From assembly GCA_964036295.1 (NCBI GenBank), contig OZ038470.1, positions 1 to 64,000 on the forward strand: 64,000 bases of DNA. Reading direction: 5' to 3'. The number at the start of each line of letters is the position of its first letter. The first letter of the stretch is position 1. This stretch comes from Plumapathes pennacea (Eukaryota > Cnidaria > Anthozoa > Antipatharia > Myriopathidae). Under the pieces are notes generated by a model, which worked only from the letters and a program-made list of their open reading frames with translations, had not been told where the DNA came from and ran no database searches. The position numbers were made by a program, and so were the translations under genes. Below, piece by piece: positions 1-64,000 of this stretch.

Positions 1-3000
1 AACCCTAACCCTAACCCTAACCCTAACCCTAACCCTAACCCTAACCTAACCCTAACCCTAACCCTAACCCTAACCCTAACCCTAACCCTAACCCTAACCC
101 TAACCCTAACCCTAACCCTAACCCTAACCCTAACCCTAACCCTAACCCTAACCCTAACCCTAACCTAACCCAAACCCTAACCCTAACCCTAACCCTAACC
201 TAACCCTAACCCTAACCCTAACCCTAACCCTAACCCTAACCCTACCCTAACCCTAACCCTAACCCTAACCCTAACCCTAACCCTAACCCTAACCCTAACC
301 CTAACCCTAACCCTAACCCTAACCCTAACCCTAACCCTAACCCTAACCCTAACCCTAACCCTAACCCTAACCTTAACCCTAACCCTAACCCTAACCCTAA
401 CCCTAACCTAACCCTAACCCTAACCCTAACCTAACCCTAACCCTAACCCTAACCCTAACCCTAACCCTAACCCTAACCCTAACCCTAACCTAACCCTAAC
501 CCTAACCCTAACCCTAACCCTAACCCTAACCCTAACCCTAACCCTAACCCTAACCCAAACCCTAACCCTAACCCTAACCCTAACCCTAACCCTAACCCTA
601 ACCCTAACCCTAACCCTAACCCTAACCCTAACCCTAACCCTAACCCTAACCCTAACCCTAACCCTAACCCTAACCCTAACCCTAACCCTAACCCTAACCC
701 TAACCCTAACCCTAACCCTAACCCTAACCCTAACCCTAACCCTAACCCTAACCCTAACCCCTAACCCTAACCCTAACCCTAACCCTAACCCTAACCCTAA
801 CCCTAACCCTAACCCTAACCCTAACCCTAACCCTAACCTAACCCTAACCCTAACCCTAACCCTAACCCTAACCCTAACCCTAACCCTAACCCTAACCCTA
901 ACCCTAACCCTAACCCTAACCCTAACCCTAACCCTAACCCCTAACCCTAACCCTAACCCTAACCCTAACCCTAACCCTAACCCTAACCCTAACCCTAACC
1001 CTAACCCTAACCCTAACCCTAACCCTAACCCTAACCCTAACCCTAACCCTAACCCTAACCCTAACCCTAACCCTAACCCTAACCCTAACCCTAACCCTAA
1101 CCCTAACCCTAACCCTAACCCTAACCCTAACCCTAACCCTAACCCTAACCCTAACCCTAACCCTAACCCTAACCCTAACCCTAACCCTAACCCTAACCCT
1201 AACCCTAACCCTAACCCTAACCCTAACCCTAACCCTAACCCTAACCCTAACCCTAACCCTAACCCTAACCCTAACCCTAACCCTAACCCTAACCCTAACC
1301 CTAACCCTAACCCTAACCCTAACCCTAACCCTAACCCTAACCCTAACCCTAACCCTAACCCTAACCCTAACCCTAACCCTAACCCTAACCCTAACCCTAA
1401 CCCTAACCCTAACCCTAACCCTAACCCTAACCCTAACCCTAACCCTAACCCTAACCCTAACCCTAACCCTAACCCTAACCCTAACCCTAACCCTAACCCT
1501 AACCCTAACCCTAACCCTAACCCTAACCCTAACCCTAACCCTAACCCTAACCCTAACCCTAACCCTAACCCTAACCCTAACCCTAACCCTAACCCTAACC
1601 CTAACCCTAACCCTAACCCTAACCCTAACCCTAACCCTAACCCTAACCCTAACCCTAACCCTAACCCTAACCCTAACCCTAACCCTAACCCTAACCCTAA
1701 CCCTAACCCTAACCCTAACCCTAACCCTAACCCTAACCCTAACCCTAACCCTAACCCTAACCCTAACCCTAACCCTAACCCTAACCCTAACCCTAACCCT
1801 AACCCTAACCCTAACCCTAACCCTAACCCTAACCCTAACCCTAACCCTAACCCTAACCCTAACCCTAACCCTAACCCTAACCCTAACCCTAACCCTAACC
1901 CTAACCCTAACCCTAACCCTAACCCTAACCCTAACCCTAACCCTAACCCTAACCCTAACCCTAACCCTAACCCTAACCCTAACCCTAACCCTAACCCTAA
2001 CCCTAACCCTAACCCTAACCCTAACCCTAACCCTAACCCTAACCCTAACCCTAACCCTAACCCTAACCCTAACCCTAACCCTAACCCTAACCCTAACCCT
2101 AACCCTAACCCTAACCCTAACCCTAACCCTAACCCTAACCCTAACCCTAACCCTAACCCTAACCCTAACCCTAACCCTAACCCTAACCCTAACCCTAACC
2201 CTAACCCTAACCCTAACCCTAACCCTAACCCTAACCCTAACCCTAACCCTAACCCTAACCCTAACCCTAACCCTAACCCTAACCCTAACCCTAACCCTAA
2301 CCCTAACCCTAACCCTAACCCTAACCCTAACCCTAACCCTAACCCTAACCCTAACCCTAACCCTAACCCTAACCCTAACCCTAACCCTAACCCTAACCCT
2401 AACCCTAACCCTAACCCTAACCCTAACCCTAACCCTAACCCTAACCCTAACCCTAACCCTAACCCTAACCCTAACCCTAACCCTAACCCTAACCCTAACC
2501 CTAACCCTAACCCTAACCCTAACCCTAACCCTAACCCTAACCCTAACCCTAACCCTAACCCTAACCCTAACCCTAACCCTAACCCTAACCCTAACCCTAA
2601 CCCTAACCCTAACCCTAACCCTAACCCTAACCCTAACCCTAACCCTAACCCTAACCCTAACCCTAACCCTAACCCTAACCCTAACCCTAACCCTAACCCT
2701 AACCCTAACCCTAACCCTAACCCTAACCCTAACCCTAACCCTAACCCTAACCCTAACCCTAACCCTAACCCTAACCCTAACCCTAACCCTAACCCTAACC
2801 CTAACCCTAACCCTAACCCTAACCCTAACCCTAACCCTAACCCTAACCCTAACCCTAACCCTAACCCTAACCCTAACCCTAACCCTAACCCTAACCCTAA
2901 CCCTAACCCTAACCCTAACCCTAACCCTAACCCTAACCCTAACCCTAACCCTAACCCTAACCCTAACCCTAACCCTAACCCTAACCCTAACCCTAACCCT

Positions 3001-6000
3001 AACCCTAACCCTAACCCTAACCCTAACCCTAACCCTAACCCTAACCCTAACCCTAACCCTAACCCTAACCCTAACCCTAACCCTAACCCTAACCCTAACC
3101 CTAACCCTAACCCTAACCCTAACCCTAACCCTAACCCTAACCCTAACCCTAACCCTAACCCTAACCCTAACCCTAACCCTAACCCTAACCCTAACCCTAA
3201 CCCTAACCCTAACCCTAACCCTAACCCTAACCCTAACCCTAACCCTAACCCTAACCCTAACCCTAACCCTAACCCTAACCCTAACCCTAACCCTAACCCT
3301 AACCCTAACCCTAACCCTAACCCTAACCCTAACCCTAACCCTAACCCTAACCCTAACCCTAACCCTAACCCTAACCCTAACCCTAACCCTAACCCTAACC
3401 CTAACCCTAACCCTAACCCTAACCCTAACCCTAACCCTAACCCTAACCCTAACCCTAACCCTAACCCTAACCCTAACCCTAACCCTAACCCTAACCCTAA
3501 CCCTAACCCTAACCCTAACCCTAACCCTAACCCTAACCCTAACCTAACCCTAACCCTAACCCTAACCCTAACCCTAACCCTAACCCTAACCCTAACCCTA
3601 ACCCTAACCCTAACCCTAACCCTAACCCTAACCCTAACCCTAACCCTAACCCTAACCCTAACCCTAACCCTAACCCTAACCCTAACCCTAACCCTAACCC
3701 TAACCCTAACCCTAACCCTAACCCTAACCCTAACCCTAACCCTAACCCTAACCCTAACCCTAACCCTAACCCTAACCCTAACCCTAACCCTAACCCTAAC
3801 CCTAACCCTAACCCTAACCCTAACCCTAACCCTAACCCTAACCCTAACCCTAACCCTAACCCTAACCCTAACCCTAACCCTAACCCTAACCCTAACCCTA
3901 ACCCTAACCCTAACCCTAACCCTAACCCTAACCCTAACCCTAACCCTAACCCTAACCCTAACCCTAACCCTAACCCTAACCCTAACCCTAACCCTAACCC
4001 TAACCCTAACCCTAACCCTAACCCTAACCCTAACCCTAACCCTAACCCTAACCCTAACCCTAACCCTAACCCTAACCCTAACCCTAACCCTAACCCTAAC
4101 CCTAACCCTAACCCTAACCCTAACCCTAACCCTAACCCTAACCCTAACCCTAACCCTAACCCTAACCCTAACCCTAACCCTAACCCTAACCCTAACCCTA
4201 ACCCTAACCCTAACCCTAACCCTAACCCTAACCCTAACCCTAACCCTAACCCTAACCCTAACCCTAACCCTAACCCTAACCCTAACCCTAACCCTAACCC
4301 TAACCCTAACCCTAACCCTAACCCTAACCCTAACCCTAACCCTAACCCTAACCCTAACCCTAACCCTAACCCTAACCCTAACCCTAACCCTAACCCTAAC
4401 CCTAACCCTAACCCTAACCCTAACCCTAACCCTAACCCTAACCCTAACCCTAACCCTAACCCTAACCCTAACCCTAACCCTAACCCTAACCCTAACCCTA
4501 ACCCTAACCCTAACCCTAACCCTAACCCTAACCCTAACCCTAACCCTAACCCTAACCCTAACCCTAACCCTAACCCTAACCCTAACCCTAACCCTAACCC
4601 TAACCCTAACCCTAACCCTAACCCTAACCCTAACCCTAACCCTAACCCTAACCCTAACCCTAACCCTAACCCTAACCCTAACCCTAACCCTAACCCTAAC
4701 CCTAACCCTAACCCTAACCCTAACCCTAACCCTAACCCTAACCCTAACCCTAACCCTAACCTAACCCTAACCCTAACCCTAACCCTAACCCTAACCCTAA
4801 CCCTAACCCTAACCCTAACCCTAACCCTAACCCTAACCCTAACCCTAACCCTAACCCTAACCCTAACCCTAACCCTAACCCTAACCCTAACCCTAACCCT
4901 AACCCTAACCCTAACCCTAACCCTAACCCTAACCCTAACCCTAACCCTAACCCTAACCCTAACCCTAACCCTAACCCTAACCCTAACCCTAACCCTAACC
5001 CTAACCCTAACCCTAACCCTAACCCTAACCCTAACCCTAACCCTAACCCTAACCCTAACCCTAACCCTAACCCTAACCCTAACCCTAACCCTAACCCTAA
5101 CCCTAACCCTAACCCTAACCCTAACCCTAACCCTAACCCTAACCCTAACCCTAACCCTAACCCTAACCCTAACCCTAACCCTAACCCTAACCCTAACCCT
5201 AACCCTAACCCTAACCCTAACCCTAACCCTAACCCTAACCCTAACCCTAACCCTAACCCACCCTAACCCTAACCCTAACCCTAACCCTAACCCTAACCCT
5301 AACCCTAACCCTAACCCTAACCCTAACCCTAACCCTAACCCTAACCCTAACCCTAACCCTAACCCTAACCCTAACCCTAACCCTAACCCTAACCCTAACC
5401 CTAACCCTAACCCTAACCCTAACCCTAACCCTAACCCTAACCCTAACCCTAACCCTAACCCTAACCCTAACCCTAACCCTAACCCTAACCCTAACCCTAA
5501 CCCTAACCCTAACCCTAACCCTAACCCTAACCCTAACCCTAACCCTAACCCTAACCCTAACCCTAACCCTAACCCTAACCCTAACCCTAACCCTCCTAAC
5601 CCTAACCCTAACCCTAACCCTAACCCTAACCCTAACCCTAACCCTAACCCTAACCCTAAACCTACCTAACCCTAACCCTAACCCTAACCCTAACCCTAAC
5701 CCTAACCCTAACCCTAACCCTAACCCTAACCCTAACCCTAACCCTAACCTAACCCTAACCCTAACCCTAACCCTAACCCTAACCCTAACCCTAACCCTAA
5801 CCCTAACCCTAACCCTAACCCTAACCCTAACCCTAACCCTAACCCTAACCCTAACCCTAACCCTAACCCTAACCCTAACCCTAACCCTAACCCTAACCCT
5901 AACCCTAACCCTAACCCTAACCCTAACCCTAACCCTAACCCTAACCCTAACCCTAACCCTAACCCTAACCCTAACCCTAACCCTAACCCTAACCCTAACC

Positions 6001-6770
6001 CTAACCCTAACCCTAACCCTAACCCTAACCCTAACCCTAACCCTAACCCTAACCCTAACCCTAACCCTAACCCTAACCCTAACCCTAACCCTAACCCTAA
6101 CCCTAACCCTAACCCTAACCCTAACCCTAACCCTAACCCTAACCCTAACCCTAACCCTAACCCTAACCCTAACCCTAACCCTAACCCTAACCCTAACCCT
6201 AACCCTAACCCTAACCCTAACCCTAACCCTAACCCTAACCCTAACCCTAACCCTAACCCTAACCCTAACCCTAACCCTAACCCTAACCCTAACCCTAACC
6301 CTAACCCTAACCCTAACCCTAACCCTAACCCTAACCCTAACCCTAACCCTAACCCTAACCCTAACCCTAACCCTAACCCTAACCCTAACCCTAACCCTAA
6401 CCCTAACCCTAACCCTAACCCTAACCCTAACCCTAACCCTAACCCTAACCCTAACCCTAACCCTAACCCTAACCCTAACCCTAACCCTAACCCTAACCCT
6501 AACCCTAACCCTAACCCTAACCCTAACCCTAACCCTAACCCTAACCCTAACCCTAACCCTAACCCTAACCCTAACCCTAACCCTAACCCTAACCCTAACC
6601 CTAACCCTAACCCTAACCCTAACCCTAACCCTAACCCTAACCCTAACCCTAACCCTAACCCTAACCCTAACCCTAACCCTAACCCTAACCCTAACCCTAA
6701 CCCTAACCCTAACCCTAACCCTAACCCTAACCCTAACCCTAACCCTAACCCTAACCCTAACCCTAACCCT
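1..6770. repeat. Terminal telomere array, (CCCTAA)n
   Basis: Almost uninterrupted CCCTAA hexamers, in the orientation expected at a left chromosome end (C-rich strand reading inward, so the G-rich TTAGGG strand ends in the 3' overhang). TTAGGG is the telomerase product of vertebrates and many invertebrates, including cnidarians. Off-length or altered units (CCTAA, CCCCTAA, CCCAAA, CCTTAA, CCTACC) cluster in the outer 950 bp and again around 5250-5760. About 950-3540 and 5760-6770 are essentially pure. Confidence 0.98.
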
Positions 6771-6866
6771 AGGGTTAGGGTTAGGGTTAGGGTTAGGGTT
6801 AGGGTTAGGGTTAGGGTTAGGGTTAGGGTTAGGTTAGGGTTAGGGTTAGGGTTAGGTTAGGGTTAG
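6771..6866. repeat. Short inverted telomere tract, (TTAGGG)n
   Basis: The repeat flips from CCCTAA to TTAGGG between 6770 and 6771 through the palindrome aaccct/agggtt. About 16 units follow, two of them one base short (near 6830 and 6855), and then unique subtelomeric sequence starts with tgccacaccc. This strand order (C-rich then G-rich) is the opposite of an end-to-end chromosome fusion. Confidence 0.95.
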
Positions 6867-7680
6867 TGCCACACCCTTTGGGATGAGGGCCACACCCTTT
6901 GGGGTGAGAGCCACACCCCTTGGAATTTTTTTTCATTTTTGTTAATTTTTAATATTTTTCAAATTTTTTTGTTTACCCTTTGAGATGAATGAGCGCCGCA
7001 CCCTTTAGTATTTTTATTTATTTTTTTCAATTTTTTTTTCCATTTATTTTGGATTTATTTTGATTTTTTTTTTAATTTTTTTTTTTTATTTTTTCTTTAT
7101 TTGTTTTTAATCTGAAAGTAATTGGCTCACCTTTAGAGGTGTAGTCCGCACGCTTTGGAGTTTTTTTCATTTTTTTTCCATTTTTTCTCGATTTGTTTTT
7201 AATTATTTTTTTTTTTTTTAATTATTTTTTTTTTAATTTTTTCTTTATTTTGTTGTAATCTGAAAGTAATTGGCGCACCTTTAGGGGTATTGTCCGGACC
7301 CTGTGGAGTAGTTTTGAATTTTTTTCCTTTTTTTCTCGATTTGTTTTTAATTTTTTATTAATTTTTTAATTAATTTTTTTTTAATTTTTTCTTTATTTTT
7401 TTGTAATCTGAAAGTGATTGGCGCACCTTTAGGAGTGTAGTCCGGACCCTGTGGAGTAATTTTGAATTTTTTTCCATTTTTTTTCGATTTGTTTTTAATT
7501 TTTTATTTATTTTTTAATTAATTTTTTTTTTATTTTTTCTTTATTTTTTTGTAATCTGAAAGTGATTGATACACCTTTAGGGGGGAGTACTACATCCTGT
7601 GGATTTTTTTCAATTTGTTTCAATTTTTTTTTCATTTTTTTTTCATTTTTTTTTTGTTTTTTAATTTTTAATTTATTTAA
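6867..7680. repeat. T-rich subtelomeric tandem repeat, 148-bp unit
   Basis: The landmark tctgaaagt recurs at 7111, 7259, 7407 and 7555, exactly 148 bp apart. It is followed each time by a G/C-rich box (ggcgcacctttag...gtccggaccctgtgg) and a long T-rich stretch. A diverged copy lies at about 6963, and two short copies of the gccacaccctttggg box abut the telomere at 6868-6925. There is no coding potential; open frames here are poly-Phe artefacts of the T runs. Confidence 0.9.
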
Positions 7681-7870
7681 TGGGGAGTGGTCAGCGGTAG
7701 TGGTCAGCGGTAGTTGTAATTTAGTTCAATGGAGTTCACATTTCAATTCAGTGGTCGTGGTTGTTCTTTTGCTTGTATTCTCGTGCTGTTTGTGGTACAT
7801 GGATCTCTGGAAACAGAAGGTAAGCCCTTTATTCTTTTGTGTTTAGAAAAGCTGCAGTTCAGGCCAGTTT
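7681..7870. other. Short linker between subtelomeric repeats
   Basis: Mostly unique sequence with a small tandem duplication of gtggtcagcggta near 7687-7715. The small open frames here have no gene context. I see no gene. Confidence 0.5.
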
Positions 7871-8160
7871 ATTTTAATTCGGCCGAGTTCGGAGCCGCTA
7901 AGAAGTCACTCGGTGCCGAGTTCAGAGTCGCTAAGCTTTAATTCGGCCTAGTTCGGAGCCGCTAAGACTAAATTCGGCCTAGTTCAGAGTCGCTAAGCTT
8001 TAATTTGGCCTAATTCGGACCCGCTGAGACTTTATTCAGGTTAGTTCAAAGTCCCTAAGCTTTAACTCGCTTGAGTTTTATTCGCGTGAGTTCAGTGCCG
8101 TTTAAATTGAATTCGGCCGACTTCAGAACCGGCGAGATCAAATTCACCAGAGATTGGAGC
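7871..8160. repeat. Degenerate ~40-bp tandem repeat
   Basis: Six or more diverged copies of a unit of the form aattcggcc-tagttcggagccgctaag, with alternating spacer endings (aagcttt or gactaaa). Copies become less alike toward 8140. The motif aattcgcgtgacttcagcc at 8511-8540 and 9968-9990 looks related, tying this repeat to the edges of the neighbouring 50-bp array. Confidence 0.75.
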
Positions 8161-9960
8161 ATTTCTATGTTTACACAGCCGCAGAGAGTAAATACAGCAA
8201 TGTTCGCAGCGATTCTATGTTTGCACGGCCGCAGAGAGTAAATACAGCAATGTTCGCAGCGATTCTATGTTTACACAGCCGCCGAGAGTAAATACAGAAG
8301 CGATCGCAGCAATTCTATGTTTACACGGTCGCAGAGAGTGTAAATTCAGCAATGTTTGCAGCAATTCTATGTTTACACGGTCGCAGAGAGTAAATTCAGC
8401 AATGTTTGCAGCAATTCTATGTTTATTCTATGTTTATGCAGCCGCAGAGACTAAATACAACAGATATCGGAACCGAATCAAATATATCTTTAAGATTCGG
8501 AACCGCTAAGATTTTTAAAATTCGCGCGACTTTAGCCCCGGTGAATACAGCAATGTTCGCAGCAATTCTATGCTTACATGGCCGCGGAGAGTAAATACAG
8601 CAATGTTCGCAGCAATGACATGTTTACACAGCCGCCGAGAGTAAAAACAGCAGTGTTCGCAGCAATGACATGTTTATACAGCCGCAGAGAGTAACTACAG
8701 AAGCGATCGCAGTAATGACATGTTTACACGGTCGCCGAGAGTAAATACAGGAGCGATCGCAGTAATGACATGTTTACACGGCCGCCGAGAGTAAATACAG
8801 GAGCGATCGCAGTAATGACATGTTTACACGGCCGCCGAGAGTAAATACAGGAGCGATCGCAGTAATGACATGTTTACACGGCCGCCGAGAGTAAATACAG
8901 GAGCGATCGCAGTAATGACATGTTTACACGGCCGCCGAGAGTAAATACAGGAGCGATCGCAGTAATGACATGTTTACACGGCCGCCGAGAGTAAATACAG
9001 GAGCGATCGCAGTAATGACATGTTTACACGGCCGCCGAGAGTAAATACAGGAGCGATCGCAGTAATGACATGTTTACACGGCCGCCGAGAGTAAATACAG
9101 GAGCGATCGCAGTAATGACATGTTTACACGGCCGCAGAGAGTAAATACAGGAGCGATCGCAGTAATGACATGTTTACACGGCCGCCGAGAGTAAATACAG
9201 GAGCGATCGCAGTAATGACATGTTTACACGGCCGCCGAGAGTAAATACAGGAGCGATCGCAGTAATGACATGTTTACACGGCCGCCGAGAGTAAATACAG
9301 GAGCGATCGCAGTAATGACATGTTTACACGGCCGCCGAGAGTAAATACAGGAGCGATCGCAGTAATGACATGTTTACACGGCCGCCGAGAGTAAATACAG
9401 GAGCGATCGCAGTAATGACATGTTTACACGGCCGCAGAGAGTAAATACAGAAGCGATCGCAGCAATGACATGTTTACACAGCCGCCGAGAGTAAATACAG
9501 CAATGTTCGCAGTAATGACATGTTTACACGGCCGCAGAGAGTAAATACAGCAATGTTCGCAGTAATGACATGTTTATACAGCCGCAGAGAGTAAATACAG
9601 CAATGTTCGCAGCGATTCCATGTTTACACGGCCGCAGAGAGTAAATACAGAAGCGATCGCAGTAATGACATGTTTATACAGCCGCAGAGAGTAACTACAG
9701 GAGTGATGGCAGCAATGACATGTTTATACAGCCGCAGAGAGTAAATACAGCAATGTTCGCAGTAATGACATGTTTACACAGCCGCCGAGAGTAAATACAG
9801 GAGTGATGGAAGCAATGACATGTTTATACAGCCGCAGAGAGTAACTACAGAACCGATCGCAGTAATTGCATGTTTACACGGCCGCAGAGAGTAACTACAG
9901 AAGCGATCGCAGTAATTGCTTGTTTATACAGCCGCAGAGAGTAGCTACAGAAGCGATCGC
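8161..9960. repeat. 50-bp tandem repeat array with gcgatcgc core
   Basis: About 36 head-to-tail copies of a 50-bp unit that includes gtaaatacag, gagcgatcgc, agtaatgaca, tgtttacacg and gccgccgaga in that order. Copies from about 8730 to 9430 are almost identical. Both flanks hold older variants in which gagcgatcgc is replaced by caatgttcgc. One interruption at 8430-8550 carries an aattcgcgcgac motif like that found just beyond the right edge. This is subtelomeric satellite; the short open frames inside are not genes. Confidence 0.93.
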
Positions 9961-10169
9961 ATTTTTTAAATTCGCGTGACTTCAGCCCCGGTAATGTTTC
10001 ATTGAACTCAGAGCCGCAGTGTCATTTCACCGTTTTATTATTTTTATTACAATTATCTGCTACATGTTTTCGCAAGCAAGGCGATCCCAACAAAATAATC
10101 TACCCGTTTAAAACGCGTTCAAAATAAGAGAGAGAGAGGGGGAAGAGAGGGGGAAGAGAGTGAGAGAGT
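9961..10169. other. Array edge and purine tract
   Basis: Transition sequence after the 50-bp array, ending in a GA-rich tract (agagagagaggggg, 10127-10168). No gene is visible. Confidence 0.5.
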
Positions 10170-10797
10170 AACTGCCGAGTTCCTACGGGAATTAGCCAGT
10201 TCCGGAAACTAACTAGAAAAAAATCCAATCCTCCCGAATTACAGATGTTTAACCCATCAGAGCGGTCATCAGAGCGGGGATTATTTATTATTACTGTTCG
10301 GAGCGGGGATTATTTATTGTTATTATTATTATTTGGAGCGGCGATCATTTATTTTTATTTAACTGCGCGTGAAACTCTCCCAACATTAAAGTGGAAAATG
10401 TATAAGCGATTTACTGAGAATCCACATCTTCATCATCTAACTCTGCTATCTGCTACTGTACAGTAATGTACAATGATCTACAATGATGTACAATAATGTG
10501 TCATGATGTGTAATTATTTTGAGACTCGGCCAAGTGTTTTGATTATAAAAAAGTGTGCGATTTAAAAATAAATACACCCGCACCGCTCGATCGATCGCCT
10601 CAAATTTAAGTCGACAACACACACTCGGTTTATTCTTTAGAGCGCTAGCTTTTAAATAAACCGGAGGAACGATAAAACTTTAAGCGGGGAGAAAAGGCGG
10701 CCGGAGTTTGTTTACACTTACATTATAAACTTTTGCCCGACATTTACAAAGCCTCAGATCCGATCAGAGCGCCTCCATAAAATACAACGGAATCCTT

Positions 10798-10847
<50 letters not shown>

Positions 10848-11600
10848 TGTATTTGTTTGCGTGTGTGGAGTGAGCGAGCGAGCGAGAGCCGGCGACTTCC
10901 GAGTTCCGGGAAATGGCGAGTTCCGGGAACTGGCCAGTTCCGGAAACTCACGGGAAAACAAAAAGAATCCTCCCGATTTTTAACCCATGAGAGCGGTGAA
11001 TAGAGCGGTGAATAGAGCGGTGAATAGAGGAGTCATCAGAGCGGTCAATAGAGCGGCGATTATTTATTTTTATTCAACTATCGTGAACTATTGGTGCTGG
11101 CGTGATTCTCGCGTGAAACTCTCCTAACATTAAAGTGGAAAATGTATCGGCGATCTAGTGAGAATCCACATCTTCATCAACTAACTCGGTTATTTGCTAC
11201 TGTACAGTAATGTACATTGATGTACAGTAATGTGTAATGATGTGTAATCATTTTGAGACTCGGCCAAGTGTTTTGATTTTAATATCACCACAGCGAGCGA
11301 GCGAGCGAGCCATTTAAAAAGTGTAAATACAACCGCACCGCTCGATCGCCTCAAATTCAAGTCAACAACACGCACTCGCTTTATTCTTTAAGAGCGCTAG
11401 CTTTTAAATAAACCGGGGGACGACCGAGCGACCAAACTTTAAGCGGGGAGAAAAGGCAGCGGGGTTTGTTTACATTTATATTATAAATTTTTGCCCGAGG
11501 TTTATAAAGCCTCAGATCCGATCAGAGCGCCTCCATAAATCACAACGGAATCCTTGCTGTGTGTGTGTGTTTGTGTGTGTGCAGTGAGTGAGGGAGAGCC
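10170..11600. repeat. 758-bp tandem duplication, two copies plus a partial third
   Basis: The landmark gcctcagatccgatcagagc occurs at 10751 and 11509, 758 bp apart. The segments gccagttccggaaact, catcttcatcatctaactc, gagcgctagcttttaaat and aagcggggagaaaaggc recur in the same order in both copies. A third copy starts after the GT tract at 11560 and breaks off near 11630. Copies differ by many substitutions and small indels, so the duplication is not recent. Open frames are not conserved between the copies. Confidence 0.85.
10799..10865. repeat. (GT)n microsatellite
   Basis: About 23 uninterrupted GT dinucleotides, then a broken GT/GC tail. A shorter version occupies the matching place in the next duplicate at 11556-11582. 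Open frames of Cys-Val or His-Thr repeats over this stretch are artefacts. Confidence 0.95.
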
Positions 11601-11630
11601 GGCGAAATCTAATTCAGAGACACGGAAACA

Positions 11631-12009
11631 CACGGGAACAAACGGGATGAGGATGAGTCCGCCGGCTGATTTACATAATTTCCTTCCCGCTCGGCGCGAA
11701 CGGCTGTCATCATAATATTTTTCAAAGCGACTTGTTCACCGCCGGAGATCGATTTACTACAAGCGATTCTGATACACGTGTGTTGTGCGATCACGATCAT
11801 GTTTATTGCATTGTCTCATCATGTTTATAAAGCGCTGTACAGTCTATTGAATAGCACATCATGTACATCTCTAAGTGTCTTTTTAGTAATTAGCGTGTTC
11901 ATGCGTGACCATTTTTTGACTAGCACCCATAGCCTCCCCCCACATCAAACAAAAAATATATAAGTCTTTGCCTGCATCACCAAACGTGAAAAGCAATAGG
12001 CCAGTTCTG
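11631..12009. other. Unassigned stretch upstream of CpG-rich region
   Basis: Unique-looking sequence with scattered gcgatc/gatcac motifs and a TATA-like aatatataag at about 11955. Nothing here can be supported as a gene. Confidence 0.4.
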
Positions 12010-12700
12010 CTTTTTACTCGACCCAACTCAATCTTCCGGCCGAAAATTCGCCAATTTTCACCGAGCATTTTTCCGCTCTAAACCGCCTCTCAGGAAAAGA
12101 CTTATAACAACTCTTGCTCGTCCCAGGGCGGGGTTATCCAGACCGCTTAGTTCTTCAAGCGACTCCCCTTTCAACCGTCGTCAGGCTTAATGATGCCTTC
12201 AGGTACCCTCAGAGCAACAATTCTCAGCGCACGACAGAAGAGCGCAAAAAGCTGCCAACTCTTCCTTCACGTCGCGGGCTTCTGCTTTCGTCCTTGGCGC
12301 GGAAAATAATTAAGTTAACACGTCATACATCGCCCACCACTCACGTTCATTCATTTCTAATTAAAACAATTACCCATTGTCTTTCCCAATGGGACTGGAC
12401 ACTAGTCTGCACTTAAAATGGCGGAGTAATCACTCGGCTCGTTCTACAACAAATTGCCTTCTTTGTGCCTTCGAGGAGAACAGCAACACCGCCTTGGTAC
12501 TCTCTCCACATCCATCTCAACTTCCTCTATCGTACCTGGCGCTTAATCACGGTCAGCACGTCTTTTGCGACAACCCGATCACTCTTCATTCACGACGAGA
12601 CAACGAGCTCTTCTCTCTCGCCAATTCTGAAAGGTTATATTTATCCAGGTCAGTTTCATTCAAAGTACGATTACGTTTATCCTTCGTAAGCTCTTAATAT
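12010..12700 (+). promoter_or_regulatory. CpG-rich, promoter-like region
   Basis: Compared with the AT-rich surroundings this stretch is rich in CpG (gtcgcgggc, ggcgcgg, cttccggccg) and contains aaaatggcgg at about 12416, which resembles the YY1-type element found at many animal promoters. A TATA-like aatatataag lies at about 11955. It precedes the exon-bearing region at 13-21.7 kb, so it may be the 5' end of that gene. Open frames of 74-106 codons occur here in overlapping frames with no clear splice context, and I do not call them. Confidence 0.4.
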
Positions 12701-15139
12701 CGCACCGTTTTGCCTGGTTTGTTTACTCTCAAGGGTTAGCGTTGACATACAACTTCTCACTCGTACCGACTTAGCGTTCGTAAATATTTCATTGTAAATA
12801 CACACCGAGTTTGTCCTGGAAAACCTGTGCAGAGTTCACATGCATGTGCAATAAATAATGCCTTTTCAGTTACATAAAGCTAACTGCCAATACAACTCTC
12901 GATGTTCACTCTGCCATGCACAACAATTTTCAGGTTAATATATTTTTCAAAGGCCTCACTTGAGGGAACTTCTGTCAAGTAAAAATTAATAGTTTCCTTT
13001 CACCAGTTGTTCGTAAAGTTCTCAGGTCTGAATGCTCAACTTTTATTATTTTATTGCCAGGCTTTGGACTCCTTTCTTTCCCTTGTACACAAAGGGAAGC
13101 AATCAAATCATTTTACTCAGCAAAAAGCACTTTGAATGAAGTAAATTTTGTTTATGGCATGATCAGTTTATTTGACCATTTTTGTGTGCTTGTGCTATTA
13201 TTAACCTTGACCTCTTGCTGTGTAATTTACAGGATGAAATTAAAGATGCTGCTGTTCTTGGTGCACAGTTTGGTTAGGGTTAGCTAATGACTGAACATCA
13301 GCTCTGATGCCTGTCATATTAAGGTGTGTGTTACCTTCTTGTGGATATACACGTTACGGTTAGGGTTAGAAATCTCAAACATTGAAACATTGACTCTATG
13401 AATATCGCACAGTTTTGCCTGGTTTGTTTACTGTCAAGGGGTTGTGTTAGCATACCACTTCTGACTTGTACTGACTTAGGATTAGCAAGGGCTTCATTGC
13501 AAATATGCAGTGGTTTGTCCTCAAAACCTCTGCACAGTTCACATGCATGTGATATAAATCAGGGCTTTTGTCTCCCATAAAGCCTACTTGCATACAAATC
13601 TGGATGTCCACTCTGTCATGCACAATGCTTTTCAGATTAATTGATCAACATAACAGTAACCAGGGCCTGTTTGCTTAAAGTATAAGAGAAAGACTTCAGG
13701 AAAGCCAGTTGGAGCTGGTTGGGTTATATATTTTTCAAAGGCCTCACTTCAGGGAACTTTTATTGAGTACCAATCTATAGTTTTCTTTCACCTGTCATTC
13801 CTAAAGTTGTCAGGTCTAAATGCTCAACTTTTATTGTTTTTTTATACCCTGTCCAGGTTTTGGTCCTATTTCTATCCCTTGTATACAGAGGTAAGCAATC
13901 AAATAAAATGGCCTGCATTACATGCTTCATGATATATTTTTGAACAGAGAGGCCAGAGACCCAGTTACAAGTCTCATTTGAATCAAGCCAACCAGAATTA
14001 TGATTTATTATTATGATGATGGGGGTCCTGGAAAACAGTTTTGTTTCTTATTTCTCAGACTTAGTGGGTGTTGAGTTCTGTCTGCACTGCACACTAGTAA
14101 CTTCTTTTCAAAATTTTACTTAGCAAAGTGCCCCTTGAATTGAGTGAATTTTGTGTATAGCCTGGCATTAGTCTTGTTAGCAAGACTTGAACGTGCAATT
14201 TTAGATGCTTGAAAAGTGGGGAAATTCAGCTACATATATAGATTGTCATCTATTGGATGATACTTGGAGTGATAAGTTTTTTTATAGTTAGGGTTAGTTT
14301 AAAATAATTACATGAGAAACATACAGTGCAAAATTATATCACCAAGTAACACATGCAGTGGTTTGTATGTTTCTGTGCAAATTTGGTTCTTATAACAGAG
14401 GGCAAAATGGAGGAGGGGAAAGGGAGATATTTCGGAAATATAAGCTTGTATGAGTTATTAGAAGATTTACATTAATCAGTAAATTTGACCATTTTTGTGT
14501 GGTTGTACTATTATTAACCTTGACCTCTTGCTGTGTAATTTGCAGGAAAAAAAATATGGTTACTCATATTCTTGCTGTACAGTATGTTGTGGTTGTGGTT
14601 ACCTAATGATTGAATATCAACTATGATGCCTGTCATATTAAGGTGAGTGTACACCTTCTTGTGGATATATACATTAGTGTTAGGGTTAGAAATCTGAAAC
14701 ATTGAATTGGGGAGGGGGGGTTCATTCTCACTAAAGAATGTATAGAAATATTATCAACATTTAGTGAGTATACTGACTTTTGTCTCAGATTGAGGGCATG
14801 TAAACATGCTATTGAGAAATGCAGGGCAATTATTAGCCTGCTTGAATTATAATTATTATAACTATGATGTTATATAGATTTTAATCTGTGGGTGTGCAGT
14901 CGCTCAGTGCATATTGTTCTGGGCCTGCATTGAATGTTGTTGATTACAGTAATAGTAATGCCACTTGTAATTTGCCCTCAGTTTCCTGAGCAAGTTGCTT
15001 GTTTATCAGCATTCGGAATCAACTTTTTTGCTTGAGGCAAATCAACTTTGGTTGATAGATAATAAACTTGGTTTCACAATGACTTTCAGATTTTTTTCAA
15101 ATTGATTTGATCTTATGTTCATGTTTTCTTTGCCTGTAG

Positions 15140-15299
15140 ACCTTCCATATTGGCTTGCATACAAGTCTGAAGAAAGATGGCAGTATATTTTGGCTTAGGG
15201 AAGAGACTAAAGCTCTATGGACTCAATGTTGCAAACTGGACGAATCAGTTGTACCTGACACAAACAAGTCTTTGGACCATGAAGGAACATGAAATGCAG
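15140..15299 (+). CDS. Exon of an unrecognised gene (41-codon coding part)
   Basis: The exon is bounded by a good acceptor (tttgcctgtag, ending 15139) and a donor (gtacat at 15300). From the ATG at 15177 the frame reads 41 codons, beginning MAVYFGLGKRLKLYGLNVA and ending KEHEMQ, and leaves in phase 0. That phase joins the next two 27-nt exons cleanly. The peptide is mixed basic/aromatic with no motif I recognise. The ATG could be internal, since the upstream part of the exon is also open in another frame. It is probably the first coding exon of a small multi-exon gene running to at least 21669, possibly driven from the CpG-rich stretch at 12.0-12.7 kb. Function unknown. Confidence 0.5.
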
Positions 15300-15719
15300 G
15301 TACATTGAGACTTCTCTGGAAATATATAGGGCTCATTAAACAACGTTAGATTCTTATTCAATATATACGTGTTTGGGAATGTCAGTACAAATTGTTTTTT
15401 AGAATGCTGCACTAAAAATATTGTTGTTGCATTGATTGCGATTTTAGTCTTCCTCTTTCACTAAGAATATTGTTCTTTCTTTGATTGCATTTTTAATCTT
15501 TCTCTTCCCCGGTAATATATAAAAATAGTTTTGTGCCAGTGCTAGGTGTCAAATTGATGCTTCAAACTCAAGTACTTGCAAAACATGGTTCACACTAATT
15601 TATCACCGCACATAACCTGTCAGTGTATGTGTATGGTGGTTACCTAATGTATGAACATTGCATTAAGCTGGTGACTACTGTTATTTTGATTTTGATGTTG
15701 TAAACTTTGTGTCCCTGCA

Positions 15720-15946
15720 GGGTGCTGACAAGAAAGCATTACATAAGGTACAGTGAAATCCACTAACTTGCACAGTGAAATCAAGCATGACTGTTTTAAG
15801 TGAAAGTATCAGTGAGGCTAGTTTAAGAGAAATACTTTAAAGAGGTCACTGTTCATCACTTTAACTTCTAGATTTATGTATTGATTTATGTGTTTATTTG
15901 TCTTTTGTGCTGGTTTTAGGACACAGAAAAGAAAGGAGCTCCAAAG
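15720..15946 (+). CDS. Two paralogous 27-nt microexons of the same gene
   Basis: Exon 15721-15747 (acceptor ccctgcag, donor gtacag) encodes GADKKALHK. Exon 15920-15946 (acceptor tggttttag, donor gtacat) encodes DTEKKGAPK. Both are exactly nine codons, both phase 0 on each side, and both share a charged KK core, so one is probably a duplicate of the other. Phase-0 microexons of equal length can be skipped without breaking the frame. They join the upstream 41-codon exon in frame. No known domain. Confidence 0.5.
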
Positions 15947-16885
15947 GTACATGCATGTACATGACAGTGAGATATTATTTTATTACATTTAAATTCTTGA
16001 TGGCAATGGTCTTACTGCAGTGTCACTGAACCTCCTGTAAAGCCAATGAAGGGTTCCCTTAACCCAAGTAACCTAGTAGTTTATGTCTGTACATTATTTA
16101 TGCCAAGGTTATGCATTAATATGAAAGCAGAAATTGCTAGTCGGAGGTTCTTGGCATGGCTGGAGAGCAAAATGGTAGCTTTAAATTATTGTCTGTACAA
16201 TATGGCAGATGAATGGCCAGCATAAAAACCAGGTGTGACACATTTTTAATATTACATTGCATACTTGCAGTAACTTCTCTGTTTTAGTTTAAAGTATGTT
16301 AAAAAGCTGTCATGTTAGGGGTTAATATTTTTAGATTCACATGTGGTAGTATTTATCTTGCGGTAACCCCTTGGTGCACAACAATTTTCAGGTTAATTGA
16401 TCAAAATAACAGTAACCATGCAGGGCCTGTTGACTTAAAGTTGAGCCAATTGCAGCTGGTGGGGTTACATATTTTTCAAAGGCCTTACTCAAGGCAGCTT
16501 CTGTCAAGTACCAATCAATAGTTTCTTCTCACCAGTTGCTCCTAAAGTTGTGAGGTCTAAATGCTCAACTTTAATTTTTTTTATACCTTTGCCAGGTTTT
16601 GGTCTAACTTGTTTCTATCCTTGTATGCAGAGGTAAGCAATTGAATCAAATGGTATGCATTACATGCTTCATGATATATTTTTAAACAGAGAGGAGGAGA
16701 CCAGTCTCAAGTCTCATTTCAATCAAGCCAACCAGAATTATAATTTGTATGTACTCCTGCAATGATGATGGGGGGTCCTGGCACACGGTTTTGTTTCTTA
16801 TCTCAGTCAGACTTAGTGGGTGTTAGTTCTGTCTGCAATGCACGCTAATAACTTCTTTTGAAAATTTTACTTAGCAAAGTGCCCC

Positions 16886-18225
16886 TAGAATTGAGTGAAT
16901 TTTGTGTATAGCCTGGCTTTAGTCTTGTTAGCAAGACTTTGATGTGTAATTAATTTAGATGCTTGAAAAGTTGGGAAATTCAGCTGCATATATAGATTGT
17001 CATCTATTGGATGATACTTGGAGTCATAATGTTTTTAGGGTTAGGGTTACTTTCAAATATCCACATGAGAAACATACTGTACAGTGCAACATTATATCAC
17101 CAAGTATCACATGCAGTGGTTTGTAGGTTTCTGTGCAAATTTGGCTCTCATAACAGACTAAATGGAGGAGGGGATATTTCAGAAATATAACCTTGTATGA
17201 GTTATTAGAAGATTTACATTAATCAGTAAATTTGACCATTTTTGTGTGGTTGTGCTATTTTTAACCTTGACCTCTTTCTGTGTAATTTGCAGGAAGAAAT
17301 TACAGATGCTGGTGTTCTTGCTTGGTACAGTTTGCTGTGGTTATCTAATGATTGTAGAACAACTATGATGCTTGTCATATTAAGGTGTGTATATACAGGT
17401 ACCTTGTTGTGGATAGGGTTAGGGTTATGGTTAGAAATCTGAAACATTGGAACAATTTAATTTGGGAAATGGGGGGGTGGCCTTTCTTACTAGAAAATAT
17501 ATAGAAATTATCAACATTTAGCAAGTGTCCCAAAATTTTGTCTGCAGTTGATGGCATGTATACATGATATTGAAAAGTGCAAGACAGTCTGCTTTATGCC
17601 TCTTTTTTTATTAAGCAATAATTTCACCATTTAACCTAGATGAGTTTAGCCCTGTTTCACTGCATGGCTTATACTTGTCTCAAGTGTTGTCACTTTTTGC
17701 AGCCAGGCACAGATTCATGCAGTTGCTGTTAAATTGTCTTGCCTTATTGTCCACTGTCAGACAATTAACACATTTCCACATCCATGTTGGCCATGCTAAG
17801 TAGTGGAAAGGTTTCATTTTAGAACAAATTCCCAAACTGGAAATTGGAGACATTTTATTTTTGTCATCTCCAAATATTTTAATTTTGCTCACATTGTACT
17901 TGGGGACCATATCAGTCACGATTTCCAGCACTGTATTTAAGTACCTGTATACAAGTCACGGGCTGGACTAATGATGGCTAACAAGTAGGCAAGCATTTGT
18001 TTTGTCAGAAATTCAAACCACATTTTCTAATCACCGGTTTAATTTGTTGCGTCACAAATTGAAATTATAACAATTTGGTACACAGACACACACACACGAG
18101 TATTATTTTGTAAAATATTGGATAGAAACACTAATAAATTATTTATTCTGCAGGGTTGGCTTGACTGGAACATATATGCCAGGTACCAAGTTATTTATGC
18201 CTGTCATATTAAGGTGTGTATACCT
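16886..18225 (+). repeat. Segmental duplication, copy 1
   Basis: Starting at tagaattgagtgaattttg, this segment is repeated almost base for base at 19774-20935 (offset about 2.9 kb). It carries the EEITDAGVLA exon (17293-17324) and the GWLDWNIYA exon (18154-18182). Copy 1 contains about 200 bp (17898-18100) absent from copy 2. Confidence 0.85.
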
Positions 18226-18399
18226 TGTTGTAGATATATACATTAGTGTTAGGGTTAGAAATCTGAAACATTGACTTGGGGAGGGGGTTCATTAAGCTCT
18301 GAATATCACACTGTTTTAATTTCCTGGTTTTGTTTACTGTCAAGAGTTAGGCTTAACAGACAACTTCTGACTCATACTGACTTAGGATTAGAAAGGATT

Positions 18400-18683
18400 T
18401 AAATAAATAAATAATAAAATAAATCACTTTATTTAAGTCGCAATGTATTTAGCACTTGCCGTGCTAATTGGGGAGACTTGAAATGCAGAAACCAAATATC
18501 ATAAACTGAACACAAATGTGTTAAGAATCCCAACTGGTCGGAGGCTAACCAGTTGGCTATTTACAAAGTGTGGCCAAGTATTTGAACTCAGGGCTACCGT
18601 GTTGCAAATTCAGCTAGTGGTCAGACCTGGGACCTCCGGATTTCAAGTCCGGCGCCCTAACCGCTTGGCCACACCTGCCTCCT
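18400..18683 (-). mobile_element. tRNA-Ser-derived SINE
   Basis: On the minus strand the element starts with a tRNA-like head carrying an A-box (TGGCCAAGCGG at 18671-18661), and an anticodon stem-loop (CCGGA-CTTGAAA-TCCGG) whose loop gives a UGA anticodon, as in tRNA-Ser. The T-arm is not properly spaced; a weak B-box-like GAGTTCAAAT follows only after an insertion. The body contains an inverted ccaactggt/accagttgg pair, and the 3' end is an A/T-rich tail with aataaa. This is a retroposed Pol III element rather than a working tRNA gene. Confidence 0.75.
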
Positions 18684-18779
18684 ACGCGCGTCCTGATTGG
18701 CTAAGTAACCATGTTAGATGAGAGTATATTACATGCTGACGTGATACGCGATGTTTTTTACTTAGCTAATTATTTTATA

Positions 18780-18969
18780 AAAGAAATATATAACGCGTCA
18801 CCTTGTAATATAGCCTCATCTAAACACTTGGGAAGTTGGGAGAACACTCGAGTAGTGCCGGAAACCACTCGGCAGCCTTGTGGTTTCCTTACACTACTCT
18901 CGTGTTCTCCCAACTTCCTGCATGTTTAGATGAGGTTATATTACACGGTGACGCGTTATATATTTCTTA
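18780..18969. mobile_element. Hairpin MITE-like element
   Basis: The left half (aagaaatatataacgcgtca ... ggaagttgggagaacac) is the near-perfect reverse complement of the right half (gtgttctcccaacttcc ... tgacgcgttatatatttctt). The symmetry continues into the centre (ggaaaccac/gtggtttcc), leaving a loop of only about 11 bases. The whole 190 bp would fold into one hairpin. It has no coding capacity; this is the form of a non-autonomous DNA transposon. A partial taatta repeat at both ends may be the target duplication. Confidence 0.8.
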
Positions 18970-19009
18970 ATTAGCGCAGGCATTCCAACCTTGTTGGAGG
19001 TTAATAATA

Positions 19010-19225
19010 GGGTGATTTACAAGATCCAGAGGCTTGAGCAGCTAGGGGGTCTGGGGGCATGCTCATCTGGGAAAATTAAAATAAATGTGTCTTCTGAAGT
19101 GGCATTTACTGCATTTTGAGAGTGTGTTTTAGTATTTTTGTATGAAATCTAAAGGCTTCATCAACGTTACACGTATAGAAAAATCATTATTCATTTTGTA
19201 TCTTAAAGATATATGTAGTGCCCAC
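19010..19225 (+). repeat. Isolated diverged monomer of the 478-bp satellite family
   Basis: The order of blocks matches one half-unit of the 24-46 kb array: ggcttgagcag, gggggtctggggg, tgtcttctgaa, gcattttgagag, gtgttttagta, ctaaaggcttcatcaac, tagaaaa, ttattcattttgtatctt, atatatg. Spacing is also conserved. It is a single ~215-bp monomer with many substitutions, 5 kb outside the array and between exons. Confidence 0.75.
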
Positions 19226-19320
19226 ATTCCAACATCCCAGAGGTTCTCTTGCACTATGGGAGATGGCTGTATTTATAGAATAATTAACTAAAGAACTTTT
19301 TTTTTTTTTTTTTCATGTAG

Positions 19321-19611
19321 CAGTTCAAGCAGTTGTTTAATTTTGTGACTGGAATGAATCAACAGTGAGTACTTTCATGTTATTAATTTAGTCACATGTC
19401 ATATTATGAATGTTTTCTGAGTGGTTTTTTGTCTTCTCAATCTCATTCAAAACTGTAATTACCATGTATACCTACTCTGTTTAGATTTCTCTATATAAAG
19501 TTTACTTACTTCAAATCACTATCTTGGTTTTGGTGCCTTAGTTGACATTTTATTGGCCATCATTGTAAACATGCATTCCTTTATCCACAGATTTAGTGAG
19601 ATTGAGAGAAG
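19321..19611 (+). CDS. Two further short exons of the unrecognised gene
   Basis: Exon 19321-19364 follows a long T tract and acceptor (catgtag), encodes QFKQLFNFVTGMNQ and ends with donor gtgagt in phase 2. Exon 19591-19611 (acceptor tttatccacag, donor gtaagt) continues it in frame as QFSEIER. The splice signals are good and the frames agree, which supports a real transcript. The next convincing exon (21598-21669) does not continue the phase, so an intermediate exon is missing from this reading or the frame is broken. Confidence 0.45.
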
Positions 19612-19639
19612 GTAAGTCTGATCAGTACACTACTAAAAC

Positions 19640-19768
19640 TGCATTCAATCCTATTTTGTTATTAATAACATGCATACAATAATTCCTGCATTCAATACTA
19701 TTTTGTTATTAATAACAAGCATACAATAATTCCTGCATTCAATATTAATAACATGCATACAATAATTC
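19640..19768. repeat. Small tandem repeat, three ~50-bp copies
   Basis: ctgcattcaat ... ttgttattaataac ... gcatacaataattc occurs three times; the last copy is shortened. It lies inside an intron. Confidence 0.7.
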
Positions 19769-19773
19769 AAACC

Positions 19774-20935
19774 TAGAATTGAGTGAATTTTGTGTATAGC
19801 CTGGCTTTAGTCTTGTTAGCAAGACTTTGATGATTGTGTAATTAATTTAGATGCTTGAAAAGTTGGGGAATTCAGCTGCATATATAGATTGTCATCTATT
19901 GGATGATACTTGGAGTCATAATATTTTTAGGGTTAGGGTTACTTTAAAATATCCACATGAGAAACATACAGTGCAGTGCAACATTATATCACCAAGTATC
20001 ACATGCAGTGGTTTGCAGGTTTCTGTGCAAATTTGGCTCTCATAACAGACTAAATGGAGAAGGGGATATTTCAGAAATTTAACCTTGTATGAGTTATTAG
20101 AAGATTTACATTAATCAGTAAATTTGACCATTTTTGTGTGGTTGTGCTATTATTAACCTTGACCTCTTTCTGTGTAATTTGCAGGAAGAAATTACAGATG
20201 CTGGTGTTCTTGCTTGGTACAGTTTGCTGTGATTACCTAATGATTGTAGATCAACTATGATGCTTGTCATATTAAGGTCTGTATATACAGGTACCTTGTT
20301 GTGGATAGGGTTTGGGTTATGGTTAGAAATCTGAAACATTGGAACAATTGAATTTGGGAAATGGGGGGGGGGGGGGGGGTGGTCTTTCGTACTAGAAAAT
20401 ATATAGAAATTATCAACATTTAGCAAGTGTCCCAAAATTTTGTCTGCAGTTGATGGCATGTATACATGATATTGAAAAGTGCAAGACAGTCTGCTTTATG
20501 CCTCTTTTTTTATTAAGCAATAATTTCACCATTTAACCTAGATGAGTTTAGCCCTGTTTCACTGCATGGCTTATACTTGTCTCAAGTGTTGTCACTTTTT
20601 GCAGCCAGGCACAGATTCACGCAGTTGCTGTTAAATTGTCTTGCCTTATTGTCCACTGTCAGACAATTAACACATTTCCACATCCATGTTGGCCATGCTA
20701 AGTAGTGGAAAGGTTTCATTTTAGAACTAATTCCCAAACTGGAAATTGAAGACATTTTATTTTTGTCATCTCCAAATATTTGAATTTTGCTCACATTGTG
20801 TTATTTTGTAAAATATTGGATAGAAACACTAATAAATTATGTATTCTGCAGGGTCTGGCCTGGTTGGCTTGACTGGAACATATATGCCAGGTACCAAGTT
20901 AGTTATGCCTGTCATATTAAGGTGTGTATATACCT
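19774..20935 (+). repeat. Segmental duplication, copy 2
   Basis: Near-identical copy of 16886-18225 with a ~200-bp internal deletion at 20799/20800 and a longer G homopolymer (16 G at 20364-20379). The high similarity suggests a recent event. The second-exon copy here is 39 nt instead of 29 nt (acceptor ...tattctgcag, 20852-20890), so the two copies would not splice identically. Confidence 0.85.
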
Positions 20936-20937
20936 TG

Positions 20938-21401
20938 TTGTAGATATATGGGTCATTCTACAGTATTTGGTAATGGTACGGAGGGGGAAATCAGAGCATT
21001 TCAGGGCCTCAAAATTTGACAAATTCCACAACAGCCAAATAAAATGCATATGGTATCATAGAGATTTGGGGATCCTACAACTTGAATATGTTTACTGCAG
21101 GGCTTTTATGCTGGCAGCACTAAGGGGTGAAATTTGCCCGTTACGGAGGGGAATCAGATAATTGGCATTTTTCACTAGTTTCTTTTTGCTCTCAAATTTC
21201 TCCGAGTTTGCAGCATGGATTGAAACAAGAGTATGCTCTGATTATTTGACAGTGCATATGCTATTAATTTATTGTGATAAAAAAATTAAACTGTTTGCCA
21301 TTATTCAGTAAGTGCAACTTTTAATTTCAACTAGAGTGGATCCAGTCTATAATTGACAGTGTTTTGGATAGCCAAATATCTATTATTTCCTAAACAAAGA
21401 G
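20938..21401. repeat. ~465-bp dispersed repeat, copy 1
   Basis: gatatatgggtcattctaca ... ggatagccaaatatctatt recurs nearly unchanged at 23730-24183 in the same orientation. No open frame persists. Its ends show no clear terminal repeats, so the class is unknown. Confidence 0.8.
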
Positions 21402-21597
21402 GCATAACATGGAACCTGCTGTAAGAGTTTGTCCTTGTTCTGCCCTTTTTTTATTGCAGATCTAACATTATCTTTTTCATGTAGTTTGTTCACTTTTACC
21501 AAGGATAAATTGCAATATTTAAACATGTTGAGTCCCCTCGCAATACCTTCTTTGGATGTTTCGTTGTAATAACAAGCCTTTAACATATTTCCCTTAG

Positions 21598-21669
21598 TCT
21601 CCATTCTTGCCAAAGACGATGGAAAAGTTTAAGAACTTCATGAAGTCGTATAAAATGACTGAAGAAAAG
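21598..21669 (+). CDS. Late exon of the unrecognised gene
   Basis: A 72-nt exon with acceptor atttcccttag and donor gtaagg. It reads 24 codons starting SPFLPKTMEKFKNFMKSYK, basic and amphipathic. The other frames contain stops, so the frame is clear. It lies 2 kb beyond the previous supported exon; between them are duplicated cassette exons (17293-17324 and 20185-20216, EEITDAGVLA; 18154-18182 and 20852-20890, GWLDWNIYA) that may or may not be used. No recognisable family. Confidence 0.45.
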
Positions 21670-21899
21670 GTAAGGCCTTAGTGCATGCATTATGATGTAA
21701 CTTTATATAATTGTATTACCCCCTTTTTTTATTAAAGAAGTAAAAATTGGAACCCCCTTTTTTATTAAAGAAAAATTGGAAATATTTTGGCTTTGCATGT
21801 ACATACAGGCTGCAGCTCAGTTGTTCAGCTTTTCCACATTGACTTTGAGTTGATTTTCAAACTTTGATCCTGGTTTGGTGTTATTACTGACGCCGCACT

Positions 21900-21990
21900 T
21901 GTTTAACTTTCAGGCTGTACAAGACTTGTGGGAGTGGTCACACGACCACACAAGCTGTAGCTTTAAACTTTTATCGTGTATAAATAAAGG

Positions 21991-22023
<33 letters not shown>

Positions 22024-22030
22024 AAAAATA
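21900..22030 (+). mobile_element. Possible retroposon 3' tail ending in (TTGA)n
   Basis: A gtggtcacacgaccacac palindrome precedes tgtataaataaagg and seven or so TTGA units, followed by an A run. A polyadenylation-like aataaa directly before a short tetranucleotide tail is typical of CR1/L2-like LINEs and their SINEs. No upstream coding region of such an element is visible. It could also be the 3' end of the preceding gene. Confidence 0.4.
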
Positions 22031-22169
22031 AGAAGTGATGACATCTTTTATTCAATAAACTAAGCTGTTTTTGTTCACACAGTGTTTCATGTGCAATATT
22101 TTTATATAAACATGGATACAATATTTATTATTTATTATTATTGGGACTGGATGTTACATTACGGTGCCC

Positions 22170-22634
22170 CACTTCGTGGGCGACCTTAAAAACCCATGCT
22201 GCAAGTTAACTGTCATTCCGAAACTTGGCTGCGAACTTGATTATTTCGCGTCCAAAAAGTATAGCGTGCGCAACGGCTAAAAAAAAACAGACATAAAAAA
22301 GGCCACGCGTAACTGACACTTGCCGACCATGCGGGAACACTCAACGGTGAGCGCTCAAGACAGCGCTGTTCGTCAGGGCCAGGGCCTGTCTGTTTTCCGG
22401 TCTTGCTCGCTCAAACACTCCAGATCTGCGCTCAAACAGTCCAGATCTGCGACACTAAATTGCCGTGATTGCGTGTAGCACACGTTTGCTCAAGCTCTCA
22501 CACGCCACCTGCCACCAAAGACAAAGAATTAACCAAAACGCGATTGAAAGCCCATATTATCACTAGCCGTCGAAGTCACGCGATCGCGCGGCTGCGATCC
22601 AGTGTGTACGCGGTCAGCAGTCTGCTCTGTGCGC
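22170..22634 (+). promoter_or_regulatory. CpG-rich promoter-like stretch
   Basis: Dense CpG (cacgcgatcgcgcggctgcga, gtacgcggtc) directly upstream of a plausible first coding exon, in an otherwise AT-rich region. Confidence 0.45.
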
Positions 22635-22820
22635 ATGCGTGTTAATATAAAAACAATGGCGTTTGCGTTAATGGCTACAGTTTCAACGCTCGTGTTTTCC
22701 ATTCAATCCACCTTTGCCTTTATGCAAACTGCGCCAAGCGCTTCGTGTGGTCCCGTACAGAAGACGTACGTAGTGCAGGAAGCCGCAAATTGCGTTCAAG
22801 GATTCCTACTTCGACCCAAG
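22635..22820 (+). CDS. Putative first exon with signal-peptide-like start
   Basis: From the ATG at 22635 (or the better-placed aacaATGG at 22656) the frame is open for 62 codons to a strong donor (CCCAAG/gtaagc at 22820/22821), phase 0. The second Met begins MAFALMATVSTLVFSIQSTF, a hydrophobic segment that could be a signal peptide or membrane helix, followed by a stretch with two Cys. No downstream exon was identified before the satellite begins at 24185, so the gene may be truncated, or may skip the array in an unusually long intron. No family assigned. Confidence 0.4.
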
Positions 22821-23729
22821 GTAAGCTGGCGATTTTTGTATCGATCCCTTTTCTATAACAAACACACTTTCCCAGTCCGTTGGCAGCTCGTTGTGTCGGA
22901 GTTCCACTAAATAGAACCACCTGCTACAGTCTAAGTCTAACTCGAGTGTTTTGCAAGCAATTTATGCATATAATTTTTCATATCACCAGTGTTTGGGGGG
23001 TGCACATATCACTAGGAATCTGGGCTGCAGAAAGTGTGTGAAGTCTATAATGCAATAATGTTACAATATTATATGCAGTTCTCGGTGAACAGGTTTTGGT
23101 CATTCTCAAGCATTTATTGAAATCCATAATTTTTCATTCAGTGTCAAGTACTGAAGGTTCGATTACAAAAAATAACATTGTCTAATATTATATAGCAACT
23201 GCATAATTTGCTTGGTGACACAGCTGTGCCAATCACTGTGCAATGCACATGTCTGTCGTATTAACCTAGGATATATATAACTTCAATCAATGACTTTTCC
23301 GCAACACAGGGCCAGCAATTCCTGAATAATTATTATTCAAAGCATGACTGTACAGATGGTTATGGATTAAGGTCTAAATTTTGTTGTCATTTTAAAGCCT
23401 GGAAATGAGAACCTTTCACTCACAAAACGACTTCCTCAACATGATGTTACGAGCTGGAACAATCTTTTAGCTAGGTCTTTGATAAAAAAAGTTGTGCAGA
23501 GTCTTTGCACAAAATGAATTTGCTTACTACTGGCTGCCTAGCTTGATCAGGCTTTGAATAACTGAAACCAGAGGTGGCTATTGCATGCAATTTAAATCTG
23601 CCAAACAAAACTGAACCAACTATTTATAACTGAGCTGCTACAACTGACGGTAGGGCTTGTGTCTTCCGTAAAACTTACTTGCCTACAAATCTGGATGTCC
23701 ACCCTGTCATGCACAACGATTTTCAGTGT
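22821..23729. other. Non-coding stretch
   Basis: AT-rich sequence with no supported exon. 23660-23728 resembles part of cassette A from the 13-kb region (aaacttacttgcctacaaatctggatgtcc against 13575-13605), so it is probably repeat-derived. Confidence 0.5.
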
Positions 23730-24184
23730 AGATATATGGGTCATTCTACAGTATTTGGTAATGCTACGGAGGGGAAAATCAGAGCATTTCAAGGCCTCTT
23801 TGACAAATTCCACAACAGCCAAATAAAATGCATATGGTATCATAGAGATTTGGGGATCCTACAACTTGAATATGTTTACTGCAGGGCTTTTATGCTGGCA
23901 GCACTAAGGGGTGAAATTTGCCCGTTAAGGAGGGGAATCAGATAATTGGCATTTTTCACTAGTTTCTTTTTGCTCTCAAATTTCTCTCAGTTTGCAACAT
24001 GGATTGAAACAAGAGTATCCTCTGATTATTTGACAGTGCATATGCTATTAATTTATTGTGATAAAAAAATTGAATTATTTGCCATTATTCAGTAAGTGCA
24101 ACTTTTAATTTCAACTAGAGTAGATCCAGTCTATAATTGACAGTGTTTTGGATAGCCAAATATCTATTGTTTCCTAAACAAAGA
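23730..24184. repeat. ~465-bp dispersed repeat, copy 2
   Basis: Direct repeat of 20938-21401 with few differences. It ends exactly where the 478-bp satellite begins, so it marks the proximal boundary of the array. Confidence 0.8.
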
Positions 24185-27100
24185 TCAGCTTACAACTTAG
24201 GGGAGTCTGGGGGATTGTCTCCCGCAAAAATGTTTAAGATTTCTGTCTCCTGAGATAGCATTTCCTGCATTTTGAAAGCGTGTTTGAGTAGTTTCTGCTG
24301 TGTAATCTGAAGGCTACACCAACATAAAATGCATAGGAAAGTTCATTATTCGTTCTGTATCTTGTGTATATGTTACGTGTGGCGGTTGCGATCCCGTTAG
24401 AGCTAAAGAGAAGGGACATTGGCAAGCGCCGGAGGCTCGAACAGGTTAGGGGCCAGGGAATGGTCCCCCGGGTCTTCTGAAATAGAGTTTGTTTTGCATT
24501 TTGAGAACATGTTTCAATAGTATTTGCTGTGTATTCTGAAGGCTTCACCAACATAAAATGCATAGAAAAGTTCATCATTCGTCTTGGATCTTATATATAT
24601 GTTTTTTGTGGTGATTGCGATCCTGTTAGGGCGGAATAGTAGGGGAAATTGCAAGCTCGGTAGGCTTGAGCAGATTAGCGGGTCCGGGCGATTGTCTCCC
24701 GCAAAAATGTTTAAGATTTCTGTCTCCTGAGATAGCATTTCCTGCACTTTGAAAACGTGTTTGAGTAGCTTGTGCTGTGTAATCTGAAGGCTACACCAAC
24801 ATAAAATGCATAGGAAAGTTCATTATTCGTTTTGTATCTTGTGTATATGTTACGTGTGTCGGTTGCCATCCCGTTAGAGCTAAATAGAAGGGACATTGGC
24901 AAGCGCCGGAGGCTCGAACAGGTTAGGGGCCAGGGAATGGTCCCCCGGATCTTCTGAAATAGAGTTTGTTTTGCATTTTGAGAACATGTTTCAATAGTAT
25001 TTGCTGCGTATTCTGAAGGCTTCACCAACATAAAATGCATAGAAAAGTTCATCATTCGTCTTGGATCTTATATATATGTTTTGTGCGGTGATTGCGATCC
25101 TGTTAGGGCGGAATAGTAGGGGAAATTGCGAGCTCGGTAGGCTTGCGCAGATTAGCGGGGTCCGGGCGATTGTCTCCCGCAAAAATGTTTAAGATTTCTG
25201 TCTCCTGAGATAGCATTTCCTGCACTTTGAAAGCGTGTTTGAGTAGCTTGTGCTGTGTAATCTGAAGGCTACACCAACATAAAATGCATAGGAAAGTTCA
25301 TTATTCGTTTTGTATCTTGTGTATATGTTACGTGTGTCGGTTGCAATCCCGTTAGAGCTAAATAGAAGGGACATTGGCAAGCGCCGGAGGCTCGAACAGG
25401 TTAGGGGCCAGGGAATGGTCCCCCGGGTCTTCTGAAATAGAATTGTTTTTGCATTTTGAGAGCATGTTTCAGTAGTATTTGCTGCGTATTCTGAAGGCTT
25501 CACCAACATAAAATGCATAGAAAAGTTCATCATTCGTCTTGGATCTTATATATATGTTTTTTGTGGTGATTGCGATCCTGTTAGGGCGGAATAGTAGGGG
25601 AAATTGCGAGCTCGGTAGGCTTGAGCAGATTAGCGGGTCCGGGCGATTGTCTCCCGCAAAAATGTTTAAGATTTCTGTCTCCTGAGATAGCATTTCCTGC
25701 ACTTTGAAAACGTGTTTGAGTAGCTTGTGCTGTGTAATCTGAAGGCTACACCAACATAAAATTCATAGGAAAGTTCATTATTCGTTTTGTATCTTGTGTA
25801 TATGTTACGTGTGTCGGTTGCCATCCCGTTAGAGCTAAATAGAAGGGACATTGGCAAGCGCCGGAGGCTCGAACAGGTTAGGGGCCAGGGAATGGTCCCC
25901 TGGGTCTTCTGAAATAGAGTTTGTTTTGCATTTTGAGAACATGTTTCAATAGTATTTGCTGCGTATTCTGAAGGCTTCACCAACATAAAATGCATAGAAA
26001 AGTTCATCATTCGTCTTGGATCTTATATATATGTTTTGTGCGGTGATTGCGATCCTGTTAGGGCGGAATAGTAGGGGAAATTGCGAGCTCGGTAGGCTTG
26101 CGCAGATTAGCGGGGTCCGGGCGATTGTCTCCCGCAAAAATGTTTAAGATTTCTGTCTCCTGAGATAGCATTTCCTGCACTTTGAAAGCGTGTTTGAGTA
26201 GCTTGTGCTGTGTAATCTGAAGGCTACACCAACATAAAATGCATAGGAAAGTTCATTATTCGTTTTGTATCTTGTGTATATGTTACGTGTGTCGGTTGCA
26301 ATCCCGTTAGAGCTAAATAGAAGGGACATTGGCAAGCGCCGGAGGCTCGAACAGGTTAGGGGCCAGGGAATGGTCCCCCGGGTCTTCTGAAATAGAATTG
26401 TTTTTGCATTTTGAGAGCATGTTTCAGTAGTATTTGCTGCGTATTCTGAAGGCTTCACCAACATAAAATGCATAGAAAAGTTCATCATTCGTCTTGGATC
26501 TTATATATATGTTTTGTGCGGTGATTGCGATCTTGTTAGGGCGGAATAGTAGGGGAAATTGCGAGCTCGGTAGGCTTGAGCAGATTAGCGGGGTCCGGGC
26601 GATTGTCTCCCGCAAAAATGTTTAAGATTTCTGTCTCCTGAGATAGCATTTCCTGCATTTTGAAAGCGTGTTTGAGTAGCTTGTGCTGTGTAATCTGAAG
26701 GCTACACCAACATAAAATGCATAGGAAAGTTCATTATTCGTTTTGTATCTTGTGTATATGTTACGTGTGTCGGTTGCGATCCCGTTAGAGCTAAATAGAA
26801 GGGACATTGGCCAGCGCCGGAGGCTCGAACAGGTTAGGGGCCAGGGAATGGTCCCCCGGGTCTTCTGAAATAGAATTGTTTTTGCATTTTGAGAGCATGT
26901 TTCAGTAGTATTTGCTGCGTATTCTGAAGGCTTCACCAACATAAAGTGCATAGAAAAGTTCATCATTCGTCTTGGATCTTATATATATGTTTTGTGCGGT
27001 GATTGCGATCCTTTTTAGGGCGGAATAGTAGGGGAAATTCCGAGCTCGGTAGGCTTGAGCAGATTAGCGGGTCCGGGCGATTGTCTCCCGCAAAAATGTT

Positions 27101-30100
27101 TAAGATTTCTGTCTCCTGAGATAGCATTTCCTGCACTTTGAAAGCGTGTTTGAGTAGCTTGTGCTGTGTAATCTGAAGGCTACACCAACATAAAATGCAT
27201 AGGAAAGTTCATTATTCGTTTTGTATCTTGTGTATATGTTACGTGTGTCGGTTGCGATCCCGTTAGAGCTAAATAGAAGGGACATTGGCAAGCGCCGGAG
27301 GCTCGAACAGGTTAGGGGCCAGGGAATGGTCCCCCGGGTCTTCTGAAATAGAATTGTTTTTGCATTTTGAGAGCATGTTTCAGTAGTATTTGCTGCGTAT
27401 TCTGAAGGCTTCACCAACATAAAATGCATAGAAAAGTTCATCATTCGTCTTGGATCTTATATATATGTTTTGTGCGGTGATTGCGATCCTGTTAGGGCGG
27501 AATAGTAGGGGAAATTGCGAGCTCGGTAGGTTTGCGCAGATTAGCGGGGTCCGGCCGATTGTCTCCCGCAAAAATGTTTAAGATTTCTGTCTCCTGAGAT
27601 AGCATTTCCTGCATTTTGATAGCGTGTTCGAGTAGTTTGTGCTGTGTAATATGAAGGCTACACCAACATAAAATTCATAGGAAAGTTCATTATTCGTTTT
27701 GTATCTTGTGTATATGTTACGTGTGTCGGTTGCGATCCCGTTAGAGCTAAAGAGAAGGGACATTGGCAAGCGCCGGAGGCTCGAACAGGTTAGGGGCCAG
27801 GGAATGGTCCCCCGGGTCTTCTGAAATAGAATTGTTTTTGCATTTTGAGAGCATGTTTCAGTAGTATTTGCTGCGTATTCTGAAGGCTTCACCAACATAA
27901 AATGCATAGAAAAGTTCATCATTCGTCTTGGATCTTATATATATGTTTTGTGCGGTGATTGCGATCCTTTTTAGGGCGGAATAGTAGGGGAAATTGCGAG
28001 CTCGGTAGGCTTGAGCAGATTAGCGGGTCCGGGCGATTGTCTCCCGCAAAAATGTTTAAGATTTCTGTCTCCTGAGATAGCATTTCCTGCACTTTGAAAG
28101 CGTGTTTAAGTAGCTTGTGCTGTGTAATCTGAAGGCTACACCAACATAAAATGCATAGGAAAGTTCATTATTCGTTTTGTATCTTGTGTATATGTTACGT
28201 GTGTCGGTTGCGATCCCGTTAGAGCTAAATAGAAGGGACATTGGCCAGCGCCGGAGGCTCGAACAGGTTAGGGGCCAGGGAATGGTCCCCCGGGTCTTCT
28301 GAAATAGAATTGTTTTTGCATTTTGAGAGCATGTTTCAGTAGTATTTGCTGCGTATTCTGAAGGCTTCACCAACATAAAATGCATAGAAAAGTTCATCAT
28401 TCGTCTTGGATCTTATATATATGTTTTGTGCGGTGATTGCGATCCTTTTTAGGGCGGAATAGTAGGGGAAATTGCGAGCTCGGTAGGCTTGAGCAGATTA
28501 GCGGGTCCGGGCGATTGTCTCCCGCAAAAATGTTTAAGATTTCTGTCTCCTGGGATAGCATTTCCTGCACTTTGAAAGCGTGTTTGAGTAGCTTGTGCTG
28601 TGTAATCTGAAGGCTACACCAACATAAAATGCATAGGAAAGTTCATTATTCGTTTTGTATCTTGTGTATATGTTACGTGTGTCGGTTGCGATCCCGTTAG
28701 AGCTAAATAGAAGGGACATTGGCCAGCGCCGGAGGCTCGAACAGGTTAGGGGCCAGGGAATGGTCCCCCGGGTCTTCTGAAATAGAATTGTTTTTGCATT
28801 TTGAGAGCATGTTTCAGTAGTATTTGCTGCGTATTCTGAAGGCTTCACCAACATAAAATGCATAGAAAAGTTCATCATTCGTCTTGGATCTTATATATAT
28901 GTTTTGTGCGGTGATTGCGATCCTGTTAGGGCGAAATAGTAGGGGAAATTGCGAGCTCGGTAGGTTTGCGCACATTAGCGGGGTCCGGCCGATTGTCTCC
29001 CGCAAAAATGTTTAAGATTTCTGTCTCCTGAGATAGCATTTCCTGCATTTTGATAGCGTGTTCGAGTAGTTTGTGCTGTGTAATATGAAGGCTACACCAA
29101 CATAAAATGCATAGGAAAGTTCATTATTCGTTTTGTATCTTGTGTATATGTTACGTGTGTCGGTTGCGATCCCGTTAGAGCTAAATAGACGGGACATTGG
29201 CAAGCGCCGGAGGCTCGAACAGGTTAGTGGCCAGGGAATGGTCCCCCGGGTCTTCTGAAATAGAATTGTTTTTGCATTTTGAGAGCATGTTTCAGTAGTA
29301 TTTGCTGCGTATTCTGAAGGCTTCACCAACATAAAATGCATAGAAAAGTTCATCATTCGTCTTGGATCTTATATATATGTTTTGTGCGGTGATTGCGATC
29401 CTTTTTAGGGCGGAATAGTAGGGGAAATTGCGAGCTCGGTAGGCTTGAGCAGATTAGCGGGTCCGGGCGATTGTCTCCCGCAAAAATGTTTAAGATTTCT
29501 GTCTCCTGGGATAGCATTTCCTGCACTTTGAAAGCGTGTTTGAGTAGCTTGTGCTGTGTAATCTGAAGGCTACACCAACATAAAATGCATAGGAAAGTTC
29601 ATTATTCGTTTTGTATCTTGTGTATATGTTACGTGTGTCGGTTGCGATCCCGTTAGAGCTAAATAGAAGGGACATTGGCCAGCGCCGGAGGCTCGAACAG
29701 GTTAGGGGCCAGGGAATGGTCCCCCGGGTCTTCTGAAATAGAAATGTTTTTGCATTTTGAGAGCATGTTTCAGTAGTATTTGCTGCGTATTCTGAAGGCT
29801 TCACCAACATAAAATGCATAGAAAAGTTCATCATTCGTCTTGGATCTTATATATATGTTTTGTGCGGTGATTGCGATCCTGTTAGGGCGGAATAGTAGGG
29901 GAAATTGCGAGCTCGGTAGGTTTCCGCAGATTTGCGGGGTCCGGGCGATTGTCTCCCGCAAAAATGTTTAAGATTTCTGTCTCCTGAGATAGCATTTCCT
30001 GCATTTTGATAGCGTGTTCGAGTAGTTTGTGCTGTGTAATATGAAGGCTACACCAACATAAAATGCATAGGAAAGTTCATTATTCGTTTTGTATCTTGTG

Positions 30101-33100
30101 TATATGTTACGTGTGGAGGTTTCGATCCCGTTAGAGCTAAAGAGAAGGGACATTGGCAAGCGCCGGAGGCTCGAACAGGTTAGGGGCCAGGGAATGGTCC
30201 CCCGGGTCTTCTGAAATAGAATTGTTTTTGCATTTTGAGAGCATGTTTCAGTAGTATTTGCTGCGTATTCTGAAGGCTTCACCAACATAAAATGCATAGA
30301 AAAGTTCATCATTCGTCTTGGATCTTATATATATGTTTTGTGCGGTGATTGCGATCTTGTTAGGGCGGAATAGTAGGGGAAATTGCGAGCTCGGTAGGCT
30401 TGAGCAGATTAGCGGGGTCCGGGCGATTGTCTCCCGCAAAAATGTTTAAGATTTCTGTCTCCTGAGATAGCATTTCCTGCATTTTGAAAGCGTGTTTGAG
30501 TAGCTTGTGCTGTGTAATCTGAAGGCTACACCAACATAAAATGCATAGGAAAGTTCATTATTCGTTTTGTATCTTGTGTATATGTTACGTGTGTCGGTTG
30601 CGATCCCGTTAGAGCTAAATAGAAGGGACATTGGCCAGCGCCGGAGGCTCGAACAGGTTAGGGGCCAGGGAATGGTCCCCCGGGTCTTCTGAAATAGAAT
30701 TGTTTTTGCATTTTGAGAGCATGTTTCAGTAGTATTTGCTGCGTATTCTGAAGGCTTCACCAACATAAAGTGCATAGAAAAGTTCATCATTCGTCTTGGA
30801 TCTTATATATATGTTTTGTGCGGTGATTGCGATCCTTTTTAGGGCGGAATAGTAGGGGAAATTGCGAGCTCGGTAGGCTTGAGCAGATTAGCGGGTCCGG
30901 GCGATTGTCTCCCGCAAAAATGTTTAAGATTTCTGTCTCCTGAGATAGCATTTCCTGCACTTTGAAAGCGTGTTTGAGTAGCTTGTGCTGTGTAATCTGA
31001 AGGCTACACCAACATAAAATGCATAGGAAAGTTCATTATTCGTTTTGTATCTTGTGTATATGTTACGTGTGTCGGTTGCGATCCCGTTAGAGCTAAATAG
31101 AAGGGACATTGGCAAGCGCCGGAGGCTCGAACAGGTTAGGGGCCAGGGAATGGTCCCCCGGGTCTTCTGAAATAGAATTGTTTTTGCATTTTGAGAGCAT
31201 GTTTCAGTAGTATTTGCTGCGTACTCTGAAGGCTTCACCAACATAAAATGCATAGAAAAGTTCATCATTCGTCTTGGATCTTATATATATGTTTTGTGCG
31301 GTGATTGCGATCCTGTTAGGGCGGAATAGTAGGGGAAATTGCGAGCTCGGTAGGTTTGCGCAGATTAGCGGGGTCCGGCCGATTGTCTCCCGCAAAAATG
31401 TTTAAGATTTCTGTCTCCTGAGATAGCATTTCCTGCATTTTGATAGCGTGTTCGAGTAGTTTGTGCTGTGTAATATGAAGGCTACACCAACATAAAATTC
31501 ATAGGAAAGTTCATTATTCGTTTTGTATCTTGTGTATATGTTACGTGTGTCGGTTGCGATCCCGTTAGAGCTAAAGAGAAGGGACATTGGCAAGCGCCGG
31601 AGGCTCGAACAGGTTAGGGGCCAGGGAATGGTCCCCCGGGTCTTCTGAAATAGAATTGTTTTTGCATTTTGAGAGCATGTTTCAGTAGTATTTGCTGCGT
31701 ATTCTGAAGGCTTCACCAACATAAAATGCATAGAAAAGTTCATCATTCGTCTTGGATCTTATATATATGTTTTGTGCGGTGATTGCGATCCTTTTTAGGG
31801 CGGAATAGTAGGGGAAATTGCGAGCTCGGTAGGCTTGAGCAGATTAGCGGGTCCGGGCGATTGTCTCCCGCAAAAATGTTTAAGATTTCTGTCTCCTGAG
31901 ATAGCATTTCCTGCACTTTGAAAGCGTGTTTAAGTAGCTTGTGCTGTGTAATCTGAAGGCTACACCAACATAAAATGCATAGGAAAGTTCATTATTCGTT
32001 TTGTATCTTGTGTATATGTTACGTGTGTCGGTTGCGATCCCGTTAGAGCTAAATAGAAGGGACATTGGCCAGCGCCGGAGGCTCGAACAGGTTAGGGGCC
32101 AGGGAATGGTCCCCCGGGTCTTCTGAAATAGAATTGTTTTTGCATTTTGAGAGCATGTTTCAGTAGTATTTGCTGCGTATTCTGAAGGCTTCACCAACAT
32201 AAAATGCATAGAAAAGTTCATCATTCGTCTTGGATCTTATATATATGTTTTGTGCGGTGATTGCGATCCTTTTTAGGGCGGAATAGTAGGGGAAATTGCG
32301 AGCTCGGTAGGCTTGAGCAGATTAGCGGGTCCGGGCGATTGTCTCCCGCAAAAATGTTTAAGATTTCTGTCTCCTGGGATAGCATTTCCTGCACTTTGAA
32401 AGCGTGTTTGAGTAGCTTGTGCTGTGTAATCTGAAGGCTACACCAACATAAAATGCATAGGAAAGTTCATTATTCGTTTTGTATCTTGTGTATATGTTAC
32501 GTGTGTCGGTTGCGATCCCGTTAGAGCTAAATAGAAGGGACATTGGCCAGCGCCGGAGGCTCGAACAGGTTAAAGGCCAGGGAATGGTCCCCCGGGTCTT
32601 CTGAAATAGAATTGTTTTTGCATTTTGAGAGCATGTTTCAGTAGTATTTGCTGCGTATTCTGAAGGCTTCACCAACATAAAATGCATAGAAAAGTTCATC
32701 ATTCGTCTTGGATCTTATATATATGTTTTGTGCGGTGATTGCGATCCTGTTAGGGCGAAATAGTAGGGGAAATTGCGAGCTCGGTAGGTTTGCGCACATT
32801 AGCGGGGTCCGGCCGATTGTCTCCCGCAAAAATGTTTAAGATTTCTGTCTCCTGAGATAGCATTTCCTGCACTTTGAAAGCGTGTTTGAGTAGCTTGTGC
32901 TGTGTAATCTGAAGGCTACACCAACATAAAATGCATAGGAAAGTTCATTATTCGTTTTGTATCTTGTGTATATGTTACGTGTGTCGGTTGCTATCCCGTT
33001 AGAGCTAAATAAAAGGGACATTGGCCAGCGCCGGAGGCTCGAACAGGTTAGGGGCCAGGGAATGGTCCCCCGGGTCTTCTGAAATAGAAATGTTTTTGCA

Positions 33101-36100
33101 TTTTGAGAGCATGTTTCAGTAGTATTTGCTGCGTATTCTGAAGGCTTCACCAACATAAAATGCATAGAAAAGTTCATCATTCGTCTTGGATCTTATATAT
33201 ATGTTTTGTGCGGTGATTGCGATCCTGTTAGGGCGGAATAGTAGGGGAAATTGCGAGCTCGGTAGGTTTCCGCAGATTTGCGGGGTCCGGGCGATTGTCT
33301 CCCGCAAAAATGTTTAAGATTTCTGTCTCCTGAGATAGCATTTCCTGCATTTTGATAGCGTGTTCGAGTAGTTTGTGCTGTGTAATCTGAAGGCTACACC
33401 AACATAAAATGCATAGGAAAGTTCATTATTCGTTTTGTATCTTGTGTATATGTTACGTGTGGAGGTTGCGATCCCGTTAGAGCTAAAGAGAAGGGACATT
33501 GGCAAGCGCCGGAGGCTCGAACAGGTTAGGGGCCAGGGAATGGTCCCCCGGGTCTTCTGAAATAGAATTGTTTTTGCATTTTGAGAGCATGTTTCAGTAG
33601 TATTTGCTGCGTATTCTGAAGGCTTCACCAACATAAAATGCATAGAAAAGTTCATCATTCGTCTTGGATCTTATATATATGTTTTGTGCGGTGATTGCGA
33701 TCTTGTTAGGGCGGAATAGTAGGGGAAATTGCGAGCTCGGTAGGCTTGAGCAGATTAGCGGGGTCCGGGCGATTGTCTCCCGCAAAAATGTTTAAGATTT
33801 CTGTCTCCTGAGATAGCATTTCCTGCATTTTGAAAGCGTGTTTGAGTAGCTTGTGCTGTGTAATCTGAAGGCTACACCAACATAAAATGCATAGGAAAGT
33901 TCATTATTCGTTTTGTATCTTGTGTATATGTTACGTGTGTCGGTTGCGATCCCGTTAGAGCTAAATAGAAGGGACATTGGCCAGCGCCGGAGGCTCGAAC
34001 AGGTTAGGGGCCAGGGAATGGTCCCCCGGGTCTTCTGAAATAGAATTGTTTTTGCATTTTGAGAGCATGTTTCAGTAGTATTTGCTGCGTATTCTGAAGG
34101 CTTCACCAACATAAAATGCATAGAAAAGTTCATCATTCGTCTTGGATCTTATATATATGTTTTGTGCGGTGATTGCGATCCTGTTAGGGCGGAATAGTAG
34201 GGGAAATTGCGAGCTCGGTAGGTTTGCGCAGATTAGCGGGGTCCGGCCGATTGTCTCCCGCAAAAATGTTTAAGATTTCTGTCTCCTGAGATAGCATTTC
34301 CTGCATTTTGATAGCGTGTTCGAGTAGTTTGTGCTGTGTAATATGAAGGCTACACCAACATAAAATTCATAGGAAAGTTCATTATTCGTTTTGTATCTTG
34401 TGTATATGTTACGTGTGTCGGTTGCGATCCCGTTAGAGCTAAAGAGAAGGGACATTGGCAAGCGCCGGAGGCTCGAACAGGTTAGGGGCCAGGGAATGGT
34501 CCCCCGGGTCTTCTGAAATAGAATTGTTTTTGCATTTTGAGAGCATGTTTCAGTAGTATTTGCTGCGTATTCTGAAGGCTTCACCAACATAAAATGCATA
34601 GAAAAGTTCATCATTCGTCTTGGATCTTATATATATGTTTTGTGCGGTGATTGCGATCCTTTTTAGGGCGGAATAGTAGGGGAAATTGCGAGCTCGGTAG
34701 GCTTGAGCAGATTAGCGGGTCCGGGCGATTGTCTCCCGCAAAAATGTTTAAGATTTCTGTCTCCTGAGATAGCATTTCCTGCACTTTGAAAGCGTGTTTA
34801 AGTAGCTTGTGCTGTGTAATCTGAAGGCTACACCAACATAAAATGCATAGGAAAGTTCATTATTCGTTTTGTATCTTGTGTATATGTTACGTGTGTCGGT
34901 TGCGATCCCGTTAGAGCTAAATAGAAGGGACATTGGCCAGCGCCGGAGGCTCGAACAGGTTAGGGGCCAGGGAATGGTCCCCCGGGTCTTCTGAAATAGA
35001 ATTGTTTTTGCATTTTGAGAGCATGTTTCAGTAGTATTTGCTGCGTATTCTGAAGGCTTCACCAACATAAAATGCATAGAAAAGTTCATCATTCGTCTTG
35101 GATCTTATATATATGTTTTGTGCGGTGATTGCGATCCTTTTTAGGGCGGAATAGTAGGGGAAATTGCGAGCTCGGTAGGCTTGAGCAGATTAGCGGGTCC
35201 GGGCGATTGTCTCCCGCAAAAATGTTTAAGATTTCTGTCTCCTGGGATAGCATTTCCTGCACTTTGAAAGCGTGTTTGAGTAGCTTGTGCTGTGTAATCT
35301 GAAGGCTACACCAACATAAAATGCATAGGAAAGTTCATTATTCGTTTTGTATCTTGTGTATATGTTACGTGTGTCGGTTGCGATCCCGTTAGAGCTAAAT
35401 AGAAGGGACATTGGCCAGCGCCGGAGGCTCGAACAGGTTAAAGGCCAGGGAATGGTCCCCCGGGTCTTCTGAAATAGAATTGTTTTTGCATTTTGAGAGC
35501 ATGTTTCAGTAGTATTTGCTGCGTATTCTGAAGGCTTCACCAACATAAAATGCATAGAAAAGTTCATCATTCGTCTTGGATCTTATATATATGTTTTGTG
35601 CGGTGATTGCGATCCTGTTAGGGCGAAATAGTAGGGGAAATTGCGAGCTCGGTAGGTTTGCGCACATTAGCGGGGTCCGGCCGATTGTCTCCCGCAAAAA
35701 TGTTTAAGATTTCTGTCTCCTGAGATAGCATTTCCTGCACTTTGAAAGCGTGTTTGAGTAGCTTGTGCTGTGTAATCTGAAGGCTACACCAACATAAAAT
35801 GCATAGGAAAGTTCATTATTCGTTTTGTATCTTGTGTATATGTTACGTGTGTCGGTTGCTATCCCGTTAGAGCTAAATAGAAGGGACATTGGCCAGCGCC
35901 GGAGGCTCGAACAGGTTAGGGGCCAGGGAATGGTCCCCCGGGTCTTCTGAAATAGAAATGTTTTTGCATTTTGAGAGCATGTTTCAGTAGTATTTGCTGC
36001 GTATTCTGAAGGCTTCACCAACATAAAATGCATAGAAAAGTTCATCATTCGTCTTGGATCTTATATATATGTTTTGTGCGGTGATTGCGATCCTGTTAGG

Positions 36101-39100
36101 GCGGAATAGTAGGGGAAATTGCGAGCTCGGTAGGTTTCCGCAGATTTGCGGGGTCCGGGCGATTGTCTCCCGCAAAAATGTTTAAGATTTCTGTCTCCTG
36201 AGATAGCATTTCCTGCATTTTGATAGCGTGTTCGAGTAGTTTGTGCTGTGTAATCTGAAGGCTACACCAACATAAAATGCATAGGAAAGTTCATTATTCG
36301 TTTTGTATCTTGTGTATATGTTACGTGTGGAGGTTGCGATCCCGTTAGAGCTAAAGAGAAGGGACATTGGCAAGCGCCGGAGGCTCGAACAGGTTAGGGG
36401 CCAGGGAATGGTCCCCCGGGTCTTCTGAAATAGAATTGTTTTTGCATTTTGAGAGCATGTTTCAGTAGTATTTGCTGCGTATTCTGAAGGCTTCACCAAC
36501 ATAAAATGCATAGAAAAGTTCATCATTCGTCTTGGATCTTATATATATGTTTTGTGCGGTGATTGCGATCTTGTTAGGGCGGAATAGTAGGGGAAATTGC
36601 GAGCTCGGTAGGCTTGAGCAGATTAGCGGGGTCCGGGCGATTGTCTCCCGCAAAAATGTTTAAGATTTCTGTCTCCTGAGATAGCATTTCCTGCATTTTG
36701 AAAGCGTGTTTGAGTAGCTTGTGCTGTGTAATCTGAAGGCTACACCAACATAAAATGCATAGGAAAGTTCATTATTCGTTTTGTATCTTGTGTATATGTT
36801 ACGTGTGTCGGTTGCGATCCCGTTAGAGCTAAATAGAAGGGACATTGGCCAGCGCCGGAGGCTCGAACAGGTTAGGGGCCAGGGAATGGTCCCCCGGGTC
36901 TTCTGAAATAGAATTGTTTTTGCATTTTGAGAGCATGTTTCAGTAGTATTTGCTGCGTATTCTGAAGGCTTCACCAACATAAAGTGCATAGAAAAGTTCA
37001 TCATTCGTCTTGGATCTTATATATATGTTTTGTGCGGTGATTGCGATCCTGTTAGGGCGGAGTAGTAGGGGAAATTGCGAGCTCGGTAGGCTTGAGCAGA
37101 TTAGCGGGGTCCGGGCGATTGTCTCCCGCAAAAATGTTTAAGATTTCTGTCTCCTGAGATAGCATTTCCTGCATTTTGATAGCGTGTTCGAGTAGTTTGT
37201 GCTGTGTAATATGAAGGCTACACCAACATAAAATGCATAGGAAAGTTCATTATTCGTTTTGTATCTTGTGTATATGTTACGTGTGGAGGTTGCGATCCCG
37301 TTAGAGCTAAAGAGAAGGGACATTGGCAAGCGCCGGAGGCTCGAACAGGTTAGGGGCCAGGGAATGGTCCCCCGGGTCTTCTGAAATAGAATTGTTTTTG
37401 CATTTTGAGAGCATGTTTCAGTAGTACTTGCTGCGTATTCTGAAGGCTTCACCAACATAAAATGCATAGAAAAGTTCATCATTCGTCTTGAATCTTATAT
37501 ATATGTTTTGTGCGGTGATTGCGATCTTGTTAGGGCGGAATAGTAGGGGAAATTGCGAGCTCGGTAGGCTTGAGCAGATTAGCGGGGTCCGGGCGATTGT
37601 CTCCCGCAAAAATGTTTAAGATTTCTGTCTCCTGAGATAGCATTTCCTGCATTTTGAAAGCGTGTTTGAGTAGCTTGTGCTGTGTAATCTGAAGGCTACA
37701 CCAACATAAAATGCATAGGAAAGTTCATTATTCGTTTTGTATCTTGTGTATATGTTACGTGTGTCGGTTGCGATCCCGTTAGAGCTAAATAGACGGGACA
37801 TTGGCAAGCGCCGGAGGCTCGAACAGGTTAGTGGCCAGGGAATGGTCCCCCGGGTCTTCTGAAATAGAATTGTTTTTGCATTTTGAGAGCATGTTTCAGT
37901 AGTATTTGCTGCGTATTCTGAAGGCTTCACCAACATAAAATGCATAGAAAAGTTCATCATTCGTCTTGGATCTTATATATATGTTTTGTGCGGTGATTGC
38001 GATCCTTTTTAGGGCGGAATAGTAGGGGAAAATGCGAGCTCGGTAGGCTTGAGCAGATTAGCGGGTCCGGGCGATTGTCTCCCGCAAAAATGTTTAAGAT
38101 TTCTGTCTCCTGAGATAGCATTTCCTGCACTTTGAAAGCGTGTTTGAGTAGCTTGTGCTGTGTAATCTGAAGGCTACACCAACATAAAATGCATAGGAAA
38201 GTTCATTATTCGTTTTGTATCTTGTGTATATGTTACGTGTGTCGGTTGCGATCCCGTTAGAGCTGAATAGAAGGGACATTGGCCAGCGCCGGAGGCTCGA
38301 ACAGGTTAGGGGCCAGGGAATGGTCCCCCGGGTCTTCTGAAATAGAATTGTTTTTGCATTTTGAGAGCATGTTTCAGTAGTATTTGCTGCGTATTCTGAA
38401 GGCTTCACCAACATACAATGCATAGAAAAGTTCATCATTCGTCTTGGATCTTATATATATGTTTTGTGCGGTGATTGCGATCCTGTTAGGGCGGAATAGT
38501 AGGGGAAATTGCGAGCTCGGTAGGTTTGCGCAGATTAGCGGGGTCCGGGCGATTGTCTCCCGCAAAAATGTTTAAGATTTCTGTCTCCTGAGATAGCATT
38601 TCCTGCATTTTGATAGCGTGTTCGAGTAGTTTGTGCTGTGTAATCTGAAGGCTACACCAACATAAAATGCATAGGAAAGTTCATTATTCGTTTTGTATCT
38701 TGTGTATATGTTACGTGTGTCGGTTGCGATCCCGTTAGAGCTAAATAGAAGGGACATTGGCCAGCGCCGGAGGCTCGAACAGGTTAGGGGCCAGGGAATG
38801 GTCCCCCGGGTCTTCTGAAATAGAATTGTTTTTGCATTTTGAGAGCATGTTTCAGTAGTATTTGCTGCGTATTCTGAAGGCTTCACCAACATAAAGTGCA
38901 TAGAAAAGTTCATCATTCGTCTTGGATCTTATATATATGTTTTGTGCGGTGATTGCGATCCTTTTTAGGGCGGAATAGTAGGGGAAATTGCGAGCTCGGT
39001 AGGCTTGAGCAGATTAGCGGGTCCGGGCGATTGTCTCCCGCAAAAATGTTTAAGATTTCTGTCTCCTGAGATAGCATTTCCTGCACTTTGAAAGCGTGTT

Positions 39101-42100
39101 TGAGTAGCTTGTGCTGTGTAATCTGAAGGCTACACCAACATAAAATGCATAGGAAAGTTCATTATTCGTTTTGTATCTTGTGTATATGTTACGTGTGTCG
39201 GTTGCGATCCCGTTAGAGCTAAATAGAAGGGACATTGGCAAGCGCCGGAGGCTCGAACAGGTTAGGGGCCAGGGAATGGTCCCCCGGGTCTTCTGAAATA
39301 GAATTGTTTTTGCATTTTGAGAGCATGTTTCAGTAGTATTTGCTGCGTATTCTGAAGGCTTCACCAACATAAAATGCATAGAAAAGTTCATCATTCGTCT
39401 TGGATCTTATATATATGTTTTGTGCGGTGATTGCGATCCTGTTAGGGCGGAATAGTAGGGGAAATTGCGAGCTCGGTAGGTTTGCGCAGATTAGCGGGGT
39501 CCGGCCGATTGTCTCCCGCAAAAATGTTTAAGATTTCTGTCTCCTGAGATAGCATTTCCTGCATTTTGATAGCGTGTTCGAGTAGTTTGTGCTGTGTAAT
39601 ATGAAGGCTACACCAACATAAAATTCATAGGAAAGTTCATTATTCGTTTTGTATCTTGTGTATATGTTACGTGTGTCGGTTGCGATCCCGTTAGAGCTAA
39701 AGAGAAGGGACATTGGCAAGCGCCGGAGGCTCGAACAGGTTAGGGGCCAGGGAATGGTCCCCCGGGTCTTCTGAAATAGAATTGTTTTTGCATTTTGAGA
39801 GCATGTTTCAGTAGTATTTGCTGCGTATTCTGAAGGCTTCACCAACATAAAATGCATAGAAAAGTTCATCATTCGTCTTGGATCTTATATATATGTTTTG
39901 TGCGGTGATTGCGATCCTTTTTAGGGCGGAATAGTAGGGGAAATTGCGAGCTCGGTAGGCTTGAGCAGATTAGCGGGTCCGGGCGATTGTCTCCCGCAAA
40001 AATGTTTAAGATTTCTGTCTCCTGAGATAGCATTTCCTGCACTTTGAAAGCGTGTTTAAGTAGCTTGTGCTGTGTAATCTGAAGGCTACACCAACATAAA
40101 ATGCATAGGAAAGTTCATTATTCGTTTTGTATCTTGTGTATATGTTACGTGTGTCGGTTGCGATCCCGTTAGAGCTAAATAGAAGGGACATTGGCCAGCG
40201 CCGGAGGCTCGAACAGGTTAGGGGCCAGGGAATGGTCCCCCGGGTCTTCTGAAATAGAATTGTTTTTGCATTTTGAGAGCATGTTTCAGTAGTATTTGCT
40301 GCGTATTCTGAAGGCTTCACCAACATAAAATGCATAGAAAAGTTCATCATTCGTCTTGGATCTTATATATATGTTTTGTGCGGTGATTGCGATCCTTTTT
40401 AGGGCGGAATAGTAGGGGAAATTGCGAGCTCGGTAGGCTTGAGCAGATTAGCGGGTCCGGGCGATTGTCTCCCGCAAAAATGTTTAAGATTTCTGTCTCC
40501 TGGGATAGCATTTCCTGCACTTTGAAAGCGTGTTTGAGTAGCTTGTGCTGTGTAATCTGAAGGCTACACCAACATAAAATGCATAGGAAAGTTCATTATT
40601 CGTTTTGTATCTTGTGTATATGTTACGTGTGTCGGTTGCGATCCCGTTAGAGCTAAATAGAAGGGACATTGGCCAGCGCCGGAGGCTCGAACAGGTTAGG
40701 GGCCAGGGAATGGTCCCCCGGGTCTTCTGAAATAGAATTGTTTTTGCATTTTGAGAGCATGTTTCAGTAGTATTTGCTGCGTATTCTGAAGGCTTCACCA
40801 ACATAAAATGCATAGAAAAGTTCATCATTCGTCTTGGATCTTATATATATGTTTTGTGCGGTGATTGCGATCCTGTTAGGGCGAAATAGTAGGGGAAATT
40901 GCGAGCTCGGTAGGTTTGCGCACATTAGCGGGGTCCGGCCGATTGTCTCCCGCAAAAATGTTTAAGATTTCTGTCTCCTGAGATAGCATTTCCTGCATTT
41001 TGATAGCGTGTTCGAGTAGTTTGTGCTGTGTAATATGAAGGCTACACCAACATAAAATGCATAGGAAAGTTCATTATTCGTTTTGTATCTTGTGTATATG
41101 TTACGTGTGTCGGTTGCGATCCCGTTAGAGCTAAATAGACGGGACATTGGCAAGCGCCGGAGGCTCGAACAGGTTAGTGGCCAGGGAATGGTCCCCCGGG
41201 TCTTCTGAAATAGAATTGTTTTTGCATTTTGAGAGCATGTTTCAGTAGTATTTGCTGCGTATTCTGAAGGCTTCACCAACATAAAATGCATAGAAAAGTT
41301 CATCATTCGTCTTGGATCTTATATATATGTTTTGTGCGGTGATTGCGATCCTTTTTAGGGCGGAATAGTAGGGGAAATTGCGAGCTCGGTAGGCTTGAGC
41401 AGATTAGCGGGTCCGGGCTATTGTCTCCCGCAAAAATGTTTAAGATTTCTGTCTCCTGAGATAGCATTTCCTGCACTTTGAAAGCGTGTTTGAGTAGCTT
41501 GTGCTGTGTAATCTGAAGGCTACACCAACATAAAATGCATAGGAAAGTTCATTATTCGTTTTGTATCTTGTGTATATGTTACGTGTGTCGGTTGCGATCC
41601 CGTTAGAGCTAAAGAGAAAGGACATTGGCAAGCGCCGGAGGCTCGAACAGGTTAGGGGCCAGGGAATGGTCCCCCGGGTCTTCTGAAATAGAATTGTTTT
41701 TGCATTTTGAGAGCATGTTTCAGTAGTATTTGCTGCGTATTCTGAAGGCTTCACCAACATAAAATGCATAGAAAAGTTCATCATTCGTCTTGGATCTTAT
41801 ATATATGTTTTGTGCGGTGATTGCGATCCTTTTTAGGGCGGAATAGTAGGGGAAATTGCGAGCTCGGTAGGCTTGAGCAGATTAGCGGGTCCGGGCGATT
41901 GTCTCCCGCAAAAATGTTTAAGATTTCTGTCTCCTGAGATAGCATTTCCTGCACTTTGAAAGCGTGTTTGAGTAGCTTGTGCTGTGTAATCTGAAGGCTA
42001 CACCAACATAAAATGCATAGGAAAGTTCATTATTCGTTTTGTATCTTGTGTATATGTTACGTGTGTCGGTTGCGATCCCGTTAGAGCTAAATAGAAGGGA

Positions 42101-45100
42101 CATTGGCCAGCGCCGGAGGCTCGAACAGGTTAGGGGCCAGGGAATGGTCCCCCGGGTCTTCTGAAATAGAATTGTTTTTGCATTTTGAGAGCATGTTTCA
42201 GTAGTATTTGCTGCGTATTCTGAAGGCTTCACCAACATAAAATGCATAGAAAAGTTCATCATTCGTCTTGGATCTTATATATATGTTTTGTGCGGTGATT
42301 GCGATCCTGTTAGGGCGGAATAGTAGGGGAAATTGCGAGCTCGGTAGGTTTGCGCAGATTAGCGGGGTCCGGGCGATTGTCTCCCGCAAAAATGTTTAAG
42401 ATTTCTGTCTCCTGAGATAGCATTTCCTGCACTTTGAAAGCGTGTTTGAGTAGCTTGTGCTGTGTAATCTGAAGGCTACACCAACATAAAATGCATAGGA
42501 AAGTTCATTATTCGTTTTGTATCTTGTGTATATGTTACGTGTGTCGGTTGCTATCCCGTTAGAGCTAAATAGAAGGGACATTGGCCAGCGCCGGAGGCTC
42601 GAACAGGTTAGGGGCCAGGGAATGGTCCCCCGGGTCTTCTGAAATAGAAATGTTTTTGCATTTTGAGAGCATGTTTCAGTAGTATTTGCTGCGTATTCTG
42701 AAGGCTTCACCAACATAAAATGCATAGAAAAGTTCATCATTCGTCTTGGATCTTATATATATGTTTTGTGCGGTGATTGCGATCCTGTTAGGGCGGAATA
42801 GTAGGGGAAATTGCGAGCTCGGTAGGTTTCCGCAGATTTGCGGGGTCCGGGCGATTGTCTCCCGCAAAAATGTTTAAGATTTCTGTCTCCTGAGATAGCA
42901 TTTCCTGCATTTTGATAGCGTGTTCGAGTAGTTTGTGCTGTGTAATCTGAAGGCTACACCAACATAAAATGCATAGGAAAGTTCATTATTCGTTTTGTAT
43001 CTTGTGTATATGTTACGTGTGGAGGTTGCGATCCCGTTAGAGCTAAAGAGAAGGGACATTGGCAAGCGCCGGAGGCTCGAACAGGTTAGGGGCCAGGGAA
43101 TGGTCCCCCGGGTCTTCTGAAATAGAATTGTTTTTGCATTTTGAGAGCATGTTTCAGTAGTATTTCCTGCGTATTCTGAAGGCTTCACCAACATAAAATG
43201 CATAGAAAAGTTCATCATTCGTCTTGGATCTTATATATATGTTTTGTGCGGTGATTGCGATCTTGTTAGGGCGGAATAGTAGGGGAAATTGCGAGCTCGG
43301 TAGGCTTGAGCAGATTAGCGGGGTCCGGGCGATTGTCTCCCGCAAAAATGTTTAAGATTTCTGTCTCCTGAGATAGCATTTCCTGCATTTTGAAAGCGTG
43401 TTTGAGTAGCTTGTGCTGTGTAATCTGAAGGCTACACCAACATAAAATGCATAGGAAAGTTCATTATTCGTTTTGTATCTTGTGTATATGTTACGTGTGT
43501 CGGTTGCGATCCCGTTAGAGCTAAATAGAAGGGACATTGGCCAGCGCCGGAGGCTCGAACAGGTTAGGGGCCAGGGAATGGTCCCCCGGGTCTTCTGAAA
43601 TAGAATTGTTTTTGCATTTTGAGAGCATGTTTCAGTAGTATTTGCTGCGTATTCTGAAGGCTTCACCAACATAAAGTGCATAGAAAAGTTCATCATTCGT
43701 CTTGGATCTTATATATATGTTTTGTGCGGTGATTGCGATCCTGTTAGGGCGGAGTAGTAGGGGAAATTGCGAGCTCGGTAGGCTTGAGCAGATTAGCGGG
43801 GTCCGGGCGATTGTCTCCCGCAAAAATGTTTAAGATTTCTGTCTCCTGAGATAGCATTTCCTGCATTTTGATAGCGTGTTCGAGTAGTTTGTGCTGTGTA
43901 ATATGAAGGCTACACCAACATAAAATGCATAGGAAAGTTCATTATTCGTTTTGTATCTTGTGTATATGTTACGTGTGGAGGTTGCGATCCCGTTAGAGCT
44001 AAAGAGAAGGGACATTGGCAAGCGCCGGAGGCTCGAACAGGTTAGGGGCCAGGGAATGGTCCCCCGGGTCTTCTGAAATAGAATTGTTTTTGCATTTTGA
44101 GAGCATGTTTCAGTAGTACTTGCTGCGTATTCTGAAGGCTTCACCAACATAAAATGCATAGAAAAGTTCATCATTCGTCTTGAATCTTATATATATGTTT
44201 TGTGCGGTGATTGCGATCTTGTTAGGGCGGAATAGTAGGGGAAATTGCGAGCTCGGTAGGCTTGAGCAGATTAGCGGGGTCCGGGCGATTGTCTCCCGCA
44301 AAAATGTTTAAGATTTCTGTCTCCTGAGATAGCATTTCCTGCATTTTGAAAGCGTGTTTGAGTAGCTTGTGCTGTGTAATCTGAAGGCTACACCAACATA
44401 AAATGCATAGGAAAGTTCATTATTCGTTTTGTATCTTGTGTATATGTTACGTGTGTCGGTTGCGATCCCGTTAGAGCTGAATAGAAGGGACATTGGCCAG
44501 CGCCGGAGGCTCGAACAGGTTAGGGGCCAGGGAATGGTCCCCCGGGTCTTCTGAAATAGAATTGTTTTTGCATTTTGAGAGCATGTTTCAGTAGTATTTG
44601 CTGCGTATTCTGAAGGCTTCACCAACATAAAATGCATAGAAAAGTTCATCATTCGTCTTGGATCTTATATATATGTTTTGTGCGGTGATTGCGATCCTTT
44701 TTAGGGCGGAATAGTAGGGGAAATTGCGAGCTCGGTAGGCTTGAGCAGATTAGCGGGTCCGGGCGATTGTCTCCCGCAAAAATGTTTAAGATTTCTGTCT
44801 CCTGAGATAGCATTTCCTGCACTTTGAAAGCGTGTTTGAGTAGCTTGTGCTGTGTAATCTGAAGGCTACACCAACATAAAATGCATAGGAAAGTTCATTA
44901 TTCGTTTTGTATCTTGTGTATATGTTACGTGTGTCGGTTGCGATCCCGTTAGAGCTAAATAGAAGGGACATTGGCAAGCGCCGGAGGCTCGAACAGGTTA
45001 GGGGCCAGGGAATGGTCCCCCGGGTCTTCTGAAATAGAATTGTTTTTGCATTTTGAGAGCATGTTTCAGTAGTATTTGCTGCGTATTCTGAAGGCTTCAC

Positions 45101-46139
45101 CAACATAAAATGCATAGAAAAGTTCATCATTCGTCTTGGATCTTATATATATGTTTTGTGCGGTGATTGCGATCCTTTTTAGGGCGGAATAGTAGGGGAA
45201 ATTGCGAGCTCGGTAGGCTTGAGCAGATTAGCGGGTCCGGGCGATTGTCTCCCGCAAAAATGTTTAAGATTTCTGTCTCCTGAGATAGCATTTCCTGCAC
45301 TTTGAAAGCGTGTTTGAGTAGCTTGTGCTGTGTAATCTGAAGGCTACACCAACATAAAATGCATAGGAAAGTTCATTATTCGTTTTGTATCTTGTGTATA
45401 TGTTACGTGTGTCGGTTGCGATCCCGTTAGAGCTGAATAGAAGGGACATTGGCCAGCGCCGGAGGCTCGAACAGGTTAGGGGCCAGGAAATGGTCCCCCG
45501 GGTCTTCTGAAATAGAATTGTTTTTGCATTTTGAGAGCATGTTTCAGTAGTATTTGCTGCGTATTCTGAAGGCTTCACCAACATAAAGTGCATAGAAAAG
45601 TTCATCATTCGTCTTGGATCTTATATATATGTTTTGTGCGGTGATTGCGATCCTTTTTAGGGCGGAATAGTAGGGGAAATTGCGAGCTCGGTAGGCTTGA
45701 GCAGATTAGCGGGTCCGGGCGATTGTCTCCCGCAAAAATGTTTAAGATTTCTGTCTCCTGAGATAGCATTTCCTGCACTTTGAAAGCGTGTTTGAGTAGC
45801 TTGTGCTGTGTAATCTGAAGGCTACACCAACATAAAATGCATAGGAAAGTTCATTATTCGTTTTGTATCTTGTGTATATGTTACGTGTGTCGGTTGCGAT
45901 CCCGTTAGAGCTAAAAAGAAGGGACATTGGCAAGCGCCGGAGGCTCGAACAGGTTAGGGGCCAGGGAATGGTCCCCCGGGTCTTCTGAAGTAGAATTGTT
46001 TTTGCATTTTGAGAGCATGTTTCAGTAGTATTTGCTGTGTATTCTGAAGGCTTCACCAACATAAAATGCATAGAAAAGTTCATCATTCGTTTTGTATCTT
46101 GTGTATATATTACGTGTGGTGGGTGCGATCTCGTTAGAG
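24185..46139. repeat. 478-bp satellite array, 46 units, dimeric
   Basis: Units repeat every 477-478 bp from 24234 to 45742 by the start of the motif following gcaaaaatgtttaag. Each unit is a dimer: half A (gatttctgtctcctgag ... ggtccccc) and half B (gggtcttctgaaatag ... gtctcccgcaaa) are about 237 and 241 bp, and share gcattttga, tgctgtgta/tgctgcgta, gaaggct(t/a)caccaacataaaatgcatag, attcgt(t/c)tt and gtgattgcgatcc. Central units are extremely similar; the first unit and the last two are most diverged. Each unit carries a 114-codon minus-strand open frame and often a 63-codon one over half B. I treat these as by-products of homogenisation, because the differences between units usually change amino acids and 478 is not a multiple of 3. 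Confidence 0.97.
31402..37137. repeat. Six-unit higher-order repeat (2868 bp), two tandem copies
   Basis: Units starting at 31402, 31880, 32358, 32836, 33314 and 33792 carry a series of private variants that recurs in the same order at 34270, 34748, 35226, 35704, 36182 and 36660. For example, ttaaaggcc replaces ttaggggcc at 32571 and at 35439, 2868 bp apart. Agreement is lost in half B of the sixth unit. Confidence 0.85.
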
Positions 46140-46915
46140 CTAAATAGAAGGGAGTTTTGAGATTGCCTCACACTTGAGCAGCCTAGGGTGGTCCGGGGGA
46201 TGGTTCCCCGGTAAAATGTTTAAGATTTCTGTTTTCTGATATAGCATTTCCTGCATTTTGAGAGCGTGTGTCACAGTATGTGCTGTGTAATCTCAAGGCT
46301 ATACCAACTTAAAATGCATAGTAAAGTTTGACATTCGTTTTGTATTTTGTATGTGTTTTGTGCAGTGATTGAGACCCTGTAAGAGCAAAATAGTAGGGAG
46401 ATTTTCGAGCGCCGGAGGCTCGAGCAGCTTAGGGAGGTCTGGCGGGAAAATTTTAAAATTTTAATTTTCCAAGATAGGGTTTTTGCATTTTAAAGCGTGT
46501 ATCAGTAATATATATTGTGTAATCTTAAGGTTTCACCAACATAAAATGCATAGAAAAGTTCGTTATTCGTGTTGTATTTTATATATAGGTTTTGTGTGAT
46601 TACCATACTGTTAGAGCAGAATAGTAGGGAGATTTGTGAGCTCTGCAGGCTCAAAGACATTGGGGTATCTGGGGGATGGTCCCCCGCGAAAATTTTTAAG
46701 ATTTGTGTCTCCTGAGATAGCTTTTCCTGCAGTTTGATAGCGTGTTTCAGTAGTATGTACTGTGTAATCTGCAGGCTTCACCAACATAAAATGTATAGAA
46801 TTTAAGCGCAATACTGGTTTTGTATTTTAAATTTAAGTTTGGTGCGGTGATTGCGATCCCGTTAGAGCAGACTAGTATGGAGATTTGCGAGCGCCGGAGG
46901 CTCGAACAGCTTAGG
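46140..46915. repeat. Decayed satellite monomers at array edge
   Basis: About three further monomers with the same block order (ctcgagcagcttaggg, gcattttaaagcgtgt, tttcaccaacataaaatgca, ttgcgatcccgttagagc) but many substitutions and deletions, and without the strict A/B alternation. This is the usual picture of an array edge no longer reached by unequal exchange. Confidence 0.9.
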
Positions 46916-47590
46916 TGAAGCTTTAGACTCACTTGAAAGTTTCAGGGTCTGTTTTTGTATGATAGGGAAATGTGCTGATGTGGAAGTATTGATTATATCG
47001 AAGTCCATCTGGAAGTTACAAGACTTTAAACCTCGCACAAGAAACAGTCATTTCCGGTCAAGTTGAGACAATAATTAAATTTTTTTGTCCGTATTAAAAA
47101 CGATGTATAGTCTCGGCGAAGCTTTAGAATCGCATGAAAGTTTCAGGGATTGTTTCTGTATGTTTGGAAAACATACTGATGTGGAACTATTGATTATATT
47201 TGACTCGATCTGCAAGTAAAAAGACTTTAAACTTCGCATAACGAACAATCATTTCCGGTCAAGTTTAGCGGGAAATGTATGTTTTGGTTCTAATTAAAAA
47301 CGATGTATAGTGTTGGCGAAGCTTTACAATCGCATGAAAGTTTCAGGGACTGTTTCTGTATATTTAGGAAATGTGCTGGTGTTGAACTATTTATTATATC
47401 TAAGTGGATCTGCAAGTACCAAGACTTTAAACTTTGCATAACAAACAATCATTTGCGGGCAAGTTAATTTAATTTTTTTTTTATCCGTATTAAAAACGAT
47501 GTATAGTGTCGGTGAAGCTTCAGAGTCGCATGAGAGTTTCAGGGACTGTTTCTGTATGCCTGGGAAATGCCGTTAACATTTTTTTTGGCT
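46914..47590. repeat. ~200-bp tandem repeat, 3.3 copies
   Basis: gg(t/c)gaagcttta starts at 46914, 47115, 47315 and 47511 (periods 201, 200, 196). Shared blocks are gaaagtttcaggg, gactttaaac, caatcatttccgg and taaaaacgatgtatag. The sequence is unrelated to the 478-bp satellite it abuts. The fourth copy breaks off near 47575. Confidence 0.9.
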
Positions 47591-47929
47591 CTCTAAAATT
47601 TCATTTCATGCCTTCTAGAGAGAACTACAGCACTTACAGTGAACAGGATTGTACACAAAAATATGTCATCCTCCCCACACTCCTGCCATAACTTTGGTGG
47701 CCCTCCCATTTTGGGTTACATAAAAGGAAGTCACCCTCCTCTCTTTGCACCAGCCCTCCCCTCTCCCCTTCAAATATATGGTCAGTCTCTTATTAGCTAG
47801 GTTATGCACAAACTAAAGTCCTTGTAGCTTAGATAAGATTGATCAGCTTTAATTTTTCTCCTTGTGTGTCACCAGAAATATATCATATTTTGCAGCTATT
47901 GGCCATATTTGAGTCTCCACTTGGTACCA
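47591..47929. other. Intergenic stretch without a feature
   Basis: Pyrimidine-rich in the middle (ccctcccc tracts, 47690-47770). No gene or repeat copy was recognised. Confidence 0.5.
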
Positions 47930-48042
47930 GTCACCGCCGTTGTTTGACCACGTGACCTAATTCGAAGGAATGATGGCGGATTGAGAGGGTGTTAGGTTGA
48001 TTGGTTGATTGTCAAGGTTTTAACAGAATACTTTGGTGTAAG
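47930..48042 (+). promoter_or_regulatory. Putative SNX17 promoter with E-box
   Basis: Just upstream of the SNX17 start codon lie an E-box (ccacgtgac, 47948-47956) and gaatgatggcgga (about 47969), a YY1-like element often seen near TATA-less start sites, inside a small CpG-containing patch. The E-box resembles a TFEB/CLEAR-type site, which would suit an endosomal sorting gene, but that is inference. Confidence 0.5.
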
Positions 48043-48685
48043 ATGCATTTCTCCATACCTGATACAGTTGACCTCAAGGACCAGGATGGATCGAGTTATT
48101 TGGTGGGTATTTTTAAGCAAATTCTCCATGGATGAAGTGAACATAGATGCATACTTCTTTTTTTGAATCTCGGCAGGCCAAAGATTGGATTAGAATCATA
48201 TGAGATTTATCATCTAGCCCGCAGTTATCAGTAAATTCATGAATTCTAACTGTTGTACGAGTTTGTGTGATGTAAGTTATTGCGTGTACGTGTATGTATG
48301 CACAGTGAAACCGCATCAGTTCGATATCAGATCGAGCAATGTAAATATAGTAACTATCCAAATCATATTTTATTTCCAAGTACAATCTGCTTAATATCTT
48401 GTGGCGAAACAGTTTCGTCAGTCACTTTTAGACTAACCTTCTCTTTGATGTCGAGCGAGACGTGTTGACATAAAGATGCAAATTACTTGATAATTTGACA
48501 ATAGAAAATGCACCGATCACCTCCATCGCTTCCTGTCGCACATGTATAGAAGTATTTGAAGCATATTGACCTTGATGGCAGTTATTTTACTGCACTGAAA
48601 ATATCCTTCATCAGTTGGTGTAATATATGTTATGTTGGTTATCCAGTTAACAGTATACAAGACAGTAAAAAAAAAAAAAAAGACT

Positions 48686-48803
48686 AATTGACCCCTACAC
48701 GGTATTGAATGCATGATCGGTGATTACAAAGAAACATGGCAACGATGTGTGTTTATTTGCCCTATTACTCATCATGCATTCAATACTGTGCAGGGGTCTA
48801 TTG
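48686..48803. repeat. Small inverted repeat in SNX17 intron 1
   Basis: gacccctacacggtattgaa and the reverse-complement match ttcaatactgtgcaggggtc form ~30-bp arms about 58 bp apart. Possibly a small foldback element. It contributes nothing to coding. Confidence 0.65.
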
Positions 48804-51099
48804 CTTCCTTCTGGCAAAAAAACTTACGTAAGCTAAGATGTTCTATACATTTGGAGCAGTGTCTGGTACATTAATTGGTGTCATTGTCAGTAATACAGCA
48901 GATACTGTACTTGATGGGTGAGTTGGTATATTACTATCTCGCTACTAATCATGAGTGTTCCTGGGTTTTGTCTACAGGCGTACAATGTGCACATCAATGG
49001 TTCATTTCACAGTGCCATAAGATACTCAGAGCTCTACCAGTTTCATGAGCAGGTAAAGATATTTAGGAAGAACCTAAATTATATGTTTTGCATGCATATA
49101 GTAATATTACTATATCACAATGTTTGACTTAAAAAATACCTTGTTTGAACCTTTTTATAATTGAAAGTCTGTACAAACTTTGTAGTAGACACAGCTCTCA
49201 TTGTATCCTGAAGATGAACAGAGGCTTGTTCTTTTAATGACAACAGATGTTTGTTTATGAATACTCAGAAATCTAACTGAATTATCTTTACTAAGTGATA
49301 CAGTATTTGTTAGTATAATGTATTAAACTATATTACTTAACAAGGAAATGAAAGCACAAGAAAACTTTGTCACTAATTTTTCTCTTTGTATAACACAATA
49401 TTTCACAGCTGAAAAGAGAATATGGAGCAAGGATCACAGCAAAGTTTCCACCGAGACGTCTTTTGTCCTTAACAGTTCCTCAGATAGAGGAAAGAAGAGA
49501 ACAGTTAGAAAAATACCTGCAGATTGTTTGCCAGGATTCTGAAGTGGTCAGCAGTTCAGTCTTCAATATTGCTTTCTACTGAATTGCCAAAAGGTTTGTG
49601 GAACTTTGTTCTGTACAGCCATGGAAGCAGCTGGGTTGTCCTGGTATGAGAGCAGGACAATAATATATAAATGAGTATGTGCCACATAATAAGAAAGTAA
49701 TATAAAATGTGATTGAATTTCCCAATGTTCTACTGAAGTATTGTTACTTTACATTTGAAATTAAGTGGTGAGGATGATTATTTTAGCCATTGTAATAATT
49801 CATGTTGTGCACGAGTAAGACTTTCATTGTATCTTTTCTCCCTCTTTCTCCTCAGCAAACTCTGAAAGTGCAGACAGAGAATGTTGATCTGGATATATAT
49901 CTGGTGAATGGGCAGAAGATAAGCCTTAAAGTCCAGTCAACTGACAAAACGGACGATGTATTGGAGGTACAAGTCCTTACAGTCAAGTGTGTGTATAATA
50001 TTGGTATAAGTACTAATTACAGTGCTGTACATGATGTATTATTGGCCATTTTATTTATAGACAATAGGGAGTTTAGGGGCTTCAGTTGAATTTGCATTTG
50101 GTGATCATTGTACTTATTAGTACAGTACAAGACAGTGACAAAAGTACTGAGCATTGACCTCACGCAAACCTTGTATTTGCACTGACGGGACCTGATTGTT
50201 GTTCAAAGAGCAGATATACCTATATACCTATCTTATATGTGACATAATTATCCACTGGATTTTGGATAGGTGACTTTATCTGCTGAATAAGTGTTATTCA
50301 CTTTTTGAACGACTGGGCTCTGAAGTATTTGGCCAAATTGTTCAATGCAAGATTAAGCTAACTCAGAATTTACAACATTCCTTTTCTCAGTGAGAAAGTT
50401 TATACCTAACCCAGGATTAGCCTAGTCATGCTTTGAACAACCAGGACCTGTATTTCTTCTACAGGCTGCAATGGCTGAAATCAAACTGAATGAAGATCTA
50501 GTGCACTACTTTGGATTGTACTTGATCAGAAGAGAAGAAGATGGTGATGCATCAAGTAAGTTGAATACTGGCATGATTCAAGCAGCCCAACCATACCACC
50601 TGTTTTAATGATTTGTTTGTTACAGTCGTCAGAAAAATTCAAGAGTTTGAGGCTCCATATCTAACACTGAAACTGACAGAGGGAAAGCATAGAATTGCTG
50701 TGAGGAAATTGTAAGTAAAAGTGATCATTGCAAGATAAAGGTCGCAGTGCTAAATGTGAGTGTAGTGTCTTGGTTTGGGTGTAATTATTTTCTTTTAAAT
50801 AGAGGTAAACTTATTTATTAAGTAGTAACAGCTACTCTTAATTTTTTTAGCTTTTGGGATGTCAAACTTGAAGAAAAAATTATCCAAGACAGAATTGGAA
50901 TGAATTTGTTGTATGTCCAGGTGAGTATAAGATGTTTCTTCTGAGTGCAATATTTAAAGGAACTCAGAGAGCAGCTCTAGTACATGTAGGCATTTAATAT
51001 GTATTATTATTATAATAATTATAAGAGCCAATACTATTTTGCACATTCAGGGTGCCCATGTTACATGACTTTAACTTACAAATTTTGGTGTACAGTAGA

Positions 51100-51460
51100 G
51101 CTACTACAACTACGTTATTTTGATTATTATTAACTCCTCTCAATCTAGTTTTTAAAGAGGGGGGTGGGGATGGGTTCTGGCTACTATGTTTATTGACTGC
51201 ACACTGTCCAAGTCCCAGTTGAGGGGGGAGGGGGGGGGGGGGGGTGGGAGGGGTGACAGAGGTCATATATTTAAACCTGAAAAAGGACCAATGGCCCAGA
51301 ACTTTCTAACTGAGTAACATTCTCATGATGAATGATCTCTCATGAAAAAAATATTCATTTGCATTGTAGTATAAAGTGGAAAAGGAAATTGTAACAATAT
51401 TATTGTTCGACAATTTTCAAACCCAAAAAAGGCTGTCACACCTCCCTGTCTGGTGTACTA
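51100..51460. repeat. Dispersed G-tract repeat, copy 1 (SNX17 intron 7)
   Basis: attattattaactcctctcaatctag ... ggggatgggttctggctact ... long G run ... acctgaaaaaggaccaatgg ... aaaaaaggctgtcacacctc. The same series recurs at 54955-55365 in the same orientation. Short imperfect poly-G (51226-51244). Class unknown. Confidence 0.8.
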
Positions 51461-52869
51461 CAGAAACTATTTTAACCATCCACAACAACTTTATAGAACA
51501 TATATGAGGAGTTTTATGAGAATCAACTGTTCAATCAGCAAGTTCCAGCTATTGGGATCAATACTTGACTGAAAGTATGTGATTGTAATGTAGAATACAA
51601 AAAAGGTGTGTTTTTTTAGAATTTGTGGGAATTAGGGAGGGCATAGTGAGAGATGATATAAGATACAGTACAATATGATTGTAAAGGACCATGGATTTAC
51701 ATGTTGAGGTTGATTTACACAGTACGATTTTTGCTTATAACTGGAGGGCCTAGGGTTGATTTACATAATACGACTTGTGGCATAAGAAATTTGCATGCGA
51801 CAGTTGTAAAGCAAAAGTCGTGCCTTGTAAATCGGCCTTAAGACATCCAGACTTTGACTACTGACTTGTTCATTTCTGTTCTTGGGTGTCTGTTCTGTTG
51901 CAGGCTGTAAGTGATGTTGAGAGGGGCTGGTTGCTTGGAACCAAGGAAGTTTACAGTAAACTTACAGAACTCAAGCAGAAAACTGCTAAAAGAGAGGTGA
52001 GATGTCCAAGCTGTCAGACTCGATTGTAAATAATTCTACAAAATGCCTCATGTTCTTTCTTTCTCCAGTACATCAAACTGGCTCAAAAAATGAAGTTCTA
52101 TGGATTTATTCAGTTCAAGCCATGTATTGCTGACTATCCTGAGAAAAACACCAGAGTTATTGCCAGTGCTGGTGGAAGAGAGTTGAATTTCAGACTGCAG
52201 ACAGCTGAGGTGAGAAATAATCCAGAATCAGAAATCAGGTATTTTACTGCCAGTCCAGCAAGTTGACTTCAGACTTTGATTTCCCTCGGTTTGATTTCAA
52301 AGATAAGGCCGTAAGGTAGGTCCATAAAAATGATTCACCTGTTATTGTTATTGTTGTTGTCGTTGTTGTCTTCACAGCATAAAATACAATAGGGGAGTTT
52401 CAAGCTTAGTAGAATGAGATGCTGGAGAATTACTGCAAGGGTATGTATCATTGCTCAAATATGATTATATATTAGTCCATGGAGACCACAAAATTCTTAC
52501 ACTTGCAAGAACCCTGCAACTTTACCAACATAGTTTCCATAGTGGCATTTTCTAAGTCAAATTAACATGTTAGAGCGCATTCATGAGTCTTTGTCAATCA
52601 AAGAGCTGTAAAATAGATTTCTTGTTCAACAATTTTTTCGTGGAAGAATATTGGCCTGTGGTCCTTTGGTCTTTTGTTTCATTTCTTTGGTGACAGGAAA
52701 TAACAATTTATTACTGCCAACAATTAATACAATATTATATTATCTTTCATAGTACAATGCTAGAGAATGGTGAAAAGGAAGAATTCATGGAGCTGGCATT
52801 TGAATATCTCCTAACTAAAGACACTCTTCAGTGGATTACCATTGCCAGTGATGAGGTATTGATAATGTT

Positions 52870-53300
52870 GTTTATTATTACAGGGTTCCACAGGTTGGGG
52901 AAAAGTCAGAGAAAAATATATTGGTCAGGGAAAAGTCAGGGAATTGTGATCTGATCTTAGTCAGGGGAATTTGAAACTTTTTATTAGAAGTTGAGAAATT
53001 TGCCATTGCTCAGAGAAAACTGGCATTTTTGAAATATTACAACAAAAAGGTGGTGAAGTGTCAAAAAAAACCCAAAACATCCAACCAAAATGACTGAAAC
53101 ACAGTTGGATTGTTATTTGTTCGGTGTGCTCCACAAGGATTACTGCACAAGTATAACTCCTTATTTACATTTGATGATTTTCTACCATAGCCTGTGGAAC
53201 GATATGTTAGACTTCTTATTTCGGTGTTGATCAGGTCAGGGGAAAATTGAAGTTAGGCTGGGGAAAAGTCAGGGAAAATCAGCGAATTTAAATTTTAGAA
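52870..53300. repeat. Interspersed aaagtcaggg repeat (SNX17 intron 11)
   Basis: Multiple copies of gg(g/t)gaaaagtcaggga(a/t) at 52897-52945 and 53225-53285, bracketing unrelated sequence. This looks like the two ends of a dispersed element, with the motif repeated inward. No coding. Confidence 0.5.
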
Positions 53301-54954
53301 TTTTAAGAGCTGTATGTGGTTAGTACATGATTATGTTGACTGTTTTGATGTGAAGATGTTTGTGGCAGGGTTTAACAATAACTCGCACTTTGTCAGTGAA
53401 TGAGAAGCCTGTGGGGGGAGATAATTTTATCTGTGTACAACGAATACCTATCAATAAGTATCTGTAAATTAATAGCTATCTAGATTTGGCTGAGTGAAGT
53501 GAAAGAGACAATAAATAGTTTGTTTGTTAACTGATCATCAGAAGGCATTTTTATGATATGGCACTTTGTGAGGAATGTTTGTAAATGAGAAGCAGACAGA
53601 GCGAAAGAGAGTCATTGTAGTCTTCAATCTCAGAACTCTCTCTGTTTATTTTCAAGCCAAAGAGTGGTGGTTGTGTATGTTACAAGTGTGTGGCTGATGC
53701 CAAGCATCTGCTAGACTTGCACTGCAAGTTTTAGGTTTCAGTGTTGGTGCAAGGGTATTTGAAACATTTCTATGTCTAGTGACCCCAATATTAAGTAACT
53801 AATGATATCATATACTGTTGACTGTTGTCAGGCAATCTTGATGAGTCTGTGCTTGCAAGGAATGGTGGACGAAATTCTAAGAATAAAACACGGTGAGTGG
53901 GACTTACTATGACTCGGGTAGAAATCCCATCCAGAATCCATGTCTTCCATTTTGTCTTCATTTATTTTTCACTCACTATTTTTTTATTCTGCAGCCAAAG
54001 CAACAGCTGACAAGTGGAGCAAATGAATCAGCCAAACAACATCAACGACAATCATCTGTTTCTTCTATTGCTTCTCATGAGCTACTTGTGTCAGTTATTA
54101 TGATTATCCTGAACTTATACTGCAACGTTTTACTGACAAAATGTCAGTCAACAACAAAAATGTTTCACTATTTTGTCCTTGCTTTCCTATAATTCACTTG
54201 GTTACACAGAAATTATTTTAGTTGTAAGCTAATTTTGTAAAATGTTTTTTTCCACAGGAAGAAAATGCAAACACCATGCCACCTGTCAATCCTACATCTA
54301 AGATTCCCACTCCATCCTCCAATCCAAGTTCTCCTACAAGAAAGAAGGCCTCCAGGCAACTGTCTCTGGTAAGTTGTCCACCAATGCTGTCTATATACAT
54401 GAATGTTGCAGACCTTATATTGAATGGCAACTAGTAGGGAGCCACCATAAATGTTAACATGCTTGATAATTACTTCACCAACCTAGGCGATGCAGCAGGC
54501 AAAAATAGTTGACATATATGGTATTACCTTTTGCAACCTGGCTGCTTTTCACTGTTGTGCAAGAGGTAAAGGGAAAAAATGATCCTGGATTAGCTGTATT
54601 AGCTGTAGGCTAAACAATCTTGACCTCATGGTTGCTCAAACTTTCACATACTTATCAAGAGTGAATGACTTGGCTACTGTAGGTGGCTTTGATGGGTTTT
54701 TCAGTTTGCTTTCATAACAAATATTGTATTGATCTCATTTCAGGGTAAATCCTCTGGCCTGCAGATTTGAACTGGTGCCTCAAGCTCATCAAACAACACC
54801 ACAAAAAAATGAAGTGTTTGAAGGAATTGGTGATGATGACCTGTGACAAGGAAAATACAAATCTAGTGGACAGGTTCTGCTTGAATGTTATACAATGTTA
54901 TGAGTATTAGAACTCCTGCTGCAGAGCTATGTACATTGAGCATTGGGGAGGGGG

Positions 54955-55365
54955 GAATACAACTACAGTGATTATTATTAACTCCTCTCAATCTAGAATG
55001 AATCTGAATTCTTTTTTAAAGAGGGGGGGGGTGGGGATGGGTTCTGGCTACTATGTTTATTGACTGCACACTGTCCAAGTCCCAGTTGAGGGGGGGGGGG
55101 GGGGGGGGGGGGGGGGAGGTGTGACAGAGGTCATATTTTTAAACCTGAAAAAGGACCAATGGCCCAGAACTTTCTGAGTAACATGATCTCTCATGAGAAA
55201 AACCTTCATTTGCATTGTAGTATAAACTGGAAAAGGAAATTGTAACAATATTGTTCGACCCAACTCGACCCAAAAATGACCACCAGAAAATTTCTAACCA
55301 AAAAAAGGACCAAAAATCTCAAATATTAAACCCAAAAAAGGCTGTCACACCTCCCTCTCACCAAT
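54955..55365. repeat. Dispersed G-tract repeat, copy 2
   Basis: Second copy of the element at 51100-51460, just downstream of the SNX17 stop, with a longer G run (55090-55116) and an extra segment (gacccaaaaatgaccaccag) absent from copy 1. Confidence 0.8.
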
Positions 55366-56115
55366 ATACTTGAGTATCTCTACTTGAGTCCAGGCACATA
55401 TTAACCCAACATAAGATTGGACATCATTTTTAGATTTTGCATCTCATGTGCCTGTCATTTACTGTACTTTGAAAGGCAGGAGTTGTTTTTGTGTGCCCTT
55501 TGTAACAAAAGAAATATATTGTCAGGACAAGTTATGGTAAATGAAGCTAAATGTAATTTAGGCAATATTACCATCAGCCATATTGCTGGTCAGCAGTCGC
55601 TTCCCACAGCAGGTGTTCCATGGGTCTCTGGGGCCTGACACGTGCTTGACGGTCGCTTCTTGCAGCAGATGGTCGCATTTAATGTTGCTAGCTCAATCGC
55701 AGCTTTGCCTTTCCCCATGGTAAGTTAGTTAGGTTGCCATGGATACCTTCGGCCCTAGGATACCCCCAACACCCCATCTTGGTGATAAGGTTAACCTTGT
55801 CTGTCATAAAAATAATATATCAAACATTTTTGGTGCAGTGCATTTGCTATAAAGAAAAGTTATCAGAGTTATTTTTATACAAGCATGATTTTTGTAAACC
55901 AATAAATTAGTACAGTCAATAATGATACAATTTACTGGGAATAAGAGTAAATTCCTCCTTCATTACCTGTGGCTGTTGTGTATTTCCTGAAATCAGTTTA
56001 TTTACTTTACTTTATTCTAGTGCCTTTGCTTGTAGTCTTTTAGAGGTGTCAGTGTCTCAACAAATCTGTTTTAGGAACTAACAAAAATTGTAAGTTACTG
56101 TGGTTGTTACTCTCG
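55366..56115. other. Intergenic stretch between SNX17 and PDIA6 3' ends
   Basis: No exon with both splice signals and an open frame. The 73-codon open frame at 55417-55638 has no family resemblance or context. The two flanking genes converge here, so it should hold both 3' ends; no clear polyadenylation signal for SNX17 was found. Confidence 0.5.
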
Positions 56116-56270
56116 GTGCTCGACATTAACGGTTGCCCGTGGCAACCAAAACTTTTGGTCGGGCAGGTAAATTCTGGGCCGGGCAACCAGAAATTATGAA
56201 ACTTTTTATTGCTTGAAGTTAATCTACAGTCTGAAGGGCAACCAACCTAAAACCTTAATGTTGAGCACTG
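56116..56270. mobile_element. Short MITE-like element with terminal inverted repeats
   Basis: Starts gtgctcgacattaacggttg and ends aaccttaatgttgagcac, a ~19-bp imperfect terminal inverted repeat. The inside is gggcaacca-rich with its own inverted symmetry (ggttgcccgtggcaacc). It is 155 bp long with no coding capacity. It sits downstream of the PDIA6 stop codon. Confidence 0.65.
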
Positions 56271-56506
56271 ACTCTGAACATTACATGTTCACCCAAACAA
56301 CAGCATTAAACAATGTTATAACAAGAAACATTTTATTTGAGTAAACAAGGAAAGACAAGTGACATGAAACTGTTCTTCAGTCCTATTCTTAGTTGCAGAA
56401 GAAAGTTCACTAATATTGTTATTACAACACTGGTGATCACAAAAGACCAAACAAGAAGTCATATGTATTATCCAGTATCCTAAAAGTTTGATGTCAAAGT
56501 TAGTTC

Positions 56507-59475
56507 TATAGCTCTGTTTTAGCCATTGTGTCTTTGTCATCCATGTCTGATAGGTCAATATCTTCTTCCACTGGCATTTCACCATCTTTGCCATCCCAGG
56601 CCTCCGTCTGTTCAATTTCTGGAATAGCAGCTCCTTGGATGGGTGCAGTTGAACCTCAGCCAACAGAAACAGCCCTCAAAAACTCATCAATACCAGCCCA
56701 GTCAAAGGATCCCTTTAAGGTTGCATATTTCATTTTGCGGACGTTAACTGCAGCCACAGCAGGATAACCAAAACCTCCAATTCCAAGGGCTGTTTCCAGT
56801 TTGGACTGCATGCCTCCTTCAGCCCAGACCCAACCCCACATACGCTTCTTGTACTTTCTCCCATTTCTTTGAGCATGTCAATGTAGCAATTGCATTCTTC
56901 TGCACCACTATCCAGAATGTGTGGCAGGATTGACACAACACAGATCTGCTTCTCATCGCAATTGTCCTTCCATACCTGAGTGTTGATTACCTGCTGAACC
57001 TCTGGAGCTTCAATAGAATCAGCAAGTTTGTCTAATGCGTACTGCACAATGCTGCTGGCATCTCGTCCCCCCTCATAGTTTTCAACGCTGTGTGCATCCT
57101 TCACACCACCGGCAAAGACTTTGATCGTGGGAAAGCCTTGGATCTGGTAACGGCTGCTCATGACGGTGTGTACAGTGGCATCCAGTGCACCAAGTTTCAC
57201 TTTGCCTTTCAACTCTGTAGCTGCCTTTGCCCATTCTGGTGCAAGCCTTTGGCAGTGACCACACCTATCAATGACGATGTAGGAGCAAAAGTTTGACTTT
57301 AATCACTGAATACTACAGTCAACTTTCTCAAGACGGACACCTCTATAAGCTGGACACCTAGACCAGGTCCTAAGGGTGTCTGTCTTAAATAAAGTTCACT
57401 GTACAACTCAACCCAGACTGCAGAGGTTTAGTTTTCTTTTTACACATACAAATCTACAATCCCCCACTCTCTATAAGTCTCAGCTTATATCTGATCCTGA
57501 TGTCCACAAGGCAAACTTCAACCAGTGGTAGGATAAAGGGAAAGTACTTCACCTTTGACAGGTATGTTGTACATCTTTCAGAGGTTACTTTTGTGTATGA
57601 TTTTTATGATTTAGAAGAATATATTTAACTGGACTTACCAAGGTGCGAAGAATTCTACCAGCCACAGATCCTTACTGTTGAGCACTTCACTTTCAAAGTT
57701 GCTGTCTGTTAACTTGACCACATCTTCTTTGTTTCCTTGCTTGCCACTGTCCTAAAAAATATAAGTAAAATTAAATAATAATTAGTAAACAGTTATGGTG
57801 GTTATAGTGGTTTATGGTCAGTAACAATGGATTTATGGACAACAACAATGTCCCTAGAGCCCTGCAGTACAACTGGAGTAGCTACAAGGATTACTGAACT
57901 TTTCACCAACCTTACTTCCTCCACAACTTTTTCCCCTTCCTCCTCCTCCAGAAAGCCTTTGATTGACAGTTTCCTTGACAGCACGTAATCCCGAGTCAAC
58001 AATGCTTTGGGCTGTTCACTGACCTGTTGAACAAAATATCCCACAAAACTTAGTTTGATCCTAACAGACATGTCACCAAAAGTAATCACTGTAGATCAAC
58101 AAATTTATTGTGGGCTTTTACACAAACAAAATATCCATTGTTCAGGATAAGTTAGGATATTGAACAAGGGCCTAGTTGTTGATGGGACAAGGTAATAGCC
58201 ACAAGACTTGCAAATAAGAGGAAAATTATCACTTACCATTGTAATCCTGAGGTGAGTTTTTGTTCGCTCCAAAAATCTAAAAAATAAAAATAAAAATCAC
58301 TGACATGTAACTGTATTTAAGCCACATATTCTGTACCAGACTACATGTACATTCCTGCACCTTGATTGTGGGAAAACCATGGATACCATAAGGACCTCCT
58401 ACTGACGAATGTACATCCATATCCACAGCACTCCAACTTTCACAATTCCCTGAGAACAATGACATTGTGTTAGTAAAAACATAACAAATTTTCCAGCAGC
58501 ACTGTAACACATAAATACACTTCCACATCTGGAGAAGTCTTTAGGGGTAGGAAAGGGTTTTGTACCCAAGATTACAAGGTTGAAGTATCAAGTTTTTACT
58601 GCAGCAGATAAATTTAACTGTTATCCTATTTTTAGAGCTGTTGCAGCTTTGGACCACCCGGGTGCCAGTGCTTTGCAGTGCCCACACCTGCACACAGAAA
58701 GAAAAGAATAACTTACTGACACAGGTAAATAAATCATAATGTAAACTTTATGGTCCAATTACCTCACATTAGTACAGAATAATGAGAATTATCCTGTGCA
58801 TACGCAGCAGGCACGAAGGCCTATTGTGCAAAGTTGAAAAGGATTTGAATTTGTAAACAGTTTCAGAGAGACAGAGAAATATCTCATCACCAAGATGCTT
58901 GCCGATGAGATGAGAATCAAGTAATTGATTATATCACAACAAAGTATAACAAAAATGGCCTGATCTGTCTATAGAGAGGGTCTAGAGGGGGGAGGGGGGG
59001 GGGGGGTCTGCATAACACTTAACAGTAAACCTATTCTAGGCCCTCTTGTCTTGCTGTATTTAATATCTAGTGTTGTAACACTTAAGTGTAACTTTTTACA
59101 TAACATTTAACTTTTTTTTGGCTTCATAACACTTAAAATTAAAAATTTCAGGCCCATATCAATTAACAGTAAACCCCATCTAGGCCCTCTGTAGAAGTCC
59201 ATTGTGTGTACATGTAAACTGACGATCGAACGACCCAAGGAATTCCACAAGCCATACTGAGTCACTATCAAGTACCCTTGATTTTAAATTACTTGCTGTA
59301 AGCTCCACAACGTCACTGTTCGAACCATACAAGCCATGACCCACTGACGCCAAACAAGCTAGGAAAAGATCTGAAATTTCCAAAACAAACGAAGGTTATG
59401 TCCGCAAAAATCAATGATCCAGCAAAGTCGCTTGACGTTCCACTGCATCTCAGGCTTACATTTAAAAGACTGCAT
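56507..59475 (-). pseudogene. PDIA6: PDIA6 (protein disulfide isomerase A6 / P5), disrupted
   Basis: PDIA6 is an ER-lumen thioredoxin-fold oxidoreductase with two CGHC active sites. Exons (minus): 59475-59460, 59370-59235, 58687-58626, 58449-58361, 58276-58237, 58023-57916, 57751-57639, 57264-56507. Recognised in order: signal peptide, DVVELT, CGHC of domain 1, GIHGFPTIK, glycine-rich linker, [13 protein letters not shown] of domain 2, [39 protein letters not shown] and an acidic tail ending KTEL, a KDEL-type retrieval signal. Damage: the loop before the first CGHC is two residues short and lacks its Trp; the exon 3 donor reads ga instead of gt; there is a 2-nt shift near 58430, TGA at 58016-58018, an A-run phase error near 57930, a 1-nt loss near 56856 and TGA at 56656-56658. 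Both TGAs sit where the human protein has Arg (GRT, GRGST), so CGA to TGA is likely. Probable pseudogene that retains its introns. Confidence 0.9.
58970..59215. repeat. Dispersed repeat in PDIA6 intron 2
   Basis: Starts with a G run (58986-59006), then cataacacttaacagtaaacc, and repeats aacagtaaaccccatctaggccctct near its other end (59165-59192). A partial inverted copy lies at 60080-60165 (tttactgttaagtgttatg...aaggccctct). It abuts the damaged exon 2 donor. Confidence 0.65.
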
Positions 59476-59679
59476 CTCGATCGCTTGAAAGAAGACAAAA
59501 CTGCATCTATACACGTCAACACAAGAAAAACGAAAAATAAGTTGACAAGGCTAGCGCAGTGGAAAGCTCCCATTGGTTCAAAATTGTTCCTGGGTTCCAG
59601 AGCCGACGAAATCCGAAAGAACCCTGGGGACCATACTAGTTCTCAGTCTTGCGCGGCAGTCATTTGCGCGTTTTTCAAA
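59476..59679. promoter_or_regulatory. Divergent promoter between PDIA6 and the TRF-like gene
   Basis: Only 204 bp separate the PDIA6 ATG (minus) from the TRF-like ATG (plus). The interval has several CpGs (gcgcggcag, ttgcgcg), an inverted CCAAT box (cattgg, 59571-59576) and caaaatggcg at the plus-strand start. Head-to-head pairs sharing a short CpG-containing promoter are common in animals. Confidence 0.55.
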
Positions 59680-60499
59680 ATGGCGTCGATGAAGAAGAAA
59701 TGCACGATTTGGAAACCGTGCCGAAGTTGCAGTTCAGAGGGCAAAGTTCAATACTGGGTTTTGAAATACTGCGTGTACCATCTATGAGACGAATTTGTTA
59801 GTGAAGAAACTCTGTCTAAAGGATTTAACAAAGCGTTTCCAGGTTTGTATCCACATGCACGTGTGCAGTTCTCTTCTTTCATGTTTTGTGGAATTGTCTG
59901 TGAAGTTTGCTGCGGATGGGTACGCTTGCAAGAGGATTTTAATTAACAATTTAGTGCGAGTATTAAATGTTTGAAAATTCGGCAAGTCTGTATGTATATA
60001 GTTCAGTGAAAAAAACAAGTTTTCGTATTTGAAGCATTTTAAATGTATTTGAAAGATCTTGTTCCTGGCCCCGTTCTTGAGCCAGTTTACTGTTATTGTG
60101 TTATGGGCCTGAATTGTTTACTGTTAAGTGTTATGCAGAACCCCTCAAGGCCCTCTGATAAACCAGTGAGAGAATGAGGCCACGTGCATTCACTTTACGC
60201 TTTCTTGATTATTCCTCAGTGGCACAAATAAGTAACTGTTTTGTATATTTTTCAGTAAAAGCTTGTGCATAAAACTACTATAAAATACTTTAGGGTGAAA
60301 TGTCCATTCCTTCACTTACCCAAATCCCCTCCCCTTGTATACATGCACATATATGTCCATGAATTTATTACAGTTCCGCTCGTAAAATTTTTTATCAAAC
60401 ATTCTGGTATTGTGATTAACATTTTGTTTTGTACTGTTGCTTTAGAAAAGTTGCTTTAGGAAGTGTTAAAAGATATGGATGAGGACAAGTAAGTGTTGT

Positions 60500-60532
<33 letters not shown>

Positions 60533-61952
60533 GCAAGAGTCCTGTATTGATTGTCATGGATGTGCAGCAATGACTGCTTTAGCCACTCTACTGTTCAGTA
60601 ATCCAATTTAGGCTTTTTACATAATAATCCTACAGTAATTACTATTGGGAAGATATAATTTAAAATATTATATCTTCCTAAGCTCTGGAGAAGAAATATC
60701 TGATTTACAGTAGTGTAACAAAAATTACTGATCATCCAATCACCAAGTTCACTAATCTCTCCTTACTTACATGTAGAATTGATGTCAGTATCCTGATGGG
60801 CATTGCCCTTGCTGGGGATGAGTCAGAAAATCCAAAGGAGAGTTGGGGAGCAAAAGTAAAAAAAAACGCATGAGCCTCAACAACCTAAAGCATGTGTAAG
60901 CTGTGGATATCTTCCAGCTGATTCTGTAAGTACAGTACAACAGTTTTTTAGTATCTGTCATCTGATTTTTCTATATGTTGAAAGAGAAAACAGGGAGATT
61001 TTGATGTCAATCGATTGGCGAGTGGTACATCATTACAGAGAAGTTTGTACTTTTCCACCTGTAAATTGCATATAGATACTCCAAATGGACATTAAAAGGG
61101 AAAAGAGGAAAGGGAAAAATAGTCCTGCTAGTAATATACAGAATGAATGATTGTGATAATGACCTTCACACTTAATTTAATAAATGATGACGGCAACTTG
61201 AGCCAACTCAAAAATTTGGCAGGAGTTGGCAGTACTGCTTGGCCAGGGCTAAAAATCCATTCTGTGTGTTGTCTTGCAGAATTGCCATCCATGAAGTGAA
61301 AGTGGAACAAAGTAGAAACAAAATGGCTGGCAGATGGTGTAAACAAGTTTGGAATGGGGAGATGGGCCACTATTCTGAAAGTACCCTATACTGCTGTAAA
61401 TCTAAAAGACAGGTGGAGAACGATATAAGGTAATGTGATATAATGACCACCCATTCCCAAAAAAGTAGAAGTTTTGTCTGAAGTAGGTACATGAATAAGC
61501 GATAGAATAAGACCACCCATCCCCTGCACTTATACATGCTGAAAAATCCGCACCATTGACAGATAGAAACCAAATGGCACCGCTGACTACTTACCAAGTG
61601 AAGGGTGGTTGTCAATAATATTGTTATACTGTAACACTTACAGTAGACATTATGCTTTCTCTCCAAGATTGTATTGTTTCAACTCAAACCAAGCAGTGCA
61701 ATTTATCTGTTCTGGCCTTATGACCACACATTTTGTTATGGACTTTACTTGCAAGTGACAACTCTAAAACTTCACTGCTTGACTAACTTGTAGAAATGAG
61801 AGAGAGAGAGAGACTGAGATAATAATTATTATGATAATCTCACAGTGAACTGCACACAAACTAGTAAGTATCTTCTCTTCTCTTTTTCTCACAGGCAGGA
61901 AGACTAAAAAACAGACCAAAAAAGAAATTGAAGCACAACCAGGCACAGTAAG
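59680..61952 (+). pseudogene. Telomere repeat-binding factor (TRF/TERF-like), disrupted
   Basis: TRF proteins bind duplex TTAGGG through a C-terminal Myb/telobox and dimerise through an N-terminal TRFH domain within shelterin. Exons as read: 59680-59842 (YWVLKYCVYHL resembles TRFH helix 1), 60460-60488, 60777-60925 (IDVSILMGIALAGDE, then CVSCGY), 61280-61429 (Myb: TKWLADGVNKFGMGRWATIL, then VNLKDRWRT, the telobox signature) and 61895-61952 (basic, RKTKKQTKKE). Most of a normal ~200-residue TRFH domain is not found. Damage: TGA at 59785-59787, phase mismatch after exon 1, frame break in a 9-A run (60858-60866), TGA at 61297-61299 right before the Myb W (KW context), and TAA at 61426-61428 at the Myb exon edge. 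The Myb identification is strong, the TRFH part weaker. It shares a divergent promoter with PDIA6. Confidence 0.7.
60507..60532. repeat. Poly-T run in TRF-like intron
   Basis: An uninterrupted T tract of about 26 bases; unstable and prone to length error. Confidence 0.9.
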
Positions 61953-62178
61953 GTATGATATTAATGGATTGCATTTTTTTCCAAAAATTAATGAAATAGA
62001 CAATTTTTGGGGAGCCTGTGGCCTCTGTTTTACAATGAGGTCTAGTGTGAAACCTTTCTTATGAAAAGTAGTTTTCATTTCATGCAATCAAACTCGTCAT
62101 ACAGTGTATGCTTTTAGGTTGATATTGTACAAGCCAAGTGGAGTGCCTTGATATTGTCCCTTTTATATGCATGTATAG

Positions 62179-62287
62179 GTGTGCTCTGACCTCAAGAGGA
62201 TTTCCCTGGGTGTTACTCCAAGGCTTCCTTTAATAATCAAGAGTAACTTTTTGGAGCAAAAGAATTTCCTGGACCCAGGGAGCATAG
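62179..62287 (+). CDS. Orphan exon candidate downstream of the TRF-like gene
   Basis: Bounded by acceptor tgtatag and donor gtaagt, open in the frame beginning SDLKRISLGVTPRLPLIIKS and continuing to DPGSI. I do not recognise it. It could be a terminal exon of the TRF-like gene or the start of the retroelement-derived sequence that follows. Confidence 0.3.
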
Positions 62288-62639
62288 GTAAGTAATGAAG
62301 CATTTTCACACATAGTTGCGAGCCCATCCCAGCTTCACAGGCTACAACATTCAATTTTAACTTTCTTGTCTTTGGCCCCGAGCTCAGCATGCTCGTTACT
62401 TTGAACTTCAATCACCATGTAAATATTAAGAATGCTGATTTTTAACAATGTGCGTCTATTACTGGTCATTCTCTGAACCTTGACAGAAAGGCATCGGTTC
62501 ATGTTAAATTAGTCAAAAGCAAATATACGTATCAGGACAATTTCTTGATGAGCAACGCTATACCATATGACTGTGTTTTGGGTTGGGATTTTCTTGGTGG
62601 AAACTGTTTAGATATCTGTAATTGAAGGGGAAGGCAGTT

Positions 62640-62950
62640 ATGATTATTGTTTAGTGGGTCCCTTTGGGTAAACCCCTTCACTGGGTGGGCACCTCTCTGG
62701 AGTAGTAGAGGCTGGTCCACAGGCACCTGGGTTCCTGGATCACGCTGGTGGATCAGACATGCTGTTTGTCCAATCCCGACAAAAAGACCCAACTCCAATC
62801 GGAATCGTGAGAGATGTAACAAATCCTGCCTCAGCCAAGATGATTGTTGAAGGAAAGGTTAGTTCAGCAGTGGGAATGGTGTCCCAGCAAGGCTACAAAT
62901 TTCCATGTTGCAAATGCAGTTGTCAGGATAGCCAACAGTGAACCGGTCAA
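62640..62950 (+). other. Possible upstream part of the Ty3 fragment
   Basis: Open stretches continue in shifted frames (PTPIGIVRDVTNPASAK, then VVRIANSEPVKV). The latter loosely resembles the segment between protease and reverse transcriptase in Ty3 elements. No protease motif was found. Assignment tentative. Confidence 0.3.
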
Positions 62951-64000
62951 GGTAAGAGATAGTCAACAGATAACTAGAGTCACACAACTTGTCCTCTGCG
63001 AAACAATCGATGTGTAGTGCGGTAAGTTTAGGCCAACTCTAGGGGAATATCAAAGCTGCTATCGACCCTGCTTTGAATTCCTCTGACCGTGATCAATTAG
63101 GTAAGCTACTGGAGGGTTTCTCGGACGTTTTTGACGACAGCTTGGGATATCATCAAACAGCCCCTGCAGTGGTTACCGTTCGCCCACAAGGATGAAGCGC
63201 GACGACAGGTACAGGATATGTTGGACAAGAATGTCATACAAGCAAGTACCAGCGCATTGGTCTAGCCCAATTGTTCTTGCCAAGAAAAGAAACAGAGGAG
63301 TTGAGATTCTGTATTGACTACCGCACACCACTTTAGACTTAGGACGCGGGTACTGGCAAATATCTGTCGATGAGAAGGACGGAGCTAAGACAGCATTTGC
63401 TGCGCCTCCTCTATGAATTCAACCGCATGCCGTTCGGTTTGTCTATTGCTCCGGTAACGTTTCAGGAAACGTGCCATGGAAATTGTACTCTCTAGGCTTA
63501 CATTAAAAAAGTGTTTGTTTTATCTCGACGACGTAACATTCGCAACTCGCAAGGTAAGTTTCCTTAGTCATAAACTTTCCTAGCTCGGCGTCTCTCCTGA
63601 CCCCGGTAAGGTTGCTGGTATCCAAGACATGCCAACGCCGTCTCCCATCAAGGACGTCCGCAGTTTCCTGGGAATTGTCGGTCACTACCGCCGTTTTGTC
63701 CCAAACTTTGCCAGCATTTCTGCACCCCTCTCGCGTTTAACACGGAAGTACGCCCGTTTCATCTGGACTGACGACTGTGAAAGTTCTTTCAAGCACCTGA
63801 CAGAACTGTTATGCTCTGTTCCCTCTTTGGTCCACCCTTGGTTTGATAGGGAGTTCACCCTTCACACTGACGTGTCTGACTACGGGCTAGGGTTAGGGTC
63901 AGGAGTCTTGGGGCCGTCCTTTCTCAACTCGATGACGACGGCCGTGAAAGGGTCATTGCCTTTGCCTCATGGACACTGTCCGACCGTGAACGTAAGTACT
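62951..64000 (+). mobile_element. Ty3/gypsy pol fragment (RT-RNase H), broken
   Basis: Recognisable pieces in order: RT CIDYR (about 63312), GYWQISVDEK (about 63350), the MPFGL block (about 63430), the catalytic YLDD (about 63518-63530), FLGIVGHYRRFV of the connection region (about 63665) and TDVSDYGLG at the start of RNase H (about 63860). Between CIDYR and GYWQI the usual ~35 residues are missing, so there is an internal deletion, and several frameshifts and stops separate the pieces. The element runs off the window; no LTR is seen. An old, inactive copy. Confidence 0.85.

What the first reader, a model, noticed from the sequence alone, without database searches (positions are those of the whole stretch)
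24185..46139. 22-kb satellite whose 478-bp unit is a dimer of ~239-bp monomers
Forty-six units keep strict A-B alternation, and A and B remain clearly homologous but distinct. A fixed two-monomer unit of this length in a subtelomere is a satellite type I do not recognise. Its sequence may be lineage-specific and could mark chromosome ends or a subterminal or centromere-like domain.
Basis: partly seen in the sequence, partly recalled or inferred. Interest (0 to 1): 0.7.

Follow-up and report, generated by a model that had tools for sequence, protein, structure and literature searches.

The report
Chromosome-end satellite built from dimers
A 478-letter DNA repeat made of two related halves is stacked near several chromosome ends of what looks like an early-branching animal; it is a chromosome-end satellite of a familiar kind, and many of the other ends sampled carry a different, unrelated repeat instead.

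Summary
Confirmed. Window 24197-46163 holds 46 head-to-tail 478-bp units alternating A (249 bp) and B (229 bp), 77.5% identical over aligned columns; 239 bp is only their mean. Genome probes show a subtelomeric family of roughly 0.26 Mb at 8 of 24 chromosome ends (C7L, C9L, C9R, C10L, C10R, C11L, C12L, C12R) plus an interstitial C6 site; 8 of 8 end arrays point the same way relative to the telomere. A telomere-side duplicon is shared, wholly or partly, at 95-99% identity. The dimer is not fixed elsewhere: C12L repeats (AB)3A, and C7L, C10L and C6 show breaks in alternation. Arrays at both ends of C9, C10 and C12 argue against a centromere. An unrelated, equally polarised 335-337-bp satellite marks 10 other ends, mostly of larger chromosomes; both ends agree on 7 of 7 fully typed chromosomes (post hoc P 0.004 and 0.012; thin evidence for C4). 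Best explanation: a non-coding subtelomeric satellite homogenised by unequal exchange and spread between ends with its duplicon. New member of a known kind; the end-class partition is the better lead.

The parts
1..6866 (.). telomere, mostly (AACCCT)n; the last about 100 bp (6770-6866) are inverted (TAGGGT)
   Evidence: TRF; first bases of contig C9
6867..9961 (.). telomere-proximal tandem repeats: 148-bp unit (7020-7681) and 50-bp unit (about 8129-9961)
   Evidence: TRF; self-comparison; the 50-bp block recurs in tiles at C10L, C12L and C12R
9962..24196 (.). subtelomeric block on the telomere side of the array; 14114-24147 matches C9R at 98%, and all or part of 19800-24190 matches six further ends and the C6 site at 95-99%
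19003..19204 (+). solitary diverged monomer of the same family inside the block (73-76% identical to array units)
24197..46163 (+). 478-bp satellite array: 46 dimers of A (249 bp) and B (229 bp); last unit a B/A hybrid
24197..24445 (+). first A monomer (249 bp)
24446..24673 (+). first B monomer (228 bp in this unit; consensus 229)
46164..46915 (+). three degenerate monomers, 66-78% identical to the A or B consensus
46917..47569 (+). 200-bp tandem repeat (3.3 copies) abutting the array on the centromere side; family found mostly near ends
56730..57302 (-). thioredoxin-domain exon or pseudo-exon (protein disulphide isomerase-like by recall) in the inner flank; not part of the satellite
   Evidence: Pfam PF00085 E=4.2e-17

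Best explanation
A non-coding subtelomeric satellite. An old monomer family of about 230-250 bp diverged into two kinds, A and B. An A-B pair became the unit of amplification by unequal crossing-over, giving 478-bp dimers; C12L amplified (AB)3A instead. The array together with its telomere-side duplicon was copied between chromosome ends by ectopic exchange or break-induced replication, keeping its orientation to the telomere, which is what copying outward to the chromosome end would produce. Shown here: dimer structure, A/B ancestry shared by the five arrays compared, block duplications within the window's array, shared duplicon and junctions, polarity, degenerate inner edge. Inferred: the exchange mechanism, and that the array is a tolerated, probably heterochromatic spacer without a sequence-specific role.
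For: 46 of 46 window units alternate A-B. Array-level A consensuses from C7L, C9L, C10L, C11L and C12L are 95.6-100% alike and B 93.9-99.6%, while A against B is 68-72.5%, so the split predates spread. Runs of 4-5 units recur at offsets 6, 8, 14, 17 and 25 with at most 3 differences per unit; mean agreement at offsets 20 and 14 exceeds the 99th percentile of 500 unit-order permutations; the first and last units are the most divergent. The telomere-side flank 19800-24190 matches at 95-99% at C9R, C11L, C10L, C12L, C7L and C12R, and its outer 1.7 kb at C10R and C6. The centromere-side junction is shared by 5 ends. Polarity: 5 of 5 left-end arrays forward, 3 of 3 right-end arrays reverse. C10L and C11L share 85-88% of 26-mers, C7L and the other left-end arrays 28-42%, so arrays homogenise locally. 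No Rfam hit in the array. The recurrent 118-aa ORF reaches no Pfam gathering score (best E=0.039), and 7% of 200 shuffled tandems hold an ORF as long. Degenerate monomers lie inward of arrays at several ends.
Against: No chromatin, FISH or population data. Array lengths rest on one assembly and on sampled tiles. The C6 copy lies 3 Mb inside its contig end, further fragments lie at C6:21.2-22.9 Mb, and monomers occur at C12:4.07 Mb and C8:5.88 Mb, so the family is not strictly subtelomeric. Six of 24 ends could not be typed. B holds a CENP-B-box-like site with 1 mismatch. A role in telomere maintenance or pairing is not excluded.
Confidence: 0.85

Rival explanations
1. Functional chromosome-end element: the array (transcribed or protein-bound) buffers genes from the telomere, supports recombination-based telomere maintenance, or helps end pairing and clustering at meiosis.
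For: Polarity at 8 of 8 ends, and a repeated order of duplicon, array and 200-bp repeat. In the consensus the A-to-B boundary reads GGTTAGGG, a telomere-like motif.
Against: Polarity and position are also expected from copying of ends. Ten other ends carry an unrelated satellite instead. The telomere-like motif is short and could be chance. One unit folds no better than shuffles (z = +1.29).
Confidence: 0.12
2. Centromeric or pericentromeric satellite of acrocentric chromosomes, as with dimeric alpha satellite.
For: Dimer and higher-order organisation resembles alpha satellite (PMC8122249 passages). B holds a CENP-B-box-like site with 1 mismatch in the 9 fixed bases (about 0.1 such sites expected in both strands of the unit by simple arithmetic).
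Against: Arrays at both ends of C9, C10 and C12; no exact core on C1-C5 or C8 in the contig-ordered list; no exact CENP-B box.
Confidence: 0.03
3. Assembly artefact: over-expanded or misplaced repeat, or the same array placed at several ends by scaffolding.
For: Several contig ends sampled show no telomere, and three tiles are all N; C9L and C9R are 97-98% alike where compared.
Against: Arrays differ in length, unit variants and monomer order between ends, and C9L runs without N from the telomere through the array to 64 kb.
Confidence: 0.03

Closest known systems
khipu, subtelomeric satellite of common bean (PMC3797529; abstract and passages seen)
   Same: Long unit (528 bp); uneven distribution among ends; related units on many non-homologous ends; local duplication plus exchange; a few copies away from the ends.
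   Different: The word 'dimer' does not occur in its main text; plant; no sequence was compared.
CL14 and CL34, subtelomeric satellites of potato (PMC3276127; abstract seen)
   Same: Two satellite families (182 and 339 bp) at the chromosome ends of one species.
   Different: In potato both can sit at the same end and can touch the telomere. Here the two types were not found together in any sampled terminal stretch, and this array is about 17 kb from the telomere repeats.
Alpha satellite suprachromosomal families 1-2 (PMC8122249; passages seen)
   Same: Two alternating monomers differing by up to about 30%, shared by several chromosomes; chromosome-specific higher-order repeats elsewhere in the family; older monomers beside the arrays (last point recalled).
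   Different: Centromeric, about 171-bp monomers (recalled), CENP-B boxes in one of the two units.
Human subtelomeric duplicons (PMC2323237; search listing only)
   Same: Near-identical blocks shared by many chromosome ends.
   Different: Not tied to a satellite of this kind (recalled).
Subtelomeric repeat expansion in the hydrozoan Hydractinia (Kon et al. 2025; title seen in a reference list only; paper not held)
   Same: By its title, repeats expanded near chromosome ends of a non-bilaterian animal.
   Different: Not read; unit and arrangement could not be compared.

Membership tests
subtelomeric satellite DNA | long head-to-tail tandem array of one unit | tested here: met
subtelomeric satellite DNA | located near telomeres of several chromosomes | tested here: met
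   8 of 24 ends; also one interstitial array on C6
subtelomeric satellite DNA | non-coding | tested here: met
   no Rfam hit in the array at gathering scores; no Pfam family at its gathering score for the three ORFs tested; 118-aa ORF matched by 7% of shuffles. No transcript data.
subtelomeric satellite DNA | heterochromatic, visible as terminal FISH signals | not testable with these tools
   needs cells or ChIP data
centromeric dimeric satellite (alpha-satellite-like) | alternating dimer or higher-order organisation | tested here: met
   organisation only
centromeric dimeric satellite (alpha-satellite-like) | one location per chromosome, on all chromosomes | tested here: not met
   both ends of C9, C10 and C12; no exact core on C1-C5 or C8 in the contig-ordered list
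centromeric dimeric satellite (alpha-satellite-like) | CENP-B box | tested here: not met
   no exact match in the consensus; one site in B with 1 mismatch (motif recalled)
known catalogued satellite (Repbase/Dfam entry, khipu, CL14/CL34) | sequence similarity to the catalogued unit | not testable with these tools
   no repeat library or eukaryote collection held
rDNA, tRNA or other RNA gene array | RNA family match inside each unit | tested here: not met
   the only Rfam hit in 6700-64000 is a tRNA-like match at 18612-18678; ARAGORN 0 genes

The most novel reading that the evidence does not exclude
Chromosome ends of this animal fall into two separate exchange pools with their own satellite: smaller chromosomes (C7, C9-C12) carry the 478-bp dimer, larger ones (C1, C3-C6, C8) an unrelated 335-337-bp satellite, and both ends of a chromosome are of one type (7 of 7 typed at both ends). 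Ends would exchange sequence mainly with ends of chromosomes of similar length and with the other end of the same chromosome, so nuclear geometry (for instance bouquet clustering) sets which ends homogenise together. C6, of intermediate size and with an interstitial 478-bp array 3 Mb from a 336-type end, would be a chromosome that changed pool.
Probability: 0.3. Interest if true: 0.62.

Novelty: new member of a known kind. Interest (0 to 1): 0.42.

Why it matters
Subtelomeric satellites are described mostly from plants and vertebrates (recalled; one hydrozoan paper known by title only). Here an assembly of what looks like a non-bilaterian animal shows how a dimer arises, spreads with a duplicon, and turns into a different higher-order repeat on another chromosome. 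The split of chromosome ends into two satellite classes by size, if it holds, gives a testable case for how chromosome length limits exchange between ends.

Tried and rejected
Considered and rejected: RNA-gene array (Rfam, ARAGORN); protein-coding unit; centromere. Origin from a dispersed element: the solitary monomer at 19003-19204 lies beside a palindromic repeat that is genome-wide, but among 61 monomer matches (40 of 331 candidates scored) only C12:4.07 Mb and C8:5.88 Mb lie far from the ends, apart from those on C6:20.4-22.9 Mb; a dispersed origin is not excluded. CpG depletion as a mark of germline methylation: inner flank CpG o/e 0.25-0.45, array 0.97, but other fetched nuclear tiles range from 0.40 to 1.36, partly because they are another satellite, so no conclusion.

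DNA-similarity searches with array sequence were unreliable: skipped common words and missed the window's own array, so exact-pattern probes were used. Lists are capped at 100 places.

Organism: not identified. Contig C24 (17,711 bp) is a mitochondrial genome that reads with TGA=W and has a LAGLIDADG ORF within cox1. [quoted passage not shown] Searches by pseudomolecule number, mitochondrial length and phylum showed no matching genome paper (0 papers; 30 of 38 listed; 12 of 13 listed). Literature searches for such a satellite (0 papers; 20 of 21 listed; 15 of 185; 15 of 113; 10 of 43) gave mainly plant, insect and vertebrate analogues. The Hydractinia paper was seen only as a title and is not held. 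Therizols et al. 2010 on yeast arm length and subtelomeres was seen only as a citation (in a paper found) and is not held.

Full report
Observation. The window is the first 64 kb of contig C9 in a 290-Mb assembly of 24 contigs. Lengths returned show 12 chromosome-sized contigs (14.9-42.4 Mb); the seven small contigs whose length was returned are 102.4 kb or less. TRF gives a telomere at 1-6866 and an array of period 478 from 24197 to 46915. Forty-six unit starts lie at steps of 478 (43) or 477 (2). Every unit splits into A (249 bp) and B (229 bp; 228 in 2 of 46). Consensus A and B are 77.5% identical over 227 aligned columns. Units are 97.2% identical on average, with little trend by distance: 0.972 at distance 1, 0.969 at 30, 0.959 at 40. 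Lag-478 identity is 0.910 against a background maximum of 0.300. The finding's 239 bp is the mean of 249 and 229.

Edges. The telomere-side edge is abrupt. On the centromere side the last unit turns into a B/A hybrid, and three degenerate monomers (66-78% identity to A or B) follow before a 200-bp tandem repeat at 46917-47569. A solitary monomer lies at 19003-19204 inside the telomere-side block.

Genome distribution. An exact 20-mer present in both A and B occurs 408 times forward and 490 times reverse, with 0 in the reversed-pattern control. Only the first 100 places are listed. They run in contig order and start on C6, then C7, then C9, so on that reading C1-C5 and C8 hold no exact copy. 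Tiles at 25-35 kb of 11 left ends are 85-100% satellite at C7, C10, C11 and C12 (C12L with a 1.8-kb interruption) and hold none at C1-C6 and C8. Further probes and tiles place arrays at C9R, C10R and C12R, and a 6-kb array at C6:20.365-20.372 Mb. The estimated total is 260,570 bp, 0.09% of the assembly. It assumes arrays run unbroken between sampled points, and three of the nine lengths are taken only to the last sampled point. Orientation is forward at 5 of 5 left ends and reverse at 3 of 3 right ends; the C6 copy is reverse.

Neighbourhood. The 4.4 kb on the telomere side of the array matches at 95-99% at C9R, C11L, C10L, C12L, C7L and C12R (in one or two pieces); at C10R and the C6 site mainly the outer 1.7 kb matches. 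C9L and C9R also match at 98% over 10 kb on the telomere side and 97% over 3 kb at window 61-64 kb. The inner junction with the 200-bp repeat is shared by C9L, C9R, C10L, C10R and C11L. The 200-bp family is mostly within about 210 kb of contig ends, with further copies on C6 at 0.5-2.1 Mb and on C10 at 1.1 Mb from the end (24 of 162 candidates scored). The C6 copy breaks off at a point corresponding to window position about 15.6 kb, and no telomere was seen in four 600-base tiles over the next 15 kb.

Units on other ends. In the sampled 10-kb tiles, C11L is strict A-B and C7L has one B-B step. In C10L 40 of 40 classified monomers alternate, but the last spacing in the tile and 249-bp steps near 37.6, 42.0 and 43.2 kb break the alternation. 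C12L repeats (AB)3A, a seven-monomer unit of 1,683 bp supported by probe spacing in its first half; spacing is less regular after about 39 kb. Array-level A consensuses are 95.6-100% alike, B 93.9-99.6%, A to B 68-72.5%, so A and B split before the arrays spread (monomers under 85% identity to either consensus were left out). C10L and C11L share 85-88% of 26-mers; C7L and the other four left-end arrays share 28-42%. Inside the window's array, runs of 4-5 units recur at offsets 6, 8, 14, 17 and 25 with at most 3 differences per unit, and offsets 20 and 14 exceed the 99th percentile of 500 permutations. These are the marks of unequal exchange of multi-unit blocks.

Second satellite. Left-end tiles of C1, C3, C5 and C8 and the first 3 kb of the C6L tile are filled by a 335-337-bp satellite. 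It is also at the last 600 bases of C6R and C8R and 30 kb from C5R (telomere confirmed at that end); a probe places it at 123-164 kb and at 27.08-27.09 Mb of C4. The C4 placements rest on 27 and 2 exact probe hits; the C4L tile at 25-35 kb and the outermost tiles of C4 do not hold it, and one C4R tile is N. No similarity to the 478-bp unit was found (E cut-off 1), but 32 bp match the 200-bp repeat at 87.5%. It too points one way relative to the telomere at 10 of 10 ends; reverse matches at C3L are a 31-bp box repeated within the unit. Typed ends: 8 with the 478-bp repeat, 10 with the other, 6 untyped. Seven chromosomes have both ends typed and all 7 agree (P = 35/3003 = 0.012); the second satellite sits on larger chromosomes, except that C8 is smaller than C7 (rank-sum P = 2/462 = 0.004). 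Without C4 the figures are 6 of 6 (P = 0.022) and 2/252 = 0.008. All these tests are post hoc, and ends were sampled by tiles and probes, not read through. The second satellite is absent from the whole window and from the 10-kb tiles of C7L, C10L, C11L and C12L. The probe marks a rare variant (34 hits: 29 on C4, 3 on C6, 2 on C8, none on C1, C3 or C5 although they carry the satellite), so its silence on C7 and C9-C12 is weak evidence. C6 is mixed: 336-type at both ends, with 478-type material inside.

Mechanism. The evidence fits a satellite that changes by unequal exchange within arrays and is carried between ends with its duplicon. Polarity follows if an end is repaired by copying another end outward to its telomere. 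That step is inferred; no rate or intermediate was seen. The array has no Rfam match and no Pfam family at its gathering score for the three ORFs tested. A 118-aa ORF recurs 45 times on the minus strand, as long as in 7% of shuffled tandems. There is no exact CENP-B box, but B holds one site with 1 mismatch. One unit folds no better than shuffles (z = +1.29). A function in end protection or pairing is possible but unsupported.

Known kinds. Plant khipu (528 bp; PMC3797529, abstract and passages) and potato CL14/CL34 (PMC3276127, abstract) are close analogues in place and behaviour. Alpha satellite families 1-2 are the analogue in dimer structure (PMC8122249 passages). Membership in 'subtelomeric satellite' is met on the features testable here; membership in 'centromeric satellite' fails on location and on an exact CENP-B box. 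Identity with a catalogued repeat could not be tested.

Organism. Not named by the tools. The mitochondrial contig reads with TGA=W and has a LAGLIDADG ORF in cox1, which points to a sponge, cnidarian or similar animal; this is an inference.

Noticed in passing
L017, L019, L021, L022, L024 (left ends of C1, C3, C5, C6, C8); C4:123-164 kb: A second, unrelated 335-337-bp subtelomeric satellite, telomere-polarised, mostly on larger chromosomes; on C5L TRF also fits a 1,683-bp period (5 units), by coincidence the same length as the C12L seven-monomer unit of the 478 family.
   Followed up: partly
G000:C6:20365365-20378114: Array plus duplicon lie 3 Mb inside C6, oriented as at a right end, broken at a point matching window position about 15.6 kb; more 200-bp and monomer fragments at C6:21.2-22.9 Mb. 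Could be an internalised former chromosome end.
   Followed up: partly
window 14114-24147 and 61044-64000 versus C9:17300001-17350000: The two ends of C9 match each other at 97-98%, both on the telomere side of the array and 14-17 kb inward of it.
   Followed up: partly
window 18682-18974: Palindromic dispersed repeat (about 290 bp; copies at 92-94% identity listed on each of C1-C11, 40 of 3020 candidates scored); a tRNA-like Rfam match lies just beside it (18612-18678).
   Followed up: no
window 20945-21322: A 380-bp dispersed repeat at 93-95% identity on C1-C3, C5, C6 and C9-C12.
   Followed up: no
C24 (L036): Mitochondrial genome of 17,711 bp (first 10 kb read) with a LAGLIDADG ORF between the two parts of cox1; order cox3-cox1-nad4L-cox2-nad4-nad6-atp6 read from translations (cox1, cox3, atp6 and the endonuclease confirmed by Pfam; the others by eye).
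   Followed up: partly
L028 and L030 (C13, C15); L031, L034, L035 (C16, C17, C20): In the 10 kb read of each: C13 and C15 are a 365-bp tandem repeat; C16, C17 and C20 share long near-identical stretches with short 31-32-bp repeats.
   Followed up: no
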